DNA of 64,000 bases from Rhodopseudomonas palustris HaA2 (GTDB lineage Bacteria > Pseudomonadota > Alphaproteobacteria > Rhizobiales > Xanthobacteraceae): NCBI RefSeq assembly GCF_000013365.1, contig NC_007778.1:1860001-1924000 (forward strand), written 5' to 3'. The first letter of the stretch is position 1; every line of letters starts with the position of its first letter. The notes beneath the pieces are model-generated. The model was given only the letters and a program-made list of their open reading frames with translations. It did not search any database and was not told the DNA's origin. Below are positions 1 to 64,000 of this stretch, piece by piece. Both the position numbers and the translations under genes were made by a program.

Positions 1-3000
1 TCACCGGTGCGACGATCACGATCGGAGCAACGGTCATCAACGTCAGCGACCTCGCCGCCGCCGGCATCGACTACACGCCGGGCAGCGGTGTGTTCCACTT
101 CAACGGCGCCGTCGCGGCCTATCAGTCGCTTGGGGTCGGCGATAGCGCGGAGGTGGTGGTGTCGTTCACCGCCACCGACGGCAGCGCCGTCAGCAATGCC
201 GGCTCGGTGAGCTTCACCGTCACCGGCACCAACGACGCGCCGACCACTTCGGCGGTGACGCTGACGTCGGTCGCCGAAGACAGCGGCGCGCGTCTAATCA
301 CGCAGGCCGAGCTGCTGGACAATGCCGTCGACATCGACGGCGACATCCTGACCGCGACCGGCCTCACCATCGCGTCCGGCAAGGGGACGCTGGTCAACAA
401 CACCGACGGCACCTGGAGCTATACCCCGGCCGCCAACGACGACACCGTGGTGTCGTTCAGCTACACCATCGTGGACGGCCACACCGGCTCGGTTGCCGGC
501 TCGGCCACCCTCGACATCACGCCGGTCAACGACGCCCCCACGCTCGGATTCCGTCAGGGCTTCGAGGACGATAGCGCGGGCATCATCGACGGTCTCGCCA
601 GCAACGGCACGACTTACGGACATCTGGCGATCGTCAACACTTTCCAATCCGCAAGCGGAACGGTCTCCGCGGCCGACGGCGGCGACTTCGCCGTGTTCAC
701 CCAGGCAGGACCGCTCAATGACGAGTCCGGCCCGTTCACCCGGTTCGACGGCTACCGCTCGGAGTTCGTCGACGGTCTCACCACCAGCGTGAAGGTCTAT
801 CTGGACACCAACCTGGCGTCGGGCGAGGGCTTCGACTATTCCGTCGCGGCCAACCGCACCAATGGAAATCACCTTCGCGACTACATCTTCCATGTCACCA
901 AGGACAGCTCGACCGGCCAATTGCTGGTCGGCGCCTCCAACAACACCAACTTCAACCCGCGTGAAGACCTCGACACGCTGGCCAACCACGGCACGATCAC
1001 CAGTTCGGGCTGGTACACGCTGCAGTACGTGTTCCGCGACAATGGCGGCGTGCTGGCGGTCGAACTCTCCGTGCTCGACAGCGCCGGTGCGGTCGTGTTC
1101 ACGCAAACGCTCTCGAGCCCGTCCGATCTCATCACGGACGTTGGCGGCAACCGCTACGGCTGGTTCACCAATATCGACGTGACCGAGGGCATCGCGGTCG
1201 ACAGCTTCACGCTGGGCGATTTCACCGGCAAGGTGAGCGAGCTGGCGGGCACCAAGGACGACTCCGCCACCATCCACAGAGACAGCGGCATCATCCCGCT
1301 GCGCGACGTCGATCTCGGCGACAGCCATACCGTGACGTTCCTGTCGCAGGCGGACGGCTATCTCGGCAGCTTCTCGCTGGCGACCGCCGACAGCACCTTC
1401 GACGGCGAGGGCAAGGTGACCTGGACCTTCCAGGTTGCCGACAGCGCGCTCGACGCGCTCAAGGCCGGCGAGGTGAGGACGCAGTCCTACACCGTCACCG
1501 TGGACGACGGCAACGGTGGCACCGCCTCGCAGGTGGTCTCGGTGACCCTGACCGGCGCCAATGACGGCGCCGTGGTCGGCGGCACCGTGGTCGGCAGCGT
1601 CACCGAAGACGGCGACGGTCTCGCCGCGTTCCAGACCACCGGCGGCACTCTCACCGTCGACGACAAGGATGCCGGCGAGAGCTTCTACCAGGAAGCGGCG
1701 GCGAACACCGCCTACGGCTCGTACACGCTCGCCGCCAATGGTGAGTGGGTCTATACGCTCGCCAACGGCCACGCGGCCGTGCAGAGCCTGGCGGCCGGCG
1801 AAAGCCTCACCGACAGCTTCACGGCCAGGACGATCGACGGCACGCTGCAGACCGTGACGATCACCATCAACGGCGCCAACGACATCACCAGCACGGTGAG
1901 CGGCAGTGTCGATAACACGGCGACCAAGGGCGGTAGTGGAAACGAACTGATCGTCGGTACGGGCATCCCGGCCAGCGGGTTTGGGCTGGTCAACCAGACC
2001 GATTTCGGCATCGAGCTTGGTTTGCAGGTGATCTACCGGCAGGGTCCGACCGTCGCGCCCACCGACGTCGATGGCTACGGCGACGGCGTCCTGCACTTCA
2101 CCGTCAATGACGGCGCGCAGGAGACCGCCAACGGTTCGGGCAGCGACAACGCCGCCCGCGCGGCCTGGAGCTTCAACTACTCGATCGCGACCGGGCTGAA
2201 TGGCGAAAGCAGCAATCTCGGCGCCTTCACCTTCAAGCTGCTGTACGACGTCGACCCGACCGAGAGTGCCAACTACAAGACCTTGACGATGGTCTCAAAG
2301 GTCGGCGGCGGTTACGAATGGCTGGACGAGCAAGGCCACTCCATCATTTCGGATGACGGCGGCAACGCCAATGTGGCGCAAAACTCCGAGAACTACGCGT
2401 TCTCGCTTGCGCAAGCCTACCTGGCCAATGTCTATGGCCCGGCCAACAACTTCGACGGCGATGCGCGGTTCGACATCCAGTTGCAGGCCTATTCGGGCGC
2501 GACGCTGCTGGCCACCAACCACATCGCGGTCGACGTGATCGAGTCGAATACGACGCCGGTCGCGGTGGCGGACAGCAACGCGCATGATCAGGTGATCGAA
2601 GGCGGCGTCAGCCAGGCCAGCGATATCACTGCCACCGGCAACGTGCTCACCAACGACGTCGAGCCCGACATCGGCGACACCAAGACGGCGACGCTGCTGA
2701 ACGGCGTGGCTGTGGGAGCAACCGGCACCGTCGCGTACGGCACTTACGGCAACGTAGTGCTCAATCGAGACGGCGGCTGGACCTATACTCTCGACCCGAA
2801 CAAGTCCGACACCCAGGCCCTGGTCGACGGCGCGACCGCGACCGAGGTCTTCACCTACACGATGACCGACCTCGACGGCGCGACCTCGACGTCCACGCTG
2901 ACCATCACCATCACCGGGTCGAACGACGCGCCGGAGGTCGCCGGCACGATCTCGGGTGAAAGGGCTGAGGGTACCTCGGCCTTCACCCTGAACCTGCTGC

Positions 3001-6000
3001 AGGGTGCCAGCGATCCGGACAGCGGCGACACGCTGAGCGTGACCAACGTGCAGTATGCGGTGGACAACGGTACGGCCTCGACCACGGTGCCGACGGGCCT
3101 CGTCCTGACGGACGCGACCTTGTCGGTCGATCCGAGCGATGCGGTGTTCAATAGCCTGGCGGTCGGCCAATCGAAGGTGATCACCGTCACCTACGACGTC
3201 ACCGACGGCCACGGCGGAACGGTGGCGCAGACGGCGACTGTGACCATCACCGGCACCAACGATGCGCCGGTGATCGCGGGCGGCCCGCAGAGCGGCAAGG
3301 CATTCGAGGCGGGCGACCTCCACAACATGATCGAAGCCGATGTGGCGGCGGATCACAAGTTCGAGCCCGTCGTGGTGCTCGACGACACGATCCAGACCCT
3401 GATCAACACTCACCCGACCGCGATGAATGTGGTGCTGCAGGGCGTCTTGACGGCGCTTCAGGTGACCAATCCGTCCGCGACGCTGGCTGACGCGATCGCT
3501 CAGGTCTGGGACAATCTCGACGACCACTACACGGCGACGAACTACTACAACACCAGTGTCAACGAGCAGTTCATCCGGCTCGGTGTCGAGTACGTGAAGT
3601 ATCTCGAGGCCGGCGGTCATCCGCTGGTCGACGTCGTCGCCAAATACGAGCCGGACGTCAGTGGAAACGGCGTCCCGGATCGTGTTCAGTCGATGCACGA
3701 CAATCTGCTGGGCAATCTCAATCACACCGACTTCGACAGCCGGTTCAGTGGTCAGTTGAAGATCGACCTGGAAAACCTGATCAAGACGATTGATCCAAAT
3801 CTCGATCTGCTGACGCGACAGGTCTCGGAAGTGCACAGCGGCAGAGAGAGCAATGCCGCGAACAAGCCCCTGGCCGTCGCCTTCGACCAGGCCCACGGCC
3901 TGCTGCCGGTGGCGTCCGGCCAGTTCACGGCGACCGACGTCGACAACGGCGACACGCTGACCTGGACGATCGACAGCGCCAACGGCGTCACAGGCGCCAA
4001 CGGCACCTACGGCACGCTCACGCTCGATGGCACGGGCAAGTGGTCCTACACACTCGACGACAGCCGGACCGTGACGCAGGCGCTTTCCGAAGACGACACC
4101 GCGACCGAGACGTTCATCGTCAAGGTGTCGGACAACCATGGCGGCTTCGACACCGAGACCGTGACCATCACGGTGAAGGGTGCCAACGACGCCGCGGCGA
4201 TTACCGGTACCTCGACGGCGAGCCTGACCGAGACCAACGCGGTGCTGACCGCGGCCGGAAACCTCGACGCTACCGACGTCGACGGCGCGGGGAGCTTCAC
4301 GGAGCAGAGCGACGTCGCCGGCTCGAACGGCTACGGCTTGTTCTCGATCGACGCCTCGGGCGCCTGGACCTACACGACAAACTCGGCGAACGACGCGTTC
4401 GTCGCCGGCCAGACCTACACCGACAGCATCACGGTGGCCACGGACGACGGCACGAATCAGCTGATCATCGTCACCATCACCGGCACCAACGACGCGCCGG
4501 TGGTGACGGGCGGTGTCACCACCAGCGCGACCGAGGATGGGTTGCCCGTCACGGTCAACGCGCTGGCGAATGCCAGCGACGCGGACGCGGGTTCGGCGCT
4601 GCTGGTGGTGCCACCGGCAGTCCTGCCGGCCGGCGTCACCTTCATCGCTCCGGGCGCGGCGCAGACGATCGATTTCGAGAGCTATGCGCTCGGATCGGTG
4701 GTCGGCCAGAACGGCTGGACCGACGCCTCGCCGAACTCGCCGGCCAACGCGATCGTCGATGTCGGCGGCACCCACAACCAAGTGCTCCGGTTGGCCAACG
4801 ACCCGTCGTCGGGCGATTTCGGCGGACCGTACACACCCGCGCTCGCTGTTGCGGCGGGCGAGTCGGCCTCGGGTGCTGCGGTCGACCAGTTCGTGCTGTC
4901 GTTCAACTTCAAGGCAGTGCAGAACATGGCGGACGGCTCGCGGATCGAGATCGGTCTGGCGAACACCGCGAGCAACGACCGCAACAACTTCATGGTGCTG
5001 GAATACACCGGCGAACCCGGTGTCGGCTTGCGGCTGGCGATCAACTCGCCGCTCGCGAACGCTAATGAATGGAGCAACAACTCGTTCGATTTCGCGACAG
5101 GCAACGTGACGCTGGCCGCGAATATCGATCCCAACGCTTGGCACACTGTGAAGGTTGTCGCGAAGTTCAACGACGGCAGCAACAACGATGTGCTGCAATA
5201 CTACCTCGATGGTGTCTATATCGGCTCGGGTGGTTCGTTCGAGAACTACTTCGAATACGCGCGTGGCAACAGCCACGATGCGTCCGTGTACGCCGTTAAC
5301 AAGGTGTTGTTCCGGGCGGGAGAGCCGGCAGGCAACCCGTTCGCTGCCGACGGTTCTGGCGGCAACCGCCAGGGCTTCTACATCGACGATATCTCGACGC
5401 AGGCGGCGAGCAGCACGGCGGGCTTCCAGCTCGACCCGACCCATGCGGACTATCAGCATCTCGCCCAGGACCAGACGCAGATCGTCACTGTCAACTATGG
5501 TGTCTCCGACGGCATCACCACCACGCCGACGACCGCGACCTTCACGGTCACGGGCGTCAACGACGCGCCGGTCGCGGCCGCCGATACGGCGACTGCAACG
5601 GAAGACGGCGCGGTGGTCATGGCGACCGTCGCCAGCAACGACACCGACGCCGACCAGGGTCACGTTTTGACCTACACGCTCAATGAGCCGGTCGACGGAC
5701 TGACGCTGAACGCCGATGGCAGCTACAGCTTCGATCCCACGCACGCGACGTATCAGTCTCTCGCGGCCGGCGCCCAGATCAATGTGGTCGCGAACTACAC
5801 TGTGAAAGACCAGTTCAATGCGGAATCGCACGCGACTCTGACCATCAAGGTGACCGGCACCAACGACGCCCCCACCATGGCGGATCTGACGCCCATTTCG
5901 ATCAACGAAACGGCGGACTACGACTACTTCGACGCAATCGAGGGAGCGATCGTCGCGACGGACGCCGATGCCAATTCGACTCTGAGCTACGGCATCAACA

Positions 6001-7430
6001 CCGGCAGCGGGACCGTCAACTCGCTCATGGGCACCTATGGAACCCTGACCGTCAATGCGAACGGCACGTATTCGTACGCGCCCAATGCAATCGCGATCAA
6101 TGCCCTGACGGGACCCGCGTCGGAGACGTTCGACGTCACGGTGAGTGACGGGATTGCGACGACGATGAAGCCGTTGACGATCACCATCAACGGCGTCAAC
6201 GACGTGCCGAACGATATCGTGTGGTCGGAAACGATGGGCGGCGTGAACCCCAACGTGGGCGCACCCGTGGTCGCCGAATTCTCCCGCGTCGGCTATGCGA
6301 TCGGCCAATTGCGGGCGGAAGACCTTGCCGAGCCGTCGCAGACAGTGTCGTTCCAATTGGTGGGCGACGCCACCGGCCTCACGGCAAATACGGATGGCGT
6401 GATCACGGTCGACAGCGCCGGCCTGGTCAAGCTTCTGGATCCGACGAAGCTCAGCGTCGCCGCATCCGGCTACGATCCGGACAGCCCGATCACCGAAGTG
6501 TTCCCGGGCGTGCTCGGCTACTCGTTCTTCGTCAAGGTCACGGACAGCGTCGGGGCGAGCGTGGTGGTGGAGCAATACGTCACCGTCGCCGAACAGACCA
6601 AGTTCGACGGCTCGACCGTGCTGGCCCAACTCAACGGGTTGGACAACGAGTTCGATCTGACGGCGACCAGTGGACCGACTTCGTTCGCTGGCGGTGCGTT
6701 TGCCGCGGCCGACAATTTCGTCGATGGCGGTGCGCGCAACGACATATTGACGACGGGCAGCGGCAACGACGTGCTGGTCGGCGGCAGCGGTGACGACACA
6801 CTCAATGCCGGCAACGGCGTCAATCAGCTCGACGGTGGCATCGGCAATGACGTTCTCACCGCTGGCACCGGCGACGACTGGTTCGTCGGCGGGACTGGCA
6901 ATGATACGATCACCACGGGCGACGCTGTCGATATCGTCGATGCATCGTCGCCGGAGGTCGAACACGACCACGACGTGATCCAGTACAATTGGACCTCGTC
7001 CAGCGGCCTGCTGAGGAACGACGTCTTCACGCAAACCGCTCCGACATCGGGGATCGCCGGAGCCAATGTCACCAACTACGCGGACACGATCATCGACTTC
7101 ACGGACGGGTCGGACAAGATCGCCTTCACGGCCGGCACCAGCGAACACTCATTCGGCCTCGGCGGGGTGGGCCAGCTGTCGGCGAGCAAACTGGTGATCT
7201 ACGCCGGCAAGGGCGGCGATGGCTTAGCGGGTACCGCGGACGACGTGTTGGCGAACAACGTGATCGCCGGTTCTCAAGCCGACGGCGCGCAGCTCAAGTA
7301 CTTCCAGGATAGTGGCGAGCTCTGGTACGATCGTGACGGTGATACCAATGTTGGCGTGACCGACATCGCCAAGGTCGCCACGCTGACCAATCATGCAGCG
7401 TTGACCCACAGCGACATTCTGTTGGTCTGA
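1..7430 (+). CDS. Giant VCBS/RTX-repeat surface or secreted protein, 5' end outside the window
   Basis: The frame is open from the first bases of the window (first full codon at 3), so the GTG at 90 is probably not the start and the gene is truncated by the window edge. About 2,475 residues remain. At least eleven repeats end in the VCBS/cadherin-like signature (GTNDAP, GANDA, GVNDAP). Two concanavalin-like segments with different sequences are inserted at about nt 550-1230 and 4650-5410, and a non-repetitive helical insert lies at about nt 3290-3890. Glycine/aspartate RTX calcium-binding nonapeptides occur near nt 6720-6920. The C-terminus ends in a short hydrophobic tail (DILLV), typical of type I secretion signals. 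Family knowledge suggests a biofilm or adhesion protein exported in one step by the transporter encoded just downstream. The ligand cannot be deduced. Family assignment is strong and function is inferred. Confidence 0.9.
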   Translation, partial: TGATITIGATVINVSDLAAAGIDYTPGSGVFHFNGAVAAYQSLGVGDSAEVVVSFTATDGSAVSNAGSVSFTVTGTNDAPTTSAVTLTSVAEDSGARLITQAELLDNAVDIDGDILTATGLTIASGKGTLVNNTDGTWSYTPAANDDTVVSFSYTIVDGHTGSVAGSATLDITPVNDAPTLGFRQGFEDDSAGIIDGLASNGTTYGHLAIVNTFQSASGTVSAADGGDFAVFTQAGPLNDESGPFTRFDGYRSEFVDGLTTSVKVYLDTNLASGEGFDYSVAANRTNGNHLRDYIFHVTKDSSTGQLLVGASNNTNFNPREDLDTLANHGTITSSGWYTLQYVFRDNGGVLAVELSVLDSAGAVVFTQTLSSPSDLITDVGGNRYGWFTNIDVTEGIAVDSFTLGDFTGKVSELAGTKDDSATIHRDSGIIPLRDVDLGDSHTVTFLSQADGYLGSFSLATADSTFDGEGKVTWTFQVADSALDALKAGEVRTQSYTVTVDDGNGGTASQVVSVTLTGANDGAVVGGTVVGSVTEDGDGLAAFQTTGGTLTVDDKDAGESFYQEAAANTAYGSYTLAANGEWVYTLANGHAAVQSLAAGESLTDSFTARTIDGTLQTVTITINGANDITSTVSGSVDNTATKGGSGNELIVGTGIPASGFGLVNQTDFGIELGLQVIYRQGPTVAPTDVDGYGDGVLHFTVNDGAQETANGSGSDNAARAAWSFNYSIATGLNGESSNLGAFTFKLLYDVDPTESANYKTLTMVSKVGGGYEWLDEQGHSIISDDGGNANVAQNSENYAFSLAQAYLANVYGPANNFDGDARFDIQLQAYSGATLLATNHIAVDVIESNTTPVAVADSNAHDQVIEGGVSQASDITATGNVLTNDVEPDIGDTKTATLLNGVAVGATGTVAYGTYGNVVLNRDGGWTYTLDPNKSDTQALVDGATATEVFTYTMTDLDGATSTSTLTITITGSNDAPEVAGTISGERAEGTSAFTLNLLQGASDPDSGDTLSVTNVQYAVDNGTASTTVPTGLVLTDATLSVDPSDAVFNSLAVGQSKVITVTYDVTDGHGGTVAQTATVTITGTNDAPVIAGGPQSGKAFEAGDLHNMIEADVAADHKFEPVVVLDDTIQTLINTHPTAMNVVLQGVLTALQVTNPSATLADAIAQVWDNLDDHYTATNYYNTSVNEQFIRLGVEYVKYLEAGGHPLVDVVAKYEPDVSGNGVPDRVQSMHDNLLGNLNHTDFDSRFSGQLKIDLENLIKTIDPNLDLLTRQVSEVHSGRESNAANKPLAVAFDQAHGLLPVASGQFTATDVDNGDTLTWTIDSANGVTGANGTYGTLTLDGTGKWSYTLDDSRTVTQALSEDDTATETFIVKVSDNHGGFDTETVTITVKGANDAAAITGTSTASLTETNAVLTAAGNLDATDVDGAGSFTEQSDVAGSNGYGLFSIDASGAWTYTTNSANDAFVAGQTYTDSITVATDDGTNQLIIVTITGTNDAPVVTGGVTTSATEDGLPVTVNALANASDADAGSALLVVPPAVLPAGVTFIAPGAAQTIDFESYALGSVVGQNGWTDASPNSPANAIVDVGGTHNQVLRLANDPSSGDFGGPYTPALAVAAGESASGAAVDQFVLSFNFKAVQNMADGSRIEIGLANTASNDRNNFMVLEYTGEPGVGLRLAINSPLANANEWSNNSFDFATGNVTLAANIDPNAWHTVKVVAKFNDGSNNDVLQYYLDGVYIGSGGSFENYFEYARGNSHDASVYAVNKVLFRAGEPAGNPFAADGSGGNRQGFYIDDISTQAASSTAGFQLDPTHADYQHLAQDQTQIVTVNYGVSDGITTTPTTATFTVTGVNDAPVAAADTATATEDGAVVMATVASNDTDADQGHVLTYTLNEPVDGLTLNADGSYSFDPTHATYQSLAAGAQINVVANYTVKDQFNAESHATLTIKVTGTNDAPTMADLTPISINETADYDYFDAIEGAIVATDADANSTLSYGINTGSGTVNSLMGTYGTLTVNANGTYSYAPNAIAINALTGPASETFDVTVSDGIATTMKPLTITINGVNDVPNDIVWSETMGGVNPNVGAPVVAEFSRVGYAIGQLRAEDLAEPSQTVSFQLVGDATGLTANTDGVITVDSAGLVKLLDPTKLSVAASGYDPDSPITEVFPGVLGYSFFVKVTDSVGASVVVEQYVTVAEQTKFDGSTVLAQLNGLDNEFDLTATSGPTSFAGGAFAAADNFVDGGARNDILTTGSGNDVLVGGSGDDTLNAGNGVNQLDGGIGNDVLTAGTGDDWFVGGTGNDTITTGDAVDIVDASSPEVEHDHDVIQYNWTSSSGLLRNDVFTQTAPTSGIAGANVTNYADTIIDFTDGSDKIAFTAGTSEHSFGLGGVGQLSASKLVIYAGKGGDGLAGTADDVLANNVIAGSQADGAQLKYFQDSGELWYDRDGDTNVGVTDIAKVATLTNHAALTHSDILLV
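6722..6920 (+). repeat. RTX calcium-binding nonapeptide block
   Basis: The coding sequence repeats GGxGxDxLx-like units (for example GGSGDDTLNAG, GGIGNDVLTAG and GGTGNDTI). Such units fold into calcium-binding beta rolls outside the cell and usually precede the type I secretion signal. Confidence 0.85.
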
Positions 7431-7454
7431 TCGTCCAGCAGCGGAGGCAATAAC

Positions 7455-7484
7455 AGAAGGCGGGCTCCCCGTAGCCCGCCTTCT
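7455..7484 (+). terminator. Hairpin terminator after the RTX gene
   Basis: A perfect 12-bp stem (AGAAGGCGGGCT at 7455-7466, its complement at 7473-7484) closes a 6-nt loop, 24 nt after the stop codon. The T-tract is weak (TTCTTC), so termination may be partial. Confidence 0.7.
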
Positions 7485-7560
7485 TCACGTTGTGGCCGTT
7501 AAGCCGAGCCGGCAAGTGGATAACAATCACACGCGAGTTGCGAGCCGTTCGCGCAGCTTG

Positions 7561-7589
7561 AGCCCTCAAATTGCCGTTAGCCCTCAAAT
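7561..7589. promoter_or_regulatory. 11-bp direct repeat upstream of the secretion genes
   Basis: AGCCCTCAAAT occurs at 7561-7571 and again at 7579-7589, an 18-bp period. An AT-rich stretch with a further inverted repeat (AACGAT at 7675-7680, ATCGTT at 7691-7696) lies nearer the start. The spacing suggests a regulator site or promoter, but no protein can be assigned. Confidence 0.3.
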
Positions 7590-7715
7590 CGCCCGTTTCG
7601 AGCCTGCATTCGCCCGGCCGCCATTAACGCAATCCTATCGAAATGGTCGCGGTGCGTTGGTGAATGCGGTATAAAACGATAGGTTAATAAATCGTTACGC
7701 GTGGAGTATTTGAGT

Positions 7716-9464
7716 ATGCAATCCCCGGCCGTTGTGACCGCGCGAACATTGCTCCGCCAGTGCGGATATGGCGCAAAGTATGTTTTCATCACCAGCCTGT
7801 TCATCAACGTGCTGGTGCTGACCTCGCCGCTCTACATGCAGCAGGTGTTCGACCGCGTGGTGCAGACCCAGCACTACGCCACACTGGTCTATCTGACGCT
7901 GATTTCGGTTTTCGCGCTGGCGGTGATGGGGGCGCTGGATGCGCTGCGCGGCATCGGGCTGTCGCGGCTCGGCCGCTGGATCGACGACTCGCTGCGGTCC
8001 GAGGTGATGTACACGGCGCTCCACCACGCCCGCACCGAGGGCCGCCTCAACAGCCAGGTGATCGGCGATCTCGCTACGCTGAGGGGGTTTGCCGGCGGCC
8101 AGCAGATCGTGCCGTTCTTCGACGCGGTGTGGATGCCGATGTTCCTGTTGCTGATGTTCGTCCTGCATCCCTGGCTGGGGGTGATCGGTTTGTTTTCCGC
8201 GGTGCTGCTGTTCGGGCTGGCGGTGTGGAATGATATCGGCATGCGGCATCGGCTGGCCGGTCTGTCCGCCGCGCAGGCCAAATTGTCGGCATTTTCGTCG
8301 ACCGCTTTGCGCAGCGCCGACGTGATCCACGGCATGGGCATGTTCGACGCCGTGATGAAGCGCTACAAGACCGACGCGGTCGAGATCGCGGAGAAATCCC
8401 AGGCGGCGAACGATTTCGGCGCCAAACTCGGCGGTCTGTCGAAGTTCGTGCGGATCACCGTGCAGGTCGCGGTGCTGTGCGTCGGCGCGTTGCTCGTCAT
8501 CAACAGCGAGATGACCAGCGGCGCGATGATCGCAGCCTCGATCATCTTGGGGCGGGCGCTGGCGCCTGTGGAGCAGTCGATGGCGTCGTGGCGCTCGTTC
8601 ATCGCCGCGCGAGAATCCTATCGGCGGATCAACGACCTGATCACCAAGGCCGAGGCGCGCTCGGTTGCGACCGCAAGATTGCCGGAGCCGAAGGGCGTCG
8701 TGAGCATCGAGAACCTATCGTTCAAGTTCGGCGGCACCGACCGTCCGGTGCTGAAGAACGTCAATCTGACCGTGCCGGCGGGATCGGTGCTGGCGCTGGT
8801 CGGTCCTTCCGCCAGCGGCAAGAGCACCCTGTGCAAGATGATCGTGGGGTCGTGGTTGCCGGGTGGCGGTTCGGTGCGGCTCGATGGTGCGCAGATTCAG
8901 CACATCGATCGCAACCAGGTTTCGGAATGGATCGGCTATCTCCCGCAATCGATCGAACTGTTCAACGGCTCGGTGCACGACAACATCGCCCGGTTCAAGG
9001 AGGCCGGCGATGACGCCGTGGTCGCTGCCGCCAACCTCGCCGGCTGCCATGAACTGATCCTGCGGCTTCCCGACGGCTACGCCAGCGAGCTCGGCGAGAG
9101 CGCCGGCAATCTGAGCGGGGGGCAGAAGCAGCGGATCGCGCTGGCGCGCGCGGTGTTCGGCAATCCCAAACTCGTGGTCCTCGACGAGCCGAATTCAAAT
9201 CTCGATTCCGAGGGCGAGGCGGCTCTGGTCGCCGCGGTCGTCGCGCTGAAGAAGCAGGGAGCGACGGTCATCCTCGTCAGTCATCGCCTGTCGATCCTGT
9301 CACCGGTCGATTTCATCGCGGTGATGCGGGACGGCACCATCGAAATGGCCGGCGAGCGGGAAGAGGTGTTGCGCGAACTCTCCAGCCGCGCCGCGCGCAG
9401 CGGAAACGATCAAACCATGCCGGTGCCGGCCCGCGCGTCGGGTGCCGCGCCGGCTCACCAGTGA
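7716..9464 (+). CDS. Type I secretion ABC transporter, fused permease and ATPase (PrtD/HlyB-like)
   Basis: This 582-residue inner-membrane exporter half has an N-terminal transmembrane domain and a C-terminal nucleotide-binding domain. The Walker A motif GPSASGKS is near residue 363, the signature LSGGQKQR near 466, Walker B LVVLDEP near 486, and the switch histidine in VSHRLS near 523. It should use ATP to push an unfolded RTX substrate through a channel formed with the fusion protein encoded next and a TolC-like pore not seen here. I chose the ATG at 7716 because GGAG at 7703-7706 sits at the right distance; a GTG at 7701 is also in frame. It lacks the N-terminal C39-like domain seen in HlyB, so it is closer to PrtD-type exporters. 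Its place right after the RTX gene supports that protein as cargo. Confidence 0.93.
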   Translation: MQSPAVVTARTLLRQCGYGAKYVFITSLFINVLVLTSPLYMQQVFDRVVQTQHYATLVYLTLISVFALAVMGALDALRGIGLSRLGRWIDDSLRSEVMYTALHHARTEGRLNSQVIGDLATLRGFAGGQQIVPFFDAVWMPMFLLLMFVLHPWLGVIGLFSAVLLFGLAVWNDIGMRHRLAGLSAAQAKLSAFSSTALRSADVIHGMGMFDAVMKRYKTDAVEIAEKSQAANDFGAKLGGLSKFVRITVQVAVLCVGALLVINSEMTSGAMIAASIILGRALAPVEQSMASWRSFIAARESYRRINDLITKAEARSVATARLPEPKGVVSIENLSFKFGGTDRPVLKNVNLTVPAGSVLALVGPSASGKSTLCKMIVGSWLPGGGSVRLDGAQIQHIDRNQVSEWIGYLPQSIELFNGSVHDNIARFKEAGDDAVVAAANLAGCHELILRLPDGYASELGESAGNLSGGQKQRIALARAVFGNPKLVVLDEPNSNLDSEGEAALVAAVVALKKQGATVILVSHRLSILSPVDFIAVMRDGTIEMAGEREEVLRELSSRAARSGNDQTMPVPARASGAAPAHQ

Positions 9465-9478
9465 CGGGAACGACTGCC

Positions 9479-10816
9479 ATGCAATCCGCTCAATCGGAAG
9501 ATCTCGCCGTCCAATTGAAGTCTCAGTTGCGGCCTGTGGTGTGGGGCGCGACCGTCGTGATCGGGGTGTTTCTGTTCGCGATGACCGCCTGGAGCGTCGG
9601 CGCGCCGATGTCGAGCGCCGCGATCGCGTCGGGGGTCGTGAGCCCCGATGGTAGCCGCAAGACGCTCCAGCATCTCGAAGGCGGCATTGTCCGCGAATTG
9701 CTGGTGCGCGAGGGCGATCACGTTCAGGCCGGGCAAGTCCTGATGCGTCTGGACCTGACGCAGGCGAGGGCGAATTTCACCGCAAAGCGCGACGAATGGC
9801 TCCGGCTGCAGGCGATCAGGGCCCGCTACGAATCGCACGGGCTCAATCTCGAAGAGATGCGAATCCCGCAGGTGCTTCTCGACGACAAGAGCGAAGAATT
9901 CACGGCCTTCATCGAGAACGAAAAGAAGCTGTTCGAAGGCCGCCGGCTGGAAGTGATCGCGCGAGAGGACATCTACAATCAGCAGATCAAGCAGATCGAA
10001 GCCGAAATCAACGGGAAGCATCTCGAGCGGGAAGGCCTCGACAAGATGCGAGGCTTCATCAATGAGGAGATCGGCGACAAGAGCGGGCTGCTGTTGCAGA
10101 ACCTGGTGCGCAAGCCAGAGGTCTTGGCGCTGCAACGCACCGAGGCGGAACTGACCTCCAAGATCGGGGTCAATCTGTCCGACATCGGGCGTGCGGAGCA
10201 GAAGATCAAAGAGGTGCTGCTCGCCATGCGCGCCGTTCAAACCAAGTTCCGCGACGAGAATTCGGAACAGTTGATGAAGGTGACCCGCGACATTGCCCAG
10301 ATAGAAGGATCGCTGACGAATACCGGCGACATTCTCAGCCGGACCGACCTGATAGCGCCGGTGTCCGGAACGGTCTTGCAGTTGCGCTTCAAGACCGTAG
10401 GCGGTGTCGTCAAGGCCGGCGACCAGATTCTCGACATCGTGCCCGATGACGATGTGCTGGTGATCGATGCGAAACTCTCACCCACGGACATCGATGTGGT
10501 GCGGGTGGGCATGCCGGCTCAGGTTCACTTTGATGCCTATGTCTCGCGTCGGACGCCGATGTTCGAAGGTGTCGTCAATCACGTGAGCTCGGACGCCATC
10601 GTCGATCAGGCGGCAGCGAACGCGCTGCAGCAGCGCTACTACCAGGTAAAGGTGCAAATCGACCGGAAGCAGATCGATCAGTACAAGCACATCACGCTGG
10701 TGCCCGGCATGCCCGCGGAAGCGTTCATCATGACCGGAACGCGGACTTTGTTCGAATACCTGACTGCGCCGATCCTCACGTCGTTCCGAAGGGCATTCCG
10801 CGAGGACTACAATTGA
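9479..10816 (+). CDS. Type I secretion membrane fusion protein (HlyD/PrtE family)
   Basis: This is a 445-residue periplasmic adaptor anchored by one N-terminal membrane segment (about residues 18-40). It shows the family pattern: a lipoyl-like half motif after the anchor (QHLEGGIVRELLVREGDHV), long alpha-helical coiled-coil arms in the middle, and a second beta-barrel half (APVSGTVLQL) followed by a barrel domain. It should bridge the inner-membrane ABC exporter and an outer-membrane TolC-type pore. The ATG at 9479 is preceded by GGGAA at 9466-9470; an in-frame GTG at 9461 overlaps the exporter stop codon. The tight coupling argues for one transcript with the exporter. No third component follows: the next gene belongs to the arsenic island. 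Confidence 0.93.
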   Translation: MQSAQSEDLAVQLKSQLRPVVWGATVVIGVFLFAMTAWSVGAPMSSAAIASGVVSPDGSRKTLQHLEGGIVRELLVREGDHVQAGQVLMRLDLTQARANFTAKRDEWLRLQAIRARYESHGLNLEEMRIPQVLLDDKSEEFTAFIENEKKLFEGRRLEVIAREDIYNQQIKQIEAEINGKHLEREGLDKMRGFINEEIGDKSGLLLQNLVRKPEVLALQRTEAELTSKIGVNLSDIGRAEQKIKEVLLAMRAVQTKFRDENSEQLMKVTRDIAQIEGSLTNTGDILSRTDLIAPVSGTVLQLRFKTVGGVVKAGDQILDIVPDDDVLVIDAKLSPTDIDVVRVGMPAQVHFDAYVSRRTPMFEGVVNHVSSDAIVDQAAANALQQRYYQVKVQIDRKQIDQYKHITLVPGMPAEAFIMTGTRTLFEYLTAPILTSFRRAFREDYN

Positions 10817-10950
10817 GTTCCTCATGAGTTGGTTCGACTGGCCGTGACGATGCCCCCAGCGCCATAGCGCGACGGTGCGCATTGCCTCGTTCCGATGGCC
10901 TGCCCGCCGTCCCGGCGCTCCTGTAAGGCATTATGTCGATAATCATGGAC

Positions 10951-10970
10951 GAATAAACGGGCATTTATTC
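10951..10970. promoter_or_regulatory. Inverted repeat upstream of the ArsR-ArsC gene
   Basis: GAATAAA at 10951-10957 and TTTATTC at 10964-10970 form a perfect 7-bp inverted repeat with a 6-bp spacer in an AT-rich stretch 92 bp before the gene. A second one, ATGACG-T-CGTCAT, lies at 11011-11023. Either could be the ArsR-type operator; neither resembles the palindrome at 14310. Confidence 0.4.
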
Positions 10971-11061
10971 CATATGACGGCCTACTGAGGCCAATATTCA
11001 TTTGATTGTCATGACGTCGTCATCTAATTCGTCGAGAATAATCGACAGATTGGATGGGGTC

Positions 11062-11940
11062 ATGCTGGCGTCGAGCAACACAACACGCGAAACGGACGCC
11101 GTCGAAGGCTTCGGATCTCTGGCGCAGCCGACCCGGCTCGCCGCGGTCCGGCTCCTGTTGTCGGCGTATCCAGCATCGTTGTCGGCTGGAGAGATCGCCC
11201 GGCGATGCGACGTGCCGCACAACACGATGTCGACGCATCTCGGCATCCTGCAGCGCGCCGGGTTGATCGGCGTCGAAAAGACCGGCCGCTCGATGAACTA
11301 CCGCGCCGACCCCGCCGGCTTCCGCAGCCTGATCGCGTTCCTGGCCCGCGACTGCTGCAGCGGCCGCCCCGACATCTGCGCCGACATCTTCGATGTTACC
11401 AAGCCCGCACCTCCCCTGCCGATGGAGACGTTCATGACTCCCGCCTTCAACGTCCTGTTCCTTTGCACGCAGAATTCCGCGCGCTCGATCATCGCCGAAG
11501 CCCTGCTGGAGAAAGTCGGGCAAGGCCGCTTCCGCGGTTACTCGGCAGGCTCCGCGCCGGCGCAGCAACCGCTGCCGCAAGTGATCGAGCGCCTGCAGGC
11601 GCTGGGTCACGATGTGACGCGGCTCCATTCGAAATCCTGGGACGAATTCAAGCGGCCGGATGCGCCGCGGATGGATTTCATCATCGCGCTTTGCGATACG
11701 CCGAGCGGTCAGATCTGCCCGGATTTCGGTGGACAATATGTCACCGCCGCGTGGCCGCTGCCCGATCCGGCGCAGTTTTCGGGCTCGGAGGTCGAACGCA
11801 CAACGCTGCTCAACGAGCTTTACGCGATGATCCGCAGGCGTCTCGAAATCTTCACCAGCCTGCCGTTCGAGTCGCTCGACCGAATGGCGGTGAAGGCCCG
11901 CCTCGATGAAATCGGCGACACCAACCTCGTCAAGCCCTGA
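11062..11940 (+). CDS. ArsR repressor fused to thioredoxin-type arsenate reductase ArsC
   Basis: The 293-residue product joins two proteins that are usually separate. Residues about 15-95 are an ArsR/SmtB winged helix (recognition region about 41-70). A cysteine group C98-C99-X6-C106 resembles the C-terminal As(III) site of Acidithiobacillus ferrooxidans ArsR. From about residue 125 follows a low-molecular-weight phosphatase fold with the catalytic loop C135-TQNSA-R and a second cysteine pair, C211 and C219, which would relay the disulfide to thioredoxin. The expected jobs are arsenite-responsive repression and reduction of arsenate to arsenite. Start choice is uncertain: ATG at 11062 follows GGATGGGG, while in-frame ATG 11011 and TTG 11002 would add 17-20 residues. 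It heads an operon with the GAPDH and ArsJ genes. An internal start is listed separately. Confidence 0.9.
11424..11436 (+). promoter_or_regulatory. Internal ribosome-binding site and ATG at the ArsR/ArsC seam
   Basis: GGAG at 11424-11427 lies six bases before an in-frame ATG at 11434 (Met125), exactly where the ArsC domain begins. Translation from here would give a free 169-residue arsenate reductase, so the locus may make both a fused and a separate enzyme. This is an inference from spacing only. Confidence 0.5.
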
Positions 11941-11950
11941 AGGAACTCCC

Positions 11951-12994
11951 ATGAAGGTCGGCATCAACGGCATGGGCCGGATCGGACGATTGGCGCTGCG
12001 CGCGGCACTCGGCGGAATTCGGCGACCTGACAACGATCCGCGCGGGGACAACCGCCTGGACGTCGTCCATGTCAACGAACTCAAGGGTGGCATCGCCGCC
12101 ACCGCTCATCTGCTCGAATTCGATAGCGTGCACGGGCGCTGGCACCAGCCGATCGCGGTGGAATCCGACCGCGTGATAGCGCTCGGCACCCAGCGGATCG
12201 GTTTCAGCGAGCACGCTGCGCCCGCTGACGTCGCATGGGGCGATCTCGGATGCGATGTGGTGTTGGAATGCACCGGGAAGTTCCTCACGCCCGCTCAGTT
12301 GCAAGGCTATTTCGACCGCGGTGTGAAACGGGTGATCGTCGCCGCACCGGTCAAGGACGAGGCCGCCCTCAACATCGTGGTCGGCGTCAACGACAAGCTC
12401 TACGAGCCGCAGCGGCACCGGCTGCTGACAGCGGCCTCCTGCACCACCAATTGCCTCGCGCCGGTGGTGAAGGTGATCCACGAATCGATCGGAATCCGGC
12501 ACGGCCAGATCACGACCATTCATGACCCGACCAACACCAACGTGGTGGTCGATGCGCCGCACAAGGATCTGCGTCGCGCACGCTCTGCGATGCTGTCGCT
12601 GCAGCCGACCACGACGGGCAGTGCCACCGCGATCGCATTGATCTATCCCGAGTTGAAAGGGAAGCTGAACGGCCACGCGGTCCGCGCGCCCGTTCTGAAT
12701 GCCAGCCTGACCGATTGTGTGTTCGAACTGAACCGGCCGACCTCGGTCGAGGAGGTCAACGCCCTGTTCAAATCGGCGTCGGAGGGCGTGCTGGCGGGCA
12801 TTCTCGGCTATGAGACACGACCGCTGGTGTCGGCCGACTACACCAATGATTCCCGCAGTTCGATCGTCGATGCGCTGAGCACCATGGTGACCGACGAGAC
12901 GTTGCTGAAGGTCTATGCCTGGTACGACAACGAGGTCGGCTATGCCTGCCGGATGGTCGACCTCGCCGCCATCGTGCAACGCGCGGGCGTCTGA
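11951..12994 (+). CDS. Glyceraldehyde-3-phosphate dehydrogenase of the arsenate-efflux (ArsJ) type
   Basis: This 347-residue protein has the N-terminal NAD-binding start [12 protein letters not shown] and the active-site motif SCTTNC with the catalytic cysteine at residue 164. It lies between arsenate reductase and ArsJ. In this context family knowledge says it forms 1-arseno-3-phosphoglycerate from glyceraldehyde-3-phosphate and arsenate, an unstable product that ArsJ exports. The start ATG at 11951 has AGGAA six bases upstream; further in-frame codons upstream overlap the preceding gene and are not needed. The stop is two bases before the arsJ start, so the two are probably co-translated. 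It might still act in central metabolism, but its position makes a dedicated detoxification role more likely. Confidence 0.9.
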
Positions 12995-12996
12995 CC

Positions 12997-14226
12997 ATGG
13001 TCCGCAACTACGTCATCGTCACGGCCTCCTATTGGGGCTTCACGCTGGTCGACGGCGCGTTGCGGATGCTGGTGCTATTTCACTTCTTCCGACTGGGCTA
13101 CACCCCGTTCACGCTGGCGTTTCTGTTTCTGCTGTATGAGGCAGCCGGCATCGCGGCGAATCTGGCGGGTGGCTACTTCGCCTCTCGATTCGGCATTCCG
13201 CGGATGCTGGCCATTGGTCAGGCGCTGCAGATCGCCGGCCTGTTGATGCTGTCGGCGCTCGATCCGGCATGGACCGTGGCGGCCTCGGTGGCCTGGGTGG
13301 TGGCGGCGCAGGGCATCGCCGGCGTCGCCAAGGACCTGACCAAGACCGCTTCGAAATCCGCCATCAAGGCGACCTCGGCGGAGGGCAGCGGGCAGTTGTT
13401 CCGCTGGGTGGCCTGGTTCACCGGATCGAAGAACGCGATGAAGGGCATCGGCTTCTTCCTCGGTGGCCTGTTGCTCGACCTCGTCGGCTTTCGGCCCGCG
13501 CTCTGGCTGATGGCTGCGCTGCTCGGGGTGATCTTTGTCGCTGGTCTGGCTCTGCTGCCGCGCCAGCTCGGCAAGGCCAAGTCGTCGAAAACGATACGCG
13601 AACTGTTCGGCAAGTCGCGCGGCGTGAACCTGCTGGCCGCCGCCCGCATCTTCATGTTCGGGGCGAGGGACGTCTGGTTCGTCGTCGGCCTTCCTGTGTT
13701 CCTGTATGCCAACGGTTGGCGCTTTCTCGAGGTCGGCGGATTTCTGGCGGCGTGGACGATCGCTTATGGCGGCATCCAGGCAATCGCGCCGAGCCTGGTG
13801 ACGCGGAGCGACGACGGCCTCAGCCGCGAAATCCCAGCGGCGCGACTATGGGCCTTGCTCCTCGCCGCGGTGCCGATCGTGTTGGCCGTGGCGATGGTCG
13901 CAGTCCCGATGGTGCGCCCGGATCTGGTGCTGGTGATCGGTCTGGCGCTGTTCGGCGTGCCGTTCGCGGTGAATTCGTCGCTGCATTCCTATCTGATCCT
14001 GGCCTATGCCGGATCGGAAAAGGCCGCCGAGGATGTCGGCTTCTACTACGCGGCGAATGCGGCTGGGCGGCTGCTCGGGATCATTCTGTCGGGCGCGCTG
14101 TACCAGCTCGCGGGCATCACCGGCTGTCTCATGGGATCTGCGGTCATGCTGCTGCTGTGCTGGCTGATCACGCTGGTGTTGCCGGTGACGGCTAGTCCAA
14201 CTCCGATCCGACAGCAGCCGATCTGA
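12997..14226 (+). CDS. arsJ: Organoarsenical efflux MFS permease ArsJ
   Basis: This 409-residue inner-membrane protein has about twelve hydrophobic segments of the major facilitator fold. It begins NYVIVTASYWGFTLVDGALR and carries the conserved GVAKDLTKTASKSAIK stretch that I associate with ArsJ proteins. Together with the GAPDH encoded two bases upstream it would export 1-arseno-3-phosphoglycerate, which breaks down outside the cell and so removes arsenate without prior reduction. The pairing with GAPDH is diagnostic of this pathway. No Acr3 or ArsB arsenite pump is visible in the window, so this pump and the ArsP-type permease downstream carry the local efflux capacity. Confidence 0.9.
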   Translation: MVRNYVIVTASYWGFTLVDGALRMLVLFHFFRLGYTPFTLAFLFLLYEAAGIAANLAGGYFASRFGIPRMLAIGQALQIAGLLMLSALDPAWTVAASVAWVVAAQGIAGVAKDLTKTASKSAIKATSAEGSGQLFRWVAWFTGSKNAMKGIGFFLGGLLLDLVGFRPALWLMAALLGVIFVAGLALLPRQLGKAKSSKTIRELFGKSRGVNLLAAARIFMFGARDVWFVVGLPVFLYANGWRFLEVGGFLAAWTIAYGGIQAIAPSLVTRSDDGLSREIPAARLWALLLAAVPIVLAVAMVAVPMVRPDLVLVIGLALFGVPFAVNSSLHSYLILAYAGSEKAAEDVGFYYAANAAGRLLGIILSGALYQLAGITGCLMGSAVMLLLCWLITLVLPVTASPTPIRQQPI

Positions 14227-14309
14227 ATCCCCTCGACCGTTGTCCAAACACATCCGGCCCGAGCGGCCGTCTCAGAAAGCCGTATGAGATTGAGATGGAT
14301 CAATACATT

Positions 14310-14333
14310 ATGCGTATATGCGCATATACGCAT
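14310..14333. promoter_or_regulatory. Perfect 24-bp palindrome, probable ArsR operator
   Basis: The left half ATGCGTATATGC is followed at once by its exact complement, giving 24 bp of perfect dyad symmetry, 40 bp before the second arsR start. Length, AT-rich centre and position match ArsR/SmtB operators. Autoregulation of the arsR-arsP unit is the natural reading. Confidence 0.8.
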
Positions 14334-14373
14334 TTTTTCGGCGGAGTCTTGAACGGCGCGCAGCGGGGCGAGG

Positions 14374-14667
14374 ATGGATCCGATCGATATCTTGTCGGCG
14401 CTGGCCGAGGAAACGCGGCTCGAGGCCTTGCGGCTCCTGTGGGACGGGCAGGAACACTGTGTCTGTGAACTGATGAAGAGGCTCGGTGCCTCCCAATCGC
14501 GGATGTCGCGGCATATGGGGGTGCTGAAGGTCGCCGGTCTGGTGATCGATCGCCGCGACGCGCAGTGGGTTCGCTACCGGCGCAATCCAAATCTGGATCC
14601 GAAAATTATCGCCGTGGTCGAGGCCGTGCTGGCGCTTCCGGCGCGCGACAGGAGGGCGGCCGCATGA
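14374..14667 (+). CDS. arsR: ArsR-family metalloregulator
   Basis: This 97-residue winged-helix repressor has the recognition helix region ASQSRMSRHMGVLKVAGLV. Just before it lies CVCEL with Cys29 and Cys31, matching the As(III)-sensing ELCVCDL motif of plasmid R773 ArsR. It should bind the 24-bp palindrome upstream and release it on binding trivalent arsenic or an organoarsenical. Its stop codon overlaps the ATG of the permease gene (ATGA), so repressor and pump are translationally coupled. Its sensing site differs from that of the ArsR domain at 11062, which suggests that the two repressors respond to different arsenic species. Confidence 0.92.
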   Translation: MDPIDILSALAEETRLEALRLLWDGQEHCVCELMKRLGASQSRMSRHMGVLKVAGLVIDRRDAQWVRYRRNPNLDPKIIAVVEAVLALPARDRRAAA

Positions 14668-15716
14668 CGACTTTAGAGAGCAAAGTCGGGCAGGAGCCAC
14701 GGACCGCCGTCTGGCTGGCCGGAACGGCGGCATTTCTGGTGGCCTGGGGCCTGATCTACGCGCAACTGCAGCCGTTCTCCAAATGGGCGGTCGGCCTGCT
14801 TCCGCTCGAATCCGGCAGTCATGCGGCGGAGGCTATCGAATTCTTCGTCTACGACACTCCGAAGGTGTTGATGCTGCTGACCCTCGTGGTGTTCGGTATG
14901 GGCGTGCTGCGGAGCTGGTTTTCGCCGGAGCGGACCCGCGCGCTGCTCGCCGGCCGGCGTGAAGGTGTCGGCAACGTCGCCGCCGCCGGGCTGGGCATCC
15001 TCACGCCGTTCTGCTCCTGCTCGGCGGTGCCGCTGTTCATCGGCTTTGTCAGTGCCGGCGTGCCGCTCGGGGTGACCTTCTCGTTCCTGATCGCCGCGCC
15101 GATGATTAACGAAGTCGCGCTCGGATTGCTGTTCGTTCTGCTGGGCTGGAAAGTGGCGCTCGCCTATCTGGGCTTCGGGCTCGGCATTGCGATCGTCGCG
15201 GGCTGGGTGATCGGGCGCTTCCACCTCGAAGGCTGGCTGCAGGACTGGGTCCGCAACGTCCGTTCAAGTGCCGCCGAGATCCCGTCGTCGACCGTGACGT
15301 TGGTCGATCGTCTCCGGGCGGGGATCGAGGCCGTGGTCGACATCGTCGGCAGGGTCTGGATCTGGGTCATCGCCGGCATCGCTGTCGGCGCCTTCATTCA
15401 TGGCTATGTGCCCGCCGACCTGCTGGCCTCGATCATGGGGCGCGACGCGTGGTGGTCCGTGCCCGCGGCGGTCTTGCTCGGCATTCCGATGTATTCCAAT
15501 GCCGCGGGTATCATTCCGGTGGTCGAGGCGCTGATCGGCAAGGGCGCCGCACTCGGCACCGTGCTGGCCTTCATGATTAGCGTCATCGCGCTGTCGGCGC
15601 CGGAACTGATCATCCTGCACAAGGTGCTGACCCCCCGACTGATCGCCGTGTTCGTCGCTGTCGTGGCGGCCGGCATCCTGGCGGTGGGGTTCCTGTTCAA
15701 CGCATTGTTCACGTAG
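14664..15716 (+). CDS. arsP: ArsP-type permease (DUF318 family)
   Basis: The 350-residue protein has about eight to ten hydrophobic segments and the hallmark FCSCSAVPLFIGF, with Cys117 and Cys119, of the PF03773/COG0701 permeases. A second conserved block, GIPMYSNAAGIIPVVEALI, occurs in the C-terminal half. Characterised ArsP members export trivalent organoarsenicals such as methylarsenite; others in this large family have unknown substrates. Position behind an As-type ArsR and the ArsJ operon supports an arsenic role. The ATG at 14664 overlaps the arsR stop and is preferred over an in-frame start 33 codons upstream, which lies inside arsR. Confidence 0.88.
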   Translation: MTTLESKVGQEPRTAVWLAGTAAFLVAWGLIYAQLQPFSKWAVGLLPLESGSHAAEAIEFFVYDTPKVLMLLTLVVFGMGVLRSWFSPERTRALLAGRREGVGNVAAAGLGILTPFCSCSAVPLFIGFVSAGVPLGVTFSFLIAAPMINEVALGLLFVLLGWKVALAYLGFGLGIAIVAGWVIGRFHLEGWLQDWVRNVRSSAAEIPSSTVTLVDRLRAGIEAVVDIVGRVWIWVIAGIAVGAFIHGYVPADLLASIMGRDAWWSVPAAVLLGIPMYSNAAGIIPVVEALIGKGAALGTVLAFMISVIALSAPELIILHKVLTPRLIAVFVAVVAAGILAVGFLFNALFT

Positions 15717-15728
15717 GAGCGCGTCGTC

Positions 15729-15962
15729 ATGAAGGACGTCAAGGTACTCGGTCCCGGCTGCAAACGTTGCGTCACGACCGCCGAGATGGTGCAGGGGGAG
15801 GCCGACAGGCTCGGCGTCGCGGTCACGATCGAGAAGGTCACCGACTACGCGGCGATCGCCGGTTACGGCATCGTGTCGACGCCGGGGATCGTGATCGACG
15901 GCAAGGTCGTCCACGCCGGCGGGCTGCCGAAAGCCGAAGACATCGCGCATTGGCTGGCGTGA
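15729..15962 (+). CDS. Small thioredoxin-fold CxxC protein (redox-active disulfide protein 2 type)
   Basis: This 77-residue protein has the active site CKRC (Cys11, Cys14) after a first beta strand (KDVKVLGPG) and a cis-proline-like STPGIVIDG segment, matching the short thioredoxin_3/TIGR00412 family. It follows the ArsP-type gene by 12 bases. Members of this family commonly accompany DUF318 permeases. A role in delivering electrons to arsenate reductase or handing thiol-bound arsenicals to the pump is plausible but unproven. It ends the plus-strand arsenic island and converges on the next operon. Confidence 0.85.
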   Translation: MKDVKVLGPGCKRCVTTAEMVQGEADRLGVAVTIEKVTDYAAIAGYGIVSTPGIVIDGKVVHAGGLPKAEDIAHWLA

Positions 15963-15993
15963 ACGTGCGGCGCCGCCAATCCGGGGCGTCAGA

Positions 15994-16929
15994 TCAGTAG
16001 CCGCGTGCGCGGTCGATCGCGTGCGGTGGCCTTCGCCCGGCTCGGATCGCGTTGGCGGTTGCGACCAGCGTCGCCGCAACGGAGTCGACGCTGACGTCGC
16101 TGGCGTCGTGCGGCGTGACGACGATGTTCGGATGACGCCAGAACGGATGCGTGGGCGGCAGCGGCTCCGCGGCGAACACGTCGAGTGCGGCGCCTGCGAG
16201 CTGGCCGCTGTCCAGCGCCGCCAGCAGGTCTTGGTCCACCAGATGTTCGCCGCGTCCGACATGAATGAGGTAGCCGCCGCGGCGCATCCGGTCGAATAGC
16301 TCACCGTCGAGAATGCCCTGGGTCTCCTGCGTCAGCGGCAGCAGATTCACCAGCACCTCGGTTTCGCCGAGCATGGCGGCGAGGCCCTCGCGCCCATGGA
16401 ATCCCCTGATCGCGGCCGGCGTCGACTTTGGCGACCGGCTCCACACCATCACCGGGAAACCGAGCGCAGCGAGATCCGCGGCGACCTTCTGGCCGATCTC
16501 GCCGTAGCCGAGAATGGCGACCGGCACCTCGCGCGGATTGCGTTGACGAATGCGTTGCCAGACCGCATCGCGCTGCTGCGCCAGATAGGTGGCGAACCGC
16601 CGCTGATGCCAGATCACATGCCAGAGCACGAATCCCGACATCATCTGGGCCTGCGCCGAATCGACGATTCGAACGACGTCGATGTCCGCCCGCAGGCTCG
16701 GGCAGGCGGTGATATTATCCACGCCGGCGCCGATCGAGCAGACAGCCCGGAGGTTGGGATAGTGCGCGAAGGCGTCGTCCGGCGGATACCAGGCGACTGC
16801 CAGGCGGATATCCGCGTTCGCGCCGTCGGTGCGATGATCGACGAATTCGATGCGATCGGCGATGCGCGCGAAATCCGTCCCGAGAAAGCCGCGCAGATCG
16901 AGACGGTCGCTGACGAGGGCGCAACGCAT
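15994..16929 (-). CDS. D-2-hydroxyacid dehydrogenase (glyoxylate/hydroxypyruvate reductase A-like)
   Basis: This 311-residue NAD(P)-dependent oxidoreductase has the nucleotide-binding loop GYGEIG at 141-146 and the family's catalytic residues Arg226 (VGRGEHL), Glu255 (FAAEPLP) and His274 (TPHDAS). It should interconvert a 2-oxoacid and a D-2-hydroxyacid. It is the last gene of a minus-strand operon, three bases after the ABC ATPase stop, so it probably acts on a compound derived from the imported substrate. The exact substrate is unknown; glyoxylate or hydroxypyruvate reduction is the default guess from family resemblance. Confidence 0.85.
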   Translation of the reverse strand: MRCALVSDRLDLRGFLGTDFARIADRIEFVDHRTDGANADIRLAVAWYPPDDAFAHYPNLRAVCSIGAGVDNITACPSLRADIDVVRIVDSAQAQMMSGFVLWHVIWHQRRFATYLAQQRDAVWQRIRQRNPREVPVAILGYGEIGQKVAADLAALGFPVMVWSRSPKSTPAAIRGFHGREGLAAMLGETEVLVNLLPLTQETQGILDGELFDRMRRGGYLIHVGRGEHLVDQDLLAALDSGQLAGAALDVFAAEPLPPTHPFWRHPNIVVTPHDASDVSVDSVAATLVATANAIRAGRRPPHAIDRARGY

Positions 16930-16932
16930 CGG

Positions 16933-18549
16933 TCAGGCGGCCTTGGAAGCGGCTGTCTGGCCGGGCACCGCGGCGAGCAGCTCGCGCGTATAGGGATGCT
17001 CCGGAGCGGAAAACAGCGCGGCGGTCGGCCGCATTTCAACGATGCTGCCGCGCTGCATCACTGCGATGCGATCGCAGATCTGCGCGGCGACCCGGAGGTC
17101 GTGGGTGATGAACAGCATCGAAAGGCCGAGCCGTGTCTTGAGATCCTCGAGCAAATCCAGCACCTGCGCTTGCACCGACACGTCGAGCGCGGACACCGCC
17201 TCGTCTGCGACCAGAACTTCGGGATCGAGCGCCAGTGCCCTGGCGATTCCGATGCGTTGGCGCTGGCCGCCGGAGAATTCGTGCGGAAACCGCTCCATCG
17301 CGCTCGCGTTGAGGCCGACCAGGCCGAGCAGTTCGCCGGCGCGCAGCCGCGCGGCGGCCGGATCCGCGCCGTGCGCAATCGGCCCGTCGGTGATGATATG
17401 GCCGACCTTGCGGCGCGGATTGAGCGAGGCGAACGGGTCCTGAAAGATCATCTGGATTCGCCGGCGCTGCTCGCGCAGCTCCTTTCCGCCGGCCAGCGTG
17501 AGATCGGTGTCGCCGAGACGGACCGTGCCGCGGTCAGGCTCGATCAGGCGCATGACGAGACGCGCGATCGACGACTTGCCCGAGCCGGATTCGCCGACGA
17601 GACCGAGTGTCTCGCCCTGAAGGATATCGAAACTCACCCCGTTCGCGGCCTGAACGCTGCGCACCGGGCGGAACCAGCCTCCTCCGCTGATATACGTCTT
17701 GTCGAGGCCGACGACCTCGACCGCCTTGCGACGGTCAAGCAGGGCGGCCCGCGGCGGCGGATGCATCGTCGGCACCGCGGCGAGCAGGGCCTGCGTATAG
17801 GGATGCTGCGGGCGCAGCAGCACGTCGTCCGCCGCGCCTTGCTCGACCACCTTGCCGTGCTGAAGCACGACGACGCGATCGGCGATGTCGGCGACGACGC
17901 CGAAATCGTGGGTGATGAACATCACCGCCATGTTGCGGCGGCGCTGCAGGTCGCGGATCAGCTTGAGGATCTGCGCTTGCGTGGTGACGTCGAGCGCCGT
18001 CGTCGGCTCGTCGGCGACCAGCACGGCCGGCTCAAGCGCGAGCGCCATCGCGATCATCGCGCGCTGGCGCTGGCCGCCGGACAGTTGGTGAGGATAGGCG
18101 CGCGTCGCCTGCTCGGGGTTAGGCAGGCCGACTTCGCGCAGCAGCTCGACGGCCTTCTGCCGTCGCTGTTTCGGCGTCAGCAGATTGTGCGCCTCGAACA
18201 TCTCGGCGATCTGGTCGCCGATCCGCATCAGGGGATTGAGCGCCGTCATCGGCTCCTGGAACACCATGGCGATGTGACGGCCGCGCAAAGCGAGCCAGGC
18301 GCTGTCGCCGAGCGTCAGGAGGTTCTGTCCCTCGAACACGATCTCGCCGGCCTCGGCGATCACGCTGTCGGGTAGCAGCCCCATCAGCGCGTGCGCGCAC
18401 ATCGACTTGCCGGAGCCGGATTCACCGACGACGCAGAGGATCTTGCCGGCGGTGAGATCGAACGACACGCCATCGACGGCGTGCGCGCGATCGCCGCCTG
18501 CTGGCAGCGCCAGCTTCAGGTTCCTGATCGATACGGCGGCTGCGGACAT
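16933..18549 (-). CDS. Peptide/nickel-type ABC transporter ATPase with two fused nucleotide-binding domains
   Basis: The 538-residue protein holds two complete ATP-binding cassettes in tandem, equivalent to DppD plus DppF (as in GsiA or YejF). Each half has a Walker A GESGSGKS, a signature (LSGGQRQR and FSGGQRQR) and Walker B (VLVADEP and VLVADEA). The second Walker B lacks the usual proline after DE, reading DEAVSALD. The start ATG at 18549 is two bases after the permease stop. The frame stays open upstream but that stretch is permease coding sequence. It energises the two permeases encoded before it. Confidence 0.93.
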
Positions 18550-18551
18550 GC

Positions 18552-19391
18552 TCAGCGTCCATCCTTGCTGAGGCGCGGATTGAGCGCATCGTTGAGACCT
18601 TCGCCGATCAGGTTCAGCGCCAGCACCGAGACCAGAATGGCGATGCCCGGAAACACCGTGATCCACCAGGCCTGACGGATCACGGTGCGGCCGGCGCCGA
18701 CCATGTAGCCCCACGACATCAGGTTGGGATCGCCGAGGCCGAGAAACGACAATGACGATTCGAGCAGGATGGCGGTCGCGACCATCAGCGACGCCAGCAC
18801 GATGACCGGGGACAGCGCGTTGGGGAGAATCTCGCGCCAGATGATCCAGCTGTTGGTCTGCCCGGTCACGACCGCTGCCTGAACGTATTCACGGGTCCGC
18901 AGCGACAGCACCTCGCCGCGCACCAACCGCGCCACCGGCGGCCAACTGACGATCGCGATCGCGATGATGATCGACACGATCGAGGGCTGCAGCACGGCCA
19001 CCAGCACGATCGCAAGCGCGAAGCTCGGAACGGTCTGGAAGAATTCGGTGAAGCGCATCAGGGCATCGCCGATACGGCCGCCGAAATACCCGGCCATTGC
19101 GCCGACCGGAATGCCGACCGCAAGCGCCACCAGCGTGGAGACGAGTCCGACCAGCAGCGACACGCGGGTGCCGTAGATGATCCCGGCCATCACGTCGCGA
19201 CCGAGCGCGTCGGTCCCCAGCGGCAGGCCGGCCATCGTGAAGGGCGGCAGAAACGGCCGCTGCACCATGCGCCAGGGCGAGGTCGGGAACAGCAGCGGGC
19301 CGATCACGGCGACCGTGATCACGACCAGCAGGATGATCAGCCCGATCAGCCCGCCGGGGTTGCGTACCAGCAATCGCCAGAATTGTTTCAT
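18552..19391 (-). CDS. ABC transporter permease, DppC-like
   Basis: This 279-residue inner-membrane permease begins MKQFWRLLVRNPGGLIGL, has the N-terminal OppC-type region (GTDALGRDVMAGIIYGTR) and an EAA loop around REILPNALSPVIV. Its ATG at 19391 overlaps the stop of the partner permease (ATGA). With that partner it should form the translocation channel for a peptide-like or other amphipathic substrate delivered by the binding protein. Confidence 0.93.
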   Translation of the reverse strand: MKQFWRLLVRNPGGLIGLIILLVVITVAVIGPLLFPTSPWRMVQRPFLPPFTMAGLPLGTDALGRDVMAGIIYGTRVSLLVGLVSTLVALAVGIPVGAMAGYFGGRIGDALMRFTEFFQTVPSFALAIVLVAVLQPSIVSIIIAIAIVSWPPVARLVRGEVLSLRTREYVQAAVVTGQTNSWIIWREILPNALSPVIVLASLMVATAILLESSLSFLGLGDPNLMSWGYMVGAGRTVIRQAWWITVFPGIAILVSVLALNLIGEGLNDALNPRLSKDGR

Positions 19392-20359
19392 GCCGCGTAC
19401 TCGATACGGGGATCGACCGAGCGGTAGATCAGGTCGGTGATCAGGTTGAACACCAGCACCATCGCCGAACACACCACGAAGACGCCGAGCAACAGGTTGT
19501 AGTCGCGTTGCAACAGAGCCTCGTACATCAGCCGGCCGATGCCCGGCCAGGCGAACACGGTTTCGGTGAGCACGGCGCCGCCGACCAATGTGCCGGCCTG
19601 CAGGCCGGCGAGCGTCACCACCGGCAGCAGCGCGTTGCGCAGCACGTGGCGACGCTGGATCACGGCGTCGCGCAGGCCCTTGGCGCGCGCCGTCTTGACG
19701 AAATCGAGCCGCTTGACCTCGAGCATCGAGGCGCGCGTCATGCGGGCATAAGTGGCCATGAAGAACAGGCCGATCGTCGTCGCCGGCAAGATCAGGTGGG
19801 CTCCGACGTCGAGGACGTGGGCGAGACCGGTGTAGTTGGCGCCGACCGTCTTGTAGCCGAAGCTCGGCAGCCATTCCATCGTGACCGAAAACAGCAGGAT
19901 CGCCATCAGCGCGATCCAGAACAGCGGCGTGGCGTAGAAGATCAGCGCCAGCACGGTGATCGCCGTGTCCGCCCAGGTGCCGGCCCGCCGCGCCGCCAGC
20001 GCGCCGAACATGATGCCGAACGCCAGCGAGATCGCAAAAGCCGTGCCGGTCAGCAGCATCGTCGCCGGCAGCCGGTCGAGGATCAGCTTTGACACCGGCA
20101 TCTGCTGGCGGAAGGAATAGCCGAGATCGAAACTGAGGATTCCCTTGACGTATAGAAAGAGCTGCACCGGCATCGGCTTGTCGAGGCCGAATTTCTCGCG
20201 GAGCTGGGAGATGAAGAGCTGATCGCCCGCGCCGGCTTCGCCGGCCATCACCAATGCCGGATCGCCGGGCGCAAGGCGGATCAGGAAGAAGTTGAGCACG
20301 ACGATCGCGAGCAAGACGACCACGGCCTTGCCGATTCTCTGGGCAATGAATGCAAGCAT
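19388..20359 (-). CDS. ABC transporter permease, DppB-like
   Basis: This 323-residue inner-membrane permease has the typical DppB/OppB opening (AFIAQRIGKAVVVLLAIVVLNF), the APGDPA segment after the first membrane helix, and an EAA-type loop near RHVLRNALLPVVT. It is the first permease of the transporter, 84 bases after the binding-protein gene and overlapping the second permease gene by four bases. The gap to the binding-protein gene contains a strong hairpin. Confidence 0.93.
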   Translation of the reverse strand: MLAFIAQRIGKAVVVLLAIVVLNFFLIRLAPGDPALVMAGEAGAGDQLFISQLREKFGLDKPMPVQLFLYVKGILSFDLGYSFRQQMPVSKLILDRLPATMLLTGTAFAISLAFGIMFGALAARRAGTWADTAITVLALIFYATPLFWIALMAILLFSVTMEWLPSFGYKTVGANYTGLAHVLDVGAHLILPATTIGLFFMATYARMTRASMLEVKRLDFVKTARAKGLRDAVIQRRHVLRNALLPVVTLAGLQAGTLVGGAVLTETVFAWPGIGRLMYEALLQRDYNLLLGVFVVCSAMVLVFNLITDLIYRSVDPRIEYAA

Positions 20360-20401
20360 CGTCGGTTTCCATTGCGTTCGAGATTAGGCTTCGGAAGTCA
20401 A

Positions 20402-20430
20402 CCGGCGGCGGCACGGAGCGCCGCCGCCGG
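20402..20430 (-). terminator. Strong hairpin between binding-protein and permease genes
   Basis: CCGGCGGCGGC at 20402-20412 pairs perfectly with 20420-20430 across a 7-nt loop, directly after the binding-protein stop. It has no T-tract, so it more likely protects the upstream mRNA from 3' decay or attenuates read-through than terminates fully. This would yield more binding protein than permease. Confidence 0.65.
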
Positions 20431-20443
20431 CTTGTCGGGGAAG

Positions 20444-21994
20444 TTACTTGTCGAGCCAGGCGTCGCGGAAACCGTCGTTGACGCCGATCGCGGTGGTGAC
20501 GAGGTTCTTGACATTGCAGCGGGTGATGGTCGGAAATTGCAGCTCGAGCAGCCATGCGACCGGCACGTCTTCGACCAGGATCTTTTGCGCTTTGGCATAG
20601 ATCTCGTCGCGCTTGGTATCCGGGAAGGCGACCGCGCCCTCGGCGAACAGCTTGTCGACCTCCGGATTCGAGTAACCTTCGACGTTGTTGAACGGCGAGC
20701 CCTTGGCGATCTGGCTGCTGACGTAATTGCGGCCGACGCCGAGCGCGGGGTCGCCGTACTGATACAGATAGGTGAAGGCGATGTCGTAGTCCCAGTCGGA
20801 GACTTTCTGGTTCCAACCGGGGACGTCGGTGGCGATCATTTCGACATTGATGCCGACGTCCTGCAGATTCTGCTTCACCGCTTCGGCCCAGCGCTGCCAG
20901 GTTTCGCCGTAGGGCAGCGGCAGCATCCGGACTTTCTCGCCTTTGTAGCCGGCTTCCTTGAGCAGGGCCTTGGCCTTCGCGGGGGCGAGATCGTATTTCG
21001 GCACGGCGCTGGTATAGTATTTGATCGCGGAGCCGGAGGGGCCCGTCGCGACCTTGCCGAGGCCGTTCCAGATCACGTCCCGCGCAAAATTGCGGTCGAT
21101 GGCGAACATCAGCGCCTGACGGAATTTCGTGTTCGCCGTCGGCCCGGAGCGGTTGTTGAGCCACAGCCAGGAATGCGGGCTGAAGAATTCCCAGCCGGCG
21201 CCGGTGACGCAGACGTTCTTCAGTTTGCTCAGGCGCGGTACGTCGAAGTTTTCCACCGAGCCGCCGGGCAGCACGTCGATCTTGCCGGTCTCGAACGCCA
21301 CCGACCGCGCCGCCGCGTCGGGAATGACGTGCCAGTAGATCTCGTCGATGTGGGGCTTGCCCTTGATGTAGTAGTTCGGATTCTTCACCAGCCGGATGAA
21401 CGAGCCCTTCTGCCATTCCTTGAACATGTAGGGGCCGGTGCCGATCGGCGTGTTGTTGGCGGGATTGGCCTTGAAATCCGTTCCCTCGTAGATGTGCTTC
21501 GGAATCATCGGCATCGAGCCGACTTCGAAGATGCCGAGGAACGGCCCGAACGGCTCCTTCAGCGTGAACACGACGGTCGAGGCGTCGGGCGCCTCCACCT
21601 TGTCGAGCGTGGCGAGGTTGCCACGGGCGCGGGCGTGGGTCTGCTTGAGGAATTCGATCGAGAACAGCACGTCGGCGGACGTGAACGGTTTGCCGTCGTG
21701 CCAGGTCACGCCGCTCCTGAGCTTGAAGGTGTAGACCTTGCCGTCCTCGCTCACCGTCCAGCTCTCGGCGAGGCCGGGCTGCGGCTCGAGTTTCGGACCA
21801 TAGCGTAGCAGGCCATCATAGATGTTGCCGGAGATCATCTGGGTCGGGCCGTTCTGGACCAGACCCAGCATCAGGCCCGGAGGCTCGGGCTGAATCACGG
21901 CATTCACGACGCCGCCTACTTTCGGCTCCTCCGCCACGGCCACGGCGTTCAGACCGCAGACCAGGGCAAGCCCAATCAAAGTGCGCTTCAGCAT
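20444..21994 (-). CDS. Peptide-type ABC transporter substrate-binding protein (SBP family 5)
   Basis: This 516-residue periplasmic protein has a cleavable signal peptide (MLKRTLIGLALVCGLNAVAVA, residues 1-21). It carries SBP_bac_5 features: GLAESWTVSEDG, FKLRSGVTWHDGKPFTSADV and the IGTGPYMFKEW segment. The start ATG at 21994 is chosen because the signal peptide begins there; the frame remains open upstream into the aldolase gene. It would capture the substrate for the permeases and fused ATPase downstream. The family handles oligopeptides, nickel, opines and other compounds, so the ligand cannot be named; neighbours suggest an N-acylated or hydroxyacid-linked compound. Confidence 0.92.
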   Translation of the reverse strand: MLKRTLIGLALVCGLNAVAVAEEPKVGGVVNAVIQPEPPGLMLGLVQNGPTQMISGNIYDGLLRYGPKLEPQPGLAESWTVSEDGKVYTFKLRSGVTWHDGKPFTSADVLFSIEFLKQTHARARGNLATLDKVEAPDASTVVFTLKEPFGPFLGIFEVGSMPMIPKHIYEGTDFKANPANNTPIGTGPYMFKEWQKGSFIRLVKNPNYYIKGKPHIDEIYWHVIPDAAARSVAFETGKIDVLPGGSVENFDVPRLSKLKNVCVTGAGWEFFSPHSWLWLNNRSGPTANTKFRQALMFAIDRNFARDVIWNGLGKVATGPSGSAIKYYTSAVPKYDLAPAKAKALLKEAGYKGEKVRMLPLPYGETWQRWAEAVKQNLQDVGINVEMIATDVPGWNQKVSDWDYDIAFTYLYQYGDPALGVGRNYVSSQIAKGSPFNNVEGYSNPEVDKLFAEGAVAFPDTKRDEIYAKAQKILVEDVPVAWLLELQFPTITRCNVKNLVTTAIGVNDGFRDAWLDK

Positions 21995-22050
21995 GGCATC
22001 TCTCTTTCTCGATGTCCTGATCCGCGCGTTGGAATGGACATGGGCGCGGT

Positions 22051-22824
22051 CTAGTTGATGAAGTCGGGATCGGTGCGGCCCAGCATCCGCTTGAAGGCGG
22101 CCCATTCGCTGTCGGGCTGTCCCCTGAGTTCGATGCTGTCGTAGAAATTCGCGTATTGGCCCGCGGTCTTGCGGGCGACGGCGGCGGACAGCGGGCTGAT
22201 CTCGGCGCCGGACGCCTGCACCGCGAGCTGGGCGCGGCAGGACCGCTCCAGATTGTGCATCAGCTTGAAAGCCTCGGCGACGGATCGTCCGCAAGTCAGC
22301 ATGCCGTGATTGCGCAGAACCATGACGAACTTGTCGCCGAGATCGGCGACGAGACGCGCGCGCTCGTCGAGATCGAGCGCGATCCCCTCGTAGTCGTGAT
22401 AGGCGAGGCGATCGGTGAACTGCAGCGCCCATTGGTTGAGAGGCAGCAGCCCCTGGCGTTGGCAGGACACCGCGACGCCGGCGACGGTGTGGGTGTGCAG
22501 CACGCACATCGCATCCGTCCGCGCGGCGTGAACCGCGCTGTGAATGGTGAAGCCGGCGGGATTGATGCCGAGGCCGAGCGGATCGTCGACGATGTTGCCG
22601 TCGATATCGACTTCCACCAGGTTCGACGCCGTCACCTCTTCGAACCGCATCCCGTAGGGGTTGATCAGGAAACGGTCGTGCCGGCCGGGCAGCCTGACCG
22701 AGATGTGGGTGTAGATGCTGTCGTCGAGCCCGAGCCGGTGGATCAGCCGGTAGGCAGCCGCGAGATCGATCCGGGCCTGGCGGGTCTGATCGAGTATGGC
22801 CGCCGGCGGTACGTGAGCTGTCAT
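22051..22824 (-). CDS. Class II aldolase/adducin-family protein
   Basis: This 257-residue protein has the adducin/aldolase II fold. HTHTVAG supplies a His-X-His zinc-binding pair and LRNHGMLTCG holds the third conserved histidine region. Members cleave or epimerise sugar phosphates, but many are uncharacterised. I prefer the ATG at 22824, with GGAA nine bases upstream; an in-frame start at 22869 would add 15 residues. It is the first gene of the six-gene minus-strand operon and faces the GntR regulator, so its product probably starts catabolism of the imported compound or a derivative. Confidence 0.87.
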   Translation of the reverse strand: MTAHVPPAAILDQTRQARIDLAAAYRLIHRLGLDDSIYTHISVRLPGRHDRFLINPYGMRFEEVTASNLVEVDIDGNIVDDPLGLGINPAGFTIHSAVHAARTDAMCVLHTHTVAGVAVSCQRQGLLPLNQWALQFTDRLAYHDYEGIALDLDERARLVADLGDKFVMVLRNHGMLTCGRSVAEAFKLMHNLERSCRAQLAVQASGAEISPLSAAVARKTAGQYANFYDSIELRGQPDSEWAAFKRMLGRTDPDFIN

Positions 22825-22943
22825 CGTTGCAGTTCCAATTTTGATCTGGATCAATTTTTGATGCGACAAAGACGCAACCGCAAGGCTAAACTGTCGACAA
22901 TCGGCGCTTAAATATTGTCCACCACGCCGAAACGGACCGTTTC
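22825..22943. promoter_or_regulatory. Divergent control region between the aldolase/ABC operon and gntR
   Basis: This 119-bp spacer holds TTGATC-TG-GATCAA at 22841-22854 and a second inverted repeat, GACAAT at 22896-22901 with ATTGTC at 22914-22919. GntR/FCD proteins often bind such short dyads in their own divergent promoter, so both are operator candidates. Confidence 0.5.
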
Positions 22944-23660
22944 ATGCGCACAATGTCCCCTCCGGTCGGATTGCCCGCTCTCGCTGCGACGGACCTCGTC
23001 GGCCAGGTCGCGCGTGCGCTGACGCTCGCCATTCTGCAGGGGCGGCTGCCGCCCGGCTCCAAAGTTGTCGAGGCCGGGATCGCCCGGGAGCTGGGTGTCA
23101 GCAGGGCGCCGGTGCGCGAAGCCGCGCGGCTGCTGGAAAGTCAGGGCCTGCTGGTGGCGAGCCCGCGTCGCGGCTTCTTCGTGCGGCAATTTGCGGCCGA
23201 TGACATCGACGACATCTTCGATCTGCGCCTGTGCGTGGAGCGGCACGCCGGCGTGCTCGCCGCGCGCAAACTCACCCCTGCGACACGCGATGCGTTGCGG
23301 CGGCAGATCGACGTCCTTCACCAGACCGCAAATCTCGACGACCCGGCCCGGCAGGTCGAAGAGGACTACCGGTTTCATCGGCTGATCTGCGAGATCGCCG
23401 GCAACCGACGGCTGTTGCGCCTGTTCGACGATCTGGCGTCCGAACTACGCATGGTCATCGGTCTGATCGGCCGACTGTACGACGACCCGCACGAAATCGC
23501 GCGGACGCACGAACCGGTTCTCGCTGCGATCGAGCAAGGCCACCCCGAAAGGATCGTGGCGCATATCGATTATCACATCGGTCATGCCTGGCGCGAGGTC
23601 GCGAAACTGGTGCGGGAGATTCCTCCCGCGACTGCCGGCGGCAAAATACGATCCGTGTGA
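22944..23660 (+). CDS. GntR-family regulator with FCD ligand-binding domain
   Basis: The 238-residue protein has an N-terminal winged helix (LTLAILQGRLPPGSKVVE; recognition region VSRAPVREAARLLESQGLL, about residues 51-70) and an all-helical FCD C-terminal domain with conserved Asp/His positions (DYRFHRLI, HIDYHIGHAW) that usually bind a metal and a carboxylate effector. It is divergent from the aldolase/ABC operon and is followed at 48 bases by the amidohydrolase gene, so it most likely controls both units. FCD regulators commonly sense an organic acid, consistent with the hydroxyacid dehydrogenase in the operon. Confidence 0.9.
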   Translation: MRTMSPPVGLPALAATDLVGQVARALTLAILQGRLPPGSKVVEAGIARELGVSRAPVREAARLLESQGLLVASPRRGFFVRQFAADDIDDIFDLRLCVERHAGVLAARKLTPATRDALRRQIDVLHQTANLDDPARQVEEDYRFHRLICEIAGNRRLLRLFDDLASELRMVIGLIGRLYDDPHEIARTHEPVLAAIEQGHPERIVAHIDYHIGHAWREVAKLVREIPPATAGGKIRSV

Positions 23661-23708
23661 TGCCGACGAACGCCCGACGATTGATCATCAAGCCATGGGA
23701 GTCTCTGC

Positions 23709-24734
23709 GTGAAGGCCGTCTACAGCGAACTGCATCGAAGCCACGACCCGCAATTCTTTCTGGTTCGCGGGATCGTCCAGCGCACTACCGAACAACCCGA
23801 ACGTGCCGACCGGCTGCTGGCGGGACTGAAGGCCGGCGGTCATTCGCTCGTCGAGCCGACGGCGTTCGGACAGGGCCCGCGCGCCAGGGTGCATAGTCCG
23901 GAGTATCTCGGCTTTCTCGCCGAGGCCTGGGACGCCTGGGCGGCGCTGGGCAATTCCGGCCCCGAGATGATCGCCAACATCCATCCCGTCCGCAACGAGG
24001 CGACGTATCCGACGCACATCGTCGGCCGCCTCGGCTGGCACACGATCGATACGTCCTGCCCGATCGGACCCGGCACCTGGGCCGCGGTCTGCGCCGCGAC
24101 CGATGTCGCGACCTCGGCAGCCCAACTCGTGATGGACGGGGAAGACGCCGCCTACGCGCTGTGTCGTCCGCCGGGGCACCACGCCTATCGCGATCTCGCC
24201 AGCGGCTTCTGCTTTCTCAACAACAGCGCGATCGCGGCCGCCCATCTGCGGCTGAAGCACGAGCGCGTCGCGATCCTCGACGTCGACGTTCATCATGGCA
24301 ACGGCACGCAGGGCATCTTCTACGAGCGGCCCGACGTGCTCACCGTTTCGATTCACGCCGACCCGACCTTCTTCAACCCCTTTGTCTGGGGCTACGCGCA
24401 CGAACGCGGCGCGGGTCCGGGGCTCGGCGCCAATCTGAACATCCCGCTGGCGAAGGGCACCGACGATGACGGCTATATCGAGGCGCTCGGTGTCGCGGAA
24501 AAGACGATTCGCGCTTTTGCGCCCGGCGCTCTGGTCGTCGCGCTCGGCCTCGATGCATCCGAGCATGACCCGCTTGCGGGGCTGGCCGTCACGACCGATG
24601 GATTCCATCGCATCGGTGGCGCCATCGCGCGGTTGGGGCTGCCCACCGTGTTCGTTCAGGAAGGCGGATATCTGTCGGAGATTCTCGGACCCAACCTGAC
24701 GTCGGCGCTCGCCGGCTTCGAGCAGGTTCGCTAG
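23709..24734 (+). CDS. Acetylpolyamine amidohydrolase-like enzyme (histone-deacetylase superfamily)
   Basis: The 341-residue protein equals, as I recall, the length of Mycoplana ramosa acetylpolyamine amidohydrolase and shares its signatures: catalytic His157-His158 in RPPGHHA, zinc ligands Asp193 and His195 in DVDVHHGNGTQ, and GLDASEHDP with the third Asp ligand. It should remove acetyl or other acyl groups from amines such as N-acetylated polyamines. The GTG start at 23709 is supported by GGGAG at 23697-23701. It follows the GntR gene and ends at a strong terminator, so it belongs to the regulon of the divergent ABC operon. Deacylation of the imported substrate is a reasonable but untested inference. 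Confidence 0.9.
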   Translation: MKAVYSELHRSHDPQFFLVRGIVQRTTEQPERADRLLAGLKAGGHSLVEPTAFGQGPRARVHSPEYLGFLAEAWDAWAALGNSGPEMIANIHPVRNEATYPTHIVGRLGWHTIDTSCPIGPGTWAAVCAATDVATSAAQLVMDGEDAAYALCRPPGHHAYRDLASGFCFLNNSAIAAAHLRLKHERVAILDVDVHHGNGTQGIFYERPDVLTVSIHADPTFFNPFVWGYAHERGAGPGLGANLNIPLAKGTDDDGYIEALGVAEKTIRAFAPGALVVALGLDASEHDPLAGLAVTTDGFHRIGGAIARLGLPTVFVQEGGYLSEILGPNLTSALAGFEQVR

Positions 24735-24767
24735 GTAGCGGGCTTCCGACATCGACGTGACCTCGAG

Positions 24768-24794
24768 AACCCCGGTCCGCGACCGGGGTTTTTT
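24768..24794 (+). terminator. Rho-independent terminator after the amidohydrolase gene
   Basis: AACCCCGGTC at 24768-24777 pairs perfectly with 24781-24790 across a three-base loop and is followed by TTTT, 34 bases after the stop codon. Confidence 0.92.
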
Positions 24795-25250
24795 GCTATC
24801 GGGCGGATCGATCGCCGCGGTGGTGCGGACCCGCAGTCCTGCGCCGAAGGCACGCTGCGATGGCGGCGTCGTCGCGCCACGCGAACGTCGGCAACTTCGC
24901 GCAAACTGCGGAGCCGATAGCTTAGATGGATTGTAACTCCGTCAGATTGCAGAGCCGCGCGAAGAACTCTAATCGTATCTTGATACATCAGCCGGGGACC
25001 GCTCGTCCTGGCGGCTCGCCGATGCCGCGTGGCGCGGCAGAGGCCAGGTCTTGCGTCGTCTGCATGTCGTGCCGGCGGTGAACTACACATGTCTGCGACT
25101 CGAGCCGATCGGCCGTCGCGACAAAGATTGTGGGGGCGTGGCGGCTCGGCGGAGCTTGCGATGCAGGAATGCCAGTGACTGCGCATCAATTTTTGCCATG
25201 ATCGGCCGCGCTTTTTGACGGGGCGGGTCGAACGAAAGAGGCGTTTCGGA
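24795..25250. other. 456-bp spacer without a recognisable gene
   Basis: No plausible coding region, RNA gene or clear operator was seen. A slightly AT-rich patch around 24920-24990 could hold the exbB promoter, but no convincing -35/-10 pair or iron-responsive box was found. Confidence 0.5.
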
Positions 25251-26111
25251 ATGAATGTTGTGATGCGGCGGTTCGCTTTGGGGGCGATATTCGTGCTGGT
25301 CCATCTGCCGGCCGCAGCGCAGGAGGCGACCCCGGCCGTCGAGGCGCCGGTGCCGCTGTCTCCGCCGGCGATCGCGGTGCCCACCAACTTGCCGCACGAT
25401 CTGTCACCCTGGGCGATGTTTGTTGCCGCCGACAATATCGTCAAGGCGGTGATCATCGGGCTGGCGCTCGCCTCGCTGGCAACCTGGACGGTGTGGCTGG
25501 TCAAGGTCATCGAACTGACGAGCGCGCTGCGCAAGGCGCGTAGCGCGCTGCGCAAGCTGCAGCGCGCAGACAATCTGGCCGACGCAACGCGCGAGATCGA
25601 GGCCGAGTGGACCAAGGACGGTCCCGTCGCCGATCTGGTTCAGGCAGCACTGCGCGAGACCGAGCGGTCGGTCGATCTCGCGGCCGACGGCGTGAAGGAG
25701 CGGCTCGCCATCGCGCTGTCGCGGATCGAGGCCAGGGCCGGCCGCGACATGGCACGATCGACCGGGCTGCTCGCGACCATCGGGGCGACCGCGCCGTTCA
25801 TCGGCCTGTTCGGCACGGTGTGGGGTATCATGAATTCGTTCATCGGCATCGCGCAGTCGAAGACCACCAATCTGGCGGTCGTGGCCCCGGGCATCGCCGA
25901 AGCGCTGCTCGCCACCGCGATCGGCCTGGTCGCGGCGATTCCGGCGGTGATCATCTACAACGTGTTCGCGCGTGCCATCGCCGGCTATCGCGCGCTGTTG
26001 TCGGATGCGTCCGGCGAAGTGCTGCAGCACCTGTCGCGCGATCTGGAACGGCAGCAGAAGCCTGTCGTCAGCCGCGCCGCGCCTGCGCGCTCGCGCTGGA
26101 TGGCGGAGTAG
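25251..26111 (+). CDS. exbB: TonB-system energy-transducing protein ExbB
   Basis: This 286-residue inner-membrane protein has an N-terminal signal-like stretch (to about residue 24, ending PAAAQ) and an Ala/Pro-rich linker, then three membrane segments in MotA/TolQ/ExbB order. The conserved block GLLATIGATAPFIGLFGTVWGIMNSF and the last-helix segment ALLATAIGLVAAIPAVI are clear. It forms the proton channel with ExbD that powers TonB. The ATG at 25251 is favoured, with AGAGG about ten bases upstream; the frame also has a start at 25215. It opens an exbB-exbD-tonB operon with no TonB-dependent receptor nearby. Confidence 0.93.
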   Translation: MNVVMRRFALGAIFVLVHLPAAAQEATPAVEAPVPLSPPAIAVPTNLPHDLSPWAMFVAADNIVKAVIIGLALASLATWTVWLVKVIELTSALRKARSALRKLQRADNLADATREIEAEWTKDGPVADLVQAALRETERSVDLAADGVKERLAIALSRIEARAGRDMARSTGLLATIGATAPFIGLFGTVWGIMNSFIGIAQSKTTNLAVVAPGIAEALLATAIGLVAAIPAVIIYNVFARAIAGYRALLSDASGEVLQHLSRDLERQQKPVVSRAAPARSRWMAE

Positions 26112-26117
26112 CCGACC

Positions 26118-26573
26118 ATGGCGGTGACGCTGAAGGATCCGCACGACGGCGACCTCGCCGAACTGTCCGAAATCAACGTGACGCCGTTCATCGACGTGAT
26201 GCTGGTGCTGCTGATCATCTTCATGGTGGCGGCGCCGCTGTCGACGGTGGATGTCGGCGTCGATCTGCCGACCTCCAATGCGCAGCCGCAGCCCAGGCCC
26301 GACAAGCCGCTCTATCTCACCGTCAAGCCGGACCTGTCACTGGCGCTCGGCAATGAGGATGTGGCGCGTGAGGCGTTGCAGGCCGCGCTGGATGGACAGA
26401 CCTCCGGCGATCGCGAGCAGCGGGTGTTCCTGCGCGCCGACGGCGTGGTGCCGTATCGTGACCTGATGGCGGTGATGAATCTGCTGCGCGGGGCGGGCTA
26501 TCTCAAAGTGGCGCTGGTCGGCCTCGAGGACACCGGGCAGGGCAGTGCGATCGCGGCGACGCCGCGGCCATGA
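26118..26573 (+). CDS. exbD: TonB-system protein ExbD
   Basis: This 151-residue protein has one N-terminal membrane helix. The motif EINVTPFIDVMLVLLIIFMV contains the conserved aspartate of the proton path. The periplasmic domain follows. It starts six bases after exbB and its stop overlaps the start of the tonB-like gene, so all three are co-translated. Confidence 0.94.
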   Translation: MAVTLKDPHDGDLAELSEINVTPFIDVMLVLLIIFMVAAPLSTVDVGVDLPTSNAQPQPRPDKPLYLTVKPDLSLALGNEDVAREALQAALDGQTSGDREQRVFLRADGVVPYRDLMAVMNLLRGAGYLKVALVGLEDTGQGSAIAATPRP

Positions 26574-27409
26574 GATTCGGCTGGCACGATCCGGACGCGC
26601 GGCCTGCCGGTTCGCCGCGAGGGTCCCGTGCGCGCTGGCTGCTTGCGGCGGCGACGGTCACCGGACTTCATGCGGCCGCGATCGTGATTGGGCTGAACCG
26701 GAAGCCCGCCGAGGCGGCGGGCGAGCCGCCGGCGGCGCTGATGCTGGAGCTTGCGCCGCTCGCCGTCGCGCCCGACGTGCCGCAGCAGGATCTGCCGCCG
26801 GGTCCGCTCCTCGCCGAGGCGCAACCCGAAGCCGAACCGGAGCCTGAAACCCCGGTCGAGGAGAAGGTGCAGGAGATCGAGCCGAAGCCGGAAGAAACCT
26901 CGATCGAACCGCCGCCGGCGCCCGTGATGCCCTCCGCCGCCGTGCTGCCGCCGCCGCCGAAACCGAAACCGGAGAAGAAGCCGCAACCGAAGAAGAAGCG
27001 GGCCGCCGATCGGACCAAGCCGATCAACCCGGACCAGCCGAAAATGACGCAGACTTCGGCGCCGCCGAGTGCACAGCTGGAACGATCCGATCAGATGGCT
27101 GCGCCGCGGGCGGGCGCTGCGATGCCGTCGGCGGCTTCGGTCGCCTCGTGGCGCGGCAGCCTGATGGCGCATCTCAACCGTCACAAGCGGTTTCCACCCG
27201 GCGGCGGCATGGGCACCGCGTCGGTTGCGTTCTCCATCGATCGGTCAGGCCAGGTGCGCTCGGCGCGACTGGTCGGATCGTCCGGCGACGCCGCGCTCGA
27301 TGCCGAAGCCGTCAGCCTGGTTCGCCGCGCCAGTCCGGTTCCGCCGCCGCCAGCCAATGTCGGCGGCTCGTCGATTTCACTGTCGGTCCCGATCCGGTTC
27401 AGCCGCTGA
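26570..27409 (+). CDS. tonB: TonB-family energy transducer
   Basis: The 279-residue protein has an N-terminal membrane anchor (about residues 22-40), a long Pro/Glu/Lys-rich spacer with repeated EPEPE and KPKPEKKPQPKKK-type stretches that would span the periplasm, and a C-terminal TonB domain (LMAHLNRHKRFPPGG to the VPIRFSR end). It couples ExbBD energy to outer-membrane receptors for siderophores, haem, B12 or similar. It overlaps exbD by four bases. The receptor partner lies outside the window. Confidence 0.9.
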   Translation: MRFGWHDPDARPAGSPRGSRARWLLAAATVTGLHAAAIVIGLNRKPAEAAGEPPAALMLELAPLAVAPDVPQQDLPPGPLLAEAQPEAEPEPETPVEEKVQEIEPKPEETSIEPPPAPVMPSAAVLPPPPKPKPEKKPQPKKKRAADRTKPINPDQPKMTQTSAPPSAQLERSDQMAAPRAGAAMPSAASVASWRGSLMAHLNRHKRFPPGGGMGTASVAFSIDRSGQVRSARLVGSSGDAALDAEAVSLVRRASPVPPPPANVGGSSISLSVPIRFSR

Positions 27410-27536
27410 GGTCGACCTCGCGGGTCGGTATCCGTGCGGTGACGCTGGCGGGCCTGAAGCCGTGGAAGCTGACGCCGCGATGCTGCGCCCACGCTTCGGA
27501 TACATCGGCATGATCCGGTTTTCGGCCGCCGGAGCA

Positions 27537-28454
27537 CTACTCGGGAAAGGCCGCGCCCGATCGCAATGCTGAAGTGCGATCATCTCCGGTCTCGCCTGCC
27601 AGATCGCGCGCGGCGCGTACCAGCGCGCCGTCGGCTCGGCGCAGCTCTGCCAAAATCGAGAAGTGATTGTGCCCCGCGATCGGCAGCAGCCGCCCCGGCG
27701 CGCCCGCGGCGCAGCGACGCTCGTAGAAGTTGATGGAATCCAGCACCAGCGTCGGCAGTTCATGATCGCCATAGGCGAGGTCGAGACGCTTGTCGATCAC
27801 CGGCAGTCGCAGCGGCGACAGCGTTTCGATCTCGGCATCGGTCAGTTTGAGCGCATCGTTCAGGCCGGTGTCGCGGAGCGGCGCCAGATCGAACACGCCG
27901 GAGATCGAAAGCCCGGCCGCGACCAGCGGATGGTCGAGCGTCATCGCCACGAGATGGCCGCCGGCCGACCAGCCCGAGGTGATCATCGGACCGGCGACGC
28001 CATGGTCCGGCGCATGCGCGGCGAGCCAGTCCAGCGCCTGCCGCACCTCGTCGACGATTTCGGTGAGCGATACTTCGGGCGCCAGCGAATAGCCGGGGAT
28101 CGCCATCGACCAGCCATGCGCCGCGACGCCTTCGACCATCATGGCGAACAGTTCGCGCGAATTCTTCTGCCAGTAGCCGCCGTGCAGGAACAGCAGGCAG
28201 GGCGCATCCGGGTCGGCCGCCGGATAGAGGTCGATCTTGTTGTTCGTGCGAGGACCATAAGGCAGGTCGAGCACTGACCGCAGCGTCGCGCGCGCCTGCG
28301 CAGAGGCCACGTTCCGTTCGGCGATCAAGGCCGGGCTGTCGGCGACCGCGGTGTTGTTGTCGTAGGCGGCGTCGCGCTCGCTCCGGGAGAGCCGTGCCCA
28401 GTCATCTCTCGGATCGGCAGGTCGGTTCGCCGAAGGTGCGTTTGGGTGAGCCAT
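27537..28454 (-). CDS. Alpha/beta hydrolase with HGGYW motif (kynurenine formamidase-like)
   Basis: The 305-residue protein has the oxyanion motif LFLHGGYW and the nucleophile elbow GWSAGG, with a downstream DxxV segment and His in AGHNHF that can complete a Ser-Asp-His triad. The HGGxW signature is shared with eukaryotic-type kynurenine formamidases and related esterases. It follows marR by two bases at the end of the long minus-strand array whose first gene encodes 6-hydroxynicotinate reductase. An amide or ester hydrolysis step in the same catabolic programme is possible. The ATG at 28454 is preferred; the frame is open further upstream but through marR. Confidence 0.8.
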   Translation of the reverse strand: MAHPNAPSANRPADPRDDWARLSRSERDAAYDNNTAVADSPALIAERNVASAQARATLRSVLDLPYGPRTNNKIDLYPAADPDAPCLLFLHGGYWQKNSRELFAMMVEGVAAHGWSMAIPGYSLAPEVSLTEIVDEVRQALDWLAAHAPDHGVAGPMITSGWSAGGHLVAMTLDHPLVAAGLSISGVFDLAPLRDTGLNDALKLTDAEIETLSPLRLPVIDKRLDLAYGDHELPTLVLDSINFYERRCAAGAPGRLLPIAGHNHFSILAELRRADGALVRAARDLAGETGDDRTSALRSGAAFPE

Positions 28455-28456
28455 GG

Positions 28457-28963
28457 CTATTTCAATCGTTCGAGCAGGCTGAGGAACAGCGTGCGCTCCT
28501 CCTTCGCCAATGGTGACAGCGTGGCCTTGGTGATCTCGTGCGCCACTGGAATCGATCGCTCGGCCAGGGCCGCACCTTCGGGCGTCAACGCCACGAGCAG
28601 GCGGCGTCCGTCTTCCGGATCCGGGCTGGTCTCCAGCAATCCGCGCTTCACCAGGCGCTCGACCACGCCCTTGATGGTGGCGGCATCCATCGCCGTGTGC
28701 CGGCCGAGCAGGTTCTGCGAGCACGGCCCGAGTTCGAGCAGCTTCGACAAGGCGGCCCACTGAGTCATCGTCAGATCCTCGCCCATGCGCCCCACGAAGA
28801 TGGTGGCATGACGCTGCAGCACCTGACGCAGCACGAAACCGACCTGGGCGTCGAGCAGATAGTGCGATGTGGACTTGCTCTTGCCGCGCCGCTTGTCCGT
28901 TACTTTCTTCTTACTCAACTCATGGCCCCGCTGCCCGTCCTGGTCACACCGCGAGATAAGCAT
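28457..28963 (-). CDS. MarR-family transcriptional regulator
   Basis: The 168-residue protein has a Lys/Arg-rich N-terminal tail and a MarR winged helix: TMTQWAALSKLLELGPCSQNLLGRHTA, then helix ATIKGVVERLVKRGLL and the wing DPEDGRRLLVALT. MarR proteins usually repress catabolic or efflux operons and respond to small aromatic acids. It overlaps the end of the ABC ATPase gene by 20 bases. The start is uncertain: a TTG at 28918 preceded by GGGG is an alternative. Because NicR, which controls nicotinate genes in Pseudomonas putida, is also a MarR protein, this regulator is a candidate for the shared operator seen at 37382, 37490 and 41813. Confidence 0.85.
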   Translation of the reverse strand: MLISRCDQDGQRGHELSKKKVTDKRRGKSKSTSHYLLDAQVGFVLRQVLQRHATIFVGRMGEDLTMTQWAALSKLLELGPCSQNLLGRHTAMDAATIKGVVERLVKRGLLETSPDPEDGRRLLVALTPEGAALAERSIPVAHEITKATLSPLAKEERTLFLSLLERLK

Positions 28964-29648
28964 CCCGGATTTCGGGGTGCGCCTCGAGTTCGTCGATGGT
29001 GCCGGAGAATCGAATTCGTCCCTTCTCGATAATATAGGCGCGATCGCAGATCAGCTTGGCAAAATGCAGATTCTGCTCGGAAATGACGATGCTGAGCCCT
29101 TCGCGCTTCATCGCCAGAATGGCGTCGGCCATCTGCTCGACGATCTTGGGCGCGAGCCCTTCGGAGGGTTCGTCCAGCAGCACGAGCGAGGGGTTTCCCA
29201 TCAGCGTGCGGCCGATACTGAGCATCTGCTGTTCGCCGCCGCTCATGTCGCCGCCGAGCCGCTTGCGCATTTCGCCGAGATTGGGAAACAGCGTGTAGAT
29301 CCGCTCCGGCGTCCAGGCGGCGACGCCGGGGCGGGCTTTCTGGCGGCCGACTTCGAAATTCTCCTCGACGCTCAGTTCGGTGAAGATCCGCCGGTCTTCC
29401 GGCACATAGCCGAGCCCGCGCCGCACGATCTCGTAGGACGGCAGCCGCGAGACGTCCTCACCTTCGAACGTCACTTTTCCCTCACGACGGGACACCAGCC
29501 CCACCACTGATCGGAAGGTCGTGCTCTTGCCGGCGCCGTTGCGCCCGAGCATGGCGACGACCTCGCCCTCGCCGACCGCGAAGCCGACGTCGAACAGGAT
29601 GTGGGCGGGCCCGTAGAAACTGTTCAGCTCAGAGACTTCGAGCTTCAT
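28944..29648 (-). CDS. Branched-chain-amino-acid-type ABC transporter ATPase (LivF-like)
   Basis: This 234-residue ATP-binding protein has Walker A GRNGAGKS, signature MSGGEQQ and Walker B LVLLDEP followed by SEGLAP, the latter typical of LivF. It pairs with the LivG-like ATPase whose stop overlaps its start codon (ATGA). It supplies ATP hydrolysis for the fused LivHM-type permease. HAAT-family systems also import aromatic and heterocyclic carboxylates, so the nearby nicotinate genes suggest such a substrate. Confidence 0.93.
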   Translation of the reverse strand: MKLEVSELNSFYGPAHILFDVGFAVGEGEVVAMLGRNGAGKSTTFRSVVGLVSRREGKVTFEGEDVSRLPSYEIVRRGLGYVPEDRRIFTELSVEENFEVGRQKARPGVAAWTPERIYTLFPNLGEMRKRLGGDMSGGEQQMLSIGRTLMGNPSLVLLDEPSEGLAPKIVEQMADAILAMKREGLSIVISEQNLHFAKLICDRAYIIEKGRIRFSGTIDELEAHPEIRDAYLAV

Positions 29649-30427
29649 TGCACGGCCTCCTTGCGATGCTTGGGATCGTAGAGCAGGCCGTCGCCGAGAT
29701 AGATCGCCTGCACGTGCGGATCGTTGCGGACCTGCTGCGGCGTGCCGCGCGCGACCAATTGCCCACGGTTCAGCACCATCACCTCGTCGGCGTGCTCGAA
29801 CACCACATCCATGTCGTGCTCGGTGAACAACACGCCGATGTCCTTGTCGCGGGCGATGCCGGCGGTGAGGCGCATCAGCTCGACGCGCTCTTTCGGCGCC
29901 ATGCCGGCGGTCGGTTCGTCCATCAGCAGCAGCCGCGGCTGGTTGGCGAGCGCCACGGCCAGCTCGAGCCGCTTCAGATCGCCGTATGCGAGTTCGCCGC
30001 ACGGCCGCTCGGCCTGCTCCTGCATTCCGACGAGGGCGAGGAGTTCGTTCGCTTCGTCGCGATGGCTCGCACCCGCATAGCCGACCATCGACCACAGCCG
30101 GCGGTGAAACGACAGCAGCGCGACCTGAATATTCTCGCGCACCGTCATCGACGAGAAGGTCGCAGTGATCTGGAAGGTGCGGCCGACGCCGCGCCGCCAC
30201 ACCGTGCGGGGCGGCAGGCCGACGATCTCCTCGCCGGCGAGCTTGATCGAGCCCACATCGGGCCGGATCTGGCCGTTGAGCATGTTGAAGCAGGTGCTCT
30301 TGCCGGCGCCGTTGGGGCCGATCAGCGCCAGGATTTCGCCGGGGCGCACGGCGAAGCTGACGTCGCGCACGGCATGAACTCCGGCGTAGGACTTCACCAG
30401 TCCTTTGACTTCGAGCAACGCGGTCAT
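29645..30427 (-). CDS. Branched-chain-amino-acid-type ABC transporter ATPase (LivG-like)
   Basis: This 260-residue ATP-binding protein has Walker A GPNGAGKST, the LivG-type RTFQ segment (GVGRTFQITATF) and Walker B LLLMDEPTAGMAP. The usual LSGG signature is replaced by LAYGDLKRLELA, as is common in LivG-like ATPases of this class. It overlaps both the permease stop upstream and the LivF-like start downstream. The ATG at 30427 is chosen; the open frame upstream lies within the permease gene. Confidence 0.93.
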   Translation of the reverse strand: MTALLEVKGLVKSYAGVHAVRDVSFAVRPGEILALIGPNGAGKSTCFNMLNGQIRPDVGSIKLAGEEIVGLPPRTVWRRGVGRTFQITATFSSMTVRENIQVALLSFHRRLWSMVGYAGASHRDEANELLALVGMQEQAERPCGELAYGDLKRLELAVALANQPRLLLMDEPTAGMAPKERVELMRLTAGIARDKDIGVLFTEHDMDVVFEHADEVMVLNRGQLVARGTPQQVRNDPHVQAIYLGDGLLYDPKHRKEAVQ

Positions 30428-32337
30428 TCGGCGGCCTCCATCTTGGCGATCCCGAGCGCGTCGGATTTGCCGGCCGGCTTCGGCCCGGCGCCGTTCGGCG
30501 CCGGCGGCCGGCGATGCCGCCAATCCTCGATGAAACCGACGATGCCCTTGGGCGCAGCCACCACCAGCAGCACGATGATCGCGCCGAGCACGAGCTTGGA
30601 GAGGTCGGTCTGGCTCATCAGCCAGATCGCCAGCGCCTTGTAGACGATCGCGCCGACCACCGCGCCCGACACCGTTTCGATGCCGCCGAGCAGCACCATC
30701 ACCAATCCGTCGACCGAGATCGGGATCGCCAGCGATTCCGGAAACACCGAGCCCTTGAGGAAGGCGAACAGCGCGCCGGCGACGCCGGCGAAGGTGCCGG
30801 CGACGATCAGCGCGGCCCACTGCACCGACTTGCGGTCGATGCCGATCGCCTCCGAGCGCAGCGTATTGTCGCGCGTCGCCCGCAGACCGAAGCCGAACGG
30901 CGAGAACACCAGCATCCGCAGCAGTGCGACGCCCGCGACGACCACGCCGAGCGTGAGCCAGAAGAAGCCTTGCGGGGTCGACGCCCAGGCCGAGGGCCAG
31001 ATCCCGAGAATGCCGTTGTCGCCGCCGGTCACCTCGACCCACTGGAACGCGATCGACCAGATGATCTGGGCGAAGGCCAGCGTCAGCATGGCGAAATACA
31101 CACCCGACAGCCGCACGCAGAACCAGCCCGACACCACCGCGCCGAGCAGGCCGAACAACGGGCCGACGAGCAGCGCGACCTCCATCGGGGCGCCGAGAAA
31201 CTTGACGGCGAACGCCGCGCCATAGGCGCCGAGGCCGAAAAACGCCGCGTGGCCGAACGATGCCAACCCGCCCACTGTCATCATGAAGTGCAGGCTGGCG
31301 GCGAACAGCACGAACACCAGGATCTCCGCGCCGACGCTCAACAGATAGTTGCCGGCGACCAAGGGCAGGCAGGCCGCGATGACGACGACGACCGCGGCGC
31401 CGATGCGCTCCCATTGCGACAGCGGCTTCCAGGGCCGGAACGAGATCCCGGCGCTGGCGCGGGCGCCGCGTTCGGCCTTGCCGAGCAGTCCGTAGGGCCG
31501 CACCACCAGCACCACCGCCATCACCAGGAACACGGCGATCAGCGAGATCTTCGGCAGCACCAGAATGCCGAGCGCGTTCAATTCCGACACCAGAACCGCG
31601 GCGATGAAGGCGCCGGTGACCGAGCCGAGCCCGCCGATCACCACCACCACGAACACCTCGACGATGATCGACAGGTCCATGTAGTGGGTCACGGTGGTGC
31701 GCGGGATCTGCAGCGCGCCGCCGAGCGCGGCGAGGAAGCAGCCGAGTGCGAACACGCTGGTGAACAGCCACTTCTGATTGACGCCGAGGCAGGCGACCAT
31801 GTCGCGGTCCTGTGTCGCGGCGCGCACCAGCACGCCCCAGCGGGTGCGGTGGAACAACAGCCACAATGCGCCGAGTACGACCGGACCGAGCACGATCAGC
31901 AGGATGTCGTAGGTCGGCACCAGGCGTCCGAACAGGCTGAAGGCGCCGGCGAAGCCGGGCGCGCGCGGCCCCATCAGATCGTCGGCGCCCCAGATCAGCA
32001 CCACGATGTCCTGTACCATCAGCGTCACGCCGAAGGTGGCGAGCAATTGGAACAGCTCGGGCGCGTGATAGATGCGGCGCAGCAGCACCATCTCCATCAG
32101 CGCGCCGAGCACCGCCACGATCAGGCTGGCGGCGAGCAGTCCGCCCCAGAAGCCGAGCGGGCCGGAAAAGCGGTCGGTCAGCGTGAAGGCGACATAGGCG
32201 CCGAGCATGTAGAACGCGCCGTGCGCGAAGTTCACGATGCGCGTGACGCCGAAGATGATCGAGAGCCCGGATGCGACCAGGAACAGCGACGCGGCGCTGG
32301 CGAGACCGCTGAGGGCCTGGACCAATATCAGTTCCAC
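30424..32337 (-). CDS. Fused LivH-LivM-type ABC permease
   Basis: The 637-residue protein joins two permeases that are usually separate. Residues about 1-290 match LivH (ASGLSIIFGVTRIVNFAHGAFYMLGAY; GLGSVTGAFIAA), a short linker rich in charged residues follows near residue 295-310, and residues about 315-610 match LivM (TVGGLASFGHAAFFGLGAYGAA; GIETVSGAVVGAIVYK). Some fifteen membrane segments are predicted by eye. It would form the whole channel in one chain, working with the LivG- and LivF-like ATPases encoded next and the binding protein encoded before it. Confidence 0.92.
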   Translation of the reverse strand: MELILVQALSGLASAASLFLVASGLSIIFGVTRIVNFAHGAFYMLGAYVAFTLTDRFSGPLGFWGGLLAASLIVAVLGALMEMVLLRRIYHAPELFQLLATFGVTLMVQDIVVLIWGADDLMGPRAPGFAGAFSLFGRLVPTYDILLIVLGPVVLGALWLLFHRTRWGVLVRAATQDRDMVACLGVNQKWLFTSVFALGCFLAALGGALQIPRTTVTHYMDLSIIVEVFVVVVIGGLGSVTGAFIAAVLVSELNALGILVLPKISLIAVFLVMAVVLVVRPYGLLGKAERGARASAGISFRPWKPLSQWERIGAAVVVVIAACLPLVAGNYLLSVGAEILVFVLFAASLHFMMTVGGLASFGHAAFFGLGAYGAAFAVKFLGAPMEVALLVGPLFGLLGAVVSGWFCVRLSGVYFAMLTLAFAQIIWSIAFQWVEVTGGDNGILGIWPSAWASTPQGFFWLTLGVVVAGVALLRMLVFSPFGFGLRATRDNTLRSEAIGIDRKSVQWAALIVAGTFAGVAGALFAFLKGSVFPESLAIPISVDGLVMVLLGGIETVSGAVVGAIVYKALAIWLMSQTDLSKLVLGAIIVLLVVAAPKGIVGFIEDWRHRRPPAPNGAGPKPAGKSDALGIAKMEAAE

Positions 32338-32380
32338 GGCGACGCCTTTCGTGCTGGAGGAGGAGCGGGTTGGGTCTGGT

Positions 32381-32406
32381 GTCCGCCGCTGATGTCAGCG
32401 GCGGAC
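32381..32406 (-). terminator. Hairpin between binding-protein and permease genes
   Basis: GTCCGCCGCTGA at 32381-32392 pairs perfectly with 32395-32406 in the 120-bp gap after the binding-protein gene. No T-tract follows. It probably stabilises the upstream message or attenuates permease expression, as at 20402. Confidence 0.65.
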
Positions 32407-32457
32407 GTTCGCAAGAGAGGAAGCAGCCGTGCGGGCGGCCTCATGCCGCCCCGGGCC

Positions 32458-33654
32458 TCAGTTCGCCGGACGCAGCTTGGCGGCCTCGGCCTCGGGCGGT
32501 AGATAGTCGGCGCCCTTCTTGAACTTGATGTCGGTCATGATGCCCTTGCCGTCCTTCTGCGTGGTCTTGCCGACATAGGCGCCCATCGTCGACTGATGAT
32601 CGCCGGCGCGGTAGACGACCGCGCCGAACGGGGTGTCGACCTTCAGGTTCTTCATCGCCTTGACCAGGCCGTCGGTGGAGTGATCGTCGGTGGCGGTCAG
32701 CACGGCGGCGATGGTCTTCACGGTGGCGTAGCCGACCACCGAGCCGAGCCGCGGATAGTCCTTGTTGAGCTGTTGGTAAGCGTCGAGGAAAGCCTGATGC
32801 TCCGGCGTGCTGATCGCGTACCAGGGATAGCCGGTGACGATCCAGCCCTCCGGCGTTTCGGTCTTCAGCGGGTCGAGATATTCCGGCTCGCCGGTGAGAT
32901 AGCTCACCACCGCGCGATCCTTGAACACGCCGCGGGTATTGCCCTCGCGCACCAGCTTGACCAGGTCGCCGGCGAAGGTGGCGTTGAGGATGGCGTCGGG
33001 CTTGGCGGCGTCGATCGCCTGCAGCACCGGGCCGGCGTCGATCTTGTTCAGCGGCGGCCATTGCTCGGCGACGAACTCGACGTCGGGACGCTTCTTGCTG
33101 AGAATCTCCTTGAACGCGGCGACGAACGACTGGCCGAATTCGTAGTTGGGCGCAATCGTCGCCCACTTCTTGGCCGGCAGCTTGGCGGCTTCCTCCGCCA
33201 GCATCGAGGCCTGCATATAGTTCGATGTGCGCAGCCGGAAAGTATAGTCGTTGCCCTTCGACCAGACGATGGCGTCGGTCAGCGGCTCGGCGGCGACGTA
33301 GAGCACCTTCTTCTGCTTGGCGAAGTCGGACAGCGCCAGGCCGATATTCGACAGGAAGCCGCCGGCGATCATCACCACGCCGTCGCGCGACACCAGCTCG
33401 TTGGCGGCGGTCAGCGCGTCGCCCGGCTTGCCGCCGTCGTCCTTGGTGATGACGACGAGCTTCTTGCCCTTGATGCCGCCGGCATCGTTGATCTGCTTCA
33501 GCGCCAGTTCCATGCCCTTGCGGTATGGCTCGGTGAAGCCGGGGAGTGCCGAATAGGAGTTGATCTCTCCCACCTTGATCTCGCCTTGCTGCGCATAGGC
33601 AGCGCCGGAGGCGAAAAGCAGTGCCGTCAAAGCCAGTCGTGCGACGTGTTTCAT
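32458..33654 (-). CDS. Branched-chain-amino-acid-type ABC transporter substrate-binding protein (LivK-like)
   Basis: This 398-residue periplasmic protein has a signal peptide (MKHVARLALTALLFASGAAYA, residues 1-21) and the type I periplasmic binding fold (IKVGEINSYSALPG; GMELALKQINDAGGIKGKKL; IAPNYEFGQSFV). Homologues bind amino acids, amides, urea or aromatic acids. Its gene lies 101 bases after the DUF1185 pair in the same direction as the 6-hydroxynicotinate reductase gene, so nicotinate, a hydroxylated derivative or a ring-cleavage product are candidate ligands. The start is fixed by the signal peptide. Confidence 0.92.
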   Translation of the reverse strand: MKHVARLALTALLFASGAAYAQQGEIKVGEINSYSALPGFTEPYRKGMELALKQINDAGGIKGKKLVVITKDDGGKPGDALTAANELVSRDGVVMIAGGFLSNIGLALSDFAKQKKVLYVAAEPLTDAIVWSKGNDYTFRLRTSNYMQASMLAEEAAKLPAKKWATIAPNYEFGQSFVAAFKEILSKKRPDVEFVAEQWPPLNKIDAGPVLQAIDAAKPDAILNATFAGDLVKLVREGNTRGVFKDRAVVSYLTGEPEYLDPLKTETPEGWIVTGYPWYAISTPEHQAFLDAYQQLNKDYPRLGSVVGYATVKTIAAVLTATDDHSTDGLVKAMKNLKVDTPFGAVVYRAGDHQSTMGAYVGKTTQKDGKGIMTDIKFKKGADYLPPEAEAAKLRPAN

Positions 33655-33755
33655 ACGCTCATGCCCTCTGTTTGAACCAACCTCAGCCACTCGTCGTCTA
33701 GATCCGTCGTCTTCACGCGAAGCGGTCGCCACTTCGCTCGAAAACGCAGTTTCTT

Positions 33756-34340
33756 TCAGCGCAATCCGTCTTCGCCCTTGATCTCGGCGGTCGTCAGTCC
33801 GCCGACGCGCGGCAGCGGTCGGCCGGAATCCGTGATGGCCACCGCCACCACGATCTCGTTGGCGCGCGGCGCATCCGCCACGCTCACCTGCATGCCGTCG
33901 AAATGGCTGCGGACGAAGGCCGCGTCCTTGTGCCCGAGCGGAATGTCCAGCTCGGCGCCGAGGCCGCCGCGTCGCTTCGACGAGGGGATCAGCGCCGCGC
34001 CCTTGCCCAGCACCTTGCGGACCGGCGCGCCCATTTTCGGGTGCAGCAAGGCTGCGGCGTGTTCGAGCTCGCCGTTCTCGCCGACCAGCGCGGCCTTGCC
34101 GTAGCTTTCGGCCTTGCCGCCGTCGATGCCGAGCGCGTCCACCGCCTTCTGCGCGAGCAACTCGCCGAGTTCTTCCCCGATCGCGATCAGCTCCGAGAGG
34201 TCCTCGACATAACGGCCGGCGAACGGATTTTCGATCACCGCGACCGCCGCCGCGCGCCGCGTCGGCGGCGTCACGGAACGTCCCATCTCCGTCAGCGTCT
34301 CTTCCACGACGACGACGATCTTGCGGATTTTCGCGCTCAT
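33756..34340 (-). CDS. DUF1185 ('amino acid synthesis') family protein, copy 2
   Basis: This 194-residue protein of PF06684 is a tandem paralogue of the next entry. Both share VIENPFAGRYV near the N-terminus, a central GKxAxVGxxGELEH block, RSHFDxMxV and the C-terminal end VGGLxxAEIKGEDGLR. The family name does not reflect a proven reaction; structures exist but the biochemical role is unknown to me. Its ATG overlaps the stop of copy 1. The two proteins probably form a complex or act on related substrates in the nicotinate pathway. Confidence 0.85.
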   Translation of the reverse strand: MSAKIRKIVVVVEETLTEMGRSVTPPTRRAAAVAVIENPFAGRYVEDLSELIAIGEELGELLAQKAVDALGIDGGKAESYGKAALVGENGELEHAAALLHPKMGAPVRKVLGKGAALIPSSKRRGGLGAELDIPLGHKDAAFVRSHFDGMQVSVADAPRANEIVVAVAITDSGRPLPRVGGLTTAEIKGEDGLR

Positions 34341-34921
34341 CGCAGCCCGTCCTCGCCCTTGATCTCCGCCGCGGCGAGTCCGCCGACGCGGGCGTGGACC
34401 CGCGGACCGGAGCTCATCACCAGCACCAGCGCGATCTCGTCGGCCTTGGGGCCGTCCGGCACGCCGACTTCCATCGCGTCGAAATGGCTGCGCACGTAGG
34501 AGGCGTTGACATGGGTCACCGGCACGTCGAGCCGTGTGCCCGGTCCGCCGACCTTCTTGGTCGATGGCACGATCGCCTTGGCGTCGCCGAGGATCTCGCG
34601 CATCGCGTAGCCGCCCGGGACGTGCCAGAGCGCGCCGTGCTCCAGTTCGCCGGCGGCGCCGACGATGGCGCCTTTGCCGTAGCCGTCGATGGATTTCGCG
34701 TCGCCGCCGAGCGCCTGCAGCAACTCGCCTGCGAGCGCCACGCCGAGCGGGGTCAGATCATCCATGAACCCGGCGATGTCCTGCACATAGCGGCCGGCGA
34801 ACGGGTTCTCGATCACCGCGATGATCGCGCCGCGCTTGCGCGGGGTGGCCGCCACCGGGCCGCCCTCGTGGAAGATCTCCTCGGTGATCAGGAGCTTCTT
34901 GCGGATTTTGACCTCAGGCAT
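34337..34921 (-). CDS. DUF1185 ('amino acid synthesis') family protein, copy 1
   Basis: This 194-residue protein has the same length and order of conserved blocks as copy 2, with clear sequence divergence between them. The ATG at 34921 is chosen because the conserved sequence begins there (MPEVKIRKKLLITEE) and because it overlaps the end of the UPF0280 gene by eight bases. The frame is open for 30 more codons upstream. Position between the UPF0280 and transporter genes of the putative nicotinate array suggests a role in metabolism of tetrahydro-6-oxonicotinate or later open-chain acids, but no reaction can be assigned. Confidence 0.85.
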   Translation of the reverse strand: MPEVKIRKKLLITEEIFHEGGPVAATPRKRGAIIAVIENPFAGRYVQDIAGFMDDLTPLGVALAGELLQALGGDAKSIDGYGKGAIVGAAGELEHGALWHVPGGYAMREILGDAKAIVPSTKKVGGPGTRLDVPVTHVNASYVRSHFDAMEVGVPDGPKADEIALVLVMSSGPRVHARVGGLAAAEIKGEDGLR

Positions 34922-35831
34922 CGGGTTGCTCTTGTTGTGGTTCGAAGGAAAGGAACGCCGCTGTGTCGCCGACGCTGGCGGTCTCGCCCTGCAAATGCAG
35001 GGCCGCGGCACAGATCAGTCCGCGCGACAGCAGCGCGCGTGCCACCGTCACGCCTGCAACCAGCGCTGCGTCGCGCTCGGCCGGGCCGAGGCGTGGCACA
35101 TGCCGGGTGACCTGCAGTGTACCCAGATCGCTGTCCGGTTGAAGCTCGTTGGCGGCTTCACGAACAATACCGCGATGGCCGGGCAGGTCGACCGCGTTGG
35201 CGACCACGGTCGCGGCAGCGTCAGCCATCGCGGCGGTGGGCGCGAGGATGGTCACCGCGTCGGCGATGCCGAGCGAGAAGCTGCGCCCGTGCCAGCCGCT
35301 GGTCGCCACGCCGCGCACCGGGCTGCTGGCATCGATCTCGGCGCGGCCGATCAGGCGCGGCTGGTCCGGGCGGTCGATCAACCCGACGGTGAAGCTTGCA
35401 TCCTGCGCCAGATGCACCGCGATATCGCCGCCATTGTTGACATAGGCGCGGGTGATGCCGGGGCAGACCAGCGCTTTCAGGATCTCGTCCGCGACCGCGC
35501 CCGCCACCGCCGCCATCGGCGTGATGAAAACTTCATCGGCGAACGGTGCCACCGCATCGGCCATGCGCTGTGCGACCGGGTGGGCCAGTGGCAGCGCGTC
35601 GCGTCCGGCGGGCTTTCGCAGCGCAGGCAGTTCGGCGCACAGCGCATCCAGCAGGCCGGCGAAGCGCTGCGCGGCGGCGGCATAAGCGTGCCGGACGGCG
35701 CGCGGGTCGCCGGTCGCCTCGATGATCAGGTCGATCGGGCCGTCCTGTAAGTGCAAGCGCCGGCCGTCCGCCAGCATCGCCGCCTGCGCTGCGCGTCCTC
35801 GGGTCGGGGTGAGGAGGTGCGGGGCGGCCAT
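34914..35831 (-). CDS. UPF0280 family protein (ApbE-like fold)
   Basis: This 305-residue protein resembles COG2122/UPF0280, which belongs to the same fold group as the FMN transferase ApbE. Visible blocks are ITPMAAVAGAVADEIL, AYVNNGGDIAVHL (similar to the N-x-GGD segment of ApbE) and SGWHGRSFSLGIADAVT. It starts three bases after the 6-hydroxynicotinate reductase gene ends. As I recall, the Eubacterium barkeri reductase carries covalently bound flavin, so a flavin-transfer or maturation role for this protein is a specific hypothesis. No biochemical function is known to me for UPF0280 itself. Confidence 0.85.
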   Translation of the reverse strand: MAAPHLLTPTRGRAAQAAMLADGRRLHLQDGPIDLIIEATGDPRAVRHAYAAAAQRFAGLLDALCAELPALRKPAGRDALPLAHPVAQRMADAVAPFADEVFITPMAAVAGAVADEILKALVCPGITRAYVNNGGDIAVHLAQDASFTVGLIDRPDQPRLIGRAEIDASSPVRGVATSGWHGRSFSLGIADAVTILAPTAAMADAAATVVANAVDLPGHRGIVREAANELQPDSDLGTLQVTRHVPRLGPAERDAALVAGVTVARALLSRGLICAAALHLQGETASVGDTAAFLSFEPQQEQPDA

Positions 35832-35834
35832 CGA

Positions 35835-37331
35835 TCAGCCGAAGAAACGCTTGGCCGCATTCGGAGCGAGCGGCCACGGGTTGTCGGAATGAGGCCCCAC
35901 GGTCTGCAGGCCGTCGTTCAGAGCGATCGACGACACCGGCCGAACCTCGGCCATGTGACCGCCGAGCTCTTCGTAGTCCGACAGCCGCAGCGTGAACTCG
36001 ATCGGCGCCACGAGAGCGGGCGTCGGCACATAGCCGAAGGCGTTCTCCGGCATCTTGGTGACGTCGACCATCAGGGTGATGCCGCCGCCGGGATAGACAT
36101 AGACCGGCGCGCCGCCGCAGGTGACATAGGTCAGCGCGTCCTTCACCGAATGCGTCAGTCGCACCGGATTTTCCGTGACGCCCGCGCGCAGCGAGCCGCC
36201 GGCGCCGGCCATGAACAGCACGGTGGAGAGCGCCGGCTCGCAATTGTCCTTCACGCGCTGCGACAGGGCCGCGAGCTCCGCAGGCATCTCCTTCTGGCGG
36301 GGAGAGAGCGTTTCGTCGAGTTCGTAGTAGGCCGCGTGTTCGCCGGTGGTCGAGATGAAGTACAGCCGCAGCCCGGGCCAGGCGACCTTGCGGTCGAACG
36401 GGCCGAGGATCGACAGTGGATCGGAAATGTTGGTGCCGCCCCAGCCGGTGCCGGGCTCGGCGACCTGGAAGTAGCGGCCGGGCGTCGAACGCCGGCCCTT
36501 GATCTTGATGCCGGTGTCGGGCACGCCGAGCACCTTGCCGGCCTGGTGTTCCGACAGCACGCCGGTGATGTGATCGTCGACCACCACCACGTCGTCGACG
36601 AGGCCGAGCCATTGCTTGGCGAACATGCCGATCGTGGCGGAGCCGCAGCCGACCCGCATCCGCTCTTCCTTGACGCCGTTGACGATCGGAGGCTGCCCGG
36701 CCTGCACGACGACGGTCGAGCCGCCGTCGATGGTGAGTTCGACCGGCTTGCCGTTGCACAGATCGAGCAGGGCCTCGCAGGTGACGCGGCCTTCCTTCTT
36801 GCTGCCGCCGGTGAGGTGATGCACGCCGCCGAGCGACAGCATCTGCGAGCCGTATTCGGAGGTGGTGACGTGGCCTACCGCTTCGCCCGACGCGCGCACC
36901 GTGGATTGCTCGGGGCCGAGGAAGCGGTCGGTGTCGATCTTCACCTTGACGCCGCAATAACTGAAGATGCCCTCGGTGACGACCGTGACCATGTCGACGC
37001 CGTCGACTTCAGAGGAGACGATGAACGGCGCGGGCTTGTAGTCCGGATAGGTCGTGCCGGCGCCGATCGCGGTGACGAAGGTCTCGGGCGGCGCGATCAG
37101 TTGGCCGTCCCAGGAGCCGTCGCGGTGAAACGGAACGACGGTACCGCCGTGCGCCAGCGCGCGATCGAGCACGATGTGCGGATCGACGCGAACCAGGTCG
37201 CCGTCGTGATTGGCGTAGCGATCGCAGGCGCCGCTCATGCCGGGCTTGATGTAGCACATCACCGGACAGGCATCGCAGCGAATCTTGGCGTCGCTCGCTT
37301 TGTCCGTCCCGGGAATGGTTTCGTCGGCCAT
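35835..37331 (-). CDS. hnr: 6-hydroxynicotinate reductase homologue
   Basis: This 498-residue protein starts with a cysteine cluster (Cys19, Cys22, Cys26, Cys36) suited to an iron-sulfur centre, and has further conserved blocks EGIFSYCGVKVKIDTD and RVGCGSATIGMF. I recognise it as the family annotated 6-hydroxynicotinate reductase, which in Eubacterium barkeri uses reduced ferredoxin to turn 6-hydroxynicotinate into 1,4,5,6-tetrahydro-6-oxonicotinate. The identification is strongly supported by the divergent nicotinate hydroxylase genes and the enamidase, which catalyse the steps before and after. It is the first gene of the long minus-strand array. A probable promoter and operator lie 50-100 bases upstream. 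Confidence 0.85.
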   Translation of the reverse strand: MADETIPGTDKASDAKIRCDACPVMCYIKPGMSGACDRYANHDGDLVRVDPHIVLDRALAHGGTVVPFHRDGSWDGQLIAPPETFVTAIGAGTTYPDYKPAPFIVSSEVDGVDMVTVVTEGIFSYCGVKVKIDTDRFLGPEQSTVRASGEAVGHVTTSEYGSQMLSLGGVHHLTGGSKKEGRVTCEALLDLCNGKPVELTIDGGSTVVVQAGQPPIVNGVKEERMRVGCGSATIGMFAKQWLGLVDDVVVVDDHITGVLSEHQAGKVLGVPDTGIKIKGRRSTPGRYFQVAEPGTGWGGTNISDPLSILGPFDRKVAWPGLRLYFISTTGEHAAYYELDETLSPRQKEMPAELAALSQRVKDNCEPALSTVLFMAGAGGSLRAGVTENPVRLTHSVKDALTYVTCGGAPVYVYPGGGITLMVDVTKMPENAFGYVPTPALVAPIEFTLRLSDYEELGGHMAEVRPVSSIALNDGLQTVGPHSDNPWPLAPNAAKRFFG

Positions 37332-37381
37332 GTGGCTCTGCTCTTCGCTCCGCTCGCCGGTCCGACATTGCGTCGACCGTC

Positions 37382-37407
37382 GCAGTTTGTATGTATACTA
37401 ATGAAAA
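37382..37407 (-). promoter_or_regulatory. Nicotinate-cluster operator motif, site A, over the hnr promoter
   Basis: Read on the minus strand, this 26-bp stretch matches site C (41813-41838) at 22 of 26 positions; the shared core is GTnTACAnACAA after TTTTCATT. It overlaps a possible -10 (TTCATT, 37405-37400) placed 17 bp after TTGACT (37428-37423), 50 bp before the hnr start. A repressor-type operator is likely. Confidence 0.7.
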
Positions 37408-37482
37408 GCGGGACCCGATCCAAGTCAAGCATAAGGAATGGGCAGCGTCTGCCCAAACCATCATCGCACTGCAAAACGGCGC

Positions 37483-37512
37483 TTGACGTATTTTATTGGT
37501 GTAGAAACAATC
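37483..37512 (+). promoter_or_regulatory. Promoter and operator motif, site B, before the nicA-like gene
   Basis: TTGACG at 37483-37488 and AACAAT at 37506-37511 are spaced by 17 bp, a fair sigma-70 promoter. The stretch 37490-37512 matches site C at 19 of 23 positions, so a regulator bound here would cover the promoter. Confidence 0.65.
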
Positions 37513-37624
37513 ACGACAGCGAGGTTGCCACGAATGCAGGTATCGGACGTGCCGGGACGAACTGAGTTTGCAGTGCACACTGTCCGAACCGGTCACGTGC
37601 CGTTTGCTGCAAGGCACAATTGAC

Positions 37625-38158
37625 ATGGCGTCTTCGGCTCTTACCGGCGAACCCGTGGTGCTGACCGTCAACGGCACGACGTGCAGTGTCGATCTGCCCC
37701 GCGACACCAAGCTGATTTATGTGCTGCGCAATGATCTCGGTCTCAACGGTCCGAAGTTCGGCTGCGGGCTCGGCGAATGTGGTGCGTGCACGGTGCTGAT
37801 CGACGGCGTTGCGGCGCGCTCCTGCGTGGTGACGCTCAGAACCGTCGAGGGGCGCTCCGTCACGACGCTGGAGGGCTTGGGCGAACTCACTGCATTGCAC
37901 CCGGTGCAGGCCGCGTTCATCGCCGCGCAGGCGGCGCAGTGCGGTTACTGCCTCAACGGCATGATCATGACCACGGTGGCGTTTCTCGCGCGCAACCCGG
38001 CGCCGACGCTCGAGCAGGTGCGCGAGGCGTTGCGCTACAATCTGTGCCGCTGCGGCACCCATGTGGAAATCATGCGCGCCGTCATGGCCGCCGCCGGCGT
38101 GCGCGCGATCGAGGACGGCGTCGGCGCAGATGATGTCGCGATGAGCGCTCCGCGATGA
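37625..38158 (+). CDS. nicA: Nicotinate hydroxylase small subunit, two [2Fe-2S] clusters (NicA-like)
   Basis: This 177-residue protein has the plant-ferredoxin cluster Cys47, Cys52, Cys55, Cys67 (GCGLGECGACTVL) and the helical-domain cluster Cys106, Cys109, Cys141, Cys143 (CGYC, CRCG). It passes electrons from the molybdenum site to the haem-bearing large subunit. As in Pseudomonas putida NicAB, it would hydroxylate nicotinate at C6 with water as oxygen source. The ATG at 37625 is chosen; a TTG at 37568 in the same frame has little support. Its stop overlaps the start of the large-subunit gene. Confidence 0.87.
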   Translation: MASSALTGEPVVLTVNGTTCSVDLPRDTKLIYVLRNDLGLNGPKFGCGLGECGACTVLIDGVAARSCVVTLRTVEGRSVTTLEGLGELTALHPVQAAFIAAQAAQCGYCLNGMIMTTVAFLARNPAPTLEQVREALRYNLCRCGTHVEIMRAVMAAAGVRAIEDGVGADDVAMSAPR

Positions 38159-41100
38159 GTGAACCGACGCCGGCGCCGAAGGACCTGCTTGCTCGCACGG
38201 GCACGCTTGCCGTGTTGCGGCCGTCGCAGCACGTCAAGGGCCTGGTGCCGACGGCGCCGCCGCCGGAAGGCGCGCTCGACCTGTTCCTGTTTCTCGACGA
38301 TTCGGGTCGGGTGCTCGCCTTCAACGGCCATGTCGATCTCGGCACCGGCATCCGCACCGCGCTGGCGCAGATCGTGGCGGAAGAACTCGACGTGTCGTTC
38401 GCCGCCGTCACCATGGTGCTCGGCCACACCTCCGGCACGCCGAACCAGGGCGCAACCATCGCCAGCGACAGCATCCAGGTCTCGGCGCTGCCGCTGCGCA
38501 ACGCTGCGGCGCAGGCGCGGCATCATCTGATCGCCCTGGCCGCGGCAGAACTCGAACTGCCGCCGAACGATCTGGCCGTCACCGACGGCGTCGTGCATCC
38601 GCGCGGCGGCGCCAATATCGGCGTGTCCTATGCGTCGTTGCTGCAGGGCCGCACCGACCGGCTGTTGCTCGCCGAGGGTGTGGCGGTGAAGCCGGTGGCC
38701 GAGCATCGCATCGTCGGTCAGCGCATCGCGCGCTCGGATATTCCGGCCAAGGCGACCGGCGACTTCGTCTATGTGCACGACGTGCGCGTCCCCGGCATGT
38801 TGCACGGCCGCGTGGTGCGGCCGCCTTATGCCGGAATCGATGCCGGCGACTTCATCGGCGCCAGCCTGATCGGCGTCGACGAAACCTCCGTCGCGCATAT
38901 TCCGGGTGTGGTCGCGGTCATCAGCATGGGCGACTTCGTCGGCGTCGTCGCCGAGCGCGAGGAGCAGGCGGCCGAAGCCGCGCGCGTGTTGAAGGTGGAA
39001 TGGAAGCCGCCGCCGCCGCTGCCGGATCTCGATGATCTTGCCACGGCGCTGCGCGCCAACCCGGCGACCACGCGGACGCTGCACGACAAAGGCGACGTCG
39101 ATCGCGCCCGCGCCGACGCCGCGGTGCCGATGGACCGCAGCTATGTCTGGCCGTATCAGATGCACGGCTCGATCGGCCCGTCCTGCGCGGTGGCGGACGT
39201 CCGCGACGGCGCCGCCACGATCTGGTCCGGCACGCAGAATCCCTATCCGCTGCGGCTCGATCTCTCGGTGCTGCTCGGCATCCCCGAGTCCGATATCGAG
39301 GTGCTGCGGTTTGAAGCTGCCGGCTGCTACGGCCGCAACTGCGCCGACGACGTTTCTGCGGATGCGGCGCTGCTGTCGCGCGCGGTGGGGCGGCCTGTCC
39401 GCGTCCAACTGACCCGCGAGCAGGAGCACGCCTGGGAGCCGAAGGGCGCGGCGCAACTGATGGAGATTTCCGGCGGGCTGAACGCCGACGGCAGCCCGGC
39501 CGCGTATGATTTCGCCACGCGCTATCCGTCGAATGCGGCGACGACGCTGGCGCTGCTGCTGACCGGGCGCGTGCCGGCGAACAATCCGGTGTTCGAGATG
39601 GGCGATCGCACCGCGATCCCGCCTTACGCCTACGACAACATCCGCGTTAAGGTGCACGACATGGCGCCGATCGTGCGCGCGGCGTGGCTGCGTGGCGTCT
39701 CGGCGCTGCCGAATTCGTTCGCGCATGAGAGCTATATCGACGAACTCGCCGCCGCGGCCGGGGTCGATCCGGTTGAGTATCGGCTGCGCTATCTGCACGA
39801 CCCGCGCGCGGTCGATCTGGTCAAGGAAGTCGCCGCGCGCGCCGGCTGGGCGCATCGCACCGGCCCGCGCCAGGAAGTCGTCGATGGCGACGTCGTGCGC
39901 GGGCAGGGCATCGCCTATGCGCTGTACGTCCACTCCAAATTCCCCGGCTACGGCGCGGCGTGGTCGGCGTGGGTCGCCGATGTCGAGGTCAACAAGGCGA
40001 CCGGCGACGTCGCGGTGAAGCGCGTCGTGGTCGGTCAGGATTCCGGGCTGATGATCAATCCCGCCGGGATCGAGCATCAGATCCACGGCAACGTCATTCA
40101 ATCGACCAGCCGCGTGCTGAAGGAACAGGTGAGCTTCACCGGCACCGCGGTGGCCGACAAGGAATGGGGCGCGTACCCGATCCTCACCTTCCCGGACGTG
40201 CCGGTCATCAACGTCGTGCTGATGCCGCGCCCGAACGATCCGCCGCTCGGCAGCGGCGAATCCGCCTCGGTACCGTCGGCGGCGGCGATCGCCAATGCGA
40301 TCTTCGATGCCACCGGGGTGCGGCTGCGCGAGCCGCCATTCACGCCGGAGCGGGTGCGGGCCGCGCTGGGCCATCCGATGCTGCCGCCGCCGCCCGCGCC
40401 TGCGCCGAAGAAGCGGTCGTGGTTGGCGCTGGCCGGCGCGGCGCTGGTCGGCGCGCTCGGCATGGCGACGGTGGCGCTGCCGATCCGCGGTGCCATTGCG
40501 CCGATCGCGCCGCCCGATCCGGCGAGCTTCTCCGCCGAGATGATCTCGCGCGGACGGCAGCTCGCCGCGCTCGGCGGCTGCGCGGTGTGCCACACCGAGA
40601 TCGGCGGCGCGACCAATGCGGGCGGCCGCCCGGTCGAGACTCCGTTCGGCACGGTGTACTCCACCAACCTCACGCCAGATCCGGAAACCGGCATCGGCCG
40701 CTGGTCCTACGCGGCGTTCGAGCGCGCGATGCGCGAGGGCATCGCCCGCGACGGGCGCCATCTCTATCCGGCGTTTCCCTACGCCTCGTTCACACGCACG
40801 AGCGATATCGATCTGCAGGCGCTGTACGCCTATCTGATGACGCAGACGCCGGTGAAGGCGCCGACGCCCGAGGCGCGGATGGCGTTTCCGTTCAATCTCC
40901 GGCCGCTGATGGCCGGCTGGAATGCGCTGTTTCTGCGCACCGGCCAGATGCAGGCCGACCCCGTCAAAGCGCCGCAATGGAATCGCGGCGCGTATCTGGT
41001 CGAGAGCCTCGGCCATTGCGGCGCCTGCCACACGCCGCGCAATGCACTCGGTGCCGAACAGGCGCGGACCGCGTATCTCAGTGGCGGCGTCGTCGACGGC

Positions 41101-41706
41101 TGGCACGCCCCGGCGCTGAACGCGCTCTCCAGTGCGCCGATTCCGTGGACGGAGGCCGAGCTGTTCTCTTATCTGCGCACCGGGTTCTCGCAGTTCCACG
41201 GCACGGCGGCCGGGCCGATGGCGCCGGTGGTGGAGCAACTCGCCGCGCTGCCGGATGCCGACATCCGCGCCATGGCGACCTATCTGGCGTCGTTCGCGCC
41301 GCCGGCCGACGAGGCGCCCGCCGCCCGCGCCGCCGCGCTGCAGGCCGCGGCGACGGCGACGCTGCGGCCGCTGGATTCGCTCGGCGGCAGGCTCTACGAG
41401 GGCGCCTGCGCCTCCTGCCACAGCGACGACGGGCCGACCCTGTTCGGCGTGCGCCCGGCGCTGGCGCTCAACACCAACGTTCACGCCGCGGACCCCGACA
41501 ATCTGATTAGGGTCATTCTAGACGGAATACCTAGTCCGGCGGCGGCCGAACTGGGGGATATGCCCGGGTTCCGCCACAGTTTCGACGATAACCAGATCGC
41601 GGCGCTGGTGACTTATCTCCGCGCCTCCTTCGCCCCCCAGGCGCCCGCCTGGGGCGGCGTGGAACAAACGGTGGCGCGCCTGCGCGCCCACCGAGGCTCC
41701 CACTGA
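38155..41706 (+). CDS. nicB: Nicotinate hydroxylase large subunit: molybdopterin domain fused to tri-haem cytochrome c (NicB-like)
   Basis: The 1,183-residue chain, near the length of Pseudomonas putida NicB, has an N-terminal xanthine-dehydrogenase-type molybdopterin region (residues about 30-740) with the catalytic glutamate in GSGES (Glu702). A membrane segment follows (about 756-778), then a cytochrome c domain with three CxxCH haem sites at Cys809 (CAVCH), Cys955 (CGACH) and Cys1085 (CASCH). Electrons from C6 hydroxylation of nicotinate would leave through the haems to the respiratory chain. This layout separates it from the FAD-linked anaerobic enzyme. Other N-heterocycle hydroxylases (for example isoquinoline) share the fold, but the reductase and enamidase neighbours favour nicotinate. 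Confidence 0.87.
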   Translation: MSEPTPAPKDLLARTGTLAVLRPSQHVKGLVPTAPPPEGALDLFLFLDDSGRVLAFNGHVDLGTGIRTALAQIVAEELDVSFAAVTMVLGHTSGTPNQGATIASDSIQVSALPLRNAAAQARHHLIALAAAELELPPNDLAVTDGVVHPRGGANIGVSYASLLQGRTDRLLLAEGVAVKPVAEHRIVGQRIARSDIPAKATGDFVYVHDVRVPGMLHGRVVRPPYAGIDAGDFIGASLIGVDETSVAHIPGVVAVISMGDFVGVVAEREEQAAEAARVLKVEWKPPPPLPDLDDLATALRANPATTRTLHDKGDVDRARADAAVPMDRSYVWPYQMHGSIGPSCAVADVRDGAATIWSGTQNPYPLRLDLSVLLGIPESDIEVLRFEAAGCYGRNCADDVSADAALLSRAVGRPVRVQLTREQEHAWEPKGAAQLMEISGGLNADGSPAAYDFATRYPSNAATTLALLLTGRVPANNPVFEMGDRTAIPPYAYDNIRVKVHDMAPIVRAAWLRGVSALPNSFAHESYIDELAAAAGVDPVEYRLRYLHDPRAVDLVKEVAARAGWAHRTGPRQEVVDGDVVRGQGIAYALYVHSKFPGYGAAWSAWVADVEVNKATGDVAVKRVVVGQDSGLMINPAGIEHQIHGNVIQSTSRVLKEQVSFTGTAVADKEWGAYPILTFPDVPVINVVLMPRPNDPPLGSGESASVPSAAAIANAIFDATGVRLREPPFTPERVRAALGHPMLPPPPAPAPKKRSWLALAGAALVGALGMATVALPIRGAIAPIAPPDPASFSAEMISRGRQLAALGGCAVCHTEIGGATNAGGRPVETPFGTVYSTNLTPDPETGIGRWSYAAFERAMREGIARDGRHLYPAFPYASFTRTSDIDLQALYAYLMTQTPVKAPTPEARMAFPFNLRPLMAGWNALFLRTGQMQADPVKAPQWNRGAYLVESLGHCGACHTPRNALGAEQARTAYLSGGVVDGWHAPALNALSSAPIPWTEAELFSYLRTGFSQFHGTAAGPMAPVVEQLAALPDADIRAMATYLASFAPPADEAPAARAAALQAAATATLRPLDSLGGRLYEGACASCHSDDGPTLFGVRPALALNTNVHAADPDNLIRVILDGIPSPAAAELGDMPGFRHSFDDNQIAALVTYLRASFAPQAPAWGGVEQTVARLRAHRGSH

Positions 41707-41786
41707 TCGTCGTCTTTCCCTTCAGGTTGCCCGATAAATCGGCGCGATGTGCCTGAAATGTCCGCGCGGCACGGGCGCTCGCCGCG

Positions 41787-41838
41787 TTGACAGGGGGCGG
41801 GCTGCGATCCTATTTTCATTCGTGTACAAACAATCTGC
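41787..41838 (+). promoter_or_regulatory. Promoter and operator motif, site C, before the ferredoxin-NADP reductase gene
   Basis: TTGACA at 41787-41792 and TATTTT at 41811-41816, spaced by 18 bp, form a good sigma-70 promoter. The operator-like stretch 41813-41838 starts within the -10 and resembles sites A and B. It lies 74 bp before the GTG start. Confidence 0.7.
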
Positions 41839-41912
41839 CGCCCGCTGGCGCCCCGTCTCGTTTCTCGCGCGTCCGCGTTCGGCCGATCAAACACCAACTC
41901 CGGAGTTCTCCC

Positions 41913-42686
41913 GTGAGCAATCTGATGGAAGAGCGCGTTCTCTCCGTTCGCCACTGGACCGATCGTCTGTTCAGCTTCACCACCACCCGCGAGGCCGGCT
42001 TCCGGTTCAGGAACGGTGAATTCACCATGGCCGGCATCAGGGTCGACGGCCGCCCGCTGCTGCGCGCCTATTCGGTGGCGAGCCCGAACTACGAAGAGAC
42101 GCTGGAGTTCTATTCGATCAAGGTGCCGAACGGGCCGCTGACCTCGCGCCTGCAGCATCTCAAGGAAGGCGACACCATCATCGTCGGACGCAAGGCGACC
42201 GGGACCCTGGTGATCGACAATCTGCGTCCGGGCGCGACGCTGTATCTGCTCGCGACCGGCACCGGGCTCGCTCCGTTCCTGTCGATCATCCGCGATCCCG
42301 AGACCTACGAGCGGTTCGAGAAGATCGTGCTGGTGCACGGCTGCCGGCAGGTGGCCGAGCTGGCCTACGGCGAGTCGATGGTGGCTGCGCTGCAGGACCA
42401 CGAGTTCCTCGGCGACGACGTCAAGGCCAAGCTGATCTACTACCCGACCGTCACCCGCGAGCCGTTCCGTCATCAGGGACGGATCTCGAAACTGATGGAC
42501 AGCGGTCAGCTCTACAGCGACATCGGCCTGCCGCCGCTCGACAAGTCGCGCGATCGCGTGATGCTGTGCGGCTCCACGCTGATGATGGGGGATTTGAAGA
42601 GCCGTCTGGCCGAGCTCGGCTTCGAGGAAGGCAACCACGGCGAGGCCGGCGACTTCGTGCTCGAGAAATCCTTCGCCGAACGCTGA
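41913..42686 (+). CDS. fpr: Ferredoxin-NADP(+) reductase
   Basis: The 257-residue FAD enzyme has the flavin-binding segment RAYSVAS, the nucleotide-binding GTGLAPFLSIIRD and the C-terminal tail ending EKSFAER typical of bacterial subclass I Fpr. It moves electrons between NADPH and ferredoxin. The GTG at 41913 has GGAG at 41902-41905; this start gives the usual family length. It sits between the nicotinate hydroxylase and enamidase genes and shares their putative operator. I infer that it supplies reduced ferredoxin for 6-hydroxynicotinate reductase. A general oxidative-stress role is the alternative. Confidence 0.92.
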   Translation: MSNLMEERVLSVRHWTDRLFSFTTTREAGFRFRNGEFTMAGIRVDGRPLLRAYSVASPNYEETLEFYSIKVPNGPLTSRLQHLKEGDTIIVGRKATGTLVIDNLRPGATLYLLATGTGLAPFLSIIRDPETYERFEKIVLVHGCRQVAELAYGESMVAALQDHEFLGDDVKAKLIYYPTVTREPFRHQGRISKLMDSGQLYSDIGLPPLDKSRDRVMLCGSTLMMGDLKSRLAELGFEEGNHGEAGDFVLEKSFAER

Positions 42687-42743
42687 GTGATTTCGGCGAC
42701 ACGACGTCAAAGCTGTTTTCAAGCGCCGTGCAGCCGCCTACAA

Positions 42744-42763
42744 TTCGTTAGCTTGCAAACGAA
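42744..42763. promoter_or_regulatory. Inverted repeat upstream of the enamidase gene
   Basis: TTCGTT and AACGAA flank an 8-bp spacer, 29 bp before the start codon. It shares ATTCGT and CAAAC with site C but differs in spacing, so it may be a variant of the same operator or a separate one. Confidence 0.4.
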
Positions 42764-42792
42764 CGAGCCCACCTTATTCGGAGAAGTCAGAC

Positions 42793-43989
42793 ATGGCTCA
42801 CGACGCCGCCGCGCCCACGGGACCGACCAAGCTCGTCATTCGCAACATCGGCCTCTTGATCAGCGGTGACCTCGACAAGCCGATCCTCGATGCCGACACC
42901 ATCGTTGCGGAGAACGGCAAGATCTCCGCGATCGGTCGGCTGAAGGACGTCGACACCGAAGGCGCGACCACCACCGTCGATGCGGGTGGCGCTGCGGTCA
43001 CCCCGGGCCTGATCGACAGCCACGTCCATCCGGTGGCGGGCGACTGGACGCCGCGGCAGAGCCAACTCAACTGGATCGACTCCTCGCTGCACGGCGGCGT
43101 CACCACCATGATCTCGGCCGGCGAGGTGCACTATCCCGGCCGGCCGCGCGACGTCATCGGCATCAAGGCGCTGGCGATCACCGCGCAGCGCAGCTTCTCC
43201 GCCTTCCGCGCCAGCGGCGTGAAGGTCCATGCCGGCGCTCCGGTGATCGAGCACGAGATGGAAGAGAACGACTTCAAGGAACTCGCCGCGGCCGGCGTCA
43301 AGCTGCTCGGCGAGATTGGGCTCGGCGGCGTCAAGGACGGACCGACCGCGAAGAAGATGGTGGCGTGGGCGCGCAAATACGGCATCCAGTCCACCATCCA
43401 CACCGGCGGCCCGTCCATCGCGGGCTCCGGGCTGATCGACAAGGACGTGGTGCTGGAAGCCGGCACCGACGTGATCGGCCACATCAACGGCGGCCACACC
43501 GCGCTGCCCGACGGGCAGATCCGCTGCATCTGCGAGGGCTGCAAGGCCGGGCTCGAGCTGGTCCATAACGGCAACGAGCGCTCGGCGCTGTACACGCTGC
43601 GGATCGCGCGCGAGATGGGCGATCTCCATCGCGTCATTCTCGGCACCGACGGCCCGGCCGGCTCCGGTGTCCAGCCGCTCGGCATCCTGCGGATGATTTC
43701 GCTGTTGTCGTCGCTCGGCGATCTTCCCGCCGAACAGGCGTTCTGCCTCGCCACCGGCAACACCGCGCGGATGCGCGATCTCGACTGCGGCCTGATCGAG
43801 GTCGGCCGCGTCGCCGATTTCGTGATCATGGACGCGGCCCAGCACTCGGCCAGTTCGTCGCTGCTGGAAAGCGTCCGCCTCGGCGATCTGCCGGGCATCG
43901 GCATGACCATCATCGACGGCATCGTGCGCAGCGAACGCTCCCGCAACACCCCGCCGGCGACGCGACTGCCGAGCATCGTCAAGGCCTGA
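42793..43989 (+). CDS. ena: Enamidase (cyclic amidohydrolase of nicotinate catabolism)
   Basis: The 398-residue protein is a metal-dependent amidohydrolase with the ligand pair His77-X-His79 (DSHVHP) and blocks that I recall from Eubacterium barkeri enamidase: LHGGVTTMISAG, PGRPRDVIGIKALAIT, HINGG and SRNTPPA near the end. That enzyme opens the ring of 1,4,5,6-tetrahydro-6-oxonicotinate to 2-formylglutarate with release of ammonia. GGAGAA lies nine bases before the ATG. Genes for the later steps from 2-formylglutarate are not seen in the window. The hnr and nicAB neighbours make the assignment stronger than sequence resemblance alone. Confidence 0.85.
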   Translation: MAHDAAAPTGPTKLVIRNIGLLISGDLDKPILDADTIVAENGKISAIGRLKDVDTEGATTTVDAGGAAVTPGLIDSHVHPVAGDWTPRQSQLNWIDSSLHGGVTTMISAGEVHYPGRPRDVIGIKALAITAQRSFSAFRASGVKVHAGAPVIEHEMEENDFKELAAAGVKLLGEIGLGGVKDGPTAKKMVAWARKYGIQSTIHTGGPSIAGSGLIDKDVVLEAGTDVIGHINGGHTALPDGQIRCICEGCKAGLELVHNGNERSALYTLRIAREMGDLHRVILGTDGPAGSGVQPLGILRMISLLSSLGDLPAEQAFCLATGNTARMRDLDCGLIEVGRVADFVIMDAAQHSASSSLLESVRLGDLPGIGMTIIDGIVRSERSRNTPPATRLPSIVKA

Positions 43990-44143
43990 CGCGCCGCTTC
44001 CGCATCGCCGCGGCGCGACGGCGGGCGGAGTTGATCGTTCGGCGGTGTTTCTGCTCTAAGTCCGGGCCGGTGGCCGAGACCGGCCGGGCCGTGGCAGGCC
44101 TGCTGACCGGGGCGCGGGACCGAACGTCGTTGGAGTGCATCGC

Positions 44144-44278
44144 TTGAAATCGCTCGGCATCATCGTTCTGTTTGCGCTGGCCGTGTTCGCCTATGGCTTG
44201 TACACGGACATCACGATGACGCGCTGCGTCCGCGGCACGGTCACGGCGATGCTGGGCCTGTGCGCCAAGGGCGACTGA
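44144..44278 (+). CDS. Short membrane peptide with a TTG start
   Basis: This 44-residue product starts at TTG with GGAG at 44132-44135, eight bases upstream. Residues about 3-20 form one hydrophobic helix (LGIIVLFALAVFAYG), followed by a short tail with two cysteines (TRCVRG and GLCAKG). No family is recognised. It lies 75 bases before the DUF3095 gene and could be co-transcribed with it. The 154 bases between it and the enamidase gene show no other feature. It could be a chance frame, but the ribosome site and clean membrane pattern support it. Confidence 0.5.
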   Translation: MKSLGIIVLFALAVFAYGLYTDITMTRCVRGTVTAMLGLCAKGD

Positions 44279-44352
44279 TACTGCCGCGCCTGCAACCTCG
44301 GGCGATGACCGCCGTATCTGCTCTGGCGATCGACCGGGAGAGGTCTGCGACG

Positions 44353-45504
44353 ATGGACGGAAGCGACAGCGGCGCGTTCTATGACGGCGTGACGGTTTTC
44401 CGCGGTTTTCGCAGCGTGATGGACCCGGCGCTGTATTCGGCGCTGCCCGACGACTGGTTCATCGGCACCGCCGACATCGTCGAGTCGACCAAGGCGATCG
44501 CGGCGCAGCGCTACAAGGCCGTCAACATGGCCGGCGCGTCGGTGATCGCCGCGGTCACCAACGCGCTCGGGGGCCGCGACTTTCCGTTCGTGTTCGGCGG
44601 CGACGGCGCGAGCTTCGCGGTCGCGCCCGGCGATCTTGCCGGTGTGCGCGAAGCGATGGCGGCCTCCGCTGCCTGGGTCAGGGACGAACTCGAATTGACG
44701 ATGCGCATCGCGCTGGTGCCGGTCGCCGCTGTCCGGGAGAAGGGGCTCGATGTCCGCGTCGCCCGGTTCGCGCCGTCGGCGAACGTGTCCTACGCGATGT
44801 TCTCGGGCGGCGGGCTCGCCTGGGCGGAGGCGGCGATGAAGCGCGGCGAATTCGCCGTCCCCCCGGCGCCGCCCGGAACGACGCCGGACCTCACCGGCCT
44901 GTCCTGCCGGTTCGAGGAGATTCCCTCGGTGCAGGGCGTGATCCTGTCGGTGCTGATCGTGCCCGCCGCCGGTGCCGATCCGGCCGCGTTTCGCCGCCTG
45001 ATCGAGGAAGCGGTCGCGCGCACCGAGCGTAGCCCCGATGCGGGCCGGCCGGTGCCATCGCACGGCCCCGCCTTGCGATGGCCGCCCGCGGGGTTCGACC
45101 TCGAGGCGCGCGCGGCGCGCGGCGGTCCGCTGATCAAGCGCCGCATCGTCGTGTTGCTGTACACGCTGTTCGTGTATGTGGTCATGCGCTTGCGCATCAG
45201 CGTCGGCGGCTTCGTGCCGCGAACCTATATCGCGGAGGTCGTGGAGAATTCCGATTTCCGCAAATACGATGACGGCCTGCGCATGATCCTGGATTGCACG
45301 CCCGAACTCGCCGATGCGTTGGAGCAGCTCCTCGCCGCCGCAGCGTCCGCCGGCGTGGCGCGCTACGGCTTGTTCCGGCAGGAGGCCGCGATGATGACCT
45401 GCTTCACGCCGTCGCTGACGCGCAGCGATCATGTGCATTTCATCGACGGCGCCGGCGGCGGCTATGCCTCCGCGGCGATCACGCTGAAAGCCATGCAGGC
45501 CTGA
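44353..45504 (+). CDS. DUF3095-domain protein
   Basis: The 383-residue protein matches the DUF3095 family as I know it (IGTADIVESTKAIAAQRYKAVNMAGA; FVFGGDGASFAV; NSDFRKYDDGLRMILDC). The N-terminal half has the FGGDGA segment reminiscent of nucleotidyl-cyclase folds, which suggests a signalling enzyme or a degenerate relative, but activity is unproven. The ATG at 44353 is chosen because GGGAGAGG lies nine bases upstream; an ATG at 44305 is also in frame. It ends 15 bases from the convergent DUF2147 gene, with a hairpin between them. Confidence 0.8.
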   Translation: MDGSDSGAFYDGVTVFRGFRSVMDPALYSALPDDWFIGTADIVESTKAIAAQRYKAVNMAGASVIAAVTNALGGRDFPFVFGGDGASFAVAPGDLAGVREAMAASAAWVRDELELTMRIALVPVAAVREKGLDVRVARFAPSANVSYAMFSGGGLAWAEAAMKRGEFAVPPAPPGTTPDLTGLSCRFEEIPSVQGVILSVLIVPAAGADPAAFRRLIEEAVARTERSPDAGRPVPSHGPALRWPPAGFDLEARAARGGPLIKRRIVVLLYTLFVYVVMRLRISVGGFVPRTYIAEVVENSDFRKYDDGLRMILDCTPELADALEQLLAAAASAGVARYGLFRQEAAMMTCFTPSLTRSDHVHFIDGAGGGYASAAITLKAMQA

Positions 45505-45513
45505 CGGCAGGGG

Positions 45514-45528
45514 GGCCGCTCAGCGGCC
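45514..45528. terminator. Short bidirectional hairpin at convergent gene ends
   Basis: GGCCGC-TCA-GCGGCC forms a 6-bp stem whose loop is the stop codon of the minus-strand DUF2147 gene. It lacks T-tracts but sits exactly where two genes converge. Confidence 0.45.
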
Positions 45529-45963
45529 GGCGAGCGTCCAGGTCTCGCCGCCGCACAGCGTGCCGACGCAGCCCTCGACGTACAGCGTCGTCGGCCCGGT
45601 GTGCGAGATGCTGCTCTGATAGGTCTTGCCGTCGTCGGCGTTGTAGATGTGGCCCGACCATTTGCCCTGGGACACCGGTCGCATGTCGCCGAAGATCTGC
45701 AGCCCGAGCACCGGCCGCGCGGCGCGGGCGGGGTCGGGGTTCTTGTCGTCGACTTGCGGATTGCCGGTGTTCGGATCGATCGGCTGCTTCAGCCAGACGA
45801 TGCTGCCGCACAGCGCCGCGCCGCAGCTCTTGATCCGCACCCTGGCGTCGCCGGCCTGCGTCAGCCAGGTACCTTGTGGACCGGATGCCGATTGCGCATT
45901 GGCTGCGGCGGGCGCCAGCGCAGCGAACAGCACAGCGGCAACGAGAGCGGTTCGGGTCGTCAT
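45520..45963 (-). CDS. DUF2147-family secreted protein
   Basis: This 147-residue protein has a signal peptide (MTTRTALVAAVLFAALAPAAANA, residues 1-23). The DUF2147 pattern follows: GTWLTQAGDARVRIKSCGAALCGSI at the start, then a GLQI block and a C-terminal VEGCVGTLCGGETWTLAGR. It has four cysteines that could form two disulfides. The family is small, beta-rich, periplasmic or lipocalin-like, and of unknown function. It lies downstream of the MATE gene on the same strand, 122 bases away. Confidence 0.85.
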   Translation of the reverse strand: MTTRTALVAAVLFAALAPAAANAQSASGPQGTWLTQAGDARVRIKSCGAALCGSIVWLKQPIDPNTGNPQVDDKNPDPARAARPVLGLQIFGDMRPVSQGKWSGHIYNADDGKTYQSSISHTGPTTLYVEGCVGTLCGGETWTLAGR

Positions 45964-46085
45964 ACGTCCTCCAGAAAGATCGTTCGGCGCCGCGCCAAAT
46001 CTGCTGCGTCGCAACGCGTTGAATAGCAGAGCACGAGATTCGCGCCAAAGGTATGGCCGCCGCGGCGGTGCGGCGGGATTGCGAT

Positions 46086-47459
46086 TCACTTGACCCAGCG
46101 TGTCAGGTGGATCGCGGCGGCGGTTCCGAGTCCGTAGACCACCATCGCCACCAGCACCAGTGCGAACAGCGCCGAGGCCGGGGCGCCGGACGTGATCAGC
46201 GCGGTGCCGCCGATCGCGACCAGCAGCAGTCGCGCCGTCGCCGCGAGCACCGGGCCGCCGACCTTCGCCGCGCCCTGCGAGGCGAAATACAGCGTCACGC
46301 CGAGGCCGAAGAAAGCGAAGCCGGGACCGGCCCAGTTGAAATAGGAACTCGCCGCCGCGGCCACCGCGGGATCGCTGGTGAACAGCGCGACCCACAGCGA
46401 CGGCCAGATCGCCAGCACGAGCCCGACCAGCCCGAGGATCAGCGCCGAGACCGCCCCGGCGATCCAGGCCACGCGTCGCGCCCGCGCCACCTGACCGGCG
46501 CCGATCGCCATGCCGACCATCGGGATCGAGGCGACGCCGAAGGCGAAGGCGATCGGGATCAGCAGGAATTCCAGACGCGAGCCGATGCCGTAGCCGGCGA
46601 GCGTCGCGACCCCGTAGCTCGCGATGATTTTGGTGAAGATCAGGATCGTCAGCACCGATTGCAGCGGCGAGAGGCAGGCCATCGCGCCGAACTTGAGAAT
46701 GTCGACGAACATCGGCCGCTGAAACACGAACGACTTGACCCGCAGCGTCAACCGTCCGTGGCCGCTCGCCATGTAGACCAGCAGGAACAGCGCGCCGAGC
46801 GAAAACGCGATCAACTGGCCCGACGCGACGCCCGCCATGCCGAGCCGCGGCAGGCCGAACAGGCCGAGCCCGAGTCCGCCGCCGATCACGATCTGCAGCG
46901 CCGCGACGCCGAGCAGCGTCGCCGACGGCAGCACCATGTCGCCGGTGCCGCGCAGCACCGACGCCAGCGTGTTGACCAGCCAGATCGACACCGCGCCCGA
47001 GAACAGCACCACCGAATAGCTGCAGGCCTGTTCGAGGACTTCGCCGCGCCCGCCGAGCAGCGCGTAGAGCGACCGCCCGAACAGCAGCATCAGCAGCGTG
47101 AAGACCAGCCCGGCGGCGATGCCGATGATGATCGCGTGCAGCGCCAGCACTTCGGCGCGTGTGCGGTCTCCGGCGCCGAGTGCGCGGCTGACGGCGGAGG
47201 ACACCCCGCCGCCCATCGCGCCCGCCGACATCATCTGCGTCAGCATCGCGAACGGGAACACCAGCGCGATCGCCGCCAGCGGCTCGGTGCCGAGACGGCC
47301 GATATAGGAGGTTTCGGCGATCGCCACCACCGCGGTGCCGACCATCGCGATCACGTTCGGAATCGCCAGCCGGATCAGAGTCGGCAGGATCGGCGCGGCG
47401 AGCAGTCGCTCGGCGGAAGCGGCGGGGAGCGGCCGGTCCGCCGGCGCGTCGATGGTCAT
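46086..47459 (-). CDS. MATE-family multidrug efflux transporter
   Basis: This 457-residue protein has twelve membrane segments in two six-helix halves, typical of NorM/DinF-like MATE proteins, with LIRLAIPNVIAMVGTAVVAIAETSYIGRLG at the first helix and a matching GYGIGSRLEFL start of the second half. It would export cationic drugs or metabolites in exchange for sodium or protons. The ATG at 47459 follows an AGGA site; the frame is open for 26 codons further. It is divergent from the MFS gene across a spacer that holds an 11-bp tandem repeat. Confidence 0.9.
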   Translation of the reverse strand: MTIDAPADRPLPAASAERLLAAPILPTLIRLAIPNVIAMVGTAVVAIAETSYIGRLGTEPLAAIALVFPFAMLTQMMSAGAMGGGVSSAVSRALGAGDRTRAEVLALHAIIIGIAAGLVFTLLMLLFGRSLYALLGGRGEVLEQACSYSVVLFSGAVSIWLVNTLASVLRGTGDMVLPSATLLGVAALQIVIGGGLGLGLFGLPRLGMAGVASGQLIAFSLGALFLLVYMASGHGRLTLRVKSFVFQRPMFVDILKFGAMACLSPLQSVLTILIFTKIIASYGVATLAGYGIGSRLEFLLIPIAFAFGVASIPMVGMAIGAGQVARARRVAWIAGAVSALILGLVGLVLAIWPSLWVALFTSDPAVAAAASSYFNWAGPGFAFFGLGVTLYFASQGAAKVGGPVLAATARLLLVAIGGTALITSGAPASALFALVLVAMVVYGLGTAAAIHLTRWVK

Positions 47460-47510
47460 GCGATTTCCTGCCCGTGCGGACCGCTCACGGGCGGCGGTCG
47501 ATGATTGAAT

Positions 47511-47529
47511 TATGATCAACATATGATCA
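47511..47529. promoter_or_regulatory. Two TATGATCA boxes one helical turn apart
   Basis: TATGATCA at 47511-47518 recurs at 47522-47529, an 11-bp period, in the spacer between the divergent MATE and MFS genes and 52 bp before the MATE start. Same-face repetition suggests cooperative regulator binding. Confidence 0.4.
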
Positions 47530-47752
47530 GTGCGCAAGGCGGAGGGTCTGCGTCTCGCGCAGCCGTCACCGCGGCAAACCGCAGAGGTCCCGGTCGGGCC
47601 GGCGCGTGCCCGGATGCGCGATCACAGACCGTCGCGGTCGACCCCACCCCTGCGTTCCGTGCAGAACCCCGATACCGGCCGCAAGGATGGTCAAACGCCG
47701 CATTTCAGGGCATGAGTATTCTCAAAATCGCGATGCGAGAGGAAACGATCCC

Positions 47753-48988
47753 ATGAAGGCAGCCCAGCTCAGCTCGTTTCAGCGCTGGTCGATTCTGATC
47801 GGCGCGTCCGTGCTGCTCAGCCTCGCAATGGGCATGCGGCAGAGCTTCGGGCTGTTTCAGCCGTCCGTGATTCGCGATATCGGCATCACCAGCGCCGACT
47901 TCTCGCTGGCGACGGCCCTGCAGAACATCATCTGGGGCGTGACGCAGCCGATGGTCGGGCTGCTCGCCGACCGCTACGGCACCCGCTGGGTGATGCTCGG
48001 CGGCGTCGTGGTCTATGCCGCCGGTCTGGTGCTGATGATGGTTGCCGAATCGGCGCTGGTGTTCACGCTCGGCGCCGGCGTCTGCGTCGGCATCGCGCTG
48101 TCCTGCACCGCCTCCAGCATGACCATGACCGTCACGTCGCGCACGGTGTCGGCGGCCAAGCGCAGCGTCGCGATGGGCGCGGTGTCGGCGGCCGGATCGC
48201 TCGGCCTGGTGATCGCCTCGCCGCTGGCGCAGACGCTGATCACCACCGCGGGCTGGCAGATGGCGCTGATCGGCTTTCTCGGCCTCGTCGCGGTGATGCT
48301 GCCGTCGGCGCTGTTCGCCGGCCGCGCCGACAAGATCGAGATCGAGAAGGCCGACGATCTGCAGCAGTCGGCCGGCGAAGTGGTGCAGAGCGCCCTCGGC
48401 CATTCCGGCTTCATGGTGATGGCGATCGCGTTCTTCGTCTGCGGGCTGCAGCTCGTCTTCATCACCACGCATCTGCCGAACTATCTGGCGATCTGCGGCC
48501 TCGATCCGTCGCTCGGCGCCAGCGCGCTGGCGGTGATCGGATTGTTCAACGTGATCGGCTCCTACGCCTTCGGCTGGCTCGGCGGGCGCTATCCCAAACA
48601 ATATCTGCTCGGCGGCATCTACATCGTGCGCTCGCTGGCGATCGCGGCGTATTTCTACTTCCCGGCGTCGGCGACCACCACGCTGGTGTTCGCCGCGGTG
48701 ATGGGCACGCTGTGGCTCGGGGTGATTCCGCTGGTCAACGGCCTGGTCGCGCAACTGTTCGGGCTGCGCTACATGGCGACGCTGACCGGCATCGCCTTCC
48801 TCAGCCATCAGGTCGGCTCGTTCATCGGCGCCTGGGGCGGCGGCGTGATCTACGATCATCTCGGCAATTATGATCGCGCCTGGCAGGCGGCGGTTCTGAT
48901 CGGGCTGATCGCAGGCACCGCGCAGATGCTGATGAACGTTCGCCCGCCGCAGCGGCGGGAGGGCCTCGCGGTGCCGGCCACGGCGTGA
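47753..48988 (+). CDS. MFS transporter, oxalate/formate antiporter-like family
   Basis: The 411-residue protein has twelve membrane segments and an OFA-like start (GMRQSFGLFQPSVIRDIG), with the MFS loop GLLADRYGTRWVMLGG between helices two and three. It probably carries a small organic acid, but substrate cannot be told from sequence. GAGAGGAAA lies about ten bases before the ATG at 47753. The frame is open for 49 codons upstream, but that part lacks membrane or family character. It stands alone between the MATE and superoxide dismutase genes. Confidence 0.88.
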   Translation: MKAAQLSSFQRWSILIGASVLLSLAMGMRQSFGLFQPSVIRDIGITSADFSLATALQNIIWGVTQPMVGLLADRYGTRWVMLGGVVVYAAGLVLMMVAESALVFTLGAGVCVGIALSCTASSMTMTVTSRTVSAAKRSVAMGAVSAAGSLGLVIASPLAQTLITTAGWQMALIGFLGLVAVMLPSALFAGRADKIEIEKADDLQQSAGEVVQSALGHSGFMVMAIAFFVCGLQLVFITTHLPNYLAICGLDPSLGASALAVIGLFNVIGSYAFGWLGGRYPKQYLLGGIYIVRSLAIAAYFYFPASATTTLVFAAVMGTLWLGVIPLVNGLVAQLFGLRYMATLTGIAFLSHQVGSFIGAWGGGVIYDHLGNYDRAWQAAVLIGLIAGTAQMLMNVRPPQRREGLAVPATA

Positions 48989-49150
48989 GCCGGCAGCCGC
49001 TAAGCCGTTCAGGCGTCGACGGTATCGGCACACGGGGCGCGGCCGTGACACACTGTTGCAATTCAGAATAGATATTGGGTCCGTAGTCGGAACCTTCTAT
49101 AAGGGGGCTCGTTAAGTCGAAGTCCCCCACCATTGTGGAAATGATGACCC

Positions 49151-49750
49151 ATGACCTTCACGCTTCCTGAATTGCCCTATGCCTACGACGCGCTCCAGCC
49201 GTACATGTCGAAGGAGACGCTCGAATATCACCACGACAAGCATCATCAGGCCTATGTCACCAACGGCAACAACCTGCTGAAGGGCACCGAATTCGAGGGC
49301 AAGTCGCTCGAGGAGATCGTCAAGGGCTCGTTCGGCAAGAACGCTCCGCTGTTCAACAATGCCGGCCAGCACTTCAACCACATCCATTTCTGGAAGTGGA
49401 TGAAGCCGAATGGCGGCGGCACCAAGCTGCCGGGCGCGCTGGAAAAGAAGATCAACGAGGACCTCGGCGGGCTCGACAAGTTCAAGGCCGATTTCGCCGC
49501 CGCCGGCGCCGGCCAGTTCGGCTCGGGCTGGGCTTGGCTGTCGGTCAAGGACGGCAAGCTCGAAATCTCCAAGACCGCCAACGGCGAGAATCCGCTGGTG
49601 CACGGCGCCACGCCGATCCTCGGCGTCGACGTCTGGGAGCACTCCTACTACATCGACTACCGCAACCGCCGGCCCGACTATCTCAAGGCCTTCGTCGACA
49701 ATCTCATCAACTGGGAATACGTCGAGGAGTTGTATTCCAAGGCGGTCTGA
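49151..49750 (+). CDS. sodB: Superoxide dismutase, iron type
   Basis: The 199-residue protein is a full-length Fe/Mn superoxide dismutase. Metal ligands are His27, His77, Asp160 and His164 (VDVWEHSYYID). Gln73, in AGQHFNH, sits where iron enzymes carry the active-site glutamine (Gln69 in Escherichia coli SodB), which argues for iron, although cambialistic enzymes exist. There is no signal peptide, so it is cytoplasmic. It converts superoxide to oxygen and peroxide. It is a single-gene unit closed by a strong terminator. Confidence 0.96.
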   Translation: MTFTLPELPYAYDALQPYMSKETLEYHHDKHHQAYVTNGNNLLKGTEFEGKSLEEIVKGSFGKNAPLFNNAGQHFNHIHFWKWMKPNGGGTKLPGALEKKINEDLGGLDKFKADFAAAGAGQFGSGWAWLSVKDGKLEISKTANGENPLVHGATPILGVDVWEHSYYIDYRNRRPDYLKAFVDNLINWEYVEELYSKAV

Positions 49751-49795
49751 TCGGGGGCTGATCAGGCTCTCGGGTTCACGATCCGGAAATCGAAG

Positions 49796-49821
49796 GGCGG
49801 CCGGCCAGCGGCCGCCTTTTT
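49796..49821 (+). terminator. Rho-independent terminator after the superoxide dismutase gene
   Basis: GGCGGCCG at 49796-49803 pairs with CGGCCGCC at 49809-49816 across a 5-nt loop, followed by TTTTT. Confidence 0.93.
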
Positions 49822-49885
49822 CGTCTGCGATGGCGATCGCAGCGCTGTTCGCCGGCCCCGCGCCGATCCGCGCGCCTGACCCGGC

Positions 49886-50377
49886 TCAATCCCGCTGCGC
49901 CATCGTGTGCAGCAGGAACGTCAGCGCGGTGTTTGCGAACACGTGCATGTTGTCGAGCCGGTTGCTGCTCGCCGTCTCCAGCGTCATCACCGCCTGCGTG
50001 GGGCCTGCGACCGCGATGCAGGTGTGGCCGGCGGCGTCGCCGTAGCGGTTGCCGCCGGGGCCGGCCGCGCCGGTCTCCGACAGCGCCCAGTCGGAGGACA
50101 GGCGCGCGCGCATCTGCCGCGCCAGCAGCTCAGCATAGGGCTCCGACGACGAGCGCAGCCCCTTCATCTGCGGATCGGGAATGTCCATCAGGATGCGCCG
50201 GGCCTCGCGGGTATAGACCACCGCGGAGCCGAGGAAATAGGCCGACGCCCCCGGCACTGCGAGCAGCGCCGCGGCGATCAGCCCGCCGGTCGACGATTCC
50301 GCCACCGCGATGGTCTGCTTCTGCGCGATCAGTCGCAGCGCGACCTTCTCGGCGAGGGGAACGAGATCCTGCATCAT
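49886..50377 (-). CDS. CinA C-terminal domain protein (nicotinamide-nucleotide amidohydrolase type)
   Basis: This 163-residue single-domain protein has the PncC-like motifs TIAVAESSTGGLIAAALL, with the catalytic-type serine after ES, and ALSETGAAGPGGNRYG. Stand-alone members deamidate nicotinamide mononucleotide to nicotinate mononucleotide in NAD salvage. The ATG at 50377 has GGAG seven bases upstream. It lacks the N-terminal domain of full-length CinA. It lies 98 bases after the amidase gene on the same strand. Confidence 0.9.
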   Translation of the reverse strand: MMQDLVPLAEKVALRLIAQKQTIAVAESSTGGLIAAALLAVPGASAYFLGSAVVYTREARRILMDIPDPQMKGLRSSSEPYAELLARQMRARLSSDWALSETGAAGPGGNRYGDAAGHTCIAVAGPTQAVMTLETASSNRLDNMHVFANTALTFLLHTMAQRD

Positions 50378-50475
50378 CGTTTGTCTCCAGCTGTGCCCTC
50401 GCCACAGCAGCCGCGGGTGTTGGTCGATCGCCGCGCCGCCATGATGACCATGGCGGCGCGTGCTGCGAGCGCGAT

Positions 50476-51948
50476 CTAACTCACGAACGCCGGTGGGGCT
50501 TTGAAGCCGCCGAATTCGCGCTCGATCAGTTCGGCGAGTTTCAGCGGCGTGCGATCTTCCAGCCACGGGCCGACGATCTGCACGCCGATCGGCAGACCTT
50601 CAGCGGACATGGCGATCGGCAGCGCCGTCGCCGGCAGGCCGGGCAGCGTGGCGATGCCTGGCCAGACCAGCTGATCGACGTAAGGGTAGGGCTTGCCGTC
50701 GATCTGGATCCGGCGCTCTTCCTGCGGCTCGTGATGGTCGTGCGGATAGGCCGGCGTCGGCATCAGCGGACAGATCACCGCGTCGAACTGCTTGAACAGC
50801 TCGTGCCATTGCGCGCGCAGGCCGGTGCGGCGGCCATCTGCGATCACCCAGTCGCGATGGCTCAGCACCATGCCGCGCAGCCGCTCGGCGGGGAGGCTGT
50901 CGTCTGCGGCATCGAGCCCGGTCACGGCGCCCTGGACTTCGGCGAGAATCTCAGGCGGGAAGCCCGCCGCGAGGAACGACAGCAGCATCCGCATATAGAC
51001 GCGCGAAGTCTCGGCGAGATCGGGCAGCAGCGGCGTTGTGCGCGTGACGCGGACGCCGGCCTTGGTGAGTCCGGATTCGAGCGCCGCGATCGCGCCGCGC
51101 ACGCTCGCGCCGGTCGGCAGCAGCGGATGGCTGTCGAGCAGCAGCACGCGAAAATCCTTCAGCGCGGCATGGCGCGGCGCGGGCAAATCGAGCTTGTAGC
51201 CGATGCCGTCGAAGAGCGGATCGGGTCCCGCCATCACCTCGAGCAGCAGCGCGAGGTCGGTGGCCGAGCGTGCCATCGGCCCGATCACCGACAGGTCGCG
51301 GTTGGAGGGCAGCGGCGGCAGCGGCGGCGGCGTGTGGCCGCGCGCCGGGCACAGCCCGAAGGTCGGCTTGTGCGCGTAGACGCCGCAATAATGCGCCGGC
51401 ACCCGCAGCGAGCCGCCGATGTCGGAGCCGAGCGACAGCGCGCCGTAGCCGGCCGCGAGCGCGGCCGACGATCCACCGGAAGATCCGCCCGGGGTGCGGC
51501 CGAGGTCGAACGGATTGTTGGTCGTGCCGTAGATCTCGTTGGTGCTCTGCCAGTCGCCGAGCGCGACCGGCACGTTGGTCTTGCCGAGGATCACGCCGCC
51601 GGCGGCCTTGACGCGCTCGATCGCCAGTGCGTCGTCCTGCGCCACGAAATCCTTGTGCGGGACGAAGCCCCACGTCGTCGGCAGGCCCGCGACATTGAAG
51701 CTCTCCTTCACCGTCATCGGAATCCCGAGCAGCGATCCGCGGCCGCCGCGCGACAGCGCGAGGTCGGCGGCGCGGGCGGTCTGCAGGGCCCGGTCGAAGT
51801 CGCGCACGCAGATCGCGTTGATCTGACCGTCGTGCCGCTCGATGCGGGCGATGGCGTCCTGCGTCAGTTCGACGGAAGAGACCTTCTTCGCCTTCAGCGC
51901 GGCGCTGAGTTCGGTGGCGGTCGCGAAGCTCCATTGTGATGCGGTCAA
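50476..51948 (-). CDS. Amidase-signature family hydrolase
   Basis: The 490-residue protein has the Ser-Ser-Lys triad region of the amidase signature: Lys in IPMTVKESF, Ser in PGGSSGGSSAALAAG and the second Ser in SDIGGSLRVPAHY. It hydrolyses an amide, with substrate unknown. I favour the TTG at 51948 because GGGAG lies seven bases before it; in-frame ATG codons at 51981 and 51978 would add ten or eleven residues. An inverted repeat lies about 115 bp upstream. No operon partner other than the CinA-C gene is apparent. Confidence 0.88.
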   Translation of the reverse strand: MTASQWSFATATELSAALKAKKVSSVELTQDAIARIERHDGQINAICVRDFDRALQTARAADLALSRGGRGSLLGIPMTVKESFNVAGLPTTWGFVPHKDFVAQDDALAIERVKAAGGVILGKTNVPVALGDWQSTNEIYGTTNNPFDLGRTPGGSSGGSSAALAAGYGALSLGSDIGGSLRVPAHYCGVYAHKPTFGLCPARGHTPPPLPPLPSNRDLSVIGPMARSATDLALLLEVMAGPDPLFDGIGYKLDLPAPRHAALKDFRVLLLDSHPLLPTGASVRGAIAALESGLTKAGVRVTRTTPLLPDLAETSRVYMRMLLSFLAAGFPPEILAEVQGAVTGLDAADDSLPAERLRGMVLSHRDWVIADGRRTGLRAQWHELFKQFDAVICPLMPTPAYPHDHHEPQEERRIQIDGKPYPYVDQLVWPGIATLPGLPATALPIAMSAEGLPIGVQIVGPWLEDRTPLKLAELIEREFGGFKAPPAFVS

Positions 51949-52061
51949 AGCCGGACTCCCTTTGTTGCGGCGGCGCATCATGACGACGGCGGTACGAATT
52001 GCAATTCGGCGGGGCACGAGCGGTGCAAAGCGAGAAGCGGCCGGCGACATTTTGATAGCGA

Positions 52062-52103
52062 ATCCCGCGAGACGGGATATTGTTGACGTGCATCAAGGAT
52101 GCA
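52062..52103. promoter_or_regulatory. Two inverted repeats upstream of the amidase gene
   Basis: ATCCCG-CGAGA-CGGGAT occupies 52062-52078 and TGCATC-AAG-GATGCA 52089-52103. Both are compact dyads in the promoter region of the minus-strand amidase gene and are operator candidates for unknown regulators. Confidence 0.4.
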
Positions 52104-52181
52104 TTCCGCGCCGGATGCTCTGATTGCGCGAGTTTCGGATTCCGACCGGATGGATCGGTCGGTTCGTGTCTCCCTTGACTT

Positions 52182-52206
52182 AAAGCTCCGGCGGTTCCGG
52201 AGCTTT
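52182..52206 (-). terminator. Hairpin terminator downstream of the TolA/TonB-like gene
   Basis: AAAGCTCCGG at 52182-52191 pairs perfectly with CCGGAGCTTT at 52197-52206 across a 5-nt loop, 89 bases past the stop of the minus-strand gene. The A/T-rich ends let it work in either direction. Confidence 0.7.
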
Positions 52207-52294
52207 CTTTATGAGGGGCTGTATGAGGGCCTGCGCGCCCGGCGTTGCCGCCGGTGCGTCAGCCGATGCGGTCGTGATTTCCAGACGCGATGTC

Positions 52295-53140
52295 CTAGCC
52301 GCCGCGGAAATCCTGCGGCGTGAAGCCGATGTCGAGCAATTTCCAGTCCTTGTACTTGTCGTTGGGCAGCATGGCGTAGGGCTGGCATTTGACCAGCGCG
52401 TCGATCGCGCCCTGCATCAGCGCCGGGCCCTTCGTCGAGGCGCTGGCCTCGATCAGGATCGGCTCCTGGGCCAATCGTCCGTCCGGCAACAGCGCGACCC
52501 GCAGCACGATCCGCACATTGTCGGACGGCCCGACCGAGGCCGGCAATGCCGCGCAGGATTTGATGCGCTGCCGCAACGCCGCAACCGCGTCAGCGCTGAT
52601 ATCGGCGGCGATCTCCGCCGGCCCGTCGAAGGCGGGATCGGTCGGCAGGCCAAGCGCCACGGAGTATTTCACCGTGAGGTCCGGCTCCTGAGCGATCGCG
52701 GGGGGGAACGGCGCAGGCGTGGGCGGTTGGGCCTGCTGCTGCGCTTGCGGTGTCGGCGCTGGCGGCGGCGGCGGCTCGGCTTTTGGCGGCTCCGGCTTGG
52801 GTGCGGTGGCCTGCTTCTGGACAGGCTCCGGCTTTGCGGGTTCTGGTTTGGCGGGTTCCTGCTTCTGCGCGGGTTCGGACTTCGCCGGCGGTTGTTGCGC
52901 AGCCGGTTCGGATTCCGCGGTCGGTTTGAATTCGGGCAGTTCCAGCGCCGGCTTGGTCTTTGCCACCGGCTCCGGAGCCGGGGGCGCCTCGTCGGCGGTG
53001 ACGACGTCGACTTCGATGCGCTGCTCAGGCACCTCCGCGAACGGCCGAACCTCCGCGAACAACAGCACCGCACCGACCAGCCCGAGATGAGCCAGAACGG
53101 ACGCGGCGACGCCGGCACGGATCGGAAAACGCAACGTCAT
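52295..53140 (-). CDS. TolA/TonB-like envelope protein
   Basis: The 281-residue protein has one N-terminal membrane anchor (about residues 9-30), then a long Pro/Glu/Lys/Gln-rich spacer with repeats such as KPEPAKPEP, and a folded C-terminal domain (DNVRIVLRVALLPDGRLAQEPILIEAS) that resembles TolA domain III or a TonB-type domain. It would span the periplasm. No tolQ, tolR or exb genes are adjacent; the exbBD-tonB operon lies 25 kb away. The ATG at 53140 is used; a TTG six codons upstream is in frame. Confidence 0.8.
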   Translation of the reverse strand: MTLRFPIRAGVAASVLAHLGLVGAVLLFAEVRPFAEVPEQRIEVDVVTADEAPPAPEPVAKTKPALELPEFKPTAESEPAAQQPPAKSEPAQKQEPAKPEPAKPEPVQKQATAPKPEPPKAEPPPPPAPTPQAQQQAQPPTPAPFPPAIAQEPDLTVKYSVALGLPTDPAFDGPAEIAADISADAVAALRQRIKSCAALPASVGPSDNVRIVLRVALLPDGRLAQEPILIEASASTKGPALMQGAIDALVKCQPYAMLPNDKYKDWKLLDIGFTPQDFRGG

Positions 53141-53282
53141 GGGAACCGGAGCGACCAAGGGAGCCGCAGCATAGCGCGCCCCGCGCGCCCGCGGGACTCG
53201 TTATCTTGGTCGCAGCCCCGACCTTGCGCGGTCCGGTGCGGCAGCGCCGTTCCCGCGACGATTCATCGAGGGAGCGCGCCGA

Positions 53283-54827
53283 TTAGGCCATCGCGGCCTG
53301 CTTCTTCGGCCAGTAGCGATCCTTCAGATGGCGCTTGACCAGCTTGCCGGTCGGCGTGCGCGGCAGCTCTGCTTCGAAGTCGATGGAGCGCGGACATTTG
53401 ATCGCGGAGAGCCGGTCGCGGCAGAAGCCGATCAGTTTGGCCTCGAGCTCCTTGCTCGGCGTGACGCCGTCGCGGGTCTGCACTACGGCCTTGACCTCCT
53501 CGCCCATCTCCTCGTTCGGCACGCCGAACACCGCGACGTCGGCGACGTCGGGATGCGTCAACAGCACGTCCTCGGTCTCCTGCGGATAGATGTTCACGCC
53601 GCCGGAGATGATCATGTAGCTCTTGCGGTCGGTGAGATAGAGGAAGCCCTCGGCGTCGAGATAGCCGACGTCGCCGAGCGTGGACCAGCCCTTGTCGTTG
53701 TAAGCGTTCTTTGTCTTGTCGGGATCGTTGTGATAGCTGAACGCCGGCGCGTCGGCGAAATACACGGTGCCGATCTCGCCGGTCGGCAGCTCCTCGCCGG
53801 CCTCGTCGAGGATCTTGATCACTCCGACCACGGCCTTGCCGACCGTGCCGCGATGGCTGAGCCATTGCTGCGAGGTCGACACCGTGACGCCGTTGCCCTC
53901 GGAGCCGGCGTAGTACTCGATCAGGATCGGTCCCCACCACTCGATCATCTTCGCCTTGACGTCGACCGGGCAGGGAGCGGCCGCATGGATCGCGCCCTTC
54001 AACGACGAGACGTCGTAGCGGGTGCGGACCTCGTCCGGCAGCTTCAGCATCCGCACGAACATCGTCGGAACGAGTTGCGACTGGGTCACCTTGTACTTCT
54101 CGACCAGCGCCAGGAACTGCTCGGCGTCGAAATGCTCCATGATCACCGAGGTGCCGCCGAGCGTGGTCGCCATCATGTTGAAGCGCAGCGGAGCGGCGTG
54201 ATACAGCGGCGCCGGCGACAGATAGATGCTGTCCTGGTTCATGCCGCACATCCGCTCGCACAGCAGACGCAGAAACGGGCTCGGCACGTCGATGGCGTTG
54301 CCTTCGAATTCGCGCTTGATGCCCTTGGGGCGGCCGGTGGTGCCGGACGAATACAGCATGTCGTAGCCGGCGACTTCGTCGGCGATCGGCGTCGTCGGCT
54401 GCGCGCCGGCCTCCTTGTCCCAGGAGCGGAAACCCGGAGCGGGTTCATCGACCATGAAGAAGGCGACGCCGGGCAGGGTGCTCACCAGCGGCGCGATCGC
54501 GTCCGCGCCCTGCGGCGAGGTAATCACGACACGGGCGCCGCAATCCTGCACGATATAGGCGATCTCGTCCTGCTTCAGGTAGCGGCTGATCGCCGTGTAG
54601 TAGAGGCCCGCGCGCTGCGCCGCCCAGCAGATCTCCATGAAGGCGAGGCGATTCTCCATCAGCAGCGCGACGTGATCGCCGGCCTTCAGGCCGAGCGTGC
54701 GGAACAGTTGCGCGCCCTGGTTCGAGAGCTCGTCGAGCTCGCGATACGTAATCGCCTTGCCGGTCGAGGCCATCTGATAGGCGATCTTGTCGGGCTGGGT
54801 GCGGGCGTGAATCGACGGATGGGTCAT
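53283..54827 (-). CDS. AMP-forming acyl-CoA synthetase
   Basis: The 514-residue ANL enzyme has the P-loop YSSGTTGRPKGIK, the ATP-binding YAGSEGNG motif, STLGDVGYLD with the ribose-binding Asp, DRKSYMIISGGVNIYPQE and the catalytic lysine in RTPTGKLVKR. It activates a carboxylic acid to its CoA thioester. Its gene follows the thiolase gene on the minus strand after a spacer that holds a dispersed repeat. The substrate is unknown. With the thiolase and the plus-strand genes it fits degradation of a medium-chain, branched or aromatic acid. Confidence 0.92.
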   Translation of the reverse strand: MTHPSIHARTQPDKIAYQMASTGKAITYRELDELSNQGAQLFRTLGLKAGDHVALLMENRLAFMEICWAAQRAGLYYTAISRYLKQDEIAYIVQDCGARVVITSPQGADAIAPLVSTLPGVAFFMVDEPAPGFRSWDKEAGAQPTTPIADEVAGYDMLYSSGTTGRPKGIKREFEGNAIDVPSPFLRLLCERMCGMNQDSIYLSPAPLYHAAPLRFNMMATTLGGTSVIMEHFDAEQFLALVEKYKVTQSQLVPTMFVRMLKLPDEVRTRYDVSSLKGAIHAAAPCPVDVKAKMIEWWGPILIEYYAGSEGNGVTVSTSQQWLSHRGTVGKAVVGVIKILDEAGEELPTGEIGTVYFADAPAFSYHNDPDKTKNAYNDKGWSTLGDVGYLDAEGFLYLTDRKSYMIISGGVNIYPQETEDVLLTHPDVADVAVFGVPNEEMGEEVKAVVQTRDGVTPSKELEAKLIGFCRDRLSAIKCPRSIDFEAELPRTPTGKLVKRHLKDRYWPKKQAAMA

Positions 54828-54885
54828 GGCGTGTCCTCGGTGGTGATGCGGCGGATTTTTCCGCTCATTTTGACTTGGTGCGACG

Positions 54886-54986
54886 CCTCATGGTGAGGAG
54901 CGCGCCTGTTGGCGCGCGTCTCGAACCATGAGGATGATCAACTCATCCTTCGAGACGCGGCGAAAGCACCGCTCCTCAGGATGAGG
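54886..54986. repeat. Dispersed palindromic repeat, copy 1
   Basis: This spacer runs CATGGTGAGGAGCGCGCC, GCGCGTCTCGAACCATGAGG, CATCCTTCGAGACGCGG, CTCCTCAGGATGAG. It is the reverse-complement counterpart of the element at 62680-62795 and carries internal inverted repeats. It is a non-coding repeat of the kind scattered in Bradyrhizobium-group genomes. Confidence 0.8.
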
Positions 54987-55001
54987 GCCGACGCTTGTCG
55001 C

Positions 55002-56177
55002 TTACAGCCGCTCGACGATGGTGACGTTGGCCATGCCGCCGCCTTCGCACATCGTCTGCAGGCCGTAGCGCTTGCCGGACTGCTGCAAGGCGTGCACCAG
55101 CGTGGTCATCAGCTTGGTGCCGGAGCCTCCCAACGGATGCCCGAGCGCGATCGCGCCGCCGTTGACGTTGAGCCGTTCCGGATCGGCGCCGGTCGCCTTC
55201 AGCCACGCGGTCGGGATCGAGGCGAAGGCTTCGTTGACCTCGAACAGGTCGATGTCGTCGATGGTCATGCCGGCCTTCTTCAGCGCCCGCTCGGTCGCCG
55301 GCAGCGGCGCTTCCAGCATGATCACCGGGTCGCCGCCGATCATCGTCATGTGGTGAATGCGTGCCATCGGTTTGACACCGAGTTGCCGCAAGCCTTTTTC
55401 GTTCACCACCATCACGCCGGAGGCGCCGTCGCAGATCTGGCTCGCGGTCGCGGCGGTCAGCCGGCCTCCTTTTTCGTTGATCAGCTTGACGCCCTTGATG
55501 CCGTCGAGCGTGACGTCGAAGCGGATGCCCTCGTCGATCGCGTGCGTATCGGTCGAGCCGTCGGCGCGGGTGATCGGCAGCGGGATGATCTCGTCCTTGA
55601 ACTTGCCGGCCTGGGTCGCGGCGATCGCCCGCTGGTGGCTCTGGTAGGCGTATTCGTCGAGCTGGTCCTTCGACAGATCGTATTTGTGGGCAACCATTTC
55701 GGCGCCGGTAAACTGGTTGAACTGGATGTTCGGGTAGCGCTGTTCCATCTGCGGGCTCTTGTAGGTGCCCATCCCGGCCTTGGCGGCGAGGATGCTCGGC
55801 GAGCCCATCGGCACCCGCGTCATGCTCTCGACGCCAGCCGCGATCACGATGTCCATCGAGCCGGCCATCACCGCCTGTGCGGCAAAATGCAGCGCCTGCT
55901 GCGACGAGCCGCACTGCCGGTCGATCGAGGTGCCGGGCACGCTTTCCGGCAGTTTCGAGGCCAGCACCGCGTTGCGGCCGATATTGACGGCCTGCTCGCC
56001 GCCCTGGCCGACGCAGCCCATGATCACGTCCTCGATCTGGTCCGGCGCAGCGCCGGAGCGATCGACCAGCGCGTTCAGCACGGACGCGGCCAGATCGGCC
56101 GGATGCCAGCCGGCGAGACGGCCTCCCTTGCGGCCACCGGCGGTGCGTGCGGCGGCGACGATATAGGCCTCGGCCAT
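55002..56177 (-). CDS. Acetyl-CoA C-acyltransferase (thiolase)
   Basis: The 391-residue protein has the nucleophile Cys89 in DRQCGSSQQA, the His of NGGAIALGHPLGGSG and the second active-site Cys in CEGGGMANVTI. Thiolysis of a 3-oxoacyl-CoA to acetyl-CoA and a shortened acyl-CoA is expected. GGGAG lies seven bases before the ATG. It is divergent from tetR across a 129-bp spacer and probably regulated by it. Confidence 0.94.
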   Translation of the reverse strand: MAEAYIVAAARTAGGRKGGRLAGWHPADLAASVLNALVDRSGAAPDQIEDVIMGCVGQGGEQAVNIGRNAVLASKLPESVPGTSIDRQCGSSQQALHFAAQAVMAGSMDIVIAAGVESMTRVPMGSPSILAAKAGMGTYKSPQMEQRYPNIQFNQFTGAEMVAHKYDLSKDQLDEYAYQSHQRAIAATQAGKFKDEIIPLPITRADGSTDTHAIDEGIRFDVTLDGIKGVKLINEKGGRLTAATASQICDGASGVMVVNEKGLRQLGVKPMARIHHMTMIGGDPVIMLEAPLPATERALKKAGMTIDDIDLFEVNEAFASIPTAWLKATGADPERLNVNGGAIALGHPLGGSGTKLMTTLVHALQQSGKRYGLQTMCEGGGMANVTIVERL

Positions 56178-56246
56178 GCGTTTTCTCCCTGTTTCGTGTT
56201 TGTTTGGCGGGGCTGATGGGCGCGGATTTAAGGGGTGGGGAGCGAT

Positions 56247-56272
56247 TTAGTCAATCAATCAATTAACGCTTG
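56247..56272. promoter_or_regulatory. AT-rich tract with three TCAA units between thiolase and tetR genes
   Basis: TTAG is followed by TCAATCAATCAATTAACG in a GC-rich spacer between divergent genes, 70 bp before the thiolase start. It is the likely promoter/operator area for the TetR protein, but no perfect dyad was found. Confidence 0.4.
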
Positions 56273-56306
56273 AGCCCGGCTTCGGGATGGGCTAATTGCG
56301 ACGGCG

Positions 56307-56990
56307 ATGGCAGCGCAACCGAACCCAGTTCTGGCGACCCGACTCCCGGCGGTGAAGAATTCCACCGCCGACAAGCTGTTGGTCGCCGCCGGCGAATTGA
56401 TGATCGAGCGCAACTCGGTCGAGATCTCGCTGTCGGACATCGCGCAGAAGTCCGGGGTCAACGCCGCGCTGGTGAAATATCATTTCGGCAACAAGGACGG
56501 CTTGCTGCTGGCGCTGCTGGAGCGCGATGCCGCCACCGAGATGACCAATCTCGATTATTTGCTGGAACAGCCGCTGTCGGCGACCACCAAGATGAAGCTG
56601 CACATCGCAGGCATCATCAAGGCGTATCACCAGTTTCCGTATTTGAACCGGCTGATCCACTATTTGCTGCACGGCAGCAATCGCGAAGCCGCCGACGAGG
56701 TCACCAAGTTCTTCGTCGGACCTCTGCTCGATTTCCATCGCCGGCTGATCGCCGAAGGCGTCGCCGCGGGCGAATTCCGCAATGTCGATCCGGTGCTGTT
56801 CTACACCACGCTGATCGGCGCCTGCGATCACCTGTTTTTCGGACGGCAGACAATGATGCGCGCGGCCGGTGTCGGCCCTGTCACCGACGAGGTGTGCCGC
56901 GCCTATGTCGGCCATATCGAACTGATCATCCTCGGCGGGCTGCTGTTACCCAAGGGCGGAGCGAAGCCCAAGCAGACCGCCGCCGGATAG
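56307..56990 (+). CDS. TetR-family transcriptional regulator
   Basis: The 227-residue protein has an N-terminal helix-turn-helix (LLVAAGELMIERNSVEISLSDIA; recognition helix ...VNAALVKYHFGNKDGLL, about residues 45-63) and a helical ligand domain. It is divergent from the thiolase and precedes the SDR, hydratase and acyl-CoA dehydrogenase genes. It probably represses both units and responds to an acyl-CoA. The tail is Lys/Gly-rich. The ribosome site is weak. Confidence 0.9.
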   Translation: MAAQPNPVLATRLPAVKNSTADKLLVAAGELMIERNSVEISLSDIAQKSGVNAALVKYHFGNKDGLLLALLERDAATEMTNLDYLLEQPLSATTKMKLHIAGIIKAYHQFPYLNRLIHYLLHGSNREAADEVTKFFVGPLLDFHRRLIAEGVAAGEFRNVDPVLFYTTLIGACDHLFFGRQTMMRAAGVGPVTDEVCRAYVGHIELIILGGLLLPKGGAKPKQTAAG

Positions 56991-57523
56991 CCGGACAACA
57001 ACAAGAAGAGCCGGACAACGAGCTAACAACAAGAAGAAACGACCCCCAAGCAACTGAGAGACCTTCAAACAAGCCCGGGACACGCCAAAGAGAATCCGAA
57101 CAACAAAAACAACGCCCAAGGATCAGTTCACGGAATCTGCCCGGAAGAGGCAGGCGGAACGGAACATCAGGCACCCCGGGACATCGTTTGAAGAATTCGA
57201 CCAAAACAAGAAAATCATCAGGAAACGCCCAAGCTCCTGTTTTCGGGATTGCGATGCGGCAGCGGACGAAGGACTGAGTGCGCTGCCATTGCCGAACGAG
57301 ACGCTTCGGCCGGATCGCCAGGCCGTCGTCGGTTGCGGTCGCTGGAGAAAGTCGCTGGAGAAAAGCGACAGGGAAACGGCCCGAGGGCCGTTGAACATTC
57401 CGGCTCGAAAGCGCAAGAAGATCACGCCGAAGGACCCGTCCGAGGTTCGTTGAACAGTTCAGGAAACGCCCAGGGACGGGCCCAAAGACAAGCTTCAAGA
57501 AGCGCCCAAGGAAAGGATTTACG
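56988..57523 (+). repeat. T-poor repetitive 530-bp leader before the SDR gene
   Basis: The spacer is very low in T on the plus strand, at least to about 57180. AGCCGGACAAC recurs at 56989 and 57009 and AACAACAAGAAG-type runs follow. The unit AACGCCCAAG occurs at 57111-57120 and 57224-57233, with variants at 57465-57474 (AACGCCCAGG) and 57501-57510 (AGCGCCCAAG). No convincing gene is present. It may be a long unstructured mRNA leader or a decayed repeat array. Confidence 0.6.
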
Positions 57524-58282
57524 ATGCAGTTGAAAGACGTCTCCGTTCTCATCACCGGCGGAGGGTCGGGGCTCGGCGCCGCGACGGCGCAAGCGATGGC
57601 CGCCAAGGGCGCCAAGGTCGCGGTGCTCGACATGAACAAGGACAATGCCGAGAAGGTCGCGGCCGAGATCGGCGGCGTCGCCTGTGTCGGTGACGTGTCG
57701 CAGGAAGCGCCGGTCAAGGAAGCGATCGCCAAGGCCGAAGCCGCGCACGGCATCGTCCGCGTGCTGGTGAACTGCGCCGGCATCGGCGGCGCAGTGAAGA
57801 CCGTCGGCAAGAACGGCGCCTATCCGCTCGATCATTTCTCGCGCATCATCAACGTCAATCTGATCGGCAGCTTCAACTGCATCCGGCTCGTCGCCGAGCG
57901 GATGCAGAACGCGCCGACCATCGGCGAAGAGCGCGGCGTCTGCATCAACACCGCCTCTGTGGCGGCGTTCGACGGCCAGATCGGCCAGGCGGCTTATTCG
58001 GCGTCGAAGGGCGGCATCGTCGGCATGACCTTGCCGGTGGCGCGCGACCTCGCCTCGATGAACATCCGCGTCATGACGATCGCGCCCGGCCTGTTCCTGA
58101 CGCCGCTGCTGATGGGCCTGTCGGAAGAAGCCCGCAAGAGCCTCGGCTCGCAGGTGCCGCATCCGGCCCGCCTCGGCGATCCGTCGGAGTACGCGTCGCT
58201 CGCGGTGCAGATCGTCGAGAACCCGATGCTGAACGGCGAGACCATCCGTCTCGACGGCGCGATCCGCATGGCGCCGCGGTAG
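57524..58282 (+). CDS. Short-chain dehydrogenase, 3-hydroxyacyl-CoA dehydrogenase type
   Basis: The 252-residue SDR enzyme has the cofactor loop GGGSGLG (residues 12-18), an Asp after the second strand (VLDMNKD) that favours NAD, NCAGIG, and the Ser-Tyr-Lys triad in NTASVAA and YSASKGG. It resembles type-2 3-hydroxyacyl-CoA dehydrogenase (HSD17B10-like), which oxidises 3-hydroxyacyl-CoA in beta-oxidation. GGAAAGGA provides the ribosome site. It opens the plus-strand acid-degradation series after the odd leader. Confidence 0.92.
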
Positions 58283-58290
58283 TCACTTCA

Positions 58291-58420
58291 ACCCTCTCCC
58301 CTCGTGGGGGAGGGTGGCGGCCGAAGGCTGCCGGGTGAGGCGCGCGGCGAGTTCCGCCCCCTCTCCCTGCAGCACGCGACGTCGACGCAAGGCATGCCCT
58401 CTCCCACAAGGGGAGAGGGC
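58291..58420. repeat. CCCTCTCCC-type palindromic elements
   Basis: One hairpin pairs CCCTCTCCCC with a GGGGGAGGG run near 58292-58314, and a second pairs GCCCTCTCCC (58396-58405) with GGGAGAGGGC (58411-58420). Similar sequence recurs at 61240 and 61360. These are intergenic REP-like repeats that may also act as mRNA-stabilising hairpins. Confidence 0.75.
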
Positions 58421-58472
58421 ACAATAACGACCGCTGCGATCCGCGGACAAAACAAGATACGGGAGTGATTGC

Positions 58473-59279
58473 GTGCCCCAGGCGCTGCTGATCGAGCACA
58501 CGGACGGCGTTGATTGGGTGACGCTCAATCGCCCGGACAGCCTGAACGCGCTCAACCCCGAACTGATCGACGCATTGAACGTCTATTTCGGCCAGCTTCA
58601 GCGCAACCGCGACACGCGCGTGGTGGTGTTGAAGGGCGCCGGCCGCGCGTTTTGCGCCGGGCTCGATCTCAAAGACGCGATGGAGCGCCGGGGCACCCAA
58701 CAGGAGCCGCCGGGGGTAACCGAATCTCTCGACTCGCAGCGCCGCATCGCCGACATCGTCATGCTGATGCGGCGTTGTCCGCAGCCGATCATCGCGCTGG
58801 TCCACGGCGCCGCTGCCGGTGGCGGCTTCGCGCTGGCGCTGGCGAGCGATATCCGCATCGCCGGCCGCAGCGCGCGGATGAACTGCGCCTTCATCAAGCT
58901 CGGGCTCGGCGGCTGCGACATCGGCACCAGCTACTTCTTGCCGCGCCTGGTCGGCGTCTCGGTCGCATCCGAACTGATTCTCACCGGCCGCTTCATCGAA
59001 TCCGAGCGCGCGCTGATGACCGGACTGGTGTCCGAACTGGTCGAGGACGACCAGCTCGCAACGGCGGCGCAGCCTTATGTCGACGCCATGCTGGCGGCGT
59101 CGCCGATCGGTCTGCGGCTGTCGAAGGAATGCCTCAACATGGCGGTCGATGCCGGTTCGATCGAGCAGGTGATCGCGATGGAAGATCGCAATCAGGTGCT
59201 GTGCTCGCGTTCGGAGGATTTCGGCGAAGGCATCAGCGCCTTTCTGCAGAAGCGCAAGCCGGTTTATCGTCGACGCTAG
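58473..59279 (+). CDS. Enoyl-CoA hydratase/isomerase family protein
   Basis: The 268-residue crotonase-fold protein has AGRAFCAGLDLKDAM at the CoA/oxyanion site and HGAAAGGGFALALASDIRIA at the second oxyanion site. It would hydrate a trans-2-enoyl-CoA or act as an isomerase. The GTG start at 58473 has GGGAG eight bases upstream. Neighbours are the SDR dehydrogenase upstream and the feruloyl-CoA-synthase-like gene 54 bases downstream. The distance from the SDR gene is filled by repeats. Confidence 0.92.
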   Translation: MPQALLIEHTDGVDWVTLNRPDSLNALNPELIDALNVYFGQLQRNRDTRVVVLKGAGRAFCAGLDLKDAMERRGTQQEPPGVTESLDSQRRIADIVMLMRRCPQPIIALVHGAAAGGGFALALASDIRIAGRSARMNCAFIKLGLGGCDIGTSYFLPRLVGVSVASELILTGRFIESERALMTGLVSELVEDDQLATAAQPYVDAMLAASPIGLRLSKECLNMAVDAGSIEQVIAMEDRNQVLCSRSEDFGEGISAFLQKRKPVYRRR

Positions 59280-59333
59280 CGCGGCAAGAACATCACGGCC
59301 CGGGAAGAGGCCAGGAAAACGGGAGAATCAACG

Positions 59334-61208
59334 ATGACTTCAAGCGCCGCCGCCGTGATGACCAAGCCGGCCTTCCGCAAGGTCAACTGGCTGCCCCGCG
59401 AGATCGAGGTCGAGCGCCGTGCCGACGGCGTCGTGGTGATGAAATCGCGCTTTCCGCTGATGGACCACGATCCGCATCTGCCAATGGCGCTGGCGAAATG
59501 GGCCAAGCAGCGCCCCGACGACATCTGGCTGGCGCAGCGCAAGGGCGAGGCGCGGCAGTGGCACAAGGTCAGCTACGCCGAGGCCAAGCGCATCGTTGAT
59601 TCGCTCACCCAGGCGCTGCTCGACCTGAGGCTGCCGGAAGGCCGGCCGCTCACCGTGCTGTCCGGCAACTCGATCGAATTCGCGCTGATGATGATGGCGG
59701 CGATGCAGGCGCGGATTCCGACCGCGCCGGTGTCGCCGGCCTATTCGCTGATGAGCCACGACCACGTCAAGCTGAAGTACCTGTTCGACCTGGTGAAGCC
59801 GTCGGTGGTGATGGTGCAGAACGGTGCGCCGTTCACCAAGGCGCTGCACGCGCTGGATCTGACCGGCGTGTCCGTGATTCATGTCGACGGGACGGCCGAC
59901 GGCATCCCCAGCCTGTCGTTCGCCGACATGGCGGCCACCAAGGTGACCGCCGACGTCGAGGCCTCGATCGCGAAGATCACGCCCGACACCGTCGCCAAGT
60001 TCCTGTTCACCTCCGGCTCGACCGGGATGCCGAAGGCGGTGATCAATACCCAGCGCATGATGTGCGCCAACGCGGCGATGATGATGCAGGTGCGGCCGCG
60101 CGATCCGAACGGTCCGCCGCCGGTGCAGCTCGACTGGATGCCGTGGAATCACACCATGGGGGGCAACGCCGCGTTCAATCCGCTGCTGATCGAAGGCGGC
60201 ACGCTGTACATCGACGACGGCCGCCCGGTGCCCGGCCAGATCGAAGAGACGCTGCGCAACTTGCGCGAAATCTCGCCGACCTACTACGCCAACGTACCGG
60301 CCGGCTACGCCGCGCTGGCGAGCGCGATGGAGAAGGACGACGCGCTGTGCCGGTCGTTCTTCAAGGACATGCAGCTGATGGCCTATGGCGGCGCCCGGCT
60401 GCCCGACGATCTGTACGAACGGATGCAGGCGCTGGCGGTGCGCGCCACCGGGCATCGGCTGGTGTTCTACACCGGCTGGGGCTCGACCGAGACTTCGCCG
60501 ACTTCGACCGGCACTTATTGGGACACCGAGCGCGTCGGCCTGATCGGGCTGCCGTTCCCCGGCGTCGAACTGAAGATGCTGCCGGTCGGCGACAAATACG
60601 AATTGCGGCTGCGCGGCGTCAACGTGATGCCGGGCTATCACGGCCAGCCGGATCTCACCGAGAAGGCGTTCGACGAAGAGGGCTTCTACAAGATCGGCGA
60701 TGCCGGCGTGTTCGTCGATCCGAACGATCCGGTGAAGGGTATCATCTTCGCCGGCCGGGTCGCCGAGGACTTCAAGCTGATGACCGGCACCTTCGTCCAC
60801 GTCAGCACGGTGCGCACCGACGCGATCGCCGCGGCGAGCCCGGTGATCCAGGACGCGCTGGTGGCGGGGCAGGACCGCGCTTATATCGGCCTGCTGGCGT
60901 GGCCCAACCTCAATGCCTGCCGGGTGATGATCGGCGATCCGGGCGCGACCTTCGAGGACGTGGTCAGGCATCCGGCGGTGCTCGCCGCGCTGAAAGCCGG
61001 CCTGGAGAAGCAAAACCGCGAGGTTGAAGGCGCCAGCTCGATGCGGATCGCGCGCGCGATGCTGATGGTCGAGCCGCCGTCGATCGACGGCAACGAACTC
61101 ACCGACAAGGGCTACATCAACCAGCGCGCAGGCCTCGAGCGCCGCGCCGCGCTGGTCGAGCGGCTGTACGCCGAGCATCCCGACCCGGACGTGATGGTGC
61201 TGCAGTGA
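59334..61208 (+). CDS. Feruloyl-CoA synthase-like AMP-forming acyl-CoA synthetase
   Basis: The 624-residue ANL enzyme has FLFTSGSTGMPKAVI as P-loop, MPWNHTMGGNAAFN, YTGWGSTETSPTSTGT as A5 motif and a catalytic lysine in NELTDKGYINQRAGLERR. Length and the WNHTMGGN and TDKGYINQ segments match the feruloyl-CoA synthase branch. Many members act on other bulky acids, so ferulate is not assured; no feruloyl-CoA hydratase/lyase with a vanillin dehydrogenase is seen, and the neighbours instead indicate beta-oxidation of the side chain. GGGAG lies eight bases before the ATG. Confidence 0.88.
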   Translation: MTSSAAAVMTKPAFRKVNWLPREIEVERRADGVVVMKSRFPLMDHDPHLPMALAKWAKQRPDDIWLAQRKGEARQWHKVSYAEAKRIVDSLTQALLDLRLPEGRPLTVLSGNSIEFALMMMAAMQARIPTAPVSPAYSLMSHDHVKLKYLFDLVKPSVVMVQNGAPFTKALHALDLTGVSVIHVDGTADGIPSLSFADMAATKVTADVEASIAKITPDTVAKFLFTSGSTGMPKAVINTQRMMCANAAMMMQVRPRDPNGPPPVQLDWMPWNHTMGGNAAFNPLLIEGGTLYIDDGRPVPGQIEETLRNLREISPTYYANVPAGYAALASAMEKDDALCRSFFKDMQLMAYGGARLPDDLYERMQALAVRATGHRLVFYTGWGSTETSPTSTGTYWDTERVGLIGLPFPGVELKMLPVGDKYELRLRGVNVMPGYHGQPDLTEKAFDEEGFYKIGDAGVFVDPNDPVKGIIFAGRVAEDFKLMTGTFVHVSTVRTDAIAAASPVIQDALVAGQDRAYIGLLAWPNLNACRVMIGDPGATFEDVVRHPAVLAALKAGLEKQNREVEGASSMRIARAMLMVEPPSIDGNELTDKGYINQRAGLERRAALVERLYAEHPDPDVMVLQ

Positions 61209-61238
61209 ATCAACTGACGGCCCAATCTGCACAGCGCA

Positions 61239-61505
61239 ACCTCTCCCCGCCCTGCGCGGGGAGAGGTCGACCGGCGCATCGCGCCGGTCGGGTGAGGGGC
61301 CTGGCACGGACTCCGTCACTAACTCGGCATGCGCGGGCGCGCCCCAGCCCCTCACCCCGACCCTCTCCCCGCAAGAGCGGGGCGAGGGAGCGCGCCGCGC
61401 TCGGCGGCGTTTCCATCACCTTCCGTCATTCCGGGGCACGCGCAGCGCGAACCCGGAATCTCGAGATTCCGGGCTCTCGCCTGTCGGCGAGCCCCGGAAT
61501 GACGG
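61239..61505. repeat. Two families of palindromic repeats in a 336-bp gene-free spacer
   Basis: CCTCTCCCCGC at 61240-61250 pairs perfectly with 61256-61266, followed by a CGACCGGCGC palindrome and a second CCTCTCCCCGC hairpin near 61365. A different element spans 61423-61505: its ends CCGTCATTCCGGGGC are exact inverted copies and its centre (61452-61473) is a 22-bp perfect palindrome. No gene is present. Confidence 0.85.
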
Positions 61506-61544
61506 TGCCGAAGACCAACACCTAACAACCAACGAGACACGCCC

Positions 61545-62672
61545 ATGAATTTCGATTTCTCCGACGACCAGAAGCAACTGCGCGATCAGGCGCGGCGGTT
61601 TCTTGCCGAGAAGTGCCCGCCGAAGGCGGTGCGTGCCGTGCTCGAAGGCAAGGCGGATTACGACCGCGACCTTTGGAAGGGACTCGCCGAGATGGGCTTC
61701 CTCGGCGTCGCGATTCCGGAGGAATACGGCGGGACCGGCGCGGGCCATCTCGAGCTCTGCGTGATCGCCGAGGAGCTCGGCCGCGCGCTGGCGCCGGTGC
61801 CGTTCTCGTCGACCGTGTACCTCGCCGCCGAGGTGCTGCTGCTGGCCGGCTCGGAAGAGCAGAAGCAGAAATGGCTGCCGAAGATCTCGTCGGGCGAGGC
61901 GATCGGCACGCTGGCGCTGTTCGAAGGCACCGGCAATCCGTCGCCGCAGGCGATCAAGGTTGCGGCTGCGAACGGCACCCTCACCGGCACCAAGAAGCCG
62001 GTCGCCGACGGCGCGATCGCCGACTTCGCGATCGTCGCGGCGCGTAGCGGCAACAGCGGGCGTGAGACCGATATCTCGCTGTTCCTGGTCGATCTCAAGG
62101 CCGGCGGCGTCGACGCCAAGCCGCTGCAGAATGTCGATCCGTCGCGGCAGCAGGCCGAACTGACCTTCGCCGGCGCCAAGGCCGAGCCGCTCGGCGCGGC
62201 GAACGAAGGCTGGAGCATCCTGTCGCGCGTGATGGACCGCGCCGCGGTGCTGATCGCCTTCGAGCAGGTCGGCGGCGCCGACCGCGCGCTCGAGATGGGC
62301 CGCGACTACGCTCTCGATCGCATCGCCTTCGGCCGGCCGATCGGCTCGTTCCAGGCGGTCAAGCACATCCTCGCCGACATGTACGTCTCGGCGACGCTGG
62401 CGCGCTCGAATTGCTACTACGGCGCCTGGGCGCTCTCGACTGATGCCGGTGAACTGCCGGAGGCAGCCGCAGCCGCGCGGATCAGCGCGACGCAGGCGTT
62501 CCAGCATTGTTCGAAGCAGAACATCCAGGTCCACGGCGGCATGGGCTTCACCTGGGAGTTCGACTGCCACCTGTACTATCGCCGCTCCAACGCGCTGGCG
62601 CTGGCGCTGGGCAGCCAGTCGTACTGGGAAGACCAACTGATCGACCGCATGCGGAAGAAGAACGCGGCGTGA
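61545..62672 (+). CDS. Acyl-CoA dehydrogenase
   Basis: This 375-residue FAD-dependent dehydrogenase has the N-terminal helical domain (FSDDQKQLRDQARRFLAEK), IPEEYGGTGAGHLE, the middle beta domain and the C-terminal helices with QHCSKQNIQVHGGMGFTWEFDCHLYYRR. It should introduce a 2,3-double bond into an acyl-CoA, passing electrons to ETF. A paired second dehydrogenase follows. Such pairs often form heteromers in degradation of sterol side chains or cyclic acids, so the two may work as one enzyme. Confidence 0.92.
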   Translation: MNFDFSDDQKQLRDQARRFLAEKCPPKAVRAVLEGKADYDRDLWKGLAEMGFLGVAIPEEYGGTGAGHLELCVIAEELGRALAPVPFSSTVYLAAEVLLLAGSEEQKQKWLPKISSGEAIGTLALFEGTGNPSPQAIKVAAANGTLTGTKKPVADGAIADFAIVAARSGNSGRETDISLFLVDLKAGGVDAKPLQNVDPSRQQAELTFAGAKAEPLGAANEGWSILSRVMDRAAVLIAFEQVGGADRALEMGRDYALDRIAFGRPIGSFQAVKHILADMYVSATLARSNCYYGAWALSTDAGELPEAAAAARISATQAFQHCSKQNIQVHGGMGFTWEFDCHLYYRRSNALALALGSQSYWEDQLIDRMRKKNAA

Positions 62673-62679
62673 GGAAGCC

Positions 62680-62795
62680 CCTCATCCTCAGGAGCCCAGC
62701 GTAGCTCGCAGAGCGAAGCCGGACGTCTCGAAGGATGAGGCTGTCCATCCTCATGGTTCGAGACGCGCGCAAGGGCGCGCTCCTCACCATGCGGT
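62680..62795. repeat. Dispersed palindromic repeat, copy 2
   Basis: CTCATCCTCAGGAG, ACGTCTCGAAGGATGAGG, CCTCATGGTTCGAGACGCGC and GCGCGCTCCTCACCATG appear in this order, the mirror order of the element at 54886-54986 in opposite orientation. It separates the two acyl-CoA dehydrogenase genes. Confidence 0.8.
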
Positions 62796-62829
62796 TCTGA
62801 ATTTGCCTCGCTTAGAAAGGCTCGAACAG

Positions 62830-64000
62830 ATGAATTTCGACGACACCCCGCAGGAAGCCGAATTCCGCGCCAAGGCGCGTGCCTGGATCGACGCCAACGC
62901 GCCGAAGCAATATGAAGAGGAACTGCGCAAGGCCTCGCTCGGCCGCGTTCAGCTCAAGGGCGCCAACATTCTCGAGGTCGCCAAGGCTTGGCAGAAGAAG
63001 AAGGCCGACGCCGGCTGGGCCGTGCCGCATTGGCCGAAGGATTACGGCGGCCGCGGCGCGACGCCGATCGAGCGGGTGATCTGGCAGCAGGAAGAGGGCG
63101 TCTACGGCAAGCTCGGCGCGCTGTTCATCATCGGCCAGGGCATGTGCGGGCCGACCATGATGGCGTTCGCCTCGGAGGACCAGAAGCGATACTATTTGCC
63201 GCCGCTGGCGTCGGGCGAGAACATCTGGTGTCAGTTGTTCTCGGAGCCCGCCGGCGGTTCGGACGTCGCCGGCCTGCGCACGCGCGCGGAGAAGGACGGC
63301 GACGACTGGATCATCAACGGCCAGAAGATCTGGACCTCCGGCGCGCATTATTCGGACTACGGCATCCTGATCACCCGCACCGACCCGACCGTGCCCAAGC
63401 ACAAGGGCCTGACGATGTTCTTCCTCGACATGAGGAGCAAGGGCGTCGAGATCAAGCCGATCAAGCAGGCCAACGGCAATTCCGACTTCAATGAAGTGTA
63501 CTTCACCGACGTGCGGATTCCGGACAGTCAGCGGTTGGGCGCCGTCGGCGACGGCTGGAACGTGTCGCTGACGACGCTGATGAACGAGCGGATGTCGATC
63601 GGCGCCAATGTGGCGACTGGGTTTCCGGAGTTGTTCGAGTACTGCAATTCGCTGATGCTCGACGGCGGCCCCGCGATCGAGGACCGAGCGGTGCGCAGTA
63701 AGCTCGCCAACTGGGCGGTGCGCGCCAGCGGGTTGAAATACACCAGCTTCCGCGCGATCTCGGCGCTGTCGAAGGGCGAACGCCCGGGGCCGGAGAATTC
63801 GATCGGCAAGCTCGTCGCGGGTTCGATGATTCAGGACGTCGCAATGTATGCGCTCGACCTGCAGGGCGCCGGCGGCGTGCTGAGCGGCCCCGAGGATGCG
63901 GAAGCCGCCGGCAAGTTCCAGGCGATGCTGCTGCGTTCGCCGGCGACGCGTGTGGAAGGCGGCACCGACGAGATCCTGCGCAACATCATCGCCGAGCGCG
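62830..64000 (+). CDS. Acyl-CoA dehydrogenase, 3' end outside the window
   Basis: The frame starts at ATG 62830 (AAAGG upstream) and is open to the window edge, giving 390 codons. Visible are MNFDDTPQEAEFRAKARAW, PKDYGGRGATPIE, the FAD/substrate loop CQLFSEPAGGSDVAG, the adenine-binding INGQKIWTSGA and the late GGTDEILRNIIAER motif. Since the last normally lies near the C-terminus of a protein of about 400 residues, only a few residues are missing. It differs clearly from the preceding dehydrogenase and may be its partner subunit in a heteromeric enzyme. Confidence 0.92.
   Translation, partial: MNFDDTPQEAEFRAKARAWIDANAPKQYEEELRKASLGRVQLKGANILEVAKAWQKKKADAGWAVPHWPKDYGGRGATPIERVIWQQEEGVYGKLGALFIIGQGMCGPTMMAFASEDQKRYYLPPLASGENIWCQLFSEPAGGSDVAGLRTRAEKDGDDWIINGQKIWTSGAHYSDYGILITRTDPTVPKHKGLTMFFLDMRSKGVEIKPIKQANGNSDFNEVYFTDVRIPDSQRLGAVGDGWNVSLTTLMNERMSIGANVATGFPELFEYCNSLMLDGGPAIEDRAVRSKLANWAVRASGLKYTSFRAISALSKGERPGPENSIGKLVAGSMIQDVAMYALDLQGAGGVLSGPEDAEAAGKFQAMLLRSPATRVEGGTDEILRNIIAER

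Follow-up and report, generated by a model that had tools for sequence, protein, structure and literature searches.

Regulators of nicotinate catabolism and the HaA2 cluster

NicR of Pseudomonas putida KT2440 is described as a MarR-type repressor of nicotinate catabolism (PMC10269826). BpsR of Bordetella is likewise described as a MarR repressor of nicotinate degradation that is relieved by 6-hydroxynicotinate, and its precise recognition sequence is called unclear in the same account (PMC6837509). A nicotinate gene cluster has been described for Azorhizobium caulinodans, Bradyrhizobium japonicum, Rhodopseudomonas palustris HaA2 and strain SG-6C (PMC3511419); the HaA2 cluster is named in the legend to Figure 4 of that paper, and a 'putative nicotinate ABC transporter' is named in the cluster. 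The words MarR and ferredoxin are absent from its main text, and as far as that text was available we found no description of regulation in it. The gene cluster in the window, by which we mean the whole 64-kb stretch of R. palustris HaA2 DNA that was analysed, is very probably the same one (PMC3511419).

The kind of regulator is thus already known from NicR and BpsR, and our literature search found no description of the operator, target set or MarR group proposed here and no account of the regulation of this reductive-route nicotinate cluster. As far as their text was available, PMC5343134 deals with regulators of NAD synthesis and PMC7057948 mentions nicotinate as an inducer precursor, and neither concerns the operator TTYRTTnGYnnRCnAAYRAA. 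When likened by description, NicR differs in its targets from the window regulator, as it represses the nicC and nicX operons of the oxidative pathway (PMC10269826). BpsR regulates nicotinate catabolism, as is proposed for the window MarR, but serves the oxidative pathway (nicC, nicE; PMC6837509), whereas the window cluster would encode the reductive route.

The features of the cluster are listed in Table 1. The marR gene ends a minus-strand gene row that begins with hnr, and it encodes the only transcription factor among the 20 window ORFs scanned. No Pfam or NCBIfam match was found for the hnr product. The ABC transporter of the branched-chain-amino-acid type is a possible nicotinate importer. 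A gene for a GntR-type regulator lies elsewhere in the window, at 22944–23660.

Table 1. Genes, proposed operator copies and promoter-like elements of the nicotinate cluster (window coordinates)
Feature	Position	Strand	Basis or remark
marR, MarR-family regulator, proposed repressor	28457..28963	-	Pfam MarR (PF01047) 8.6e-12, 45.2 bits against a cut-off of 24.6
Branched-chain-amino-acid-type ABC transporter: binding protein, permease, two ATPases	28944..33732	-	
Two AA_synth (PF06684) proteins	33756..35011	-	
ApbE-like protein	34914..35831	-	PRK04334; presumably UPF0280
hnr, 6-hydroxynicotinate reductase-like	35835..37331	-	name from the original prediction and the cluster in PMC3511419
Operator copy 1, before hnr	37386..37405	-	TTCATTAGTATACATACAAA (minus strand); lies over the presumed -10 region; PWM 32.9
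TTGACT, likely -35 box of the hnr promoter	37423..37428	-	read from the sequence, 23 bases before copy 1
Promoter-like TTGACG-17-AACAAT before nicA	37483..37511	+	consensus scan
Operator copy 2, before nicA	37492..37511	+	TTTATTGGTGTAGAAACAAT; between and over the promoter hexamers; weakest copy, PWM 20.1
nicA, hydroxylase [2Fe-2S] subunit	37568..38158	+	
Hydroxylase molybdopterin subunit with cytochrome c domains	38155..41706	+	
Promoter-like TTGACA-18-TATTTT before fpr	41787..41816	+	consensus scan
Operator copy 3, before fpr	41815..41834	+	TTCATTCGTGTACAAACAAT; shares its first two bases with the end of the -10-like hexamer; PWM 31.1
fpr, ferredoxin-NADP+ reductase-like	41913..42686	+	NCBIfam PRK10926 1.1e-45, 155.8 bits, below the curated cut-off of 390
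Promoter-like TTTTCA-17-TACAAT before ena	42716..42744	+	consensus scan
Operator copy 4, before ena	42744..42763	+	TTCGTTAGCTTGCAAACGAA; PWM 21.8
ena, amidohydrolase; enamidase by pathway context	42793..43989	+	Pfam amidohydrolase

Four copies of an inverted repeat at promoters of the cluster

The original prediction had drawn attention to three similar stretches in front of hnr, nicA and fpr, and these were recovered: 37382–37407 (minus) is identical to 41813–41838 (plus) at 22 of 26 bases, and 37490–37512 shares 19 of 23 bases with 41813–41835. Neither match was equalled in 60 first-order Markov surrogates of the window, which gave at most 19 identities to the 26-mer (reached in two surrogates) and at most 17 to its first 23 bases (reached in three). 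The shared unit is not the one-sided GTnTACAnACAA core that had been proposed but a 20-bp inverted repeat, TTYRTTnGYnnRCnAAYRAA, of which the window stretches are imperfect copies. All three of the predicted copies are present, but the count was one short, as a fourth copy stands in front of ena. This copy is self-complementary at 16 of its 20 positions. Copies 2 and 4 score lower with the position weight matrix than copies 1 and 3. An inverted-repeat operator of about 20 bp at the target promoters is a trait of the MarR family, and the window sites have this form as judged from their sequence.

Each of the four copies overlaps core promoter elements or comes directly after them. For nicA and fpr, the predicted overlap with or proximity to a promoter was borne out by a consensus scan. 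The scan reported nothing before hnr, where the placement follows from the TTGACT hexamer, and TTGAC is found at -28 to -23 in 70 of the 72 hnr regions from related loci that have a site.

In the HaA2 genome the three best matches to the pattern (0, 1 and 1 mismatch) all fall inside the nicotinate cluster, so that the motif is not scattered at random, and the ena copy is the only place without a mismatch. The nicA copy has two mismatches, a level shared with nine other places, and is therefore not distinguishable genome-wide by itself. Several relatives in Rhodopseudomonas, Xanthobacter and Azorhizobium have a two-mismatch equivalent at this place. Places with up to three mismatches number 115, against 94 for the reversed pattern, and are mostly due to chance.

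Conservation in front of orthologous genes

Dozens of related bacteria have this site in front of the orthologous genes. Among 80 loci with hnr relatives (L020–L099), 79 contained a site scoring at least 13, whereas six matrices with permuted columns gave between 0 and 6 such loci each. Training of the matrix drew on sites in these loci with no more than one mismatch to the pattern, and the counts lean on it accordingly. The pattern itself predates the inclusion of any relative, having been derived from the four window copies, and the genome scans and loci L164–L203, some of them close kin, lie outside the training. At the same threshold, which was used for all locus, upstream and pair counts, and with upstream regions shorter than 300 bp left out, a site was found upstream of hnr in 72/80 regions, nicA in 60/62, fpr in 36/42 and ena in 40/45, which is the conservation that the original prediction had proposed to look for. 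The control regions gave 0/80 for the ApbE-like gene and 0/78 for the first AA_synth gene (AAs1), both internal genes, and 3/68 for the binding-protein gene (SBP).

The gene for the ferredoxin-NADP reductase had been tied to the pathway through the motif, and the relatives strengthen this tie. Almost all of the relatives' loci with fpr (40 of 41) also hold ena, with the two starts no more than 900 bp apart. Where the pair is divergent the motif lies between the two genes in every case (29/29), and of the 11 remaining pairs, seven have a site at each gene. The reductase may serve as the electron supplier of the reductase step.

Co-occurrence of the motif with a MarR group

The exact motif was found in 36 of 119 family genomes, and its reversed control in none. 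A relative of the MarR protein is encoded in all 36, and in 53 of the 119 overall (Fisher p about 9e-18, with kin genomes counted as independent). In a draw of 398 genomes from the phylum, the exact motif was present in 20 of 43 genomes with a MarR relative (E 1e-20) and in two of 355 without one, while the reversed pattern was found in five of the 398. Seventeen of the 53 family genomes with the MarR relative lack the exact motif. Eight of these were examined, and five (L170, L188, L189, L190, L191) hold a site scoring at least 21 and three (L171, L192, L193) none that reaches 13.

In four loci (L184, L185, L190, L191) the MarR gene and a strong motif occur together with no hnr. In five Bosea-type and Methylobacterium loci where marR stands apart, the centre of a copy lies about 21 bp ahead of the marR start as extrapolated from homology. 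The genomes of seven of the 11 hnr loci with no marR in reach (all but L078, L079, L089 and L090) were searched for one elsewhere, as was that of L031, which has one in reach. Six of the seven hold it elsewhere, and the seventh (L094) has neither the MarR relative nor the motif. The co-occurrence, the hnr-less clusters that have both MarR and the motif, and the copies just before marR are what link this MarR protein to the sites, and they favour the earlier suggestion of a single regulator with MarR as the candidate.

Comparison of the window MarR with BpsR

The nearest solved structure to the window MarR is 2nnn, a probable transcriptional regulator (E 3.1e-43), followed by BpsR (6pcp/6pco). 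The recognition-helix stretch TAMDAATIKGVVERL of 2nnn is identical in the window MarR, and 2nnn differs in having Tyr at the position of BpsR His32. Of the BpsR pocket residues, Tyr15, Arg26 and His32 are kept in all 70 MarR sequences of the hnr loci and the window, while His23 is replaced by Phe in all 70. This replacement makes 6-hydroxynicotinate uncertain as the effector.

A tree was built from 65 of 109 MarR rows and two solved structures, with sites labelled at a score of 17. BpsR formed one clade, with 100/99 support from a bootstrap that had not settled, with six MarR proteins whose loci hold nicA relatives, and the window MarR fell outside it. In five of these six loci no site reaches a score of 13, and the sixth (L180) has a weak AT-rich match (15.9). 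The window regulator is set apart from the BpsR type by clade, by a pocket residue and, as far as tested, apparently by operator.

Proposed regulation and alternatives

The motif is placed at promoters, is conserved and co-occurs with this MarR group, and we infer from this that the four copies are probably operators of one MarR-family repressor of nicotinate catabolism, relieved by a pathway metabolite. The route would be reductive, from nicotinate through 6-hydroxynicotinate to tetrahydro-6-oxonicotinate. Without substrate, a MarR dimer would occupy each of the 20-bp repeats, at or next to the -10 region, and bar RNA polymerase from the promoters of the row running from hnr through the ABC transporter genes to marR, and of nicA, fpr and ena. 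Entry of nicotinate would yield a pathway metabolite, most likely 6-hydroxynicotinate, that binds the dimer and frees the DNA. As marR is last in the hnr row, and presumably co-transcribed with it, the repressor level would rise with induction and close the loop. The gene cluster of the pathway was already described, and this reading adds a precise operator and a set of targets, both open to test.

The similarity of the copies might instead reflect chance or a repeated element with no regulatory function. The nicA copy alone would fit this, being no better than nine other places in the genome, but 22 of 26 identities exceed all 60 surrogates, and the orthologous loci, with the same promoters conserved over many genera and controls near zero, already contradict the idea, which we consider very improbable. 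It is unlikely, though less remote, that a different DNA-binding protein, perhaps encoded outside the cluster, uses the motif as its operator while MarR merely travels along. Binding by MarR is a prediction, two of the 22 motif-bearing genomes of the phylum draw lack a MarR relative at E 1e-20, and the GntR-type regulator offers a candidate within the window. Against this stand the MarR relative in every exact-motif family genome, the motif near MarR in hnr-less clusters and the copies just before marR in five loci. The GntR gene was set aside, as no match to it was found in the 80 hnr loci, although their 10-kb flanks are too short to reach it if gene order is kept.

Some MarR-family proteins activate transcription, and the protein at these sites could therefore be an activator or a dual regulator. 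The position of all four window copies, over or directly after core promoter elements, is typical of repression, and we regard activation as somewhat less probable still than binding by another protein. Extending the preferred reading, a MarR-family repressor acting at the four sites, to the whole MarR group is more tentative. Across the Alphaproteobacteria the group might use one operator for several pathways (reductive nicotinate catabolism and hnr-less clusters that pair an ABC transporter with other enzymes) and, lacking the His23 contact, respond to an effector other than 6-hydroxynicotinate, such as nicotinate or tetrahydro-6-oxonicotinate; we find this possible but doubtful.

Further matches in the HaA2 genome

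A search for further targets can start from the motif. One place with two mismatches (4728222, score 24.6), about 210 bp before a gene named by eye as SnoaL-like, was not counted as a target. Its DNA matched four relatives of the same genus, of which one keeps the site (19.5) and three do not (7.7, 4.0 and -4.0). Among the matches listed, two places with three mismatches, 254855 (20.6) and 302955 (18.5), are near the weaker window copies in score.

An inverted repeat at four promoters of the cluster

The three similar stretches that were originally predicted to precede hnr, nicA and fpr were present at the positions and with the identities claimed for them, and exceeded all 60 surrogates. Once brought into register, each of the three proves to be a copy of one 20-bp inverted repeat, TTYRTTnGYnnRCnAAYRAA. 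A scan using the hnr copy as the query also gave position 42742, which in register is a fourth copy that has no mismatches to the pattern and ends 29 bp upstream of the ena start. When the 5.33-Mb genome was searched, the top three matches to the pattern (0, 1 and 1 mismatch) all fell inside the nicotinate cluster; the nicA copy has 2 mismatches, a level also reached at nine other places. Using a position weight matrix built from the sites of relatives, the four copies (scores of 32.9, 31.1, 21.8 and 20.1) were the top four places in the window, followed by scores of 2.7 (a shifted reading of the ena copy) and 2.5. Outside the window, a few places have scores comparable to those of the weaker copies (24.6, 20.6 and 18.5).

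Positions and strands of the features discussed
Feature	Position	Strand	Setting
Copy 1	37386-37405	-	before hnr
Copy 2	37492-37511		before nicA
Copy 3	41815-41834		before fpr
Copy 4	42744-42763		before ena
marR	28457-28963	-	MarR-family regulator gene
Gene row		-	hnr, ApbE-like gene, two AA_synth proteins, branched-chain-type ABC transporter, marR
Genes		+	hydroxylase subunits, fpr, ena
TTGATCTGGATCAA box	22841-22854		upstream of GntR regulator gene at 22944

The genes of the window look like a nicotinate catabolic cluster. The FNR/FixK-like TTGATCTGGATCAA box lies where a minus-strand ORF begins that, judged by eye, resembles a class II aldolase. A motif-like place outside the cluster, at genome positions 4728222-4728241 (L013:1501-1520), lies ahead of a gene that by eye is SnoaL-like and was retained in one of four same-genus relatives. 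A 2012 paper on strain SG-6C (PMC3511419) drew clusters of this kind for Azorhizobium, Bradyrhizobium and R. palustris HaA2 and attributed to them the initial three steps of nicotinate breakdown, by way of tetrahydro-6-oxonicotinate; the words MarR and ferredoxin are absent from its main text.

A consensus promoter scan placed TTGACG-17-AACAAT around the nicA copy, TTGACA-18-TATTTT ending where the fpr copy begins and TTTTCA-17-TACAAT ending where the ena copy begins. The scan reported none before hnr; TTGACT lies 23 bases ahead of the hnr copy. TTGAC was found at -28 to -23 in 70/72 hnr regions with a site and in 34/36 such fpr regions. The positions of the copies relative to these promoter elements fit steric repression.

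Conservation in related loci

Loci containing relatives of hnr (80 were fetched, the best of 544) included 105 occurrences of the pattern when no more than one mismatch was allowed, and 94 of these lay in the stretch from 400 bp before a cluster gene to 60 bp inside it; the counts for eight half-permuted versions of the pattern ranged from 0 to 2. A matrix site of at least 13 was found in 79 of these 80 loci, the matrix having been trained on part of the same data; with each of six permuted matrices the number of such loci fell to between 0 and 6. Counting the window, a site was found upstream of hnr in 72/80, nicA in 60/62 (the hnr-nicA intergenic region being shared in many cases), fpr in 36/42 and ena in 40/45. 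Genes internal to the row had few or none (ApbE-like gene 0/80, first AA_synth gene 0/78, transporter binding protein 3/68, marR 8/70).

The ferredoxin-NADP reductase gene had been tied to the pathway by the original prediction. Among relatives' loci with fpr, ena was present in 40 of 41, the two starts being at most 900 bp apart. A site lay between the genes in all 29 divergent pairs, and both genes had a site in 7 of the 11 other pairs. This proximity, together with the shared or paired sites, supports the link.

The probable regulator

The family survey covered 119 genomes, in which a stricter, exact form of the motif was found in 36 (reversed control, 0), a MarR relative (E 1e-20) in 53 and Hnr in 34. 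All 36 genomes with the motif have the MarR and 32 have Hnr; the Fisher value for motif and MarR (p about 9e-18) overstates independence, as the genomes are related. In two of the four that are without Hnr (G027 and G071) the motif is 5-7 kb from the MarR gene, and in the other two they are on different contigs. Two Hnr genomes (G005 and G079) are without the exact motif, yet have sites of 25.2 and 21.7; 17 genomes with MarR are without the exact motif. In a draw of 398 genomes from the phylum, the motif was found in 20/43 with MarR versus 2/355 without (reversed control, 5/398). Where hnr loci had no marR within reach, it was found elsewhere in the genome in six of seven tested; in the seventh, an Acidobacteriaceae assembly from a metagenome that may be incomplete (L094), neither MarR nor motif was found. 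In five loci with marR apart from the row (four Bosea-type and one Methylobacterium assembly), the centre of a copy lies about 21 bp ahead of the extrapolated marR start. Co-occurrence and these marR-adjacent copies together make MarR the likely binder of the motif, on evidence that is comparative throughout.

After 2nnn, the nearest solved relative of the window MarR is BpsR (6pcp, 6pco), in which four residues hold 6-hydroxynicotinate according to PMC6837509. Three of the four are kept in all 70 MarR sequences compared (69 hnr loci and the window), and His23 is replaced by Phe in all 70. The effector of the window MarR may be 6-hydroxynicotinate, though it need not be. Another 39 MarR loci were compared; the pocket positions read YFRH in 27 of them, with sites of at least 17 in 23, between 13 and 17 in one and lower in three. 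Tyr occupies position 23 in four loci, of which three have a site of at least 17. In two others the residue there is His, with other positions not BpsR-like, and the motif is absent. Six MarR sequences reading YHRH form one clade with BpsR (support 100/99); no matrix site of at least 13 was found in five of their loci, and the sixth (L180) scored 15.9, in AT-rich sequence.

Related MarR genes were also seen in further loci, several of them without hnr. In L164, the genes ahead of a MarR of this group (56-57% identity) encode an ABC transporter and an isochorismatase-family protein; two motif copies lie ahead of the transporter and hnr was not found within 20 kb. A similar MarR with two copies is also present in L166. 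L184, L185, L190 and L191, which are without hnr, combine MarR relatives (47-52%) and an ABC transporter binding protein with strong copies (32.6 to 33.5), and the genes near those in L184 and L190 include enoyl-CoA hydratase, short-chain dehydrogenase and alpha/beta hydrolase families. In L183, also without hnr, a copy (10038-10057; 22.4) is flanked by a divergent marR relative (about 46%) on one side and nicA-related hydroxylase genes on the other. The hnr relatives in two surveyed genomes, G095 and G086, each match with one TGA inside the stretch.
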